A program made the translations under genes and the position numbers. Positions 1-64,000 of a DNA stretch of 64,000 nucleotides are shown here, in pieces; the first letter of the stretch is position 1; the number at the start of each line of letters is the position of its first letter. This DNA comes from Urechis unicinctus (taxonomy: Eukaryota; Annelida; Polychaeta; Xenopneusta; Urechidae): the NCBI GenBank assembly GCA_034190875.2, contig CM067351.1:291741-355740 (forward strand), in the 5' to 3' direction. The notes below the pieces were generated by a model. That model saw only the letters and a program-made list of their open reading frames with translations. It did no database searches and was not told the DNA's origin.

Positions 1-515
1 CAATCACTATCCTTCCCCACAATCACTAAACCATCACTAACTCCTTCCCCACTATCACTTGACAATCACTATCCTTCCCCACTATCACTCGACAATCACT
101 ATCCTTCCCCACAATCACTAAACCATCACTATCCTTCCCCACTATCACTTAACAATCACTATCCTTCCCCACTATCACTCAACAATCACTATTCTTCCCT
201 ACTATCACTTGACCATCCTTTCCCTCACACTCACTTCATCCTTACTATCTTTTGCACATCTCTCAGCCGACCTTCAATATCATTTCTCCCACTGTCATTT
301 CCCTCACTATCACTCGAACCTCAATATGCTTTCCCTCACCATCACCTAAACTTCGCTTTACTACACAATCCACAACCTTGACCCCCACCTTCCCTTACCC
401 CCACCTTCACTTTCCATTTTCCTCACCATCACTCGACCTTCACTATCCTTTCCCTCATCCTCACTTGCCGCTCACAGTCACTCGACCCTCTCTTTCCTTT
501 TTCCTCACAATCAAT
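1..515. repeat. C/T-rich minisatellite (TCACTCGACAATCACTATCC type)
   Basis: The first 220 bases are a tandem array of a roughly 30-bp unit built from ATCACTATCCTTCCCC and CACTCGACA. It then degenerates into irregular TCACTCGACC / CTCACTATCC blocks up to about 515. The same array type recurs at 52440-52930 and 61910-62065, each time beside the same kind of flanking repeat. The open frame through it at 252-542 is low-complexity and is not a gene. Confidence 0.9.
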
Positions 516-539
516 ACAACATTAATTCAACAGAAATAC

Positions 540-2150
540 TGAGAAGGGATGAGGTATTAAATCTGTCTTCAATAACAATCCATCATGTTTCCTAGAGTTT
601 ACACAGAGCGCTATATTTCCAATAAAAACTGAGGGTTCAAAAGTCATGCACAGCTTATTTCCAGTATTCAAAGACCATTACCATAGGAAGTCCAATTAAT
701 GTGTAATTTCAGGTAGCAAACTCCATTGGGTTTATATTTAACAAGATATTTGATTTAAAGTTTTATCCGTAAACTCAAGGATCAAAATCACACAGAGGTG
801 ATTATTTTCAGCTTAGTGGAGTTCAACCCACGAGGGATCCATGTGTAATTTGGGGATGGAAGCTTGCTTGACAAGACAACGTGCCACCAAAAGTGTTTTG
901 TGTCATTGATGCATTAAGTTTTACAATCAGCAAAATCAGTTGTGTTGGGAGGTAATAATCCTGCTTGTGCAGCTTGACAAAGATGAGGCAGTAATTCCAT
1001 TGTCAGAATCTGAGAGAGCAAGATGATAGAAATGTCAGAAATCACAACATATTGTGACAAAACTTCAAACAATGATTAGTTTGTTGTCAGTAAACACCAT
1101 ATTTCCCTTGGATGTTAACTAAAAATATTACGGTCGTTTCCCCTTCATAAATAACCTGAGTAAAAAGGTCGGCCAAAGAATGAATCATGTCCCATTATAT
1201 ATTGACCACTAGAAAGTTTCAAACATGAGATGGAGACCTAAAAAAGCAATCTGTCAATGATTGTAATTTATCAGAATAGATTGCAAGCGTAACGTAGGTA
1301 GCAATAAAACCCAATGGGTCTATTGCCCACTCAACACCATCATCTAATACAGCAAACAATGACTCTCTGTCTGTGAACAGGATGACATAAAGTTTTCTCT
1401 ACATATTCAGGAATCAAAAGTCACACAGGGTTGATTATTTTCAGTATTCAGCATACAAGGGGTCCATGTGTAATTTAGGGATGGAATAATTTTGTATGAT
1501 TGATGTATTAAGTTTTACAATTAGCAAAAATTGAGTTGGAAGGCAATAATCGTGCTTGGTGGAAAAGGTCCCTTGATTAAAATGGCGGCTGTAATTCCTA
1601 TGAATCTGAGAGGTCAAGATAGGCAGGGAAAACATCTCAGCAAATGCAACATACTGTCACAAAACCTCAATCAATGATCGGTTTGTTGTCAATAAAAATC
1701 ATATGGCTACTGATAGCAGTTTGTCTTTACTGCACTGATGCTGGTGTAACTCAACATCAATAATAATGCTGTAATTACATGTGTTTGTATATATTTGGGC
1801 AGATTGATGTTATTGTGTTAGTCAGGATGACTTGTCAACAGTGTTCAAAAACAACCCGGACACCCTCAAACCAGGTTATCTCGAGATCAGTCTGCCCATC
1901 AAAAAGATTGCAATTTTCTGATAGTATGCGCTGCATTACGTGACTTTTGTTATGACAGCATTAACGTTTTTGGCTTTCAGCCAACTAAATGAACGGCAAC
2001 TTAGAAGAGTATTTGGTGAATACCACTTGAGTAGTAATCAGCTTATTACACTTGCTTTAGCAGACACAGACTGCAGCTTCTTTGTTAATACATCCCTATG
2101 TATGTTACTTATGTTACCAGGGGTGGAACAAAGTCAGGCTTAACCTTTTG
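540..2150 (+). repeat. Dispersed repeat, left copy
   Basis: This is non-coding sequence that recurs elsewhere in the window. 540-600 resembles 54575-54640. 1720-2110 is closely similar to 62150-62525, including the stretch around GTATATATTTGGGCAGATT and the stretch around TTGGTGAATACCA. It also contains an internal duplication: 838-1100 resembles 1440-1690 (CCATGTGTAATTT, TTAAGTTTTACAAT, GTTTGTTGTCA). No reading frame looks coding. It may be an untranslated end of a retroelement or part of a low-copy segmental duplication. Confidence 0.75.
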
Positions 2151-2985
2151 GCAATACTGCAGGCTTTCCACAAACTATCAAAATTGGACAGATGAATTAA
2201 ATCAAGCTTATAATTTTACAAAGACAATTTAAGAACAACAAATTAAATTTGAATTACCCCCGTATATATAAGATGGATGTCAGGGGTTAGACTTTGTTTG
2301 ATAACGCACGATCAGCGGTGGCTGTGAGCATGCGTAACCGTGTCAAGGCAAGGTTGTACAGGCTCACGCCGTGACAATGACAAGATTGGCCAACGTTTTG
2401 AACTGGAAGTGACAACAAAAGGGTTTCTTTTAATACGGAAAAAAGATTCTCCCATTCCTAACATTATATTTAAATTTGTCGCGGGTCTCGGATAAAATTG
2501 GGATGAAACACATTTGTTTATACCCTAACATTTCGCATGTAAACAATATGACTTTCACCTGTTCACTTTCGCCCATTTGTTCAGATTTCATATGACAATG
2601 AACATTTGAATGTCATCTTATCATTAATCGAACAATAAAAACTATACGAGTTACGAATACGAAGAGATTTAGCGAATTCGAAACTGAGTTAAATGCGAGA
2701 AGCAAGGCAATTTTATTGATATTTTATACGTTAGCTCCCGTTCGATATATCATTCATCCACGTATCTTGAATATGAATGGCAGTTACAGCAAGTTGAAAA
2801 CTACTGGCAAACATTAAGACACAAGCGCTGCGATGTTCGGCTGACACCCCTCACTGGCCTCAGTGCTCACTAAAGAGTCGAAGTGTCCACTGGTGTCAAG
2901 TCACGTGATAGCTCCGGTTGCAACGGTAACATGAATTCATACCGTTACGAAGAGTTCATCAAACACAAGTCGGCGAGATCTCGTT
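2150..2985. other. No gene seen
   Basis: AT-rich, with stops in every frame and no recognisable repeat. A short GGCGAGATCTCG motif near 2973 recalls the GAGATCT cluster at 37270-37370. Confidence 0.5.
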
Positions 2986-3720
2986 TGGGTTGAAGGGCTA
3001 TATTTCGCACATAGAAAATAACACATATCAAGAGCCTTTACAAAAAATAGACCTTCCGCTCCAAAAACCTTACCACCACTTGACCCTATTCTTCAATAAA
3101 TGCCATCGATAGTTTCCGAACAAATTGCGATACGAAGTTTGCCATTTTGGAAACTATTAATTCTCGTGATTTCCCGCATTGCCTTAGCATCCCAAGTGGG
3201 GGGCACTTACCCTAACTCGGATAGAGATGTGCCGCGGGACCTCGAAAACCCGTACCCGTTGTACTCGTTGAGAATGAGAAAAAGTATACTCCATCGTACA
3301 AGGTATTTTGCGAATGTCTAACCCGTCGTAAAAGTCGAGATGTTGAAAAAACCACCCCCTTCGTGCGGCACATGTATACTATATCTTTACACTTAAGTGC
3401 CCCCCCCCCCCCGGGCTTAGCATTAGTCTTTGTCTTTCTGAGCATGCGCAGTGCATGTGGTCTTGAACTTGTAAACAAACATGTTGCTGTGTTTCTGACT
3501 TTTTACCGCTTCCCAAATTGATTGAACTATAAATAATTACCACGGATGCAATCACCTGCCGAAAAGGGATGAAATTGTCCGTAAAACATCATTGCATTCT
3601 ATAACTCCATCACTTGTGTATGTTTGGTGTTTGGTAGTGGTCTGAATCGATCTAAAAATAATTGCGTTGCATTGTTTCGAGAAACGGTAAGACATCTACG
3701 CAGACGTCTTGTAGGGCTAG
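2985..3720 (+). mobile_element. Hairpin-ended non-autonomous element, copy A
   Basis: This segment aligns in inverse orientation with 53500-54260. Shared landmarks in order are AATAACACATATCAAGAGCC, AATGCCATCGAT, GATTTCCCGC, CATTGCCTTAGCATC, the nested GGGGGCACTT MITE, GCATGCGCA, CCAAACATAC on the opposite strand, and a terminal hairpin at 3689-3710 (AAGACATCT, ACGC loop, AGACGTCTT, one mismatch) followed by GGGCTAG. No coding frame is present. It is probably the interior and one end of a DNA transposon family whose other copy at 52965-54423 has clear terminal inverted repeats. Confidence 0.7.
3198..3412 (+). mobile_element. MITE with GGGGGCACTT / AAGTGCCCCC ends, copy 1
   Basis: It starts GGGGGGCACTTAC and ends TTAAGTGCCCCCC, giving terminal inverted repeats of about 11 bp. 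Internally it carries CGGGACCTCGAAAACCCGTACCCG and CATGTATACTA, which recur in the other copies at 4232-4422, 53840-54056 (inverse) and 63857-63921 (truncated). The variable G/C run at the tip (14 C here) makes the exact edge uncertain. It sits nested inside the larger hairpin-ended element. Confidence 0.75.
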
Positions 3721-4430
3721 TCTAGCCGTGCACGACGTTTATTAACGTCGTGCAAAGATCGTAACCGAATGCGCGTGAACGATGCATACAAGAATTGGCG
3801 TGAAGTGATACGGAGTTCAATTAACAAATGTCCGTAATCACAATCTCCATCACTTGAGTATGTTTGGTGTTTGGTAGTGGTCGAATGCGTTGCATACATT
3901 ATAATTAACACGAATAATTACACAAATGAATGTTTATTAACAAGTTGAGTTAGTTTACGTGTGAGATTTCGTCAAAGGCGATTTAATCCGGCCACAGAAA
4001 TTCTGAAAAGTTCATGTTTATTTTGAACGACAAGATCGGTTTCTGCGCGCATGCGCAGACAAGGTTTCCTCGCAGCGAACTTTTTCTTTCTGAATTTTAT
4101 TATTTGAGTATATGTGTCATTTTGTCAATGATTATCTTTGGAAATATCTACTTTGAAGGGCGATATGTATTCAACGATATCACATTGACATTTAAAAAAA
4201 AATAAACACTTATTGATTCCCGTAGTCTGGAGGGGGCACTTGGCCTTGTCCTACGTAGGGTTGTGCCCCGGGATCTCAAAAACCTGTACCCGTCATACAA
4301 GGTAGAAATGGCAAGAGCATACCCCATCCTACAATTATGAGGTCAACAAAACCCGTCGGGAGGCCGAAAAAAAAAACCTACCCCGACAAATGTATACTAC
4401 CTCTATATACTTAAGTGCCCCCTCCTCCGG
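3721..4430 (+). mobile_element. Hairpin-started repeat element, copy A
   Basis: After CTAGCC comes a perfect hairpin at 3730-3753 (GCACGACGTT, TATT loop, AACGTCGTGC), then sequence shared with 63424-63921: GTGAGATTTCGTCAAAGGCG, TTTATTTTGAACGACAAG, GCGCATGCGCAGACAAGGTT and GAAGGGCGATATGTATTC, ending in the GGGGGCACTT MITE. No coding frame is present. The two copies are about 60 kb apart in the same orientation. Confidence 0.75.
4232..4422 (+). mobile_element. MITE with GGGGGCACTT ends, copy 2
   Basis: GGGGGCACTTGG at the left and ACTTAAGTGCCCCC at the right, with flanking GGA and TCC extending the inverted repeat. The interior keeps GGGATCTCAAAAACCTGTACCCGTC and ATGTATACTAC. It is 191 bp long and non-coding. 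It is the most cleanly bounded copy of the family here. Confidence 0.8.
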
Positions 4431-4702
4431 GACCTGCAGCCACATGGCGAGTGAAAATGAAACTGCGTAATGTGACGTCATATATCTCCAAAACTGGGGC
4501 TGCCGTGAATGAAAGTTGTGATTAAAATGTTCATTTGACAATTGCTAAATAATCACGAGCCAGTGGATAACCAAAATAGTGCGGAGAAGCGGATATTCAT
4601 CTCATTTGTCGACATATATATTTACGTAAGTACACAACTTGGTGGTAAGCCGCGGAGACGCGAAATAAAAAAAATTGCCACACGACCCACATATCCTCAC
4701 TC

Positions 4703-4731
4703 ACGACGGTATATATTTATATTACCGTCGT
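4703..4731. repeat. Hairpin beside CTAGCC (ACGACGGTA stem)
   Basis: ACGACGGTA at 4703-4711 pairs with TACCGTCGT at 4723-4731 around an AT-rich loop. A related hairpin at 54315-54341 keeps the same length and loop with a different but still paired stem. Both lie beside a GGCTAG motif. Confidence 0.7.
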
Positions 4732-4759
4732 TCGCGGCTAGGGCTAGTCACGTGAACGT

Positions 4760-6020
4760 CTTTCGACAATATTTACTAAATACAGCTTCGCTGGGGAAGT
4801 TCTTTCTCGCTAAATTTTCATCCAATTTATGCACAAATGACCACTAGATACATATAGTTACACTTACCCTTTATATGGAAGATAAAATGATTTGAAATGA
4901 GACAATTTGTACGATTCGCACTGCCGTCTGACTTCCTGGTTGCTTCCTGGTCGTTGGCTGGTTGGACTGGAATATCGCTCAATTTCGTTTCCAAGGAAGT
5001 ACCCGGCATGTGAGCGAAATGTTTCGCTGCATAACACCGACTTCTGTAGGTTCCGGTAGGTAACGCCTTGTTACTCCCGCCATTGAGTCCCTAGAGTACA
5101 CCCCCTTACTTTCATCATTATAAGAGCAACCCCATGCGTTGTATTGCTTCAGTATGTCGTACACACGCACACGTCCAGTTATTTAGTTTTGAAACCAAAA
5201 GGAACATTGTTTTTTTCTTCCTGCACTCACAGAATCCGACATGAAAGTTCTTCAATTCGACATTGAATGATAGCAAGAAATGACCTCAAGCTAGAACCCT
5301 CCATCAATAAATAACTATATACAATACATTATTCCACCTTGAGCGATTAAAACTCCATAATCGCTTTTAACGTGAGCTCCAGTTTTCTGCGGAACGGATT
5401 GAGTTATTTTACTGGTCTGTTGTCAAATCAAGTTATACATATTAACTAAGCACTGACATTTAGAAAGCTATTACCAGGACTTAAGATCTCTGATTGATTC
5501 ATTTCCCAACGGAATCATAATGGCAGCGTTATCAAAATAAGTGGGGCATCATAATGACAGTGGCATCATGATGACCAAGGCATGAAAATTGATATGATGA
5601 CCAATGCTAATGCTCCAACCAAAGAGTTCATAGCAAAGCTAAAGATCTTTGTTTCAACTGCAGGTTTTCTTTTAACAAAATGCTATTTCAATTGTGACAA
5701 AATACATGCAATTTACAAGTTGGATTAGTTTGTAATGGTAATGAAATGGACGATTTGTGGTCATCACTCAGTTCAACAACGAGGTGTTACATCGACAGGT
5801 GATGCATCACAAGGACCGTGATGCTTAGACAGCATCCTATCCTCAAAGTGCCACAGGGCTCACACCCGCCGACCAACTGCTGCTGGGATTGAAGTCAAAG
5901 TTCATTCCATTAAGCCACAAGGTCAAAGCTTCTGAGCTCTCTTGATAAAATTGGTGGCTTTCTGTTGACCGCAGTCACAATTCCCATGATCGTCTCCCAA
6001 TACAAAACATGACTTACCTT
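4760..6020. other. No gene seen
   Basis: Unremarkable AT-rich sequence with short interrupted frames only. Near 5400-5600 there are short irregular repeats of ATAATGGCAG / ATCATAATGACAGTGG. No splice-supported exon or transposon end was found. Confidence 0.5.
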
Positions 6021-6029
6021 TATTTCATG

Positions 6030-6306
6030 GTCCATAGAAGTATAGTCCATGGAACCATGGTGCACATAATCATGGTCTATAGACCATGGTTCTATGAACC
6101 ATGGTTCTATGAACCATGATTCATAGAACCATAGTCTATAGAACCGTGGTCCATAGAATCGTGATCCATAGAACCACTGTCCATATAATCATGGTACATA
6201 GAACCATATTGTGCAGAACCATGGTTCATAGAACCGTGGTCTATAGAACCGTGGGCAATACAACCGTGGTCCATAGAACCGTGGTCCATATAACCGTGGT
6301 CCATGG
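6030..6306. repeat. Minisatellite, 15-bp unit (TCCATAGAACCGTGG)
   Basis: Irregular 12-15-bp units with CCATAGAACC and CATGGT. The unit is partly self-complementary (CCATGG), so both strands show long open frames; these are not genes. Confidence 0.85.
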
Positions 6307-6309
6307 TGC

Positions 6310-7010
6310 TGTGAGTGGACCTTTGAGCTCTGTTAAAAACTTTGGACATATTTCTTCCCTTAGTAACATCAAGCTTATAACATTCCCCTTCTACTCCAAC
6401 AGTGACAGCTGCTGGGCCCTATCTCGTGGTATTGATAAAGCCTTCACAATGTTTGAGAAGCCTTTCTCAATCATCTGGGGGCGGGGGTGGGTGGTCCCTT
6501 ATGAATTCTGAGACAAACACATATCAAAGTTAAGAAAATCATCAGGAAAAACACATAACATAGCTATAGTACTCAAATTAAGTTTATGTTAGAAGGGGGA
6601 AGGAGGGGGTGGGGTGGAATTTAAATCAGTGGAGAGATTTCTAAAAATCTAACATAGAAATATCAGGTAATGCGACCCTCCCTCCGGCTGAGGAAAATAA
6701 TGCTCCCTTTTAAAATCCTGATCCTTGGATCGAATTCATATCCTAAACTAAACATGAATTAATAGCCAATGGACCGGAACCCCAGAAAAAGTTTTCATTT
6801 CTTTTCATAATGTGCATGCTCGGGCGAACAGATGTATGACTGAATGACAGTTTTTGTCTTTATGGCGAAAACACAATTATTGTGATCCGATTATCCGTGA
6901 TTATCAGTTACTTTTTGCATCATCAGACGGACAGAGATTGAAAGAGGAAACCTGGCTGATGCGATCCTTGTCTGTAAGCACATAGTAGAATTACATTCAG
7001 AAACGTCACA
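6310..7010. other. No gene seen
   Basis: Non-coding. It has a G-rich patch near 6475-6495 and another near 6594-6620 but no gene, splice-supported exon or transposon end. Confidence 0.5.
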
Positions 7011-7320
7011 TCCACTCGGGTTTACTCCGCAGGCAGATCACATCCATTCAGGTTTACCCATCAGACAGATACCATCTGCTCGGGTTTACCCAACAGACAG
7101 ATCACACGCACTGGGTTTTACCACACAGACAGATCACACCCACTGGGTTTAACCCCACAGACAGATAACACCCACAGGGTTTTATCACACAGACAGATCA
7201 CACCCACAGGGTTTTACCCCACAGACAGATCACACCCACTGGGTTTTACCACACAGACAGATCACACCCACTGGGTTTTACCCCACAGACAGATCACACC
7301 CACTGGGTTTTACCCCACAG
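7010..7320. repeat. Minisatellite, 32-bp unit (ACAGACAGATCACACCCACTGGGTTTTACCCC)
   Basis: Nine to ten contiguous copies, divergent at the left end and almost identical from 7110 on. The GGGTTTTACCCC part is a small inverted repeat in each unit. Confidence 0.9.
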
Positions 7321-7514
7321 CCCCCGGAACTTGCTGATTTACGGGATTGCAGTTTACATCGTTTCACCGATGAGTAAGTTTGAATTTTGATTACCAAGCA
7401 AATTTTGGAAATTATCAAGCTGACAACTGGAATTCCATGGTTGATTTAGTTATTGCGAGCCGGGAACTGAACTGTTTCGCCATCGACAATATATTTCTTT
7501 CCGATGTTCGGAAG

Positions 7515-7765
7515 TCTGACATCGGGAACCGATCCCCCTTTGTCTGACATCGGGAACCGAGACCCCTTTGTTTGACATCGGGAACCGATCCCCCTTTGTC
7601 TGACATCGGGAACCGAGCTCACTTTGTCTGATATCGGGAACCGAGCCCCCTTTGTCTGACATCGGGAACCGGGCCCCCTTTGTCTAACATCGGGAACCGA
7701 GCCCCCTTTGTCTAACATCGGGAACCGAGCCCCCTTGGTCTTACATCAGGAACCGAGCCCCGTGG
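7515..7765. repeat. Minisatellite, 28-bp unit (GACATCGGGAACCGAGCCCCCTTTGTCT)
   Basis: About nine contiguous copies. The unit is not a multiple of three, so frames cycle. The open minus-strand frames across it reflect the lack of stops in the unit rather than coding. Confidence 0.9.
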
Positions 7766-8334
7766 TCTGCTTCGCTATAAATTCACCACATAAATATATA
7801 TCAGTCTTCACGGTATACAGTATACAGAAATAAGCTGGAGAATGACAATGTTACGAACATTGTCTGGTGTAGAACTGGTCTAAGCTGTGAAACCCTCTTC
7901 AATTAAGGAACCAATGAGAATGCCTTGTGATGTCACTTTTCCCACGTGAGATGGCCTGCCAATCAAAGTCGGTACTCACCTTAAACACCCCAAGGCTTGC
8001 GTGGATGCAGTCAACACAAACGCGTGATGCCAATGAACGCATCAGCGGTGAACATTCCACCCACGAGAAACAGTACAATGAAACTACTTGAACCAGTCAC
8101 GCAAAAAGAAAACTAATGGATTCCCATCGAAGTTGCGGTTGGCCAATTTACACAAGAACCTCGCTGTCTTTCAGATCAACCAGTTTCTAGAGACTGCATT
8201 GATGTTTATATACACAACCCACTACCAAAAAGTATGACAAAACATAATCGCGACCAGATCAGAAATAACAGCTTATTTGAGCAATTTGTTTCTCACATTT
8301 TGCTCTCTTTAAACACATGGCCCTTTGTAACCCT
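7766..8334. other. No gene seen
   Basis: Spacer between two minisatellites. Non-coding, with no clear motif. Confidence 0.5.
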
Positions 8335-8725
8335 ATGTCTCTGTGTCGCCCATGTCTCTGAGTCACACCATGTTGCTGTGTCGCCCATGTCTCTTAGTCA
8401 CCCCATGTTGCTGTGTCGCCCATGTCTCTATGTTACCCCATGTTGCTGTGTCGCCCATGTCTCTGAGTCACACCATGTTGCTGTGTCGCCCATGTCTCTG
8501 AGTTAACCCATGTTGCTGTGTCGCCCATGTCATTGAGTCATCCCATGTTGCGTGTCGCCAATGTCTTGAGTCACACCATGAGATGCTGGTCGGTGTGTCT
8601 CTGTGTCGGGGGGTGTTGCTGAGCTGCAATGTGGTGTTGAGATGCTCCCCATGTGTTGAGATGCCCCGGGTGTGAGAGCTGTGTCGCCCATGTCTCTGAG
8701 TCACCCCATGTTGGGCTGTGTGTTG
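8335..8725. repeat. Minisatellite, 35-bp unit (GTGTCGCCCATGTCTCTGAGTCACACCATGTTGCT)
   Basis: Seven or so copies, well kept up to 8560 and then rearranged, grading into the G-rich array that follows. Confidence 0.9.
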
Positions 8726-8734
8726 ATGTGCTCT

Positions 8735-10210
8735 GTGTCACCCCATGTCGGGGTGTGGTGTGAGATGTGTGGGTGGTGTTGAGATGGGGGGGGTGTGAGA
8801 TGCTCGGGTGGTGTTGAGACGATGCCGGATGTCCATTGAGAGCTTAGGGGTGACCATGTTGAGATGCTGGGGGTGGTGTGAGATGCTGGGGGTGGTGTTG
8901 AGAGATGCTGGGGGGTGGTGTGAGATGTTGAGATGGTGGTGTTGAGATGCTCGGGGTGGTGTGGTGAGATGATCGGTGGTGTGAGATGCTCGGGTGTTGA
9001 GATGCTCGTGGTGGTGTTGAGATGCTCGGGGTGTTGTTGAGATGCTCGGGGTGTTGTTGATGATGCTCGGGGTGGTGCTCGGGGGTGGTGTTGAGATGCT
9101 CGGGTGGTGTTGAGATGCTCGGGGTGGTGTTGAGATGCTGGGGTGTGTTGAGATGCTGGGGTTGGTGTTGAGATGCTGGGGGTGGTGTTGAGATGCGCGG
9201 GGTGGTGTTGAGAGATGCTGGGGGTGGTGTTGAGATGCTTGGGTGGTGTTGAGATGCTGATGTGTTGAGATGCTCGGGTGCTGTTGAGATGCTCGGGGGG
9301 TGTGTGAGATGCTCGGTGGTGGTGGTTGAGATGCTCCCTGAAGGTGTTGAGATGCTCGGGTGTGGTTGAGCCAAACTATGCTGGGTGGTGTGAGAGATGC
9401 TCGGGGTGGTGTTGTGAATGGGGGGGTGGTGATGTGAGATGCTCGAGTGGTGGTGTTGACTGGAATGGGTGTTGAGATGTTGAGATGTGAGGTTGAGATG
9501 CTGGGTTGTGTTGAGATGCTGGGGTGTCCGTTGAGATGCTCGGGGGGGGTTGTGTGAGATGCTCGGGGTGGTGTTGAGATGCTCGGGTGGTTGTTGAGAT
9601 GCTCGGGGGTGTGTTGAGAGGCTCGGGTGGTGTGAGATGCTCGGTGGTTGTGATGCTCGGGGTGGTTGAGATGCTGGGGGTGGTGTTGAGATGCTGGGGG
9701 GGTGCTGTGAGATGCGGGGGTGGGTGTTGAGATGCTCGGAGATGCTGGGGTGGTGTTGAGATGCTCGGGGGGGTGTTGAGATGCTCGGGGTGGAAGATGC
9801 TGGGGGTGGTGTTGAGAGATGCTGGGGGTGGTGTTGAGATGCTGGGGTGGTGTTGAGATGATCGGGGTGGTGTTGAGATGCTGGGGTGGTGTTTGATGCT
9901 CGGGGTGTGGTGTTGAGATGCTGGGGGTGTTGAGATGCTGGGGTGGTGTTGAGATGCTGGGGGTGGTGTTGAGATGCTCGGGGTGGTGTTGAGATGCTGG
10001 GGGTGAAGTTGAGATGCTGGCGGTGGTGTTGAGATGCTGGGTGAGTGAGATGATGCTGTGGATGATGCTGGGGGTTGGAGATGAGATGCTCTGTTGAGAT
10101 GCTGGGGGTTGAGAGGAGATGGTGGTGTTGAGATGATGTCGGGGGGGGTGTTGAGAGAGCTGGGGGGGGTGTTGAGATGCTCGGGGTGGTGTTGAGATGC
10201 TCGGGTGGTG
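8735..10210. repeat. Long G-rich minisatellite, 20-bp unit (GTGTTGAGATGCTCGGGGTG)
   Basis: About 1.45 kb of the 20-21-bp unit with many one- or two-base variants and G runs of 3 to 9. All the guanine runs are on the plus strand, so there is strong strand asymmetry and many potential G-quadruplex tracts. The very long minus-strand open frame (to 10630) is the translation of this array plus the next one and does not look like a real protein. Confidence 0.92.
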
Positions 10211-11412
10211 TTGATATCGCTTGAGGAGAAGCATCCTATCAAGATGATATCGCTTGAGGAGAAGCATCCTATCAAGATGATATCGTTTGAGGAGAAGCAT
10301 TCCATCAAGATGATATCGCTTGAGGAGAAGCATTCCATCAAGATGATATCCTTTGAGGAGAAGCATTCCATCAAGATGATATCGCTTGAGGAGAAGCATC
10401 CTATCAAGATGATATCGCTTGAGGAGAAGCATCCTATCAAGATGATATCGTTTGAGGAGAAGCATCCTATCAAGATGATATCGCTTGAGGAGAAGCATCC
10501 TATCAAGATGATATCGCTTGAGGAGAAGCATCCTATCAAGATGATATCGCTTGAGGAGAAGCATTCCATCAAGATGATATCGCTTGAGGAGAAGCATCCT
10601 ATCAAGATGATATCGTTTGAGGAGAAGCATTCCATCAAGATGATATCGTTGAGGAGAAGCATTCCATCAAGATGATATCGCTTGAGGAGAAGCATCCATC
10701 AAGATGATATCGCTTGAGGAGAAGCATCCCATCAAGATGATATCGCTTGAGGAGAAGCATCCTATCAAGATGATATCGTTTGAGGAGAAGCATTCCATCA
10801 AGATGATATCTTGAGGAGAAGCATTCCATCAAGATGATATCGCTTGAGGAGAAGCATCCCATCAAGATGATATCGCTTGAGGAGAAGCATCCTATCAAGA
10901 TGATATCGCTTGAGGAGAAGCATCCTATCAAGATGATATCGTTTGAGGAGAAGCATCCATCAAGATGATATCGTTTGAGGAGAAGCATTCCATCAAGATG
11001 ATATCGTTTGAGGAGAAGCATTCCATCAAGATGATATCGCTTGAGGAGAAGCATTCATCATGATATCGATGATATCAAGATGATATCGCTTGAGGAGAAG
11101 CATTCCATCAAGAAGATATCGTTTGAGGAGAAGCATTCCATCAAGATGATATCGCTTGAGGAGAAGCATCCTATCAAGATGATATCGTTTGAGGAGAAGC
11201 GTTCCATCAAGATGATATCGCTTGAGGAGAAGCATTCCATCAAGATGACATCGCTTGAGGAGAAGCATCCCATCAAGATGATATCGCTTGAGGAGAAGCA
11301 TCCCATCAAGATGATATCGCTTGAGGAGAAGCATCCCATCAAGATGATATCGCTTGAGGAGAAGCATTCCATCAAGATGATATCGTTTGAGGAGAAGCAT
11401 TCCATCAAGATC
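10211..11412. repeat. 33-bp satellite array (ATGATATCGCTTGAGGAGAAGCATCCTATCAAG)
   Basis: About 36 contiguous copies with an EcoRV-type GATATC in nearly every unit and a few variable positions (CGC/CGT, TCC/CCT/CCC). Because 33 is divisible by three, frames on both strands stay open and give 11-residue repeats. A few units are shortened by one or more bases. It begins exactly where the G-rich array stops. Confidence 0.93.
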
Positions 11413-12555
11413 ATAGATACATACTTCTGTTGACATGATTATTAGGTCTCCATCTCACCAAAACCCAGCGAGTAGTAAGTGTAAGTTTTGCAAGAGAAAG
11501 GAAGACCGGCGAGTAGATCCCACAGTAAACAATATAAAACAATTACGAATGTAGAACAGCGAACGATTGCTGTGCATTCCCTGGTCATTTTCTTCAGATT
11601 TCCATGTTACAGATTTCGATCAAGCGCATTGTTCAGGTGATTATCGATTACTCGTAAAAAACAAATACACACAAACGCTTAAAAGCACAAAAGCACAAGG
11701 CGCTGAAATTCTAAAAATCTGCTCCCATTCAATACATAACACTCAAGCGTCAATTCCACATTCCACTTTCCACATCATTCTCAGACTCAACTATTCAAAT
11801 GCAAGATTCTTATTACCATTGCCATTATGTGGAGGGTTGATTTGGCCACTTTCTTTGGGGGGGTGGGAGCGATGTCATTTTATTGTGTTTGAGCTCACAT
11901 TCACCTACGTGTGTGACCTGCAACATCGACAACTACCACAGGCAGTTAGTGCGGACGATACTTTCCCCATGGCTTTATCATACAGCTTCAGCGAATGACA
12001 CCACAGCGGAAAACAATCCCAGTTTCTTGAGTTTCTCAGACAATGATTCAGGTTTCTTCAATTGCAAAATATTGATCGCGACGATAATGACAACGATCAC
12101 ACATATTAGGTCGCATATGGTACAGTAGAATCAATGCGTAATCCCTTTCAATGATTTGGACCTGAGGTTTATTATGGACATTTTATCGGGAACGACGTGA
12201 GATAATGATTGTTGCAAATTAATAGGGCGCATACAGGTGCAATCATATAACCTGAAGATTGGAAGCAACCCATATCAATGCTTAAATCAAAATAATAGGT
12301 ATTTTGAGAAAGCAGTTTGTTGAGAAAGCAGTTTATAATATTTTGGCAGTTGGCGCTATATCCGCCAAAATGATAACATTAACATTGTTGCATTGAAATC
12401 GTCATGATAGCTATCTGCCTTATAAAAGCGTCTTCTGTGATGGTTATAAACTGATATATGCTTTGTGTCACTTCTCCAGGCAGGCGGTCTATCGATTGTG
12501 ATTCATCAGTCGGCAAGAAATTGTCACATTACTGATTTGCCAACATAAAGATTCA
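11413..12555. other. No gene seen
   Basis: Non-coding. A frame at 11567-11998 has no recognisable domain and ordinary AT-rich composition, so I do not call it a gene. Confidence 0.5.
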
Positions 12556-12740
12556 AACGTGAAGCAAGTGGACATATTTCAGATCATGAATTGGCCGTGA
12601 TGTAAGTGGACATATTTCAGATCATGAGTTAGCTGTGATGTAAGTGGACATATTTCAGATCATGAATCAGCCGTGATGTAAGTGGACATATTTCAGATCA
12701 TGAGTTAGCTGTGATGTAAGTGGACATATTTCAGAGCATC
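12556..12740. repeat. Short minisatellite, 38-bp unit (GTGATGTAAGTGGACATATTTCAGATCATGAGTTAGCT)
   Basis: Four to five copies; alternate units read GAATCAGCC and GAGTTAGCT, which suggests growth by a two-unit step. Confidence 0.85.
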
Positions 12741-15080
12741 AATAGAAAGTCTTTTGTGGAGGAAAACATGTCACAATGAGATGGAAGTTCCAGCCACAAG
12801 CGATTCATTTAATGAGTATATCATGATGTGATTGTAATTAGAAGCACTCCTCTTTCTGGTCAGTGGATATTTGGTCGGTCAAATGTGTATTAATACAGCA
12901 ATAACGCTATACTATGTATTAGACTCAGCTACATACCTTACTTCTAGGTCAACGGAGACGTTTTGGGGAAATACAAATGATTCAAATGTAGTTTAATAAA
13001 TACATTGATTTGATTCAGCATGGTATTAAATAAAGCCAGATATGCGAGGTGATGCTATTGAGATATTTGATTCGGTCGTTATCTCTAAAAGATTTATCCC
13101 CATGGATACTGACAGGGAAACGTGTCATAATCTACTATTTAGCAAAAAGACTTGTCTACACATTAGTGCTATCGAGAAGTCATATGTTAGATACTTATAA
13201 TCGAGCAATAATAAGAACGGGAGTGCTGGGCATATGAAAGCTTTTACCTCTCACATCGAACACTAGGGCCATGCCAGTACGCTGTGGCTCGGACATGCCG
13301 TTATAGCGATGTATGTCCATTTGGTTGTGTTTGCTCTACAAATAGACATTGGATATCGAGCCAGCCTCGCCGATGCTCATCTTCAGTTCGATTAAATTTG
13401 AAGAAGATAGCGACTAAGCCCTTTAGTTTTTAACCTTCATAACTCACACCATGGCGATCCAGGGTCCAACGGACAATGGACCTATAATTGTTATCTAGTA
13501 TAAAGCATGCTGAAGGGATTGGCAGCAGTACAGCCATCCGTTGATGACGAACTTTGTCAACCTTGTTCAACACGTTGAATCATTTGATGCTTGTGACTTA
13601 ATATCTTAATTTTACGATTGAACGGCTGAATTGTGGCTTTATATTACACAATCTAGATAATCAAATTGCTTGACTGTATTTTCAAAAAACACATTCTGTG
13701 GGTGCGAAAATAAATAACTCACAGTTAAAATCTCTTTCAACAAATTTCAATCGAATGTTCGAAGTTTGCGCTTTAATATCAACCTTAATCCTACTTGACA
13801 ATAAGTCATTTACCCCAGTTGACTAAGGTGCTTGGACGATTGTTCCCCGAATAAGGATATTGAATCCGAAACCCTTAACTTACGACATTAGTAATTACAG
13901 GAATGGTTCTTAATTGTGTTGTTGTTGAAACTAGCGCGTAATCGACAATACAGACTTAGTTCTTGCGATCTTCCTAAGAGCTTTTTCTGACAACGAGGCA
14001 GGGCGTTCGTCTCTCATGACTGCATTAAACTATTGTTGTATTTGGTAGTATAATTGAAACATGCTTACAATGTTTTTACGCTCCATCACGAAGCGTTTGT
14101 TTTGAAACTTCGAAATGGCAACAATGCCAAGCGTTGATATATGAGTTTCGATAGCTCTTCAAATATCCCATAATAACGTAATGAACGTCGGCATCCAGCT
14201 TTTACTGCAGAAAGATGGCATGATATATACTCAATAGTTACCAGTCGAAACTTAAGGTTATATTCGCCATAGAAATTAGTTAGAATCCTCCGCGACAATT
14301 GTTTTAACGATGTCAGGCACATCAACAGACACAGTGATATATCAAATCCGCCAACCGGCTGATATCATTCAATCGCCAGACTTCTTTTCCCTGGTGATAA
14401 AGTAAAGCTTAAATGTACCGGCGTATAACTACTGTCCTTATTACCAAATATGTTACTTGTGCAACATGAGGTCATGTAGTGTTAGCAATTCTCCTCGTAA
14501 CCATATGTATGGCTTATTGCTTAATTATGCGATTGGTCTTAATATAGCATTTATGTGCGTATCCCAACTCTTGCACATTTAAAACACGTGCTACATACTT
14601 CATTGTATACTGGACGTTATGCAATACATCACGCATGTGATTACGGCCCAAAGTATCCTTTGTGACAGGTATAAAATGTTTTACCTGTATATTGCTATCA
14701 GTGGGGAGATTAAACCTTGGAATATCATGTACCATCATACCAAATTAGCATCAGGTTTTTCGAAATCGAAATATAAGACCGTAAATATTTGAAATATGTA
14801 TAGTGTTATAGTGTATGTAGTGTTTCTAAAACGATTTCAACGTCTTGACCCTTATCCATCGTTGGTTGTCCGTAAACTATGCCCTGGATGCCCGATACGT
14901 CCAATCCATATGACTGTTGTTGGACGGGAATCATGGCCTAAGTGTAGATAGTACGCAAACTGTGGTGAATATCATACACCGAGCTGCTCAGGGATGGTAT
15001 TAATAAAAAGTGATAAACTCACTGACAACACTTTCCAACGGTTTGCATCTACAAGATTGCTTAATGGTAGTAGAATAGTA
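12741..15080. other. No gene seen
   Basis: 2.3 kb of AT-rich sequence with only short frames (for example 13049-13237 and 14086-14325) and no domain, splice pair or repeat that I can recognise. Confidence 0.5.
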
Positions 15081-15084
15081 CTAG

Positions 15085-15311
15085 AATATATATATGTATA
15101 TATGTATATAATGTATATAAATGTGTATTTATATAATGTATATATAAATGTATATATATATATGTATGCACGATTGTATATAATATATGGCCATATAAAT
15201 GGCCTATAAATGTATATATCCCTGTATATATATAATATATCTATAAAAGTTGGTTATATCGATATATATAAATGGAGTATATCTCCCTGTATATAGGTAT
15301 ATGTATCTATA

Positions 15312-15382
<71 letters not shown>

Positions 15383-15390
15383 ATATATTT
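15085..15390. repeat. TA/TATG microsatellite region with long (TA)n
   Basis: Imperfect ATATATGTATA tracts lead into an uninterrupted (TA) run at about 15312-15382. The open frame through it is Ile-Tyr repeat and is an artefact. Confidence 0.95.
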
Positions 15391-18311
<2,921 letters not shown>

Positions 18312-18419
18312 TCATAAGTGTTTTATTGTGTTTATGGACGCGCGCTTGTGTGTGTATGTGTGTGTATTCATGTGTTTATTTAAGTGCGTGTGTTCTTGTG
18401 TTTATTTGAGTGTGTGCGT

Positions 18420-19250
18420 AGTGCCTTCTAACTGACAGTACTTAGCGTTCATTTTCAGTCTTATCACCTGATTTCGTGATGCCCTTCCTATATCTCCATA
18501 TCGCTTAGACCATGCCGTGAACTCGCTGTATTTCAGTTTTGAAAATTGCCACATTCTCAGTTAATGCGTATAATAGTATTCGGACGTCAGCCGCATTATT
18601 GGATCTCTTATGACATTAATGTACACTGGTATTGTTGCTCCAAATCTGTTGATGGAAGACACAAGCCTACCGCATGTTAAAAACTGCCGAGGAGATGAAA
18701 CTCAGCCAATATCTAATTAATATCTACGATATTAATTATCCAACCCCTACCCCTTCCTCTACATGATATCCACCTACTCATCGTTTTGTTACTAGAAGTG
18801 AAAGCAATATACAGTCTCAATTTACCTGGTCCTCTGGTCCTATATGCCATTTCAGGTGCGTGTGCGAATGCAACGCATGAAAGCTGTTTTGCGATGACAA
18901 ATTCTGTATCAGCGATCTCATACTTCAACACTTTGGCACCCTATTGAAGAGTACTATGGAAGAAGATGGCGCATCTTTCCAGGTCATTCCGTGTCCCTTT
19001 GCATCATTGTTCATCTTGTTGCCTTTGTGTATCTAGACTCGGATATGAAGCCGGTGAGACAAACGGTCATGGTGTTAACTTTGTCCAGTTCATGTCATGT
19101 CCAATTTTATCATTTTTTTGCCTTTTGTATCTGGACTGGTTGTATATGAACCCTGTGAGATAGGAGAACATGGTGGTAATATCAGCTGGATTGTGACGTA
19201 TGTCGTGTTATAATAATAACACACAGAGATTAAAACAAGAGCGGCAATGC
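18420..19250. other. No gene seen
   Basis: Non-coding. A small duplication is visible: 18990-19060 resembles 19090-19150 (GTTCAT..TTGTTGCCTTT.GTATCT.GACT), about 100 bp apart. Confidence 0.5.
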
Positions 19251-19252
19251 TG

Positions 19253-20312
19253 CAGATACGAGCTGTCATCATCACATTCATTAGGGCAGGCATGTACTCA
19301 CTTATACGAGCTGTCATCATAACATCTATTAGGGCAGGCATGTACTCATTTATACGAGCTGTCATCATCACATTTATTAGGGCATCACATTTATTAGGCA
19401 TGTACTCATTTATACGAGCTGTCATCATAACATCTATTAGGGCATTACTCATTAGAGCTGTCATCATAAACATTTATTAGGGCAGGCATGTACTCATTTA
19501 TACGAGCTGTCATCATAACATTTATTAGGGCAGGCATGTACTCATTTATACGAGCTGTCATCATCACATTTATTAGGGCAGGCATGTACTCATTTATACG
19601 AGCTGTCATAATCACATTTATTAGGGCAGGCATGTACTCATTTATACGAGCTGTCATTTTATTAGGGCAGTCATACTCATTTATACGAGCTGTCATAATC
19701 ACATTTATTAGGGCAGGCATGTACTCATTTATACGAGCTGTCATCATCACATTTATTAGGGCAGGCATGTACTCATTTATACGAGCTGTCATAATCACAT
19801 TTATTAGGGCAGGCATGTACTCATTTATACGAGCTGTCATAATCACATTTATTAGGGCAGGCATGTACTCATTTATACGAGCTGTCATCGTCACATTTAT
19901 TAGGGCAGGCATGTACTCATTTATACGAGCTGTCATCATACATTTATTAGGGCAGGCATTAGGGCAGCTGTCATGGGCAGGCATGTACTCATTTATACGA
20001 GCTCATCATCATTAACATTTATTAGGGCAGGCATGTACTCATTTATACGAGCTGTCATACGAGCTGTACATTTATACGAGCTGTCATCATCACATTTTAG
20101 GGCAGGCATGTACTCATTTATACGAGCTGTCATCATCACATTTATTAGGGCATGTACTCATTTATACGAGCTGTCATCATCACATTTATTAGGGCAGGCA
20201 TGTACTCATTTATACGAGCTGTCATCATCACATTTATTAGGGCAGGCATGTACTCATTTATACGAGCTGTCATCATCACATTTATTAGGGCAGTCATGTA
20301 CTCATTCCTGCA
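19253..20312. repeat. 48-bp minisatellite (CATTTATTAGGGCAGGCATGTACTCATTTATACGAGCTGTCATCATCA)
   Basis: About 22 copies over 1.06 kb. The unit length is divisible by three, so both strands show artefactual 16-residue repeat frames. Several units are internally deleted (19390, 19440, 19650, 19940-19980, 20060), all leaving the CATTTAT / GAGCTGTCAT blocks. Confidence 0.93.
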
Positions 20313-21060
20313 TGTGCGCATTTATAGTCAAGAAGCACACGGTCATGTAGGCTGGAAGTTGTGCTGACGCGCAGACGGATGTAACCTTCCTGTACAACCT
20401 ACCACGTCTATTGTCTTCACTAGAGCAGTAATACGTAGGTCTCATCCAAAGATCACTTTTATATTGAGTAAATGCCTTGCTATGAAGCTATCGTGGTCTT
20501 CTTTGATAAACAAGCCAAGTAAAGAAGTAACATCGGCCTGCTTGCTTTTATGCAAATAATGTTTTGGGAGATATCGTCATATCAAAGGCTCACGTTTTCT
20601 TTTATAACGTGTCTGGTCTCGGCACGAGCCACTTTGAAAGGGTTCATTTCGCCTAAAGTGGACTACATTGTGCACGTGTAAAGCCCCCAATTGAGTTCTT
20701 TGACAAAATTCTTGTATGCATTTGAACACCGTTATAATTATTCTGGACCATAATTAAAAATGAACATGACTTCTCTTTTTAGAATTTCGCTGCTCATACA
20801 AGATAAAGTTGTCTGGTTGTTCTTATGTAGCTTTCGGTTTGCAACCCGCTCCGCAGGCATATATCTATTGGTGATCTGGAATGCTTGGTGCTTGATCGCC
20901 GCGCAGCAACACCAGGTGTGATAGCTCACTGATTAGATGTCTCTCTGAATAATGCTGTAAACTGTTGGTAGGTAATGCAAGATGCGAAGCTAAGGTTTGT
21001 GGAGGATAATGTTAACTAACTCAGCTTGGTATGGAGTGGCAAGAACATGAGGATTATGAG
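20313..21060. other. No gene seen
   Basis: Non-coding, with no repeat or exon support. Confidence 0.5.
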
Positions 21061-21062
21061 AG

Positions 21063-21536
21063 ATTGCCTTCTTGAACAGGATAGACATTACACCTATTAG
21101 CTCTCCCCCCCCCCCTCCACTTTGAACAGGATAGACATTACACCAATTAGCTCCTCCCCTCCACTTTGAACAGGATAGACATTACACCAATTAGCTCTTC
21201 CCCTCCACTTTGAACAGGATAGACATTACACCAATTAGCTCTCCCCCCCCCCCCCTCCACTTTGAACAGGATAGACATTACACCAATTAGCTCTTCCCCT
21301 CCACTTTGAACAGGATAGACATTACACCTATTAACTCTTCACCCCCTCCACTTTGAACAGGATAGACATTACACCAATTAGCTCTTCCCTTCCACTTTGA
21401 ACAGGATAGACATTACACCAATTAGCTCTTCCCCCCTCCACTTTGAACAGGATAGACATTACACCAATTAGCACTTCCCCTCCACTTTGAACAGGATAGA
21501 CATTACACTAATTAGCTCTTCCCCTCCACTTTGAAG
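21063..21536. repeat. 44-bp minisatellite (TTTGAACAGGATAGACATTACACCAATTAGCTCTTCCCCTCCAC)
   Basis: Ten copies. The C-run inside the unit varies from about 4 to 13, so the array combines a fixed core with a length-variable homopolymer. Confidence 0.93.
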
Positions 21537-21785
21537 TTAGTGTCTTGTTGAAATATCATGCCCTGTCAGTGACGTTTGATCAGTATTATTCTTGGACCAA
21601 TCCAGATGGCAGACAGCAAGAGGTGTGTGGTAAAATAGTAGACATTTCATTATATACTTTCACTGAAATCCTCGACGTTCCTGTCATAAACATTTACCAT
21701 GCTAGTCACTGTCATGGCACCAAATCACTGTTAGAATTCCAGTGAACTACTGATATATATCTTATCTGCCATATAAGCAACTCAC

Positions 21786-21982
21786 GTGTATACCCCGGTG
21801 CGACAGCCAGTTGTTCAGCAGGCTCTGCTCCTCAGCACTGGTGATGCTGGTCAGATATGATCCCTCACCGAAGAGAGGACATGATTTTTGGGCAGTGTAC
21901 CAACTGACAGGAGTCTTACATGCGATGTAGGAGAACTTTAGTGCGTCAAGAACGGCTATTTCATCGCTCGACATGGAAACAT
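21786..21982 (-). CDS. C-type lectin domain exon (partial gene)
   Basis: A single 197-bp exon read on the minus strand. Upstream is a TTCTTTGTCGCTCTAG acceptor and downstream a perfect GTGAGT donor (plus-strand 21780-21785). The translation has the pattern of the first half of a C-type lectin fold: FSYIACKTPVSWYTAQKSC, then LTSITSAEEQSLLNNWL, that is aromatic, Cys, W..A...C, L..I.S.EE...L. The second half (WIG, carbohydrate-binding loop, final Cys) is not found in the window, so the rest of the gene is outside, degraded or missed in small exons. Family knowledge suggests a secreted or membrane recognition protein. Whether this is a live gene is open. Confidence 0.55.
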
Positions 21983-22041
21983 CTAGAGCGACAAAGAATC
22001 ATGCTGCTGATATTTACGAACATTATCATGGTTATTAACAT

Positions 22042-22275
22042 AAGTACATTCCCAGCAGGTAGAAATGATGTATTGGCTGATGATAATATGAGTACATTCC
22101 CAGCAGGTAGCAATGATGTATTGGCTGATGATAACATAAGTACATTCCCAGCAGGTAGCAATGATGTATTGGCTGATGATAACATTCCCAGCAGGTAGCA
22201 ATGATGTATTGGCTGATGATAAAACAAGTACATTCCCAGCAGGTAGCAATGATGTATTGGCTGATGATAACATTA
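22042..22275. repeat. 48-bp minisatellite (ACATTCCCAGCAGGTAGCAATGATGTATTGGCTGATGATAACATAAGT)
   Basis: Five copies, one shortened at 22180-22195. It lies just upstream, on the minus strand, of the C-type lectin exon, in what would be its preceding intron. Confidence 0.92.
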
Positions 22276-22406
22276 CTCGATCATTTGTGCATGAATCTCG
22301 AACAGTCAGTGTTCATTTCTATACCAAACATCCTCGATCACTCAGTAGACCGGTATATACAGTGCGCAATGAAATCACTCTGTGTATTAAGGTCGGTCGA
22401 TATCAT

Positions 22407-23480
22407 TCACAGTCCGCTGGACGGTGAAGAAGCAGGAGCAACCAATTTTTTTCTGATGCCTTCTAATGCTTCGTCTTTTCCACGTTTTATCAGTGCGTTT
22501 TTGTCATTGACTGAAACAGTCTGGTATGCTTTGATAGATCTAGCCTTAATTTCCCCCTTTATTGGAGTATTATTTGTGACCTCAGCTAAGGCGAGTTTAA
22601 ACTGATGAACCGAGATATTACCATCTTCTAATGCTGTTGATACAATGTCAGCAATGGTATTCAATTTGCTCTGCGCCAGAACGTTCATGTTTTTTTACCT
22701 TAATTATCAGTCGCCATCTGATACATTTTCCAGCAATTCCAAGTAGCCCACAAGTGGCCCAGTAGCACCCAACACTGCTACAATAGGCTCTAAACAGTAC
22801 ACTTTCACCACTTGCGCCAAGACACATACCAACAGCAACTAAAGCAGTGTCCACTGCATCCACTGAGTTCACTGCACGCCTATATTTCTTGTACATTTTT
22901 CAATCTCTTTCTCAAGGTATTGGTTCTTGAAGCTGATTTCATTCAAGCGATAGGATTCTTATCGGTTGGGGGCAGTTGCTGTCGGAACGGTGGGTTGTTG
23001 TTTCATACTGCTTCTGCCAAAATAGTAATTAGGGGTTTTGTCAGTGAGTCTACATCTTGGCTCATGTCCCTGTGCTGCAGTCTATGTTTGTCATCAACAT
23101 ACTTTTTATTAGCAGCATCCTTTTGTTGATGTTGGGGCTCCTAACTGAAGGATATTATTATCTCACATTTCAAGGTCTCCAGTCATAGTACCGCCACATT
23201 TATCCATTTTGGTGAGTCACCAATAGATACATAGCTGTTTGTTGCATATTCAGAGAGTTCGGGGCCCTGGTCCGTTTTTTGGTAGATCAATAGATATTGG
23301 TTTTTATTGACATCAGTGGAACGCTTTAACCACACTCTTGCTGAGGTTCTCTTTGGACACCAATATGCCATGTAGTTAAAACTTCCATCTTGGGAACGAT
23401 CAATTGAGTGGGTATCCCCCCTGCAAGCTGTTGTCTCTGCATTAAACAATGAGGGTATCCGCTTGACTGAAAAAAACCCT
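22407..23480 (-). pseudogene. Decayed mobile-element protein gene (MTGDL-type motif)
   Basis: Three minus-strand blocks read in one direction with frame changes. Block one is 23480 to 23213, with WCPKRTSARVWLK, ending at an AAAA run. Block two is 23212 to about 22925, starting Met-Asp-Lys-Cys then GGTMTGDLE, a pattern also found in phage tail-fibre proteins, followed by an in-frame stop. Block three is 22970 to 22407: a charged coiled-coil-like NEISFKNQYLEKEIEK stretch, a small-residue hydrophobic segment at 22890-22720, then a helical region with LAQSKLNTIADIVSTALEDG. I believe this domain order recurs as a multicopy protein in invertebrate genomes, carried by mobile elements, but I cannot name the element. 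Several frameshifts and stops make it a pseudogene. Confidence 0.5.
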
Positions 23481-25571
23481 AAAGATGCTATACAGGCAAA
23501 ACAAGTTGCAGCGCTTCCTACACTGAGGTACTCAATACCGACCCTGCAATGGGCCCTGAGGACCGCAAAACACTCATTGAGGTACACAATACAGACCCCC
23601 CAATAGGCTGTCTTGCCCAATTGTAGAGCATAAGAAACTTCCAATTAGACATATGAATCTGTATGGAAAATGACTCACCACACGCGATTACCTTGCAGCT
23701 TATGGGGTTAAACCGCCCTACCCACGTTGTATCTGATAAAAATCTCGTTTGTCTAACTAACCAGAGAAGGCTACAGTAATTAATCAACAGATAAGCAGAT
23801 TTATTGGTTTCAAGCGTGTAAACCAGGTCGACTGTGGTAAGCTGCCTCGGCATTGCCTGGGAGGACGCTGAATGAATTCTTGTGATATGTCATCCGATGT
23901 CTACATTCAGCGGATGATTACAATTGCTTCCAAGACATGTCGCCCTAATGCTCATATTAGTAAAAGGGGTACATATAGTTTATTTGTTGAGCGCCCGATA
24001 ATTGATCTCAATGCTGCAAATTCGACAGAAAAATTTCGATTAAGCGGAAATATATCTCATTAACACGAAAAAACCCAAGACGAGGAACCCAATGACCAAA
24101 TGAGTTCCAGCACAAAGGCTTAACAAAACCCATGAGGCCCGGTCGACATTGCTATAAAAGTGTACATATTCATCACACTTTTGTATAGTTTGATATCATG
24201 CCGCGAGGCGACATGAATTCTCAACTAAACGTTATGCCGAGACTAAATCACAACATGTATGGTTGAACATTGTATCAAAGAGTGTATAGCGTCGCTAAGT
24301 GCTCTCAAGAGCCTCAGCTCCATGTCCGTAACAGACGCCGACCCCGAGACGACGGATTAACAATCCCATGTGTTTTTGTTGATTTCATAGTATCGTCGCC
24401 TGATGACGGCGTTGTATTTCATGTAATTTCATAATCCCCACACAGCTTAGCGAAGCTATAAATCTGTGCTCGAGATCTGTACATATCCGTGGCAAGCCAA
24501 CAAATGTTCTAGTCTACCCCTGGCCAGTTCCCTCGCCCCGGAAGTGACGTCAGCCCAGTGAAACCATGTGCCTTTTTTATATCAAGTTAGCGCCACCTAA
24601 CAATTGCAGTAAAATATGATTAGAAAAAGCGATCACCACAGAGCCACTCTAAGTGAAACCTCTTAGCGAAGCTATACACTCTTCGATTGTATTCAATGGC
24701 ACAATCCAAAGTCTCACTGGGCCTGGAAACTATGTGACCTTGGACAAGTACAGGAATGGCACGAGAGAGGCATGCTTAAGTATGGTAGTTAGCGGAATTA
24801 CAACATTCAACAAGCCATATTGACAAAAGATGGTAAGAAAAACATTTTCAGACAAAAATCATTCCCTATTGGATTAAGCTCACCACATCTCACTCATAAA
24901 GACAGTGAGTAGCAGTCCACCATGAGGTACACGCTGGCGAGCATGCCTCTGACGCTAGTGGCTACGACAGTCTAGACCAAATCGTGTGGCTGCCGGTGCG
25001 AGATGAGCGAGTGTCTGGGCAAGTCAGGGACAATGAGCCTGGGGAGGGGAGGGGTAGGGGTGGCGTCTTGTCTCATCGGCAGGCATACATCAATATGTAG
25101 ATGTCTGGTTGCAAGACAGTTGCGGACTATCGGGCATTCAGTGATGTACACTTGAGGAGTCACAGAGCCGCCGAAATCAATCATATTGACCTTCCACCTC
25201 GTAATTCGCCCCGTCAGTTAAGCTAGTGACATCCATCGGCAGAATATGGAACCACTCTATTCGGGTACTATTCTGATAAATATTTAAATAAATCGGATGC
25301 CAACTGGCCATATATCAGGTAAGACATGGTTGAATACATTCAGCTCTAGATTTGAAGGAATTATCGAGTATTTTGCGATCATCGTTGGTAGTACATTTTG
25401 TGTCCGTAAACAGTGAAATACCGGTCTAATTTGTGTGCAATATTTCGGCATATAGCACATGTCATCTGGATAAAACAGTTGACTTTATTCATATGTAAAC
25501 ATATGTCAACAGGTATGAAATAATTCACTCTTAGGCATTGGTAAAGCTAACTATTTGACATTTGTTTTCAG
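23481..25571. other. No gene seen
   Basis: Mostly non-coding. 23520-23600 holds a short imperfect duplication (AATACCGACCCTGCAATGGGCC / AATACAGACCCCCCAATAGGCT). A minus-strand pyrimidine-rich CCCTACCCCTCCCCTCCCCAG near 25040-25060 could be a splice acceptor, but the frames after it stop within 30 codons. Confidence 0.4.
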
Positions 25572-25665
25572 GGAACATATTGTTCGTTCTCCACTGAAGG
25601 TCCGCTGACACCGTACATGGCTGTCCGGCGCGGGGAGTGTCCATTTTCACAATCGGCATCGGAAG
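25572..25665 (+). CDS. Candidate small exon, function unknown
   Basis: Acceptor TTTGTTTTCAG, then a 94-bp open stretch starting GTYCSFSTEGPLTPYM, then donor GGAAG|GTATTG. It begins in phase 0 and ends in phase 1. There are two cysteines and no recognisable domain. Support is only the paired splice signals, which can occur by chance. Confidence 0.22.
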
Positions 25666-27420
25666 GTATTGAATATTACCACATCAATAGATCAATAACA
25701 TGCGCGCATAACTAGGATCAAACTTCCAGTTCACAAAACACATTAGGATTTGTTTGCGACATTTCCGACTATTTAGATTTATTGCTTTTTAATTGTCAAA
25801 CGTGCAATGTCAATCTACAATTGAATAGTGTTAAATTAAATGTAAGTGAACATGCTGTCCATCTTGGATCCTATATAGGAAGAAATTCCGAAAACATTCA
25901 ATATGCATGATGCATGTGGTGATCTTGTGTCGAAAACTTATATGTTGATATCCAGATTTGGTCACTGATGCGTATATGTTCGTAATACACTATTTGACAA
26001 ATATTGCACTAATCTTTATGAATCGCCGTTTAAGTCGTTATCGGGCAATTCATCTTCAAGCTTGTGTTGCACTTGGCGCAAATGTATCCGCCATATACGG
26101 AAACTCCACCCTAGAACAAGATCAATGTATAAGAACAATTAAGGTGGCGATGTATGAAGTTATTGTCAATGGTCTGAATGGTACGAATGATCTTGTATCG
26201 GCGGTTAGCCTTTAGTAATTCAAATGTCGCAAATAATATTAGATATATTATGAGTATCGTTAATCTTAATACTGCCATGATTTACGACTAGACCATTCCT
26301 TTAATGAAATTGCTAGCAAGATTAGTCTGCAGGACATTGATCAAGAGTCATTGAATTTTGTAAATTTTACACCAGAGCGTTGTGTGGCCCGTGAATGTGA
26401 TTATATTTCCAATTGTCCCACGAAGATATCAATGTTGTTCCTAACTTTATTTGCGCATTATGATGGCACCCCACTCTTTGTTAAATGATAGCACTTTGAA
26501 TTGATCGATTCATAATGATAACTAAGTTATAGATAATTATTTACATCTGCAATGCTGTCTTATCTATTTCGGGTGCATTCAATTAGTATCAGCGCCTAAT
26601 ACAGAGTAAATATTGTATGTGGACCATGGTACATATATCAAACAATAATATGTCAAAGTAACAATGAATCTGACTTTGCCAATTGATATACAATAACAAA
26701 TTAATCGGGCTAAAATATCAATATTTAATATAAAACAACATAAATACTCTACTTGAGCTGCTAATGAGGATGCCGCATGCTCATGACCAAAGTTATCTTG
26801 CGGTAAACACTAAACACGTAAAGCGGACCGCTAAATAACGTCATTACGTCATCTGGACGGCTTATTGCGTGAAGTGACACAAAATGGCCTTGCTTAAAGC
26901 AAGGAAGCTGCTTTGATCCACATTATACTTCCGATAATAAGTATTGGTGTGTGTCGAACAATATGCATCATTGTATGCGGTACTAGATGGCATACTCGTC
27001 ACGGCTGCTGATGACCTGTCTGGTGTGACAAGAAGGAGACCATAGGGCTGGATTAGATGGCTTTAATTCCTGTGAGAATGAACATCAGTCATATTAATGG
27101 CCGAATCGTCGTAGCTTAGGCAGAATATACGCAGCTGGAATACATAAATGATTTCATAAATGACAAACGTTCGCGTGTATCCTTGCCAAAGCATTGTCGG
27201 CATTCACTTAATACACATTTCCCGGGCAATCTTCCTCGTATTTAATGTGTTACTCAACATATCAAATACTGCTGTCATTGTGGCATTCTGCAAGTGAAAG
27301 CAGCAAACATCTGACTTCCTCCCATGTGACACCAAATAGCTTCACGCCATCGAGTTCGGTTGTGTTGATTCAAAGTCTGTGTTGGCATCAGTCGCCATGC
27401 GGATCCTCCGAATGTCTCTT
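25666..27420. other. No gene seen
   Basis: AT-rich non-coding sequence with no domain-bearing frame. Confidence 0.5.
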
Positions 27421-27440
27421 TCATCATCATCATTATCATT

Positions 27441-27511
<71 letters not shown>

Positions 27512-27545
27512 TATCATAATCATTATCGTCATCATCATTATAATT
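27421..27545. repeat. (CAT)n trinucleotide repeat
   Basis: About 40 units of CAT with a few ATT/CGT interruptions at both ends. His- or Met-rich frames through it are artefacts. Confidence 0.97.
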
Positions 27546-28210
27546 ATCATGAACAACGCCAACAGACGGACCAACGATCTGATGATGGCATCTATTTTAA
27601 TGCAAACATAACCATATTAGCTTGCCACAGCAAACTCGGGTAACCTCGGCTTATAAAGTAGTCGCGTGCGGTTGGCTACGGCAGACGGCACGTTGTGTTT
27701 CATCGCGAATGACGTTAATAATAATTTCTCATTTTCAACATAGTAGAAATATCTTATTACCGATGGCACATATTGGAATCTCCCATGAATATGCTTATGA
27801 CCGAAAATGTTGGAACTATTCCAAGATGCTGACTGGTAATGAAATACTGACCAATCTCCATCTTGAACACGCCTACGTGGGCCTAATACCGCTCATCGAA
27901 TTGCTACATCCTGCTTGCTCGTATATAATGCTCTGCATATCAAGTTTCCACGATTTTTCCTCTTTCACAATTATTTATATTGTTTAACTTTGGACTATCT
28001 TTGCTTAACTACCTTTGTGTTACACGTTTGACTTAGTCTGCTACTTTTCTGTACTAATATGAGTGAACAACGCCGTGAAATGACTGAAGCCAATTTGCCT
28101 CCCGAATGCGGCTCTTCACAGTCGATTCTCATCAGGTTTCCCTTTGTGAGTTTATCCTAGGGGTGGGAGGGTGCTACTCAGGGCGTGACGTCTCATTCTT
28201 CTGGCGATGG
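27546..28210. other. No gene seen
   Basis: Non-coding. The frame at 27622-27987 has no recognisable domain. Confidence 0.45.
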
Positions 28211-28645
28211 CTGCCAGTATCAGTTACTGATACCCGCTCCAAGCCAGCCTAACCTTCCCCTAGACGTCAGTTACTGATACCTGCTCCTAGCCAGCCTAAC
28301 CTTCCCCTCTAGACGTCAGTTACTGATACCCGCTCCAAGCCAACCTAACCTTCCCCTAGACGTCAGTTACTGATACCTGCTCCTAGCCAGCCTAACCTTC
28401 CCCTAGACGTCAGTTACTGATACCCGCTCCTAGCCAGCCTAACCTTCCCCTAGACGTCAGTTACTGATACCCGCTCCTAGCCAGCCTAACCTTCCCCTAG
28501 ACGTCAGTTACTGATACCCGCTCCTAGCCAGCCTAACCTTCCCCTAGACGTCAGTTACTGATACCCGCTCCTAGCCAGCCTAACCTTCCCCTAGACGTCA
28601 GTTACTGATACCCGCTCCTAGCCAGCCTAACATTCCCTTAGACGA
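28211..28645. repeat. 47-bp minisatellite (CAGTTACTGATACCCGCTCCTAGCCAGCCTAACCTTCCCCTAGACGT)
   Basis: Nine copies, nearly identical in the right half. GACGTC-like AGACGT closes each unit. It ends about 20 bases before the acceptor of the coding-like segment at 28667. Confidence 0.93.
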
Positions 28646-28666
28646 ATGATTCTCTATTATCTGTAG

Positions 28667-29040
28667 GAAGGATACAGGATATCTGGCCTACCAACAGCAA
28701 TTCTCTAGCAACTGAACACGAGCTTGGTCAAATTTTCCCTTCTCTCAACGGGATTTTGGACCCTCTTCCTACCGCACCTGACGAACCTTTTCAACGAATG
28801 GAAAGCCTCTCAGGTCTTGTGCTACCGGGGCTTGATTCGGCAATAATGACTCAGTGGAACTTTTTATCCGTGGATGAAGTACAGGCGGCCTTTTCCAAGG
28901 CTGTTAGACCACGGAATAGCTTAAGGCGCATCTCCGTCTATAAGACTATACAAAGCCAAGGATGTCCCGTTCGCTGCTCCAAAGTTGCCCCATGGGCTAA
29001 TGGTGGTCAAGGCCAGATTATACCCCAATTACACATAAAC
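28667..29040 (+). pseudogene. Coding-like segment, unknown, probably retroelement or gene relic
   Basis: After a good acceptor (TTCTCTATTATCTGTAG) one frame is open for about 90 codons with normal amino-acid composition, containing the stretches TEHELGQIFPSLNGILDPL and LPGLDSAIMTQWNFLSVDE. After about 28940 the meaningful frame appears to shift: LYKAKDVPFAAPKLPHGLMV is read in another frame and ends in a stop near 29030. This looks like one protein broken by a frameshift. I recall loosely similar helical gag-like proteins but cannot assign a family. Confidence 0.4.
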
Positions 29041-29169
29041 AAGTTTTCGATTTTATTTCACACAATGACTAAAGAAGCCTATCCACAACGATTCATAATA
29101 TTAATCGCCTCAATGCAAACTAATCAAATCAATGAATCATCACCCGCAGAAATTATAACAAAATAACAA

Positions 29170-29640
29170 ATGTACTCATATCTAAACTCTGGTAACAACT
29201 TTAGCGTGCTCTTACACATTCTCAGGTTATAATGCATGATCTGTGAAGCCTTTGAGACTAAAATAGGCGGGATATGTTAGCCGCTGCATTGGCCAGCCAA
29301 CCTTTGTATGAAGTTCAATGACACATCCTGTTGAAGTGGCAATGGCCATTACTTGGCATCAGTCGCCCATACATGCACCTTCTTATGAAGGCTGTCACTT
29401 ACTTATTAACGCGCTGGTTCAGATACTGTTTGGGCATTGTGTGGATGTCAGTGTTCATATGCTGAATGACTCGTTCTCGGAGGATGTCATGGTTCCCCTT
29501 TCATCCTGTCAGTATGTAACTGATGGATCGGAAGTAGCAGTTGAGTGAACATCCTGGTCGGCTTTTTGCTGACATTTGTCTCGCCATGCTTCTCCCTTGT
29601 TTTCGGTCTGCTTGGGTCTGTCCTCTTTGGTGCACCAGAC
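29170..29640. other. No gene seen
   Basis: Non-coding, no recognisable repeat before the minisatellite. Confidence 0.45.
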
Positions 29641-29915
29641 CGGGTCTACTTGTTGCCCTTGTCAAAAGAGGGATAGGTTTACTTGATGCCCTTGCCAAAG
29701 GAGGGCTGTGTCTACTTGTTACCCTTGTCAAAAGAGGGATAGGTTTTCTTGATGCCCTTGTCAAAGGAGGGATGTGTCTGCTTGATGCCCTTGCCATAGG
29801 AGGGATGTGTAAACTTGTTGCCCTTGTCAAAGGAGGGATGTGTTAACTAGTTGCCCTTGCCAAAGGAGGGCTGTGTCTACTTGATGCCCTTGCCAAAGGA
29901 GGGATGTGTCTACTA
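29640..29915. repeat. 33-bp minisatellite (GCCCTTGTCAAAAGAGGGATAGGTTTACTTGAT)
   Basis: Eight copies with variation CCTTGTCAAA / CCTTGCCAAA. Unit length divisible by three gives artefactual frames on both strands. Confidence 0.92.
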
Positions 29916-32786
29916 CTTAATGCCTATATAGTGAAGCATTTATTATATAGTCAAGCGCTGGCAATAGCTAGTATAATCAAGTGCTTATATATAAGTGATC
30001 ATACCACAAGGACTTGGTATTTGCATTGTGTAAAGATGTACCGTGTGACTTGTGCTTCGCCAATTACACTCATCGCTAGGATAGCTCCTTCTGACAAGCT
30101 GCCTTAAGTCAAGAACAGCCGTTAATACTTCGTTAATTGTCATTCGGTACCTGGCACTGACCATTGGATGGCGCGTTCAAAGTGAATAACGACTGGAGCC
30201 ATAAGAGATGTCCGTATGATGTGAAGTATTAATTTTGGACTGGTGTTTCACGGTTGAAATATAATATCGACAAGCCGGGAGTTATTGGAGACTGACTTCA
30301 TATAAATAAACCAAAAGCACAATTTTTCATACATATTAAGTAGCAAGAACTACCTCTGGCGGCTTTGGACACATTCTCTGGTGTTGCCATGTTGTTGACT
30401 GAATCTTCGACACATGTCTGACTGAGATCTAAATGGAAAATATTTTACAAGAGGTAGCTCTTATAAAACAAATGAACGTTTTCTGTGATTTTAATCAACT
30501 AAGGTAAATTGTTTATCGGCTGACAGCATTTGTCGGTTATAATGCACGGAAAGCCGGAAACATTTGTATCTGCAAAACAAGTTAACAAATCTTGGACCTA
30601 TTCAATGATATGGCATCCGTATAAGTGATGATAGTCCCCCAATTAGTCGGCAACATCTCAGGTGGCTAATGAATCATAAGCTACGTCGTTAAATGTACAA
30701 AGTATGCCTGTACAAAATAAACCAATGCACACATTGTGTAGCTTAGATAAACGTCAAGCAACACGCCTTGTTTTGGCGAAAAAAACAGGTACAGAAAACC
30801 TTCGCCCGACGACCATCGTACTGATGCGAACTCCCGCTATTATGACCACTTTTGCCAAGTCCCATTTTTGTCAAATGGACCCCGCTTAAACAACCACCCA
30901 GATATTGAAACCACTTCAGCAACAGTCCTAACTATGGTCGCCTAAGTGAGCGAAGAATACACAACTGGCTCTGAGGAAATAATCCTGTCAACGCAATATT
31001 AAACTTTGGTTTCCTTTTATGACAATAATTAATTTTATGACTTATCAATTTGGTAATATTCTCGATAAAAAATGTAAAGCAGCAACTGCATTCGTTGATG
31101 GTTGCTGTTTTTTGTTAACTCAAAGCGACTGAAACTGAAAAACAAAACAAAATACACTAACTGCCAGTGTGTTTAATCGCCACTGTATACAATATATTCC
31201 TCATTACACACTGCTTCCTGATTGTCCTGCTGCTGATTGAATGAAATCAACTGATACATCACAGAACGCTGTTCGTGACTGTATGTGCATTCACTTCCGT
31301 CATACGTAGATACTGTGGACCGCCATTAGCTTCTGACAGACTGCCCAGTGCAGCAACGACGCTACTTCATTGCTAAGGAACATGTCTGAATGATATAAAG
31401 ATGCGACGTGTTGTAGAAAGGGATATGTCGTATAACGATCTGTATCTGTATACCACGCCCCCCCCCCACCCCAGCTGCAGCGCATCATAAACACGGGAGC
31501 GTTGGCCTGACGATACATCTATGTCCACCCCGATCTAATCCTGATTAGAAATTGATATTTCCAAGTATGTATTGTTCGACAGAATCGATACATCTCACAT
31601 TCTTGGTTTCATTAGAGAGATTGATTTATATTGCCTATTTTAAATGATACAGTTTTCTTTAACTTCTCATATATCAATTTAATTAACTTATTGAGGGTTT
31701 AATTTTACTTTCTATTCTTCTATTTGAAAACTCCGTCTTTATTCGTATATACCCCACCTTTGTAGGCACCATGTAAAGCACCCGTGTTGGTGTGCCGTTA
31801 AACCCTATACTTACATTTCTTGAGACCGAATCTACCAGTATCACTGTTTTGCGCTGAATTTTGTTGAGTTTTCCTTTTCTATTCCGCTGAAGTAGGAATT
31901 CTGCCTCGGGCAGGTGCGGGACTCGTCGTCAGCTTCAGGGACAGAAGAATTATCATTTGTGTCCTGTAAAGAGATTTATATTTGGCTAGCAACTGGGACT
32001 CGGTGTAGTTAGAAATGACATATGTAACCCATCTCACTAGGTAGCCCCTTATCATCATCAGTATTTCATTGATAAACTGCAACTGCCGGTTTATAAAAAA
32101 GGGGGCAGTACCTCAAAATGGCAGATTTGCATCGAATTCAAATCGTCAATGGTATCTTGCTATGTTTTGCATCGCTCAGTGTAACTACTGAATTCATTTA
32201 AAATATTTTAACATGTATGAGTATATAAACTTGTCAAGACACTTATCAGTTATATATCGGCTCGGATTATCTTTGTTAATAAGAGAAAATAGCGTTTAAA
32301 TATCAATGTTTCAAATCTTTCTGGGCGGGGCCAGAATGAGAATCATCCAATCATCGACAGGCCATGTGCTCGCTGATGTAAACATAAACATTACATCGTG
32401 GACACGATTGAATGCAAATAGAACACACCAACGCACATATAGTGGCACGCACTCACACAAGCGGGGTATGATAATAATAACAACTGTATTTTGTACATTA
32501 TGAACATACCTTATCAACCGAGGAAAAACAAATACATTCAATATCCAACACGAGTTCAATATAGTGCATCCATGTGAGTGTTCCACGCCTTGTCTATGTA
32601 CTTGTATGTGCATGGCGTATGTACCTTCATGGTACTCGTATGGCCCAGGGCATTGTGAGCAGGTGCCTCCCAGATGCTGGTGTGAGGACGATCCACGTTT
32701 TTATTCCAATACAGAATGGCCCAGTTTGTCCCCATCTCATACTGGTTATCCCTGAAGTATACGCGCTTATCGTGTTGTTGAACGAC
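29916..32786. other. Mostly empty; one candidate minus-strand exon
   Basis: 2.9 kb of AT-rich sequence. The only exon-like piece is on the minus strand at about 30353-30431: acceptor TTTTCCATTTAG, one frame reading TCVEDSVNNMATPENVSKAA, donor AGAG|GTAGTT. At 32600-32790 (minus) a frame with VYFRDNQYEMGTNWAILYWN looks coding-like but has no domain I can name. Confidence 0.3.
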
Positions 32787-33190
32787 TCGACACGTGCTAG
32801 AGTTAACATTGATATTTGAGTCAACACGTGCTAGAGTTAACATTGATGTTTGAGTCAATACGTGCTAGAGTTAACACTGATGTTTGAGTCAACACGTGCT
32901 AGAGTTAACACTGATGTTTGAGTCAACACGTGCTAGGGTTAATATTGATGTTTGAGTCAATACGTGCTAGAGTTAACACTGATGTTTGAGTCAACACGTG
33001 CTAGAGTTAACACTGATGTTTGTGTCAACACGTGCTAGAGTTAATATTGATGTTTGAGTCAATACGTGCTAGAGTTAACACTGATGTTTGAGTCAACACG
33101 TGCTAGAGTTAACACTGATGTTTGAGTCAACACGGGCTAGAGTCAACACTGATGTTTGAGTCAACACGTGCTAGAGTTAACATTGATGTA
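32787..33190. repeat. 34-bp minisatellite with E-box (GTCAACACGTGCTAGAGTTAACACTGATGTTTGA)
   Basis: Twelve copies. Most units contain CACGTG (E-box) and GTTAAC; a subset reads TACGTG instead. The variants occur in a spaced pattern (every third or fourth unit), suggesting multi-unit duplication steps. Confidence 0.93.
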
Positions 33191-33212
33191 GCGGCATCCA
33201 GTCAAATGAACA

Positions 33213-33660
33213 CTAGACATCCTGGAGTCGTCTGTGTGACTCACGTAGCGTGTTTAGCTGGGGTAGGAATTTGAGGGGTATGTGACTAACCCATGCAGCC
33301 CTGAGATTCCTGGTACAGCTCTCCCAGTTCATCAGTGGGTATCGCCATGACACGTAAAGCTCAAGTCTTCTCTGTGTGAGGGTAGACTCCCTGTTAACCC
33401 AAGCAGGCAAGACGACTACAATAGAGTTTCTACACAAACGCTTAGCCCATCAGGAGCCAGGTGTAAGCTGCATGATGCACTGTCTCCGGGCGATTAGGAG
33501 CCGCCTGTCTCTATTACACTGCCACTGGAACGTGGAAACGAATACAGGTGAAGTGTTGGTCCTTTGTGTTGGTCTGGTAACTTGGACGATCTTGCCTTCT
33601 CCGTCCTCGCCGTCGATCTTTAACTTGAGCGCACCAGGAACAGGAACTGCTATTATACGT
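33213..33660 (-). pseudogene. Coding-like minus-strand segment, unknown
   Basis: Two successive open stretches on the minus strand, 33660-33465 (KLKIDGEDGEGKIVQVTRP) and 33437-33213 (LELYVSWRYPLMNWESC), are separated by a stop near 33460 and ended by one at 33213. Composition is protein-like but there is no clear domain. It could be exon remnants of a gene whose other part lies at 32600-32790 beyond the minisatellite. The opposing plus-strand frame at 33376-33915 is weaker. Confidence 0.25.
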
Positions 33661-34330
33661 TATGCTGTGTTACAGACATTTTCTACAATTGTGCTAATAC
33701 ATTCTCCTGCAGCATCTCACAGAGGACAAATCCCAGAGAAGAGCAACCGTTATGATCTAAGATTCGTTGCATATGCTTTGCCGCCTGAGACAAGAAAGGC
33801 AAAGAAATGTATGTTTCTGGCCGTAATCACTATATTTGACATGTGCCTTCCAAATTTGAATAGTTTTTATATTTTGATTAAATGTTTTATCGACATTGAC
33901 AGAAAATATAATTAAATTCTTACAATACATACAATACATTACTATTTTTAATATTTTACTTATGTGTGTCTATATGATATTTATGGAATTAACCGCTACA
34001 TCTTCCACAGGTGCATTGCTCCTGTATGGGTTTTGTAAGAATATTCATTAGTTGCGACTGCAACGTATTCTGTTTGGATGATTTTCGGTAGGCTCCCAGC
34101 AATGTCGTGGCGTATTATCACATGGTAGCAGCGGTAAACAAGAGTAAAAACAATTATTCAACTACCAAGCATCACCAGAAATGGTAGACAACCGATCTAC
34201 TCACCTGTAAGTGCCATAAAGCCGATAATATGTAAAGCTCGCAACGAACCGGAACAGTCGTCTGCAGACTGTAAAATGCACCGTCATACCCTGAGGTTGT
34301 CACCATAGAATTGTATATTTAGTATTAACT
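33661..34330. other. No gene seen; leader of the following retroelement
   Basis: AT-rich. ACATGGTAGCAGCGGTAAAC at 34119-34138 resembles a retrotransposon primer-binding region (TGG start). I could not find a matching long terminal repeat downstream, so the 5' boundary is not set. Confidence 0.35.
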
Positions 34331-34894
34331 ATGGCAACCATAGGCAGTATAGAGCAATGCGACGAATCTCGCGGAGATTTCGTGACCTACATGGTCTGCG
34401 TTAAATTATTCTTCACTGCCAACGGGGTAGATGACGGGAAGAAGGTACCAACTCTATTGACTTTGATTGGGCCAAAGACATACCAGCTATTGACTGACCT
34501 AGTATCACCGGACAATCCCAAAGACAAGGCGCTAGCTCAAATAGAAAACACGCTAAAGAGCCACCTAAACCCCGCACCACTTGTCATTGCAGAACGTTTC
34601 AGATTTCACCAGAGAAGTCAAGGCCAAAGAAAGCCAATAAAGGACTTTGTGGCGAGTCTAAAGTCGTTGGCTTCTACATGTCAGTTTGGCGAATTTCTGA
34701 ATGATGCGCTGCGGGATAAATTTGTATGTAGCCTAAAGGATTCGTCCACTCAAAAGAAATTACTAACTGAGGCAAGTTTGACGTTTGTAAGAGCTATCGA
34801 GATCGCAACGTCAAATGAGACAGCTCCTAAGGATGCCGGGCAACTGAAACTAAGGACCATGCGGTCCATGGGATCAAATTCCAAGGGACAATAA
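34331..34894 (+). CDS. Ty3/Gypsy-type gag (capsid) of a broken retrotransposon
   Basis: 187 codons open from ATG. The helical capsid-like region matches the gag pattern of K02A2.6-type Gypsy elements: residues 26-50 (KLFFTANGVDDGKKVPTLLT, LIGPKTYQLL), ERFRFHQRSQG near 88, FVASLKSLASTCQFG near 107 and LRDKFVCSLKD near 127. Gag packages element RNA in the cytoplasm. The frame ends before the zinc knuckle, which follows in another frame at about 34905-35000 (CKYCGRDH... and CTKCKKQNHSASKC, a CCHC finger), so at least one frameshift has occurred. It is upstream of the pol remnant on the same strand. Confidence 0.75.
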   Translation: MATIGSIEQCDESRGDFVTYMVCVKLFFTANGVDDGKKVPTLLTLIGPKTYQLLTDLVSPDNPKDKALAQIENTLKSHLNPAPLVIAERFRFHQRSQGQRKPIKDFVASLKSLASTCQFGEFLNDALRDKFVCSLKDSSTQKKLLTEASLTFVRAIEIATSNETAPKDAGQLKLRTMRSMGSNSKGQ

Positions 34895-34899
34895 CAAAT

Positions 34900-36432
34900 T
34901 GTAAATACTGCGGACGTGACCACAAAAGGGGTCAATGCCCAGCATATGGCGAAACCTGCACAAAATGCAAAAAGCAGAACCACTCGGCATCAAAATGTCA
35001 AGATGGAAAATCCAGATATCGTAAATCATATAGGTCTCCGTCGCGTGGCAGCAGGCCACCACATCACAGGGAAAAACTCGGAACGCAGAAACAGACAACA
35101 GACATACAAGAAAGTCCATGGCGTGGTTATGGCTGATGATCCACCATTGGAAACCCTGTCTGCGTGTACAGATCGACAGCGGCGCTGAGGCTGATATATT
35201 GCATCTCGTGCTGAAGGATGGAGCACAACCGGTAGTGCAAGCACCATGTAAATGTCCCATACATTTACAGGGAGAGATTCAAGCATCCCTAGAAGAGATG
35301 GAACTAAAAGAAATCATCGAAAAAGTACCCGCCGGACAACCTACTGAATCAAGAAAGCCAAGTGGCATTTGCCTCGATCCACGTGATATTAATGCCAATC
35401 TGAAGCGCACGTATCACAGAAGTCCTCATGACAAAGGCTAGAGCCTCACGACTTGAGTATAACGCAGAGAAGTGTGTTATTAAGGTCCCAGAGGTATCCT
35501 TTTTCGGTACGACATATACAGCACAGGGGGCCAAGCCCGATCCAAAGCGAGTGCAAGAGATCACCAGCTTGCCCGAGCCCCAAAACAAAAAAGGAACTGC
35601 AGTCCGTCCTTGGAATGGTACAGCATTTGGTACTATTTATACCACACCTGAGCGACCTCACAGCTCCACTTCTTATCAAGAAAGATGTTGAGTTTGCTTG
35701 GACGCCTTCATATGGTCAAGCCTTCACAGCTATTAATCAGGCCATAGCCAATGCGACAACCTTAAACTATTTCAACCTCAAGCTGGATACAAAAGTACAA
35801 GTGGATGCGAGCATGCACGGTCTAGGGGCAGCCCTTCGTCAAACAGACCCTGCCGATTCTACAAAAGAGGGAGTCATAGCGTTTGCATCAAGCGTTTGAG
35901 TCTCACTGACACAGAATCGAGGTATGCAAACATTGCGCGCGAGTGCTTAGCAGTGATGTACGGCGTAGAAAAGTTCCAGACATACGTATATGGAGCAAAG
36001 GTGGTCGTTGAGTCCGACCATAAACCTTTAGAAGCCATACACCTGAAGAATCTGTCACAGACACCACCCCGACTACAACGCATGTTGTTACGCCTTCAAC
36101 CATATGATATAACTATCAAGTATATAAAGGGGTCGGATATGGCACTCGCAGACTTCCTGTCTCGTTACAGCCCTAACAGAGAAGAGCCTGAAATCACCAT
36201 GGATGCGACAATACATACCGTACACTGGCAGAATGATAAATTGCAAGAATTGAGAGCCGAAACAGCAAATGACAATATACTATCCAACTTAGCTGAAGTC
36301 ATTAAAAATGGCTGGCCAAACAAATGCTCCGAGCTCACGATAAATTTGAAGCCATACTGGACAATGAAAGACTATCTGAGCATTGATGACGGAATTATAC
36401 TGAAGGGGCAAAAATTAGTCAAACATAATTGA
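34900..36432 (+). pseudogene. Ty3/Gypsy pol remnant with reverse transcriptase core deleted
   Basis: In order: zinc knuckle (34905-35000); aspartic protease start with the catalytic D-S-G-A at about 35175-35186; then directly the RT N-terminal region (ICLDPRDINANLKR at about 35370-35405); then the RT thumb/connection (FFGTTYTAQGAKPDPKR at 35500-35550). Next come RNase H (FTAINQAIANATTLNYF, VQVDASMHGLGAAL at 35800-35830; YANIARECLAVMYGVEKF at 35930-35985; HKPLEAIH at 36020) and a short linker ending at 36432. Missing are the rest of the protease, the RT palm with its YxDD motif, and all of integrase. There are at least three frame changes. It cannot be autonomous. Confidence 0.8.
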
Positions 36433-38460
36433 ACTGGATATGTAAAGATTAAAAATATGTTCTCAATACACAGTTACCCACACCTAATATTTATCCATTA
36501 ATAATTCAACGAAATTAAATTCATGATTCACATGAGTCTACAAGAGCACTAGACACAAAGTACAAATTTGCTGGGACAAGACTCATATTCTAGGTTATAG
36601 TTATAGTTACATATAAATATTCTGACATTGCATAAGTATGCCACCGGTAAGTAATAACACCAAATTATCGCCCACTGTCAGCCATATTGGACTGACAAAT
36701 ATACGTCGTATTTGGATGCGAATTGGAGGTAAACTATAAGGGAATTTACAATTATTGATAATGGATTGTGTTTGGTTATTGGTTAAGGCATTTGTGCCGC
36801 TATCTGGTCAAACAATACAACATAGTTTTTGATTAATTTGAAAAATTCTGGAAGCTTGAGATTCGACGAATTGTTCGAATTCAAGGTATTATCGCTCACG
36901 TATTTAGCTCAATACAATAACAAGTAAGTATTTAACAGCTTAATAAACGTGACCATTAGATTTGTCTTTGTTCACTCAACGAATACCAAGAATATTTTTA
37001 TATGAATATTTCACAAATTTCAAGAGATTAAAAAATATATGTCGAAGTTCCAAGCCGAGAATATGGCGTCTCGATGCGAAATAAACACTTGCAAACTTTA
37101 ATCGAATAAAACAAATTGATTACCCCAAAAAGGAAACTATGATAATCAGCGTGTTTATTGATATATAATTAATTACCTCGTTGGGCAAATCCATCAAGTT
37201 TGGTGATACTGGTGAGAGTTTTCGAAAAAGAAAATGAAGTTTCTCGCACAGCAGCTAACGCCTCAGCTTGCCGAACTGAAATGTGAGCGAGACAAAGATC
37301 TCGTGGCGATCTCGCCGAGGCAGGCACTGCGTGCGAGATCTCTGCGAGATCTGGCGTTGTTTGTTCTCCTGCTATTGGTTATAACTCCTTGAAGGCGCTC
37401 ACTAACGGTGAAGATCGCCATCAATTATTCATCGGTTTTTTATCGTATTGATCATGTTCAATATAGCATTTACACAGCATTTGAATCATGTAAGTTTCAA
37501 TATGGACGGAGAACGTGATGTACTCCAGAAGCGATACCCCGAAGAGGATAAGGTGTTTGGTGTGAGGGGCGTTCTGTTATCAGCGATGTTCACATCGACC
37601 TTATGATTCACACATGTTTATGCATTCCGACAGAAAACTAAAACATTGATGAAATTTTACGTCTTCATGAACGAGTCGAAATGCATCGGAGGGAAATGAA
37701 TGAATGATGTGGCCGCGGCAAGGTTTAAAACAAACGTTGGGTATCTGGGATATTTATCCGGGAATCTTTGAGTTCTTCAGATAGTTTGCATTCTCATGCG
37801 CACACTACATCGAGCAATGAAGAGGCAAGCGACGTCAGATATCGCCCCATTTCATGGAAATATTCAACAATTAACACTCGCCATCCAGCTGCGTCATGGC
37901 GGCTTATGGTCAGGTGTGCGAAAACATTGGGTGGGACAAAGTATTAGAAAGCAATGACCGTCCATATTGCATACATTGAATGCCTTGTGTAGTTTGTAAC
38001 CGTAATCAGCGTCGTCAACACGTGTGTTGCCACTGTCCTCGAGAACGAACCCACAAACTGATCGTTCTCTGAATTAATTTCCAAGTTCATTGATCAAAGC
38101 CTTTGCCGCCGATAAATAGCAATCCCAACGGTCCACGTTTAGTTCCTTCCTAATTCGTTCTGATGTCTCTTGTCCCAATCAGAACCCTTCACTGCTCGCC
38201 GACGACAGCATCACCCATAAAGATCTCTGTATTCCTTGTCCTAAAATGGCGATAGATGATTAATCACCAGATAATCAATTGTTACTGTCGTACGGACCAA
38301 GAAGGAAGGTCAACTCCGTAGGGCGAGAAAGTCCAGCTCGGCAGGGACGTCTGAACTTCACAAGAGCTACGTATCTACCATGGTGCTGTTCATATACATT
38401 TCCTTATTGGGTATCACACTTTGTATGCATCATAAATCTACGGTGAGAAAGCTCTTTTGA
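36433..38460. other. No clear gene
   Basis: AT-rich spacer. At 37262-37375 there is a GAGATCTCG / GCGATCTCGCCG cluster with imperfect self-complementarity. At 37502-37606 a 34-codon frame (starting MDGERDVLQKRYPEEDK) follows it and could be a first coding exon with AG|GTGTTT as donor, but I rate this below 0.2. Confidence 0.35.
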
Positions 38461-38758
38461 AAATCAAGGTGATAGCATTTGAATTCGATCGCGATTACTA
38501 GAATTCCACCGCAATATTTATCATTTTAGCGTGATGTATCGCATTCCATCACGATCTTTAGAATTCCATGGTGGTCTTTGATTGCGATCTTTTGAATTCC
38601 TTCGCGATGTTTGGCATTCATTGCAATCTCTAGCATTCTAGCTTGATCGTTAGAATCATATCCCAATCTCTAGCATTTCATAGCTATCTGTAGAATTCCA
38701 TTGAATTCTTTGGAATTCCTATGCGATCAGAAGAATTTGATGGCGTCCATAAGAAATG
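38460..38758. repeat. Highly diverged ~25-bp repeat (GAATTCCATCGCGATCTTTA)
   Basis: About eleven degenerate units recognisable by GAATTCCA and GCGATCT / GCAATCT. It is much more diverged than the other arrays in the window. Confidence 0.7.
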
Positions 38759-38759
38759 A

Positions 38760-39880
38760 TCTCTGCTCCACACCTAATCTGATTATTCTTGGAGCAACCT
38801 TGACCTTCACGAGTTCATCTCGCTGACATTCCGATATGTATACTTCCAACATGTTGAAACATCCAACATGTTGACTCATTGACTGTGACATCCCGTTAGA
38901 AGCACACTCCTCTCTAAAATATAATACTTATGGCATTTCTTCATGACCTGTGTATCTTTCAAGTGAAATTAATTCTCGGCTTCACGGACCATGAATATAT
39001 CTTCATTGTTGTCCTGTTCACCGTAAAACGCGCGAATTTCTTGCGCCATATGTATGAAAACATATTTTTGGCATTTTTTAAAACAGGAGATAACTAATTC
39101 ATATTTTGTTGATATATCTAATAAATAATATTCCCCCCATAGCTTTGCATGGTCACGTGATCTTTATTTTTCTCGGATGCCACCATTTCATATAACTTAT
39201 GTGCACAATGTTGATACAGATAGACATTATGATCAGAATTGTTAACGAGCCATCATAACGTGCACTTCAATAGCGGGACGAGCGATCTTGCGTCTTGTGA
39301 GCTTATTATGTCAATCACCATCACCAGGTCATATGAACAACGGTTTCAGTCCGATGAGTGTTACTTTGATCTCCGCTCCACACCTCATCTGATTATTCTT
39401 GGAGCAACCTTCACCTTCACGAGTTCATCTCGCTGACATTCCGATATGTATACCTGCAGTGTTCTCTTCTAGTTGCTGCTCATTACTGAGCAGTTTCTCC
39501 ATGACCTGTGTATTTCTGAGCGAGATTAGTTCTCGGCTTCACAGACCATGAATGTATCTTCATTGCTGTCCTGTTCACCCTAAAACGCGATAATTTCTTC
39601 CGCCATATTACAAGGCTTTTTTGAAAACAGTAGAAAACTTAACCAGTTCATATTCGTTGATATATCTTATACATAATATTCCCTCATAGCTTTGTCTGGT
39701 CATGTAATCTTTGTTTCGTTGGATGCCACCATGTCATATAACTTGTGCGCACATTGTTGATAGACATTATGAACAAAATGGTTCATCATAACGTGTACTT
39801 CGACAGTTGAGAGATTTGTCTCGAGTCTTGTGAGCTAAGTATGTCAATCACCATCACCAGTTCACATGGGGTCGCCTGAT
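38760..39880 (+). repeat. Tandem duplication, ~610-bp unit, two copies
   Basis: 38762-39369 and 39370-39880 align: CTCCACACCT.ATCTGATTATTCTTGGAGC, GCTGACATTCCGATATGTATAC, TTCTCGGCTTCAC.GACCATGAAT, CATATAACTT.TG.GCACA and TCAATCACCATCACCAG occur in both in the same order. The second copy is shorter by about 100 bp. No gene. Confidence 0.85.
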
Positions 39881-40224
39881 GTCAGAGATCACCACTTCAC
39901 GCGGATAATCCAATTGCATTTTTCAAACCCAGAGATCAATCTCAGATTCTTTGCTTGACAAAAGAATGGCATAATATGAATGACAAGTTTTATAGAAGTT
40001 GTTCCTCAGCTATTGACTAAAAAGAATTCCTAGAAGGCAAATAATGACACAATATGTGGTAAAATGACATCATAACGTCAATAAACGTTTTTTATTCAAA
40101 GGCCACAAGTGTGATACGACCGGCAAGCTCAACAAATTGGTTTTCATCGGAGAAATCTCTAAGCACTCCACCCCATCAGCACAGACAGAATGGGGTTTAT
40201 CGTAAGATAGTATGTAATAAAATC

Positions 40225-40425
40225 ACCATAACAGACAGCAGGCTGTAACGACATTACAATAACACACAGCAGGCTGTAACGACATTACAATAACACACAG
40301 CAGGCTGTAACGACATTGCAATAACACACAGCAGGCTGTAACGACATTACAATAACACACAGACTGTGTAACATTACAAAAACAAACAACAGCCTGTGAT
40401 AACATTACAAAAGCAGTCAACAACC
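40225..40425. repeat. 31-bp minisatellite (AACGACATTACAATAACACACAGCAGGCTGT)
   Basis: Five good copies then degenerate continuation (AACATTAC.A.AAC) to about 40560. Confidence 0.9.
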
Positions 40426-40697
40426 TGTGTAACAATCTAATAACAGACAAAAAAATGTTTTTTTCTCTTCTTAATAACATTTTGATACCAGACAGCTGCA
40501 TGTGATAACATTATGATAGCAGACAAGAAGCTGTGATAACATTATGATAGCAGACAACACCAACTTGATTGAAGACACCAGACACAGACCGCCAGAGGAA
40601 TATAATTAGCTGCTTCAATCTCATCACATTGGGCAGAATAAAACATGCCACCCCCACCTCTCCATCCCACATACACAAGTCCTGTGTAGTTATGTAA

Positions 40698-41976
40698 GTG
40701 TTAGTTATCGCATGGTCACGTGGGTGATATGGGGAAAGAACACGAGGACGCGGAGCGTCCGAGTGTCTTTCACCATATCATCCGCGTGACCATGCGATAA
40801 CATACTTATCGCGATGGCACCTACACGCGATAATCAAGCACGACGCTGTCTCCTAATGACGATAATTAGCGTGAACCTATGTTATGTAAGGTATCTGCGT
40901 GAGACCTGTAAATATGAAAGGTAGTCCCTTAATCCAACATTCGGCCTCAGCTGCTTGCCATGATGGTTTCAACCATAGGAGATCTCGGAGATTTATCTTT
41001 TTTGGAAGCCAGTGATATTGAGACGGATTTTAGTGTTCCTGATGGTGCGTTCGGTGCTCCCATGGATCTATTTTCAGAAAATAAATGGGAAATTAGCGAA
41101 GCTTCCTATGCTGGTCGGATCAGCACCCCGCTGACATCAGACAAATTTAAAGAATCATTGAAGAACAGGGTGCCAAGAAACACTAGAAGATGTGAAAGTT
41201 GGGCTGTGAGTGTATTCAAAGACTGCCGGGATTGGAGGCAGACCCAGCCGGAAGCTGTTAGGGACCCTAATGGATCTATTCCCGAATTTGGGCAAGCTTC
41301 GTTCCAGCAACTAGACTACTGGCTTGCAAGATTCATATGCGAAACTAAACGTCGAGATGGATCGCCCTATCCACCCGGTTCTCTTCGAGGTCTTTCAGCT
41401 GGTATTCAGCGACATCTCATAGAAGAGTATGGTTATAATGTCGCTTTATTTAAGAAGGAGGACATGACGTTCAAGACATTTCAGAATTCATTGGAAAAAC
41501 GAACAAAGGAACTAATAGGCGAAGGAATAGGCGTGCGTTCAAAGACGAAAGATCCCGTGACGCAGAAGGACGAGGAAGCTCGCCGTTGCTGAAGTTAGCA
41601 ACACTGTAGCGCAGAAGACTCGGCTCGGCAGGTGTTACAATTTCGCGCCTCAGCATGATTCCGGGGAGATGGGGTAATACCGTGACTTCCCGATGAGCGC
41701 TACGCAACCACATTAGCGGCTGGCAAGCAAATGACTCTTGAGAAAACCTTCGTTATTGCACTTGTAAAGAGTGCGTGATATTAAGAACCTCCGTAGTATT
41801 GCCATGCTAGAGCCGCGGTGCTCTGTGAGGGACCATCTCAGGTGAAGTTGTTTCTCGGTGATATTGCGACACGGTTGCAGTTATCGCATGGCAAACTGTG
41901 CGTTTGAGGTGATATGGGAAAAAGACCGAGCTTTTTCTCGAGCTCTGATTGGCTGAGAGGAGGGTGCCATGCGATA
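40698..41976 (+). mobile_element. Crypton-like non-autonomous element, left copy
   Basis: A 1279-bp unit shared almost base for base, in inverse orientation, with 47615-48895. Edges are set by where the two copies stop matching: GTGTTAG at the start and GATA at the end. The first 96 bp (40705-40800) form a long imperfect palindrome beginning TTATCGCATGGTCACG and ending CGTGACCATGCGATAA. The last 97 bp (41881-41977) begin TTATCGCATGGC and end GCCATGCGATAA and share GGTGATATGGG-AAAG with the first. A third pair of the motif (TTATCGCG / CGCGATAA) lies at 40806-40834. It carries one plus-strand coding frame. It lacks TIRs of DDE type other than the 10-bp TATCGCATGG / CCATGCGATA. Confidence 0.8.
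40960..41592 (+). CDS. N-terminal half of a Crypton/KIAA1958-type tyrosine recombinase-like protein
   Basis: 210 codons. Residues 1-55 are acidic and low in structure. Residues 56-160 match the N-terminal all-helical core-binding region of KIAA1958 / ZMYM / QRICH1-type proteins, which derive from Crypton transposons: WAVSVFKDCRDWR, LDYWLARFICETKRRDG, YPPGSLRGLSAGIQRHL, then FKTFQNSLEKRTKEL and GIGVRSKTKDP. A full recombinase continues into a catalytic domain with R..H..R..Y; here the frame turns abruptly to EEARRC and stops, and no catalytic residue follows within the element. So it should bind DNA at best, not cut it. The family assignment is from memory of motif order. The start is the first ATG of the frame (a second ATG follows directly). 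Confidence 0.7.
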   Translation: MMVSTIGDLGDLSFLEASDIETDFSVPDGAFGAPMDLFSENKWEISEASYAGRISTPLTSDKFKESLKNRVPRNTRRCESWAVSVFKDCRDWRQTQPEAVRDPNGSIPEFGQASFQQLDYWLARFICETKRRDGSPYPPGSLRGLSAGIQRHLIEEYGYNVALFKKEDMTFKTFQNSLEKRTKELIGEGIGVRSKTKDPVTQKDEEARRC

Positions 41977-41995
41977 AATACATTTCACCATAACC

Positions 41996-42286
41996 AACAA
42001 GAGGCCCATGGGAGCCATGTGGGAACTTGGCGAACTGCATCCAAATAATTGCAACAATTTCAGAATGGGGCCACAATTGACCAATATCGGCCACAAATTA
42101 CCTAAGTTATCATGCCTCTTATGTTGAAAATCATTATGATTGCAAAGTGATTCATGGGAAATGAAAAGTCATAACGTGTAAATCATCATTACGTTATGAT
42201 ATATACAATAAGATGAATTATTGGACCAATTTTGAAATTTGCCCGGGGGCCTCGAGGTTTCCCCATGTATCTACGGGGCTCTTGTT
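41996..42286 (+). mobile_element. MITE with AACAAGAGGCCC / GGGCCTCTTGTT ends, copy 1
   Basis: Terminal inverted repeats run roughly 35 bp: AACAAGAGGCCCATGGG..CATGTGGGAA at the left and TTCCCCATGTATCTACGGGGCTCTTGTT at the right. The interior is AT-rich and non-coding. I recall this end sequence as common in mollusc genomes. Confidence 0.7.
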
Positions 42287-42706
42287 TGTGTAGCACGAAA
42301 GGGAAATGAAAAATCATAAGGTACGTTATCATCGTTATGATGTCTAATGGGAACCATCGATAACCAATGGTGATAAAGAAGTATTGACTGGCATGGCTTC
42401 GTTTGCGATGTGTTGCATCGATATGCAAATTTTTTTAGAGGACATTCATTTTTACAGTGAATTGGACTGGTCCGTATTGCTGCTTGCCGGCTTTACGCAA
42501 AGCGAGCTGGCAGCAGCGGTGACCTTTGTGAAACTATCAACCTTAAACATTCATTCAGAAGCCAAACAACATTAAGCAATAAAAAATCCGTATCAACCTA
42601 TAATTAACAAAATTACTATGGATATATCAATCATGTTGAGTGTTTAGCTGTTGTTGGCACCTGTAATACTTATTATTTATATATGACAATGCCTGCTAGT
42701 GTGCTA

Positions 42707-42778
42707 GGCCGCGTGGCGTAGCGTCAATGATTTAGACTTCCATGCCAGAGGCCGGTGTTCAAATCCCGTACACGGACA
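42707..42778 (+). mobile_element. tRNA-derived SINE-like head, copy 1
   Basis: Contains an A-box-like TGGCGTAGCG at 42714 and a B-box-like GGTGTTCAAATCC at 42754 spaced as in a tRNA, with TTAGACTTCCATGCCAGAGG between. The T stem does not pair well and acceptor ends do not match, so it is not a working tRNA gene. It recurs at 44916-44986 with several substitutions. Confidence 0.6.
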
Positions 42779-44205
42779 TAATTTTTTTTCCGAATTTTCG
42801 TGCCACAACAATTATTTCATCTAATTTCAATAGAACACGATTTGTGCTGTCGATGACAACAGCTGAGCAGATTTTTATCATTATAGAACTGATATTTACG
42901 ATTTTATTAGCAATCGAAAATTGGACGAAAATTGACTGAGTGAAATTTGTTTTTTCAACTCAACGCGCTTTGAAAACGACGAATATTTTGATAGCGTATG
43001 TCAATTATCAAAGTTTAGTAACTGTGTCAGCTTTTAGATACTGGTAATTTTGTTACGATCGGACGATAATTAGTGAATTTATTGCGAAATTAAAACGTTG
43101 AGAGATTTTGGTTACCAGAAATTTTCGACCTGCTACAATTTTTTTAACAATGCATTATTTACAACTAAGTATATTTAGAAAAAGTTTACAATTACATTAC
43201 ACTTTCAGAATATCTAAACTGTTTTTAAATGAAATTCTAAAGCATGGACGTATTGAGCATTGAACTTGTGTCATTTTTTATAAACTTTGATGCTTTCGTG
43301 ACCGGAAGTGACGTCATCGACATTCATGATATTTTAGGACACGTCTTGGTATGTCGCTGAGAACATGTGAACCAAATTTTATTACCATCGGACATGTATT
43401 GACGGTTTTATAGGCGCTCAAAATATTCTGGAAACTTTTGTTGCCATTTGGACCGATACCACTTTTTTCCGACCTTAGACGCTTGGGAAAACCATTGGTT
43501 GGATCGCCGTATATGTATTTAGAAAAAGTTTGCAATTGGAATGAGCTACACGATGGTGTAAAGTTTTTAACAATCCGACCATTATTAACGGAGTTATTCG
43601 AGTTACTAGATTTTCACTTATTCGATGACCTTGACCTTAGTTTCAGGTCAAGGTCACAACAAAACCTCTCGGTTCTGGGCATCATTACCCCCTAACGATG
43701 GGTGAAGAACAAATTGGAAAATTTCCAAAATTGCGACCTGTTTCGCGGATCACAACAAATGATATCTGATAGGCGCTCAACATATTCATGAAACTTTTGT
43801 TGCCATTTGGACCGATACCACGTTTTTTCGACCTTAGGCGCTCGGGAAAACCATTGGTTGGATCGCCGTATAAGTATTTAGAAAAAGTTTGCAATTTGAA
43901 TGAGCTACACGATGGTGTAAAGTTTGTAACGATCCGACCATTATTAACGGAGTTATTCGAGGTACTAGTTTTTCACTTATTCGATGACCCTGACCTTAGT
44001 TTTGGGTCAAGGTCAAAACAAAACATCTGGGTTCTGCGCATCATTCACGCCTAGCGATGGGTGAAAAAAAAATTGGAAAATTTCAAAAATTGCGACCTGT
44101 ATCGTGTAACAAAAAAAGTGTTACAAACATTATACAAACATACATACATACAAACTTACAAACCGGACCGATCGCCATAACTTGGCGTTCCGAAAACGCC
44201 AAGTT

Positions 44206-44495
44206 AACAAGAGGCCCATGGGTACATGGGGGAACTTGGCGAACTGCATCCAAACAATTGCAACAATTTCTAAATCGGGCCAAAATTGGCCAAAATCGGC
44301 CAAATATTACCTAAATTATCATGCCTCTTATGTTGAAAATCATTATGATTGCAAAGTGATTCATGGGAAATGAAAAATCATAACGTGCAAATCATCATTA
44401 CGTTATAATATATACAATAAGATGAATTAGTGGGCCGATTTTGAAATTTGCCCATGGGCCTCAAGGTTTCCCCATGTATCTACGGGCCTCTTGTT
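44206..44495 (+). mobile_element. MITE with AACAAGAGGCCC ends, copy 2
   Basis: AACAAGAGGCCCATGGGTACATGGGGGAACTTGG at the left pairs well with CAAGGTTTCCCCATGTATCTACGGGCCTCTTGTT at the right; better preserved inverted repeats than copy 1. Confidence 0.72.
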
Positions 44496-44915
44496 TGTGT
44501 AGCACGAGAGGGAAATGAAAAATCATAAGGTACTTTATCATCGTTATGATGTCTAATGGGAACCATCGATAAGCAAGGGTGATAAAGAAGTATTGACTGG
44601 CATGGTTTCGTTTGCTGTGTGTTGCATCGATATGCTAATTATTTTAGAGGACATACATTTTTACAGTGAATTGGACGGGTCCGTATGGCTGCTTGCCGGC
44701 TTTACGCAAAGCGAGCTGGCAGCAGCGGCGACCTTTGTGAAACTATCAACCTTAAACATTCATTCAGAAGCCAATCAACATTAAGCAATAAAAAATCCGT
44801 ATCAACCAATAATTAACAAAATTACTATGGATTTCTCAATCATGTTGAGTGTTTAGCTGGTGTTGGCACCTGTAATACTTTTTATCTATATATGACAATT
44901 ATTAGTTGTGTGCCA

Positions 44916-44986
44916 GGCCGCGTGGCGTAGCGGCATTGTTTTAGACTTCCATGCCAGAGGCCGGTGTTCAAATACATTGCACGGAC
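44916..44986 (+). mobile_element. tRNA-derived SINE-like head, copy 2
   Basis: GGCCGCGTGGCGTAGCGGCA with A box TGGCGTAGCGGC, then GGTGTTCAAATACATT where the B box has decayed further than in copy 1. Part of the tandem unit. Confidence 0.55.
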
Positions 44987-46719
44987 AAAATTTTTTTCCC
45001 GAATTTTCGTGCCACAACAATTATTTCATTTAAATTCAATAGAACACGATTCGTGCTGTCGATGACAACAGCCGAGCAGATTTTTATCATTAAAGAACTG
45101 ATATTTACGATTTTATTAGCAACCGAAAATTTGACGAAAATTGACTGAGTGAAATTTGTTTTTTCAACTCAACGCGCTTTGAAAACGACGAATATTTTGA
45201 TAGCATATGTCAACAATCAAAGTTTGGCAATTGTACCAGCATTCAGAAAATGTTAATTTTGTTACGATCGGACGATAATTAGTGAATTTATTGCGAAATA
45301 AATAAGTTGAGAGATTTTGGTTACCAGAAATTTTCGACCTGCTACAATTTTTTTAACAATGCATTATTTACAACTAAGTATATTTAGAAAAAGTTTACAA
45401 TTACATTACACTTTCAGAATATCTAAACTGTTTAAAAATGGAACTGTAAAGTACGGACGTATTGAGCATTGAACTTGTGTCATTTTTTGAAAACTTTGAT
45501 GCTATTGTAACCGGAAGTGACGTCATCGACATTCATGATTTTTTAGTACACGTCTTGGTATGTTGCGGAGAACAGGTGAACCAAATTTCATTACCATCGG
45601 ACATGTATTGACGATTTTATAGGCGCTCAAAATATTCATGAAACTTATATTGCCATTTGGACCGATAACACGTTTTTTCGACCTTAGGCGCTTGGGTAAA
45701 CCATTGGTTGGATCGCCGTATATGTCATTAGAAAAAGTTTGCAATTTGAATGAGCTACACGATGGTGTAAATTTTGTAACGATCCAGCCATTATTAACGG
45801 AGTTATTCGAGGTACTAATTTTTCACTTATTCAATGACCTTGACCTTACTTTCGGTCAAGGTCAAAACAAAACCTCTCGGTTCAATTAGCGCCTAGCGAT
45901 GGGCGAAAAAAAATTGGAAAATTTCCAAAATTGCGACCTGTATCGGGATTAATATCTGATAGGCGCTCAACATATTCATTAAAACTTTTGTTGCGCCGAT
46001 ACCACTTTTTTTCGACCTTAGGCGCTCGGGAAAACCATTGGTTGGATCGCCGTATAGTATTTAGAAAAAGTTTACAATTTGAATGAGCTACACGATGGTG
46101 TAAAGTTTTGTAACGATCCGACCATTATTAACGGAGTTATCCGAGGTACTAGTTTTTCACTTATTCAATGACCTTGACCTTACTTTTCGGTCAAGGTCAA
46201 AACAAAACTTCTCGGTTCTGCGCCTTATTAGCGCCTAGCGATGGGCGAAGAAAAAATTGGAAAATTTCCAAAATTGCGACCTGTATCGCGGATCACAACA
46301 AATGATATCTGATAGGCGCTCAACATATTCATGAAACTTTTGTTGCCATTTGGACCGATACCACTTTTTTTCGACCTTAGGCGCTCGGGAAAACCATTGG
46401 TTGGATCGCCGTATTAGTATTTAGAAAAAGTTTGCAATTTGAATGAGCTACACGATGGTGTAAAGTTTGTAACGATCCGACCATTATTAACGGAGTTATT
46501 CGAGATACTAGTTTTTCACTTATTCAATGACCCTGACCTTAGTTTTAGGTCAAGGTCAAAACAAAACATCTCGGTTCTGCGCATCATTGACGCCTAGCGA
46601 TGGGTGAAGAAAAAATTGGAAAGTTTCAAAAACTGCGACCTGTATCGCGAAACAAAAAAAAGGTTAACAAACATACATACATACATACATACAAACATAC
46701 AAACCGGGGTGATCGCCAT

Positions 46720-46747
46720 AACTTGGCGAATGCGAATTCGCCAAGTT
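46720..46747. repeat. Terminal hairpin (AACTTGGCGAAT stem)
   Basis: 12-bp perfect stem with a GCGA loop, directly after a (CATA)n tail and ACCGGGGTGATCGCCAT. The equivalent hairpin of unit 1 (44179-44205) has an 11-bp stem AACTTGGCGTT with loop CCGAA. Confidence 0.8.
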
Positions 46748-47614
46748 AACAATGTCAAGGTTAACAATATGTACAGCCACATGTGATCACAGAGCCATGG
46801 ATCATTCCTACAACAGATGGCTGAGGACAAAATACACATTGGATTGACATGAGACAAACTGCTACAACAGAGTCAGCTCTGTCGTCTTCAGGCAGCCAGA
46901 CGTGACATGCGCTGTGATGGCGTGACCTGTGACCTTATAGAGCGCCGGCAGGTAGAGACAACGTGCAGACAGCGCCGGGTAAACAACACCTCAACCCAGC
47001 CCACTGGACGCTAATGGGCGACCATCCCCGTCCCTGGTTGGCCAGCAGCTCTGTGACGTCAGCCGTGTGGACGTTGCTGTGAGTCGCACTGTGTCAGTAC
47101 AGCGTGCGTGTTAGGGGAGGTGTAGCAGGTGATCTTCTGTACGTGAGTTGCTACCTGCTGTCTGACAGCAGACACTGGTGTGGTGTAGATAGAGCCGCGG
47201 TCATCTATAAACACGAGCTGGCCGTTGATGTGGATGATGCCCCATGGAGCACCACAGAACTCAGATGGAAGCTCAATACAGGCTGCTGGGGCTCTCGTCT
47301 TCACCCCGTACAGCTGTAGTAGACAAGTGAGGCTGTCATCACGCGGTCCCAGTACGGCCATGCCACCACCGTCACACACACAGCAGCAGGCATTGTAACA
47401 TGATACTCCCCGCAGACGACCTGCATCAGTCACACGGTGTGTAGTGCTGTCCACCACCTCCACCTCACCTACCAGTGTATGAGTAGCAAATAGTGGATTA
47501 AAACGAGGATTATTTCCCGCCATGACCAGCAGACTGCTGTCACTGACACACATACTCACGAGCACATACTCACGAGCACAGGTCTGCCAGCTCTCCTGTA
47601 TCACATTATACTTC

Positions 47615-48895
47615 TATCGCATGGCACCCTCCTCTCAGCCAATCAGAGCTCGAGAAAAAGCTCGGTCTTTTTCCCATATCACCTCAAACGCACAGTTTGC
47701 CATGCGATAACTGCAACCGTGTCGCAATATCACCGAGAAACAACTTCACCTGAGATGGTCCCTCACAGAGCACCGCGGCTCTAGCATGGCAATACTACGG
47801 AGGTTCTTAATATCACGCACTCTTTACAAGTGCAATAACGAAGGTTTTCTCAAGAGTCATTTGCTTGCCAGCCGCTAATGTGGTTGCGTAGCGCTCATCG
47901 GGAAGTCACGGTATTACCCCATCTCCCCGGAATCATGCTGAGGCGCGAAATTGTAACACCTGCCGAGCCGAGTCTTCTGCGCTACAGTGTTGCTAACTTC
48001 AGCAACGGCGAGCTTCCTCGTCCTTCTGCGTCACGGGATCTTTCGTCTTTGAACGCACGCCTATTCCTTCGCCTATTAGTTCCTTTGTTCGTTTTTCCAA
48101 TGAATTCTGAAATGTCTTGAACGTCATGTCCTCCTTCTTAAATAAAAGCGACATTATAACCATACTCTTCTATGAGATGTCGCTGAATACCAGCTGAAAG
48201 ACCTCGAAGAGAACCGGGTGGATAGGGCGATCCATCTCGACGTTTAGTTTCGCATATGAATCTTGCAAGCCAGTAGTCTAGTTGCTGGAACGAAGCTTGC
48301 CCAAATTCGGGAATAGATCCATTAGGGTCCCTAACAGCTTCCGGCTGGGTCTGCCTCCAATCCCGGCAGTCTTTGAATACACTCACAGCCCAACTTTCAC
48401 ATCTTCTAGTGTTTCTTGGCACCCTGTTCTTCAATGATTCTTTAAATTTGTCTGATGTCAGCGGGGTGCTGATCCGACCAGCATAGGAAGCTTCGCTAAT
48501 TTCCCATTTATTTTCTGAAAATAGATCCATGGGAGCACCGAACGCACCATCAGGAACACTAAAATCCGTCTCAATATCACTGGCTTCCAAAAAAGATAAA
48601 TCTCCGAGATCTCCTATGGTTGAAACCCATCATGGCAAGCAGCTGAGGCCGAATGTTGGATTAAGGGACTACCTTTCATATTTACAGGTCTCACGCAGAT
48701 ACCTTACATAACATAGGTTCACGCTAATTATCGTCATTAGGAGACAGCGTCGTGCTTGATTATCGCGTGTAGGTGCCATCGCGATAAGTATGTTATCGCA
48801 TGGTCACGCGGATGATATGGTGAAAGACACTCGGACGCTCCGCGTCCTCGTGTTCTTTCCCCATATCACCCACGTGACCATGCGATAACTAACAC
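47615..48895 (-). mobile_element. Crypton-like non-autonomous element, right copy, inside the kelch gene
   Basis: Reverse complement of 40698-41976. I find only two length differences: an extra G in a GGG run (ATGATGGG, near 48633) and an extra T in a TTTT run (near 48147), which account exactly for 1281 versus 1279 bp. Ends are TATCGCATGG at 47615 and GATAACTAACAC ending 48895. It has the same orientation as the host gene. Confidence 0.82.
48138..48645 (-). pseudogene. Recombinase N-terminal-domain ORF, frameshifted copy
   Basis: The same protein as at 40960-41592, but an extra G at the start (after ATGATG) puts the first residues out of frame and an extra T after codon NVA ends the frame early at 48138. 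Between them (48590-48150) the 146 residues are the same as in the left copy. Either this copy is newly dead or both indels are homopolymer errors of the assembly. Confidence 0.7.
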
Positions 48896-49104
48896 ATAAT
48901 GCTTCTCTTGTCTTGACCGGCCCCGGCGATGTATATACTCTCCCCCAGACCACAGCAGGCGACGCTGTCATGAAGCCGACCAGTAGTGGTGCTAGGGGAG
49001 TCCACCTCGTGCGGAGGCGACGTCCAGGACGCAGGGTAGATAGACAGGCTGGATGAACCCCACCACACAGTCGCCGCAAACGACTGACGTGGTACAGCTA
49101 CTGA

Positions 49105-49290
49105 TGATGAGGGAGCTGGTCGTAATGAGGGAGCTGGTCGTGATGAGGGAGCTGCTGTAGATAAGAGAGCTGGTCGTGATGAGGGAGCTGGTCGTGATGA
49201 GGCAGCTGGTCGTGATGAGGGAGCTGGTGTAGATGAGGGAGCTGGTATTGATGAGGGAGCTGATGTAGATGAGGGAGCTGCTGTTGACGT
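49105..49290. repeat. 18-bp coding minisatellite (GAGGGAGCTGGTCGTGAT)
   Basis: About ten units, in frame with the kelch gene on the minus strand, where they encode the six-residue Ala-Pro-Ser-Ser-Arg-Pro type repeat of the linker. Confidence 0.88.
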
Positions 49291-50150
49291 GGACACAGAG
49301 GAAGCTGCAGTGATGAGGGAGGTGGGCGGCATGGTAGATGCGGGTTTAACTGATGCTGCTGCAGCTGCTGTTAAGATGGCGCGGGAAGCAGAATTGGCGC
49401 TTACTACAGGATCACGATTAGCTATAAATTTCAGATTCATTTTGATCATACTATTAAGATCTAAACAGGCAATTATTGAGGGAAGATGACGCAGTCTGGT
49501 TTGGGTGTCAGCGCTTAACCAATTGATAGCAGCGAATAATCTGTCATCAGGGCATTCTACAGCAAGCGAAGCATGGCTTACGGATAGCTTAACAGATAAG
49601 AGATCTAAAGATTGGAAACTATGATCGTCTACAAGCTCCTTAAAGTTATGCAAGGCTAAAGATTCAAATTTGTGGATAAGCATTTGGTCGTTAATGTGGT
49701 AGCCACCCCCTCAGACAGTTACTGACACTTGGTACACAGTTAGTCAACACTACTCGTTGGCAGTCGTCCGCCAGCTGTTTGATGCCCAGCTTCTTGGCTG
49801 TGTCTCCCAGCGCCGAGGCAAATTCTTGGGGCACTTCAACCCGCCCTAAATAGAGAAATTCTAACAGGAAATGCATGATTTCGTCATTGATGGTCAGACC
49901 CAGGCTGGACAAGGAGGGGTTGTCAGTTAGGATTGGTAGAAGGAAGCTGCATAATGCCACAATGACCACGCGATGCACCTTATATTGCTGGCTCCGGGTG
50001 ATCAACGTGAAGTCAGTGAACTGCTGCTTCTTATAAAGCTCCCATTGAACTTGTCGAGTGTCAATCGCGCTGGGTATCTCAGAGGTAAATGTGGCGCCAC
50101 CTTTGGACACGAATGGATCACTGGAAGCCATCCTGATTGTTGTCAATGTC

Positions 50151-50240
50151 CTGAAATCAAGAAATAATAGTTGATGTCAAATTGCAAGGACTGGTTGAAA
50201 TACATTGATCACTATAACTAAAATAAGAAAAGTTAATTAT
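50151..50240 (-). promoter_or_regulatory. Splice acceptor upstream of the kelch coding exon
   Basis: On the minus strand ATTATTTCTTGATTTCAG precedes GACATTGACAACAATCAGG and the ATG, indicating a 5' UTR intron. The donor and first exon were not located. Confidence 0.45.
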
Positions 50241-50249
50241 TTTTGCCCG

Positions 50250-50610
50250 CACAGCCTAATATAATAGTTTTGCAAACACCAATCTGTTCTTTTGATTATC
50301 TTACTGTGATGGATGAATATCCGGTGTTAACCGTTCAGATTTTTTTTTTAAATTTTGACGACGTAAGTCGATCGTATTTGAACATGAAATTTATCAATCA
50401 TCGAAACATTCTTTTCTCCAACATAATTCTAAATTCCAACATGTCACTAAATATAATAGTTTTCCAAACACCAATCTGTTCTTTTGATTATCTTACTGTG
50501 ATGAAGGATTATTATGAGTTTACGGTTCAGTGAGTAAGTCAATCTTATTTGGACATGAAATTTATCAATCGCCGAGACGTTCTTTTCTCAAACATAATTC
50601 AGAAGGCAAT
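50250..50610 (+). repeat. Tandem duplication, ~195-bp unit
   Basis: 50256-50430 and 50450-50605 share AATATAATAGTTTT.CAAACACC, TCTGTTCTTTTGATTATCTTACTGTGATG, GACATGAAATTTATCAATC and TTCTTTTCTC.AACATAATTC. Non-coding. Confidence 0.85.
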
Positions 50611-50644
50611 TTAGAGGAAAAGGTGAAATTCCAATAAGTCTATA

Positions 50645-50820
50645 CACTTGCCTCTAAACACATGTCACTAAACACGTGTCACTTAACGCTTGTCACTTAA
50701 CGCTTGTCAATTAACGCATGTTACTTAACGCATGTCATTTAACGCATGTCACTGAACACGTCACTTAACGCATGTCACTAAACACGTTAATAAACATGTC
50801 CCTAAACACTTGTCACTCAT
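50645..50820. repeat. Short minisatellite (CACTTAACGCATGTCACTAAACACGTGT)
   Basis: Alternating 14-bp half-units CTTAACGC.TGT and CTAAACACGTGT, about ten in all. Confidence 0.85.
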
Positions 50821-52440
50821 TATATGTAAAAACCGTTTTTCAATTAAGTATTACGCTTCTTTTCTATGAGCAATCAAAGAATCGGGTCAAAGTTCATTCC
50901 ACCTGACCATAGAAGTCAATGTTGGTCAGCCATCAGTGTCATAAGTCCAAGCAGTTTACACGCATTTAATGATTAGTTTACGCGTAAAGTGTACAGAAAT
51001 GCCTATGATCTAGGTTATGTGTAAAATGACTAGTTTACGCGTAAAGTGAGCTCCCCAGTAGCTTCCTACATGTTGTAGTTTATCATATTTGTCTTGGGCC
51101 AATTATCTCTGCTAATTAGAAGTTCGCATAAATCCTGTCGTAGCTTATAGGAGGTCAACTAAATAAGTTTGTGGGGAGCGCCAATATCAATGAAACTCAA
51201 ATATGGATCACTGTGATAAATTCTGGTCAACCCGCACCGGAAACTTTAGGAATGAAATACAATATTGACATTATTATATATATGGAATACTGACGCAAAC
51301 CGCGCTCCATTTTACGCGCAAACAAGTCATTTGAGGCTTAAACTGCTAGGATTTATGTCCCTGGTGGCCAACCACAGGAGCTTGCTACATTGACTGTTTC
51401 CATAGTTAACGGTCCCTTGTAACATTTTATCATTGATTGCCTATTTTAAAAAAATCTTATGTGATGCGTTTTTTTTTAAAAAAACCACTTTATATCGCAG
51501 AACGGCGATATAACGTGATCTAACTCATTTCCGCCTGGACTTTTTATCTAACACCATCGTTTGAAAACAGGTTCTTCTCTGTTGAGACACCCTTTTTTCT
51601 ACCGAGACAGTAAGGATCGGGTGAGTAACTTTTTATTAGACTGGTAGAAGGAGGCAAGAGGTAGTTTTTTTTATGTGGGAAATGGGAATTGTTTGGCGCG
51701 AATTGCCGCCTTGGTGGCATGAAATCAATGAGTTCATTGCTAGTTCAAAGACTCCTTGATACTACAACGCGCGGAGCAGCATGTGTCAGGTGAAAGGTCA
51801 GCAGCCGGGGAGACCTTACTTGTGGAGAGGGGGCGTGTTTCTTTACATCCAACTCGTCCTTTTAGTCGCCTCGTTTCGTGTTCCAGTGTTTGGCGAGAAT
51901 TACCTTGTGTATCAAGTTCATTGACCCCAGTACAACCAGCAAACGACATTTGGAATTCTATTACAGGAGCTAATAAATGAACTCCTCAATAGGAAGAAAC
52001 CGTTATATTATTCACGGTGAGTTTTGCTATCGGCGCTTAGCAAGCCTTCGAACATTGATTACAAAACTATGCGAAACAGTAAGCTATTCCGCCATCTTTT
52101 GTCATTATCGCTCAGATTCTGCCCGTTTTTAGCTTCGTATGTTTAGCAGAACCTACCACGTGTCAAACAAACAAGGATTCACACTTAAAGAACGGCCCTA
52201 GATTACATTTCCAAAAGCAGTATTGAACCTTTCCATTGAGTTATTTTTTACACACAAAAATGCTCGATTGCACCCTTTAAATCCTAGCTTAAAATTCTAC
52301 ATTTGTGAAAAATCCCACAGCGGATATCTCGCTCTAACTATTTATAAGCGCTATGGGAAATTGCATTGCCTTGTCACGTCATCTGCATTTTCGTGAAACT
52401 AAGCTTCTCGTCAGACAAAAAGTTTTCTTGAGACAAGACT
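50821..52440. other. No gene seen
   Basis: Non-coding. TTTACGCGTAAA-type short inverted motifs recur at 50975, 51033 and 51310. A frame at 51756-51980 has no recognisable domain. Confidence 0.45.
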
Positions 52441-52930
52441 GGACCCTCATAGTCCTTTCCCGCGACTTCACTCGACCCTCACCATCCTTTCCCTTACACT
52501 CACTTCATCCTCACTATCCTAGCGCATCCTTCATCTGACCCTCAGTATCCTTTCCTTCACCCTGACTATCATAACCCTCACAGTCACTCGACCATTATTA
52601 TCCTCTCCGTCACCCTCATTTGACCCTATCTCCTTTTCTCACCATTAATCTCCCCTCAACTTTCTATTCCCTCACCCTCACTCGACCCTCACTATCCTTT
52701 CAATCACCCTCACCTGAACCTCATCATCACTCGACCCTCACTATCCCTTCCATCACCCTCACTTGATGCTCACCATCACTCGACCCTCTCTTTCCATTTC
52801 CCTCACAATCAATCAACCCTCACCATCTTATCCCTCGTCATTCCTTGACTAGCCTTACTCTCCCTCACCATCACTTGACCCTCATTACACTTTCCCTCAC
52901 CATCCTTTCTCTCACAAGTCTTTCCCTACC
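52440..52930. repeat. C/T-rich minisatellite (CACTCGACCCTCACTATCCTTTCC)
   Basis: Same family as 1-515 and 61910-62065. Irregular units of about 24-30 bp. Confidence 0.88.
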
Positions 52931-52964
52931 CATCAATACAAACACGCCTATCCCCCTCATCATA

Positions 52965-54423
52965 TACCGTAATTATTCTAATAATCGCCCAGGTTTCGAA
53001 CTGAAAACGACCATTTTTATGTCAAAATCGTGCAAAAATATTGCCTCCTTTTAACGCCCACCCCACATTATTTTGAAAAAAGCATACCTTTCAAACAACG
53101 AGTTTCCTGATTTCTTGCTTTATATTCGATCTTACTTCACTTTTTTTGTCTTTACGTCCAAATATTAGCTACGAAACTGAGTAAGAGTATAACAACGCGG
53201 TCTTATTGCGTCTACGTTATTGATACGACGCTGATATGACTGTTACCCGGCATAACACTGACACGGAGTGCGTTTGCAGGTTACCACATCTCACTTCCGG
53301 TATTATCGATTTGTGATTGTAAACAAAAAATGCAGACGCTTATGAGCAGTTTTAAAGAAGAAAGCACATCAAAGACACATTTTTTACAGAACATGAGATC
53401 TTTATACTTTCTGTTTCTCTCCAACGACTTCTGAAGCAGTTAAATGTAATGCAAATCACACTCTGATGACCGATTTTCATCTCGGATAAAAGCAATTGTC
53501 TCTAATTAACGCCCATCCCTAGCCCTGCAAGACGTCTGAGTAGACGTCTTACTTTCTTTTAAGCCGACTCAATGTAAAAATTTTGAGATCCATTCAGACA
53601 ACTACCAAACACCAAACATACCCGAGTGATGGAGTTGTAGAATGCAATGATGTTCACGGACAATTTTATCCTTTTTCGGCGGGGGATTTTATCCATGGTA
53701 ATTAGTTATAGCTCAATCAATTTGGGAAGCGGTAAAAAGTCAGAAACACAGCAACATGTTTGTTTTCAAGTTCAAGACCATATGCATTGCGCATGCTCAG
53801 AATGACGTGATCCATCAACGACTAATGCTAAGCCTGGCCGGGGGGGGGGGGGGGCACTTAAGTTATATAGAGGTAGTATACATGTGCCGTTCAAAGGGGT
53901 ATGTTTTTTCGGCCTCTCGACTTGTGCGACAGGTTATTTATTCGCATAATACCTTGCACGACGGGGTATACTTTTTGCCATTCTCAACTTGTTCAACGGT
54001 ACGGGTTTTCGAGGTCCCGCGGCACACCCTTATCCGAGTGAGGGCCATGTGCCCCCTCGTGATGCTAAGGCAATGTGGATGAGGCGGCGGGAAATCACGC
54101 GACCCAATATGTTCCATAATGGCGGTCATCGTATCGCGATTTTTCAGAAATGATATATCGATGGCATTTCTTGAAGAACAGCGTCGAGTGGGGGTAAGTT
54201 TTTGGGTGCGTAGGGACTTTTCGTTGTACAGGCTCTTGATATATGTTATTTTCTAGAGGCTTAGGGCAGCACTTTAGCCAAACCCGTTTTCTTGGACGAG
54301 CGGACAATGAAGCAGAACGGTATATATTCATATTACCGTTCGACCGGAGCTAGCCCATCCCCTACTTTGAACTCGGGTACGATTCTAATAAACGCCCGGG
54401 CGATTAATAGAATAATTACGGTA
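52965..54423 (+). mobile_element. Non-autonomous DNA transposon with TACCGTAATTATTC ends
   Basis: Terminal inverted repeats of 26 bp, 52965-52990 and 54398-54423, differ at one position. Each is flanked by TA (52963-52964 and 54424-54425), a likely TA target duplication as in Tc1/mariner-type insertion. The 1459-bp interior has no transposase. From 53500 to 54260 it matches the inverse of 2985-3720, with hairpins at 53529-53550 and 54315-54341 and a nested GGGGGCACTT MITE. It is inserted in the dispersed repeat that runs uninterrupted near 515-600. Confidence 0.78.
53840..54056 (-). mobile_element. MITE with GGGGGCACTT ends, copy 3
   Basis: GGGGGGCACTTAAGT with an expanded G run (about 15) at one end, CATGTGCCCCCTCG at the other. 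The interior CGGTACGGGTTTTCGAGGTCC is the complement of copy 1. It sits in the same place relative to the larger element as copy 1, so it inserted before that element spread. Confidence 0.75.
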
Positions 54424-54559
54424 TAACCTTCCCAACCAACATAATATATTCTCTTCCAGATATTGGTTGCCTGAGGTAGTACTGAGGGGAAAGTTGCTGA
54501 TTCAGAATGCAATGCCTCCACTGAAAGCCCCAAAGATGATTCTAAAATCTCGAAGAAAA

Positions 54560-54960
54560 TACAATATCAAATCAACAGAAATACTGAGAAGGGAAGAGGT
54601 TATCAAATCTGTCTTCACAAACAAGCCATCATGTTCCTAGAGATTACACGGTGCACTATACGGAACTGAACCATGACTATGCCTATGACATTATCACAGG
54701 AAGAACTGAACCATGACTATGCCTTATAACAGCAGCTCATTCTGTACCAATTTACCATACAGCCTTAATATCACAGAACCCTTATTCTTTATTATTAGAG
54801 AATGTCACAGGAACAAAGTAGAACTAGAGACACTGATGAGGAGTGTTATAACTCTGTCAAAGTGAGCTGCCATACGACCCTGTAGTTGTGCTGTAAGAAC
54901 AGTATAATTAGAACAGTGAAATTAATAATTGGAACAGGCTAATATTGTGCAGCTAAAATG
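54560..54960. repeat. Dispersed repeat fragment plus spacer
   Basis: 54575-54640 matches 530-600 (AACAGAAATACTGAGAAGGG, AAATCTGTCTTCA, CATCATGTT.CCTAGAG). The rest is non-coding, with a small duplication of AACTGAACCATGACTATGCC at 54664 and 54702. Confidence 0.6.
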
Positions 54961-55555
54961 CGCTGATATTAGGCAATCAGTCTGCACTGATATTAGGCCA
55001 TCAGCCTTTGGTGATATTAGGCCATCAGCCTTTGGTGATATTAGGCCATCAGCCTGAGGTGATATTAGGCCATCAGCCTGAGGTGATATTAGGCCATCAG
55101 CCTTTGCTGATATTAGGCAATCAGTCTGCACTGATATTAGGCCATCAGCCTTTGGTGATATTAGGCCATCAGCCTTTGGTGATATTAGGCCATCAGCCTG
55201 AGGTGATATTAGGCCATCAGCCTTTGGTGATATTAGGTCATCAGCCAGTGGTGATATTAGGCTATCAGCCTGAGGTGATATTAGACCATCAGCCTGAGGT
55301 GATATAAGACCATCAGCCTGAGATAGCATTAGGCCATCAGCCTGCGGTGATATTAGGCCATCAGCCTGCAGTGATATTAGGTCATCAGTCTGAGGTGATA
55401 TTAGGCCCTCAGCCTGAGGTGATATTAGGCCATCAGCCTGAGGTGATATTAGGTCATCAGCCTGAGGTGATATTAGACCATCAGCCTGAGGTAATATTAG
55501 GCCATCAGCCTGAGGTGATATTAGGTCATCAGCCTTTGGTGATATTGGGCCATCT
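54960..55555. repeat. 24-bp minisatellite (TGATATTAGGCCATCAGCCTTTGG)
   Basis: About 25 copies with the last four bases alternating between TTTGG, TGAGG and others, in a higher-order pattern. The unit length is divisible by three, so frames on both strands stay open. These are not genes. Confidence 0.93.
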
Positions 55556-55830
55556 GGACACTGGAATGAAGGTATAATATACCTTCATTCCAGTGTCCGT
55601 CTATTTACCTGTTTCGTCAGGCCGTCCATTATACCTTCATTCCAGTGTCCGTCTCGTTACCTGTATCGTCAGGCCGTCCATTATACCTTCATTCCAGTGT
55701 CCGTCTATTTACCTGTTTCGTCAGGCCGTCCATTATACCTTCATTCCAGAGTCCGTCTCGTTACCTGTATCGTCAGGCCGTCCATTATACCTTCATTCCA
55801 GTGTCCGTCTATTTAACAGCTCATCCTTGT
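55556..55830. repeat. 52-bp minisatellite beginning in a perfect palindrome
   Basis: Five copies of a unit starting ATTATACCTTCATTCCAGTGTCC and ending GTCAGGCCGTCC. The first unit is preceded by its own inverted start, giving 21-bp arms, 55556-55576 and 55578-55598, around a single base. Alternate units read CTATTTACCTGTTTC and CTCGTTACCTGTATC. Confidence 0.93.
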
Positions 55831-55899
55831 CATCCATATTATTCTTCACTTGGGTTACATCATTAACTCAGAGGTTAAAGGTCACGTGGGGCTGATTAC

Positions 55900-56275
55900 A
55901 AGCTTACAAAGAGCCACCAACATCAGAGGGGTCAGGGCTGGACACTAACAGTTGTCCGCTTGCCCGGCACAGGTGGTTCTGCCTGCCGTCCATTTGGAGG
56001 GAGGTAAATAACTGGACACAAGGAAGCTTGTGGCTTCCGGTATGTGCAATGACCCAACATGATTTTAATTGTTTCCGATAGGCGGGTCCCTCGTGGTATC
56101 GGCGACTGCCCATCCCAGACCTCTGCGGCCAATCTCCAATTTGGTCCGACCAACTTCCGGTCATCAATATAAAAACCTGCCTCAGCAGCCCACGTGCACC
56201 ATCCTGCCTCTTGCTGCCGCATAAATCGCTCCTAAATCGCTCTTCTGGTGCCGCATAAATCGCTCGCTTCAAATC
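55900..56275 (+). promoter_or_regulatory. 5' leader and putative promoter of the Ngaro-like element
   Basis: GC-richer than its surroundings. TATAAAAA at 56168-56175 lies about 108 bp upstream of the gag ATG. After it come two near-repeats of GCCGCATAAATCGCTC (56217 and 56251), a possible part of the split direct repeats typical of this group. The exact 5' end of the element is not resolved. Confidence 0.45.
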
Positions 56276-57364
56276 ATGGAGTATTACAGCAATGACCACG
56301 GTAGTGAGTGGACGTTTGGACTTACCCGTTCATTAACGAACATCAGTGGTGACCAGTGCTCTGGTCCAACAGGACCGGCCGCGCGCCACATACCACCACC
56401 TGAGGCACCAACGGAGGAACCGACAGCCACATCAGCAGCTGCTACCGAGGACACACCAGACTCCGCAGAGTCCTTTTCGGCGTGGGGACGGTCACGCGGA
56501 CTCACGGACGAAACAATGGAAAAATTGGTAACCCACGGTTTCATGTCCAAGGAAGCAATTTCGGCAATGCGGCCTGGCGACCTTGATGCAGTAGGCATCA
56601 CAATTCTTGGACAAAAACGAGTCCTAGAAAGATTTCTTGGCCGTCAGACAAGCACGTCCAGCCAACCAGCCGTGCTAGAACCATTTAAGCCGACTACTTC
56701 TCACCAGGTGAGCGTGTTGACTTAAATCCATCAACGTACATTTTGCCTCAGCAGGCAACAAAATATTTAGACATAGTAGATTTTGTGAAGCCTGTGATGG
56801 GCCACGATGTATCAGATAAAGTCTTCCGTGTAGACGAAGGCGCCGAATTTGTGGTAAAAAATGGGCTCCAAGAAACCACGTCTGGATGACGTCACTCCTA
56901 CCCAGTGGTCAGCGGCAAATCTCAAAATCTTGTTGGAGTTGCTGGGTACAGGAACATTGTCATCCGCACGACTTCTGGATTACCTAGCCTACTCAGTCAA
57001 AATCAGCGAACTGGCGGAGGCGTATCTATGGATCAGCGTGCTGCATTTTGACAGGGCTTATCGTCAACTCCAGGCCCAACATGGATTCAGGTGGGGAAGC
57101 GACTCCCCTCACTTGTCTACCTTGCATCTGAGACCACGCACCAGCAGCAGCCAAACCGCTCGGCCGGTGATGCACCACCATCGACCCAAAACTTTAGAAA
57201 CACACACAGCAAAGGTGCAACCAATTTGTCGTTTATTCAATCGCGGTAATTGCCCCTTCGACACAGATTGTCGGTTCAGGCATGTATGTTCTGCACCGAA
57301 CTGTCACGGGTCCCATCCTTTAGCTTCGCATGGAGCGGCTAGGAACAATCATCAAAAAAACTAG
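56276..57364 (+). pseudogene. gag of the Ngaro-like element (SAM-like domain plus CCCH finger), frameshifted
   Basis: The first frame, 56276-56725, has a Pro/Thr/Ala-rich start and then a helical region (residues about 65-122; GLTDETMEKLVTHGFMSKE, LGQKRVLERFLG) shaped like a sterile alpha motif. The frame then moves by one (continuing through YILPQQATKYLDIVDFV at about 56740-56790) and returns to the first frame at about 56862 (GGG run), open to 57364. The C-terminal part carries a CCCH zinc finger, C-x7-C-x5-C-x3-H (CRLFNRGNCPFDTDCRFRH), followed by CSAPNCHGSHP. Gag binds element RNA. The two compensating shifts near homopolymers could be real damage or assembly error. Confidence 0.7.
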
Positions 57365-57905
57365 CAAGACCAGGGTTAAAGACCTCTAGGGTTGAAGTAA
57401 AACCACGAACACCAGAAGTGGAGAAACTACGGGCCTTTAATGTGCGATCACAAAGCAACAGCAAAGCATACAGTTACATAATATTAACAAGAACACAGGT
57501 AATGATATTTGTTGATATGATATGCTCAAAATATGAGTAAGAGCACATGAAAGGCAAATAAGTTATATATAGTGATGTAAGAATATTAATAATAATAGTT
57601 TATCAAAATATGAATAAAAAGCATTATGTGACAACAACAAAAAAGGCCCACTAATAACTATCTAAGAAAAGCAGGTGGCAGATAGGAGAAGCAGAGCCAG
57701 TCGGAGACCATTAATTAAGGGAGGGAAAGGGATGGGAGATTCAAACTATGAATTGCTGCGGACGCTGCTGCTGTGGCAAGTGCGATGAGAGTGGAAGGGA
57801 GCTTATTTTATACCTGATAGAGAACATTCAAATTAGCATGGGCGACCGGAAGGGACTCTTTGAGGATTCTTAAAATGAGATGCATATCCTGAATGGAGAC
57901 AAGAC
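57365..57905. other. Non-coding gap between gag and RT
   Basis: About 540 bp that is purine- and AT-rich and unlike the flanking element (GAATATTAATAATAATAG, AGGGAGGGAAAGGGATGGGAG). No frame continues. It may be a later insertion or the remnant of a spacer. Coding sequence resumes at about 57910 (RRFIIRQLPSHLVPWFYLN), with one frame shift near 58040 before the long RT frame. Confidence 0.5.
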
Positions 57906-58039
57906 TCTTTGATAAATACCACAAAGGCCACCCTCATGTAATCACTAACGGTCGGCGATTTATTATTCGCCAGCTTCCCTCACATCTTGTGCCGTGGTTT
58001 TACCTCAATCCAAATGAATTGACAACCCCACTCGCGACT

Positions 58040-59666
58040 TAAACTCAACCACACTGCATGGGAAAAAGAGCTTCATGACGATCATGATTGTGTGTTCATT
58101 CTAAATGGCATCAACAACGGATTTAAAATTGTAGACAAAGAGGAAACACCAACCCCGGCCGAGGTGACTAATTACTCTTCCGCCCTCACACAAGCTACCG
58201 AGGTTGAACGCCAAATCCGGCATGAGATCGACGAACAAAGATATGTGATCACCAACTATAAGCCAGTTCTGATAAGTGCCATGGGTGCCATCCCTAAGGA
58301 TAGCGGAGGCATCCGCCTCATTCATGACTGTAGTAAACCACGTGGTACGGCAGTAAATGATTACGTAAGTGACACTTTTGTTACTAAATACCAGACAGTC
58401 TCTCAAGCAGTTGGTTATATTCGACCCTCCTATTTTCTAGCCAAAGTGGACCTTAAGTCTGCTTATAGAAGCGTGCCTCTTCACCCATCTCAGTTTAAGT
58501 TTACTGGTCTCAAGTGGCGATTCAAGGGTGACGAGCATGACACTTATTTTTATGATACAGCTCTTCCGTTTGGTGCCAGGAAAGCCCCTGGCATATTTCA
58601 CCGATTATCTCAAGCTATTCGCCGAATGATGCATCGGCGTGGACATACAGTAGTAGCATATTTAGATGACTTTCTCATTGTAGCGGATTCATATGATGCT
58701 TGCACGCTTGCTCTCAACACTCTATTGCGCCTTTTGCGTTCACTAGGATTTGCGATTGCTTGGGAAAAAACAGTGGCCCCTACGCAGCGCCTAACTTTCT
58801 TGGGCATACAAATTGATTCCGAAAATATGACGCTCAGCTTACCGCCGGACAAGGTTTCAAAACTGCTTTGTATGCTAGCTAAATTCTCCAAGAGATCTCG
58901 TGCTTCCTGTCGGCAGCTTCAGCAACTTGCCGGGAAACTCTCTTGGGCCGCACACGTCGTCAATGGAGGTAGAGTTTACCTGCAACGCGTGCTGGACATC
59001 CTTCGCCCTCTTCAGAAGCCACATCATAAAGTCCGTCTGTCATCAGAATTTCGTAAGGATATCGCTTGGTGGCAACAGTGCTTGCACCACTTCAACAGTA
59101 AACATATACTGTCACCCCACGCACACCCAGTACATGTTTACACCGATTCATCATCTGAAGGGGCTGGCCTCGTTACTCCCACAGATTGGGCCTATGTTGA
59201 TTGGGTTATTGATATGCCTCAATTCAAAGACTCCCATATCAACATTAAAGAAACTATGGCAGCCATATTAGTTATCTATCGCGGGGCGGCTACTTTCGCT
59301 CACAAGAGAGTTATTCTGCACACGGATAACTCAACTACGCGCGCCTATATCAACAAGGGCGCGTGTCGTGACCAGGTTTTGATGCACCATTTACGTAATG
59401 TGTTTTGGCTATCTGTTATACATAATTTTGAGTTACAGTGTGTGCATATTGCAGGGAAGGCAAACATTCTGGCAGATTGTTTGTCAAGATTAAGGACACG
59501 TGGTCATCTACTGTATTGGCACTCCCTGCTTTCCCCTGGACTTTCCTTTGATCCTGACACCTTTGCTAAGAATGCCTTGATGCATATGTCACCAGCAGCG
59601 TGCGGTTATTTGTTGTCACAGGTTGCCCCCCTGGCCAGCTACTCCAACAATTACAAAGTGCCGTAG
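58040..59666 (+). CDS. Reverse transcriptase-RNase H of a DIRS-superfamily (Ngaro-like) retrotransposon
   Basis: The frame is open from 58042 (LNHTAWEKELHDDH); the first ATG is 58092, giving 524 residues. RT motifs, numbered from that ATG: AMGAIPKDSGGIRLIHD (63-79), KVDLKSAYRSVPLH with the first catalytic Asp at 120, LPFGARKAPGIFH (158-170), YLDD at 190-193, LTFLGIQID (234-242). RNase H: Asp 352 in VYTDSS, Glu 387 in NIKE, Asp 412 in HTDNS, Asp 462 in ANILADCLSR. All catalytic residues are present. It copies element RNA to DNA. No methyltransferase domain follows, unlike DIRS1. The frame overlaps the recombinase gene by 67 bp in another frame. Confidence 0.88.
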
Positions 59667-60616
59667 ATTACTACCGGTCCCGGGCCTTCGCAGAGAGCAC
59701 CAAGCAGTCTTACAGAACCCACTTGCGCAGTTATCTCACTTTCTGTGACGAATTTAAGCTACCTCCATATCCCATTAGCCAAGAGAGAGCCTGTCTGTAT
59801 GCAGCTTACTTAGCGCCCAAACTGCAACCTGCATCAATTACGAAATACTTGAATATTGTACGAATCCTTAACTTGGAATTAGGTCTGCCTAGCCCTTTGG
59901 CTGACAATTATTTTCTTAACACCGTGCTGAAGGGTATCAAACGAGATAAGCCTGTTGGTGTGAACCGCAAATTGGCGATAACCCCTCAAATTCTACTCAG
60001 TATTCGGTCCCTGTTACACCTAAACCAACCGAAAGACATGGTATTTTGGACAGCGTGCTTAATCGCTTTCTTTTGCTTACTGAGGAAGGCAAATTTAGTT
60101 CCTTCCTCGAGCACCTCTTTCCGCCCTACCTGTCATTTGGTACGAGGTGACATGGCAAAAATTAATGGCGGATTAGCTTTACGGGTGAAATGGTCCAAAA
60201 CTATTCAATTTGCAGAGCGTCAATTGATAGTTCCCCTTCCCCTTCTACGGGGTCATCCGCTTTGCCCAGTATCGGCATTGGCCTCTGTACTATGTCTCGA
60301 CCCCGCAGCGTCTCCTGGCACCCCACTCTTATCTTTCCCAATCCCAGGCGGTGCCAAACTTCTAACACGCTCTACCTTTGATACCACCTTACGCGCCTTG
60401 TTGCTGCGACTGGGACTCCCACCTGAGAGGTTTTCTGGCCACAGTTTCAGACGTGGAGGGGCCACATGGGCTTTCAAGTCGGGTTTGCCGGGTGAAATCA
60501 TTCAGATCCTTGGCGATTGGAAATCGGACGCATATAAAATTTACCTTGATTTAAATGTTGATACGAAATTAACCTTCCTCCGACTATTTTCCAAAAATCT
60601 TCCTACTCGTCCCTAG
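59600..60616 (+). CDS. Tyrosine recombinase of the Ngaro-like element
   Basis: 338 residues. The N-terminal core-binding domain spans residues 20-120 (YYRSRAFAESTKQSYRTHL, LYAAYLAPKLQPASITKYL). Catalytic residues in order: Arg 162 (CLLRKANL), Lys 197 or 200 (RVKWSKT), His 281 and Arg 284 (GHSFRRGGATW), Trp 307 in the position often held by His (LGDWKSDAYKIYL), and nucleophile Tyr 315. The frame is intact. The enzyme inserts the circular element DNA by site-specific recombination, without target duplication. Position downstream of RT-RNase H, with no methyltransferase, is the Ngaro arrangement. The true start may be the ATG at 59600 or translation may follow frameshifting from the RT frame. 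Confidence 0.87.
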   Translation: MRLFVVTGCPPGQLLQQLQSAVDYYRSRAFAESTKQSYRTHLRSYLTFCDEFKLPPYPISQERACLYAAYLAPKLQPASITKYLNIVRILNLELGLPSPLADNYFLNTVLKGIKRDKPVGVNRKLAITPQILLSIRSLLHLNQPKDMVFWTACLIAFFCLLRKANLVPSSSTSFRPTCHLVRGDMAKINGGLALRVKWSKTIQFAERQLIVPLPLLRGHPLCPVSALASVLCLDPAASPGTPLLSFPIPGGAKLLTRSTFDTTLRALLLRLGLPPERFSGHSFRRGGATWAFKSGLPGEIIQILGDWKSDAYKIYLDLNVDTKLTFLRLFSKNLPTRP

Positions 60617-61905
60617 TGTTTGGTGTTTGGGCCATTATCATTTTCTGGCAACCAAAAAAAAATCACTAATAACTGTTTATACAATTGCATAATGTTATTT
60701 TATTAATCAAGTGATTGCTTGCGGTTTACACAAAGCCCATATTTGTTATATGTTGTACGGTTGTGTTATACCTGTACAGGGCATGTTTGTTGTCAGAAAC
60801 ATTAAAGGCCTGTGCGCAACCTTTTCTCGGTGTTCAAAGTTATTTATTGTGGGACAAGTGAAAAATCCCAAATACTTGTCCGACCGGACATGTTCATTAC
60901 TTCGCCAATCGTGAGTTTTATCTCGAGCAAACACTGAAGCCTTGAAGACTGAGGTTTCATCGTCTTTCGATGCGCAGCCGAGCGTGTGAGACAGGATTAT
61001 CAGTAACCGAACAGCACTGATCCATACGCCAGTTTCATGTGTGGTGAAGTTCTTTCACTGCTTTATTCTACCAGTACCCAATGAATCGAAAACAGAGGCA
61101 TTTGTAACCACAGGGATTTACATTTGCCTGCCGGCCGCTATCTTCTATGTACAAAAGAAGATATAGGCCGGCAGGCCAATACAAATCCCAGTGCTTGTTA
61201 GTGTCTTAGTATGCATTGTCTCCATAACTAGCTAGCGTCATGACAGTGATGTAAGGTCAAACTTGTTGCAGGAGTTACGTGACACGTTTTTAACGCACTA
61301 TTGATTTAACACTACATATGTGCGTTGTGACATTGGCGCGTTACGCACCGCGCTACGATGACGGCGCCCGGTGCGTAACGCTGTACAACCAGTGTGTCAA
61401 TCTGCGAGTCTGATGGCGAAACAGAAGACACAAAATATATATAAAGGGCCAATTTGACCTCAGCTGATAAATTCAACTGCTATGACAAAAAACGAAGGAA
61501 TGAAGCCATGAATATCTTGCATTTACAAGGGGTTGATTTGTACCATTTAATATTTTTGAAAACCTGTTTTCATTAAGCTGTAAAGAAATTGTAAAGGTAC
61601 ATAACATTTAATGATTGGAGTATAAATAATTTCAATGCAATAAACTTTTTACATAAGTTTATTTCCTTATATCAATAAAAACAACCATACCATGTGAACT
61701 TCCATGTCTTATGGGACAAGTAGGTTTCACATGGGACAAGTACAAATTGCCATTCACTTGTTCTATGGGACAAGTGAATGCTGGAAGTTAGTGCCTTCCC
61801 CTGGGGGTTCATGTGTAATTCTGGGCAGCCAACTTGCTCTGTAAGGAAATGTGTCATCAAAAGTTATTCTCTTTTGGTTTGACAAAGTGTAAGAGATTTT
61901 GTACA
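60617..61905. repeat. 3' flank of the element with two inverted repeats
   Basis: AT-rich, no gene. Inverted repeat 1: 61113-61189, arms GGGATTT-CATTTGCCTGCCGGCC..CTATCTTCT around ATGTACAA. Inverted repeat 2: 61338-61381, GCGTTACGCACC / GGTGCGTAACGC around CGCGCTACGATGACGGCGCCC. TGGGACAAGT recurs at 60851, 61713, 61733 and 61767. The 3' end of the Ngaro-like element is not identified. Confidence 0.55.
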
Positions 61906-61909
61906 AATA

Positions 61910-62065
61910 ACCCTCACCATCACTCGACCCTCACTATCTTTACATCACCATCACTCGACCCTCACTATCTTTACATCACCATCACTCGACCCTCACTATC
62001 TTTACATCACCATCACTCGACCCTCACTATCTTTACATCACCATCACTCGACCCTCACTATCCTA
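61910..62065. repeat. 31-bp minisatellite (CCTCACTATCTTTACATCACCATCACTCGAC)
   Basis: Five near-identical copies; same family as 1-515 and 52440-52930 but more homogeneous. Confidence 0.92.
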
Positions 62066-62530
62066 TCTAATGGTTTGTTGTCAATAAACATCATATTTCA
62101 CTTGGATGTTGACAGTTGACAAAACTTTCCATAGAGGATTGTCCTAATGGCTAATGATAGCAGTTATTCTATAGTAAAGTGATGCTCATGTAACTCAACA
62201 TCAATAATTATGCTGTATTTACATGTGCTTGTATATATTTGGGCAGATTTATGCTATTTTGTTAGTCAGGATGACCTGTCAACAGTGTTCAAAAACAACC
62301 CCGACACCCGTACAACCGGGTTATCTCGCGATCAGTCTGCCTATCAAAAGATGGCAATCTTCTGATAGTTTACGACAACATTAACGTTTTTGGCTTTCTG
62401 CCAACTCAATCAACAGCTACTTAGTAGAGCATTTGGTGAATACCAATTGAGTAGTAATCAGCTTATTACACTTGCTTTAGCACACACCAACTGCAGCTTC
62501 TTTGTTAATACATCCCTATGTATCATGGGT
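62066..62530 (+). repeat. Dispersed repeat, right copy
   Basis: Matches 1690-2110 over most of its length in the same orientation, including TCAACAGTGTTCAAAAACAACCC and TTGAGTAGTAATCAGCTTATTACAC. The match stops abruptly after CATCCCTATGTAT. Confidence 0.82.
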
Positions 62531-63420
62531 AGAAACCGTTAATAGAGACAGAAAACGATTTTGGGCGAGTTGAATTTGACTTATCACGCGCCCGATCGGC
62601 GAGTCAGTTATTGCACTCTCCCTGGGTTAATTACTTTCCTGTGGCATTGCCAAATATCAAAAGCATGCTTGAGACATTTGTCTCCGGTTTTTGTCCGCGC
62701 ATGCTACCATAAAATACGCGTGAGTCAACAAGCTTTAGATCAGGTGTTCATGAAGTCAGCTTTTTGAGAGGGTAAGCTGAGTTGGCTGTTTCATCCGTAT
62801 TCATAAAATAATATCAGTCGCTGGGTCAACTGAAATTTCTGTCGTTAGTCTTTATTAGTGTTTATGAATACGATCCGAGATCTCGGACTCAGATGAGATC
62901 GCAGATTGAAGTTGCGACAACTCAAGTTAAGATTCTTTATAAATACGGCCCCAGATTAGTGCAGTTTGCCAACATACCAACTTCAGGTTTTAATACCGCA
63001 GCTCTCGTACTTGCTTCGATAGGGCTGAGCAGGTTGATCTTGCCCCCAATCAGTCGTATGCTAGAGAAAGAGTGCTTTGTATTTGTTTGACCTGATACCA
63101 ACAATTTGGTCATCTATGGCAAAATGGGAGAGAGGCTTCAATGTGATGGGCCAAACCAAGAGTGACAGGCGGGTCAGTTTATGCCATTCCACATTATTCA
63201 ACCACATGACTGTTATTCTTATATTCACAACTTTGATCCCGACAGTGAGACTGAATCATTAGATACTGTGTGTGTAGGTGCGGAATTACTGCTTGATTTC
63301 ACAAGCACAGACAAGTGATAAGTTTTTGCATTTAAGGCGTCCTAAGTGTTCATTTCTGTTTGTCTTTGTACATATTTTATCTGTGAATTATATGAACCGT
63401 AGTGGGTAATAAAAATTCAT
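62531..63420. other. No gene seen
   Basis: Non-coding. Frames at 62561-62767 and 62893-63090 are short and carry no domain. Confidence 0.45.
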
Positions 63421-63423
63421 ATT

Positions 63424-63921
63424 TGGGCTAGCCGTGCACGACGTCTTATTGACGTCGTGCGATGATCGTAACCAAATGTGGCGCGACAATACATGAGTTC
63501 CAATTATACACGATTATTACAGACATGTACATATGAAGAATAATTTTTCACATAATTGAATGTTTATAAACAAGTTGAGTTAGTTTACGTGTGAGATTTC
63601 GTCAAAGGCGATTTAATCCGGTCACACAAATTCTGAAAAATTCATGTTTATTTTGAACGACAAGTTTCAGCGCGCATGCGCAGACAAGGTTCTTCGCAAG
63701 CGAACTTTTTCTTTCTGAATTTTATTATTTAAGTACACGTGTCATTTTGTCAATGATTATCTTTTGGAAATATCTTCTTTGAAGGGCGATATGTATTCAA
63801 CGATATCACATTGACATTTAAAAAAAGATAACACTTATTGATTCCCGCAGTCTGGAGGGGGCACTTGGCCTTGTCCTGCGTAGGGGTGTGCCCCGGGATC
63901 TCAAAAACCTGTACCCGTCAT
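63424..63921 (+). mobile_element. Hairpin-started repeat element, copy B, with truncated MITE copy 4
   Basis: Begins GGGCTAGCC and a hairpin at 63436-63460 (GCACGACGTC, loop TTATT, GACGTCGTGC), then follows 3780-4290 closely. It ends in the GGGGGCACTT MITE (63857-63921), which is cut off at ACCTGTACCCGTCATTATA by the terminal microsatellite. Confidence 0.78.
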
Positions 63922-64000
63922 TATACATATATATATATACCTATATATGTATATATACATATGTATATATATACATATATATATAGATGTATATATATAT
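63922..64000. repeat. TA-rich microsatellite at window edge
   Basis: Imperfect TATACATATATATGTATA, running off the end of the window. Confidence 0.95.

Follow-up and report, generated by a model that had tools for sequence, protein, structure and literature searches.

Animal Cryptons, among them CryptonA and CryptonI, carry a DUF3504-related recombinase, and their short non-autonomous derivatives outnumber the copies with the catalytic part. In the survey of Kojima and Jurka of 2011, they are described as having no terminal repeats, whether direct or inverted (PMC3212892). The fungal and oomycete Cryptons, CryptonF and CryptonS, are recombinase transposons as well, for which a circular intermediate has been proposed, and they carry terminal direct repeats of 4 to 6 bp (PMC3212892). 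The bacterial SEs SE-6283 (Tn6283) and SE-6945 have tyrosine recombinases and inverted terminal motifs with no direct repeats, and the segregation of their spacers, measured on circles, shows that one specific strand is exchanged (PMC5991714, PMC9345347). Integron cassettes, through attC, undergo an asymmetric one-strand exchange that is resolved by replication and involves folded ends (PMC2727003, PMC4792948), while Tn916 and CTnDOT integrate without spacer homology or target duplication and give heteroduplex coupling sequences on excision (PMC5991714).

Here, we compare with these systems an element that interrupts a kelch gene in the window (the whole stretch of 64,000 nucleotides that was analyzed). 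Its family shares with the animal Cryptons a DUF3504-related recombinase, which is found in a damaged relative, L076, and not in the insert alone, and its short derivatives likewise outnumber copies with the catalytic part. Unlike the animal Cryptons of 2011, it does have terminal repeats, in the form of 11-bp inverted arms, and it combines these with a 7-bp spacer that is confined to one end and with a dyad motif in its targets; unlike CryptonF and CryptonS, it has no direct repeats of 4 to 6 bp at its two ends. Its assignment to the Cryptons is made because of the recombinase, and since neither the absence of terminal repeats nor the fungal direct repeats apply to it, we call it a new variant. 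A literature search, conducted outside Repbase reports and most subscription papers, returned no account of animal Cryptons that describes strand bias, a motif in the target, or arms at the termini. The footprint of the family agrees with the strand exchange of the SEs, although it is read from genomic insertions and not from circles; the SEs differ in being bacterial and in having two recombinases and a 6-bp spacer, and the two are likened by features, not by sequence relationship. Unlike in attC, folding would depend on inner arms that many family members have lost or carry in mutated form, and unlike the coupling sequences of Tn916 and CTnDOT, the left spacer of the element is nearly constant (GTGTTAG).

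The window contains two copies of the element in opposite orientations (Table 1), which align over 1281 to 1284 bases. Copy A lies in a kelch gene with BTB and BACK domains. On the minus strand, the sequence across the insertion reads AGC ATT AT, then GTGTTAG...CCATGCGATA, and then G AAG TAT AAT GTG. The initial annotation had proposed that removing the element restores the reading frame, and indeed, excising these 1281 bp left a single open kelch frame with the seam AGC ATT AT^G AAG TAT AAT and the residues S-I-M-K-Y-N-V continuous across it. The joined protein gave a Kelch_6 match of 23.9 bits, just below the Pfam cut-off of 25.3 bits, and this match was absent from either half alone. With a shortened kelch protein, the exact join ranked at the top of eight variants, with 24.2 bits compared to 17.8 to 22.6 bits for seven joins in which residues had been added or removed. 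The genome holds at least about 30 matches to the interrupted gene that cover the greater part of the joined sequence with 68 to 82% identity at the protein level, and many of these are uninterrupted frames. Six uninterrupted paralogues were fetched for the comparison with an intact kelch gene, which had been set beforehand. Five harbor the exact ATG-AAG join (ATTAT^GAAG), while the sixth, L089, has ATTATAAAG at the seam.

Table 1. Features of the two element copies and of the interrupted kelch gene, in positions of the window
Feature	Position	Strand	Remark
Copy A, probable non-autonomous Crypton-type element within the kelch gene	47615..48895	-	1281 bp, without terminal A
Spacer GTGTTAG, left end of the element	48889..48895	-	7 bp
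Arm 1, TTATCGCATGG, left terminal arm	48878..48888	-	
Arm 2, CCATGCGATAA, internal inverted counterpart of arm 1	48793..48803	-	
Arm 3, TTATCGCATGG, internal inverted counterpart of arm 4	47700..47710	-	
Arm 4, CCATGCGATA(A), right terminal arm	47615..47624	-	
ORF remnant of copy A	48138..48629	-	Two 1-bp indels relative to copy B
Copy B, same element in opposite orientation	40698..41977	+	99.8% identical to copy A
Intact 210-aa ORF of copy B	40960..41592	+	ATG to stop; Pfam QRICH1, E 3.2e-9
CATTAT, left half of the target site in the kelch gene	48896..48901	-	Genome-wide pattern yGwTAw
Kelch 3' part of the interrupted frame	47059..47614	-	
Kelch BACK domain plus the beginning of kelch repeat 1	48896..49710	-	
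Kelch BTB domain	49691..50176	-	Separate frameshift near 49700

Several other features were recorded around these copies. Relative to L089, the reading frame of the kelch gene shifts where the BTB part gives way to the BACK part (49680-49710, minus strand), near a run of five G; this frameshift is independent of the insertion and reflects either a pseudogene or an assembly error. Clusters of kelch-type genes occur on C11, C2, C16, C7, C14, C4, and C12, and the interrupted gene has at least about 30 closer relatives. Units of roughly 2.1 kb, repeated imperfectly with 91% identity, span 41996-46752, beginning about 19 bp to the right of copy B. The window also contains fragments of an LTR-type retroelement with an RT_RNaseH match (34295-36432, plus strand) and long minisatellite-like arrays with open frames (8701-11415, 19256-20306, and 54922-55584).

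The genome searched was an assembly of 1.19 Gb in 926 contigs. It contains at least 41 long copies with 96 to 100% identity (40 scored of 3244 candidates). The copy set comprised the two copies of the window, 39 fetched in 37 stretches, and five obtained via a protein search, that is, 46 copies of at least 900 bp, 32 of which have both ends. Exact family ends are more numerous: we found 561 left tips, using a pattern that includes GTGTTAG (reversed control, 0), and 725 right tips (control, 1), the latter not all being independent insertions, as some lie within tandem arrays. The internal dyad GCGATAA-N4..10-TTATCGCATGG occurs 570 times, and many of the family members examined were shorter or rearranged. 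Among 30 loci chosen by protein, most of them already included in the 32 both-ended copies, 20 have the left arm, preceded by GTGTTAG in 18 cases, by GCGTTAG in one, and by another module in one. A search of viral contigs gave no match.

Some copies are arranged in unusual ways. L016 and L011 adjoin or lie inside the ends of other copies head to head, L079 lies next to or inside the end of another copy head to tail, and in L030 the left module is doubled, with its arms fused. In L107-L111, the left modules have lost the sequence between the hairpin tip and GCG/AGCG microhomologies downstream of it, a pattern that resembles replication slippage at the hairpin. Seven right ends with a spacing of about 1.8 kb on one strand (G000:C1:31160768-31171676) are likely a tandem array of a family member, and two head-to-tail joints 922 bp apart (G000:C13:63473696-63474641) look like a concatemer of a short one. 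Matches to the element ORF were also seen inside open frames of 2842 aa (G000:C1:51996631) and 2734 aa (C5:4782406).

We then asked how cleanly the element is inserted. Not one of the 32 both-ended copies had 3 bp or more of duplicated target at its junction, compared to an average of 0.75 for shuffled flank pairs. Counting the terminal A as the element's own, at least 1 bp was shared at the junction in three copies, including 2 bp in one of them (shuffled means, 4.94 and 2.57). The joined flanks of 23 copies were searched for unfilled places, with about 40 scored matches in each of three batches. Among the matches listed, junction-spanning unfilled places, which are paralogous places and not alleles, were found for 10 of the 23 copies (L009, L010, L013, L014, L015, L020, L022, L025, L029, and L039); the other 13 were uninformative because repeats filled their match lists. 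From those listed, 19 empty places were fetched. No base was gained or lost at the seam for nine of the 10 copies, while for L015 one GAG unit differs just to the right of the junction in both fetched empty places. Similarly, L032 is nested within another copy, and the uninterrupted element, which represents its empty site, indicated by eye neither gain nor loss. The other copies, which had been named at the outset as a test for consistent target duplications, thus agree with the kelch junction.

The filled and empty pairs define the element as GTGTTAG...GATAA, the A after GATA being its own. The boundary first drawn, ending in GATA, is therefore correct for the kelch junction but not for the right end in general, which is one base longer (GATAA) in 31 of the 32 copies. 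As the kelch copy is devoid of the terminal A, its net insertion is 1281 bp instead of the general 1282 bp. The family does not show the target-site duplication of DDE cut-and-paste transposition. This lack of duplication does not by itself prove the action of a tyrosine recombinase, and the earlier premise that tyrosine recombinases leave no duplication was too strong, since the fungal Cryptons have their direct repeats of 4 to 6 bp (PMC3212892).

The terminal arms are highly conserved, the left arm being exact in 31 of the 32 both-ended copies and the right arm, CCATGCGATA, in all of them. When the element ends are joined, they form CCATGCGATAA-GTGTTAG-TTATCGCATGG, an 11-7-11 inverted-arm site that has the layout of a tyrosine-recombinase site. 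Such sites are usually made of arms of 11 to 13 bp and a spacer of 6 to 8 bp (PMC3212892). The targets mimic this end-to-end joint: their motif, yGwTAw-N6-wTAnC, is a dyad with a spacer of 6 bp compared to 7 bp in the joint. In 29 copies (the 32 minus L011, L016, and L032, each of them located inside or beside another copy), CGATAA at positions -6 to -1 left of the junction was matched at a mean of 3.59 of 6 and TTATCG right of the junction (R8-R13) at 2.79 of 6, against a background of 1.59 and a largest value of 2.38 among 20000 random-offset trials.

The half-site positions had first been noticed in these same copies, and separately chosen ends were therefore used as a second test. In 20 right ends selected by an exact 16-mer, of which L118-L120 have near-identical flanks, the right half-site peaked at the same place (2.75 at R8; next best, 2.1). 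In 20 left ends selected by an exact 18-mer, 15 have T at -3 and 18 have A at -2. This set gave weaker support for the left half-site; many of its flanks consist of element sequence or repeat each other, and the 11 distinct flanks that were kept, none of them derived from the left end of the element, match CGATAA at 2.36 of 6. We also considered base pairing between the target and the element spacer (R2 = G). G was present at R2 in 16 of the 29 copies but A in 11 of the 20 ends of the second set, and because the R2 preference differs between the two sets, spacer pairing is unsupported.

Each element end is a module of about 96 nt with inverted arms, and at the left end the 115 nt of 48786-48900 on the minus strand have a folding energy of -47.3 kcal/mol (z -13.3). 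Folded single-stranded ends, as in attC, were nevertheless rejected as a candidate: among modules taken from other places in the genome, 20 of left ends and 20 of right ends, the inner arms (2 and 3) were often mutated without compensation or absent, and conserved arm pairing within one strand, as in integron cassettes, was not found. This verdict was reached by inspection; it weakens the hairpin version, which we do not claim.

The two ends differ in the spacer that they carry. GTGTTAG is present at the left end in 30 of the 32 both-ended copies; in the other two, L020 and L073, it differs by one base. The right end, on the other hand, borders target sequence, with GTGTTAG there in none of the 29 full copies and in none of the 20 separately chosen right ends. 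Genome-wide, GTGCCATGCGATAA is followed by GTGTTAG at four places, versus 725 occurrences of GGGTGCCATGCGATAA. Three of the four are head-to-tail joints consisting of a full right end, GTGTTAG, and a left arm, to which L079 can be added with a diverged right end; such joints bear only indirectly on a circular intermediate. The sole unexplained case is C9:33040300. A joint pattern using just six left-arm bases gave eight exact places, which we did not count, as the one at C7:23598068 (in L021) is merely a target ending in CGATAA.

That the element's spacer stays at the left end and the target's at the right suggests a strand-specific exchange, as in the bacterial SEs. If the top strand were exchanged at the spacer's left edge, insertion as well as excision would give exactly the observed product, and the spacer would stay constant. 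Canonical two-strand exchange, in contrast, makes heteroduplex spacers, so that both ways of segregation are expected. The same Crypton recombinase could still act by canonical exchange if the mismatch between the 7-bp and 6-bp spacers were nearly always repaired toward one strand, and strand-biased mismatch repair could in this way be the source of the asymmetry between left and right spacers. The seamless junctions and the motif data fit this explanation equally well, and canonical recombinases that do not need spacer homology are described as making heteroduplex coupling sequences that are resolved later (PMC5991714). However, the bias would have to be near absolute, with one unexplained exception against 725 right ends, and the unequal spacer lengths would suit a canonical double exchange poorly. 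We regard repair bias as an unlikely source of the asymmetry.

The ORF of copy B corresponds to only the core-binding part of a recombinase, and no catalytic domain was found by Pfam in it or in the stretch after it, QRICH1 being the sole match. Its predicted structure was unusable (mean pLDDT, 36.7), and PDB sequence searches gave no relevant match. L076, a damaged 2.3-kb relative, is 92 to 94% identical to the element in both halves and harbors in its middle about 1.05 kb of additional sequence with DUF3504 (9.3e-17) and Phage_integrase (2.3e-6) matches, although it is itself frameshifted and damaged at its left tip. A second locus, L078, begins with 26 bp that match the left tip exactly and continues with a portion of the recombinase and positions 885-1263 of the element, the right tip being absent. 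More than a dozen other partial matches to the catalytic region were found, most of them with stops and none spanning the whole query, and no intact full-length (autonomous) family copy was among the catalytic-region matches in the genome. The initial annotation had equated the family of the encoded protein with that of the mover. The match in family holds through L076 but not through the element's own ORF, and since this ORF is without a catalytic domain, movement would have to occur in trans.

We also considered whether the truncated protein is functional and rejected this, as the ratio of nonsynonymous to synonymous changes in the 46 copies (N/S, 3.42; expected, 3.3) and the number of stops (4; expected, 4.3) were neutral. 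Distinct changes per site were fewer at coding (0.143) than at noncoding (0.210) positions in the same copies, so that a weak constraint on the truncated ORF is possible.

In the ORF list of L076 the recombinase is the sole long ORF, and Pfam was run on that ORF only. A reverse transcriptase ORF accompanying the recombinase, as in DIRS-type elements, is absent from both the element and L076. A separate DIRS-like retrotransposon lies elsewhere in the window (58023-60616, plus strand); it has a reverse transcriptase ORF (RVT_1, E 2e-19) and an overlapping tyrosine recombinase ORF, with Phage_integrase and SAM-like matches just under the cut-offs.

A DDE-type or other duplication-free transposase could, in principle, have inserted the element by linear cut-and-paste, with the recombinase ORF as a passenger. 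DDE groups without target duplication exist, and the element has short inverted ends. However, the only long ORF of L076 encodes the recombinase, and the arm-mimicking dyad target and the 11-7-11 layout are features of recombinases, so that we consider this explanation very improbable. Helitrons are characterized by the absence of duplication, a hairpin near an end, and variable downstream sequence, and a Helitron-like rolling-circle insertion would account for the seamless insertion, the very stable left-end hairpin, and the unrelated DNA after some left ends (L080 and L081), but it is scarcely credible given two defined and abundant ends (561 and 725 exact tips), a dyad-symmetric target, an encoded enzyme that is a tyrosine recombinase, and no Rep or helicase seen among the L076 ORFs. 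One-ended transposition, which L080-L082 had suggested, was dropped, as exact right tips are at least as frequent as left ones.

Overall, the original argument that the junction points to a tyrosine recombinase as the mover is strengthened by the 11-7-11 site, the target mimicry, and the DUF3504 and Phage_integrase matches of L076. We consider it probable that the insert is a non-autonomous member of the Crypton family, moved by a recombinase supplied in trans via a circle and by one-strand exchange into a dyad target. Internal deletion would have produced a derivative that keeps both ends and the core-binding domain and has lost the catalytic domain. A full-length recombinase of the family, acting in trans, would then join the ends of the element into a circle (arm-GTGTTAG-arm), and this circle would recombine with a degenerate dyad target, yGwTAw-N6-wTAnC, with nothing duplicated or lost. 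We infer that the product would receive the top strand alone, after a cut at the spacer's left edge, and that replication would resolve this single-strand exchange. This would account for the observed position of the element's 7-bp spacer on the left and of the 6 bp belonging to the target on the right.

More tentatively, and with somewhat less confidence than doubt, we propose that this animal Crypton family as a whole uses strand-specific single-strand exchange resolved by replication, as a eukaryotic counterpart of the SEs and the integron cassettes. Unequal spacers (7 bp in the circle and 6 bp in the target) together with a fixed left spacer may represent the genomic signature of such an exchange, a proposal that we hold equally tentatively. 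Copy-out, if true, would also account for a family of hundreds of copies.

For an animal Crypton, base-level data are now available on the ends, the probable crossover site, the motif in the target, and pairs of filled and empty sites, and the reaction is thereby directly testable. A recombinase that inserts without spacer homology and leaves its target otherwise intact would also interest genome engineers. The genes ZMYM2-4, QRICH1, and KCTD1, which carry DUF3504, descend from Crypton recombinases (PMC3212892), and what such an enzyme bound is therefore relevant to those genes. If the proposed strand mechanism is true, it would be readable from insertion footprints in any Crypton-bearing animal genome.
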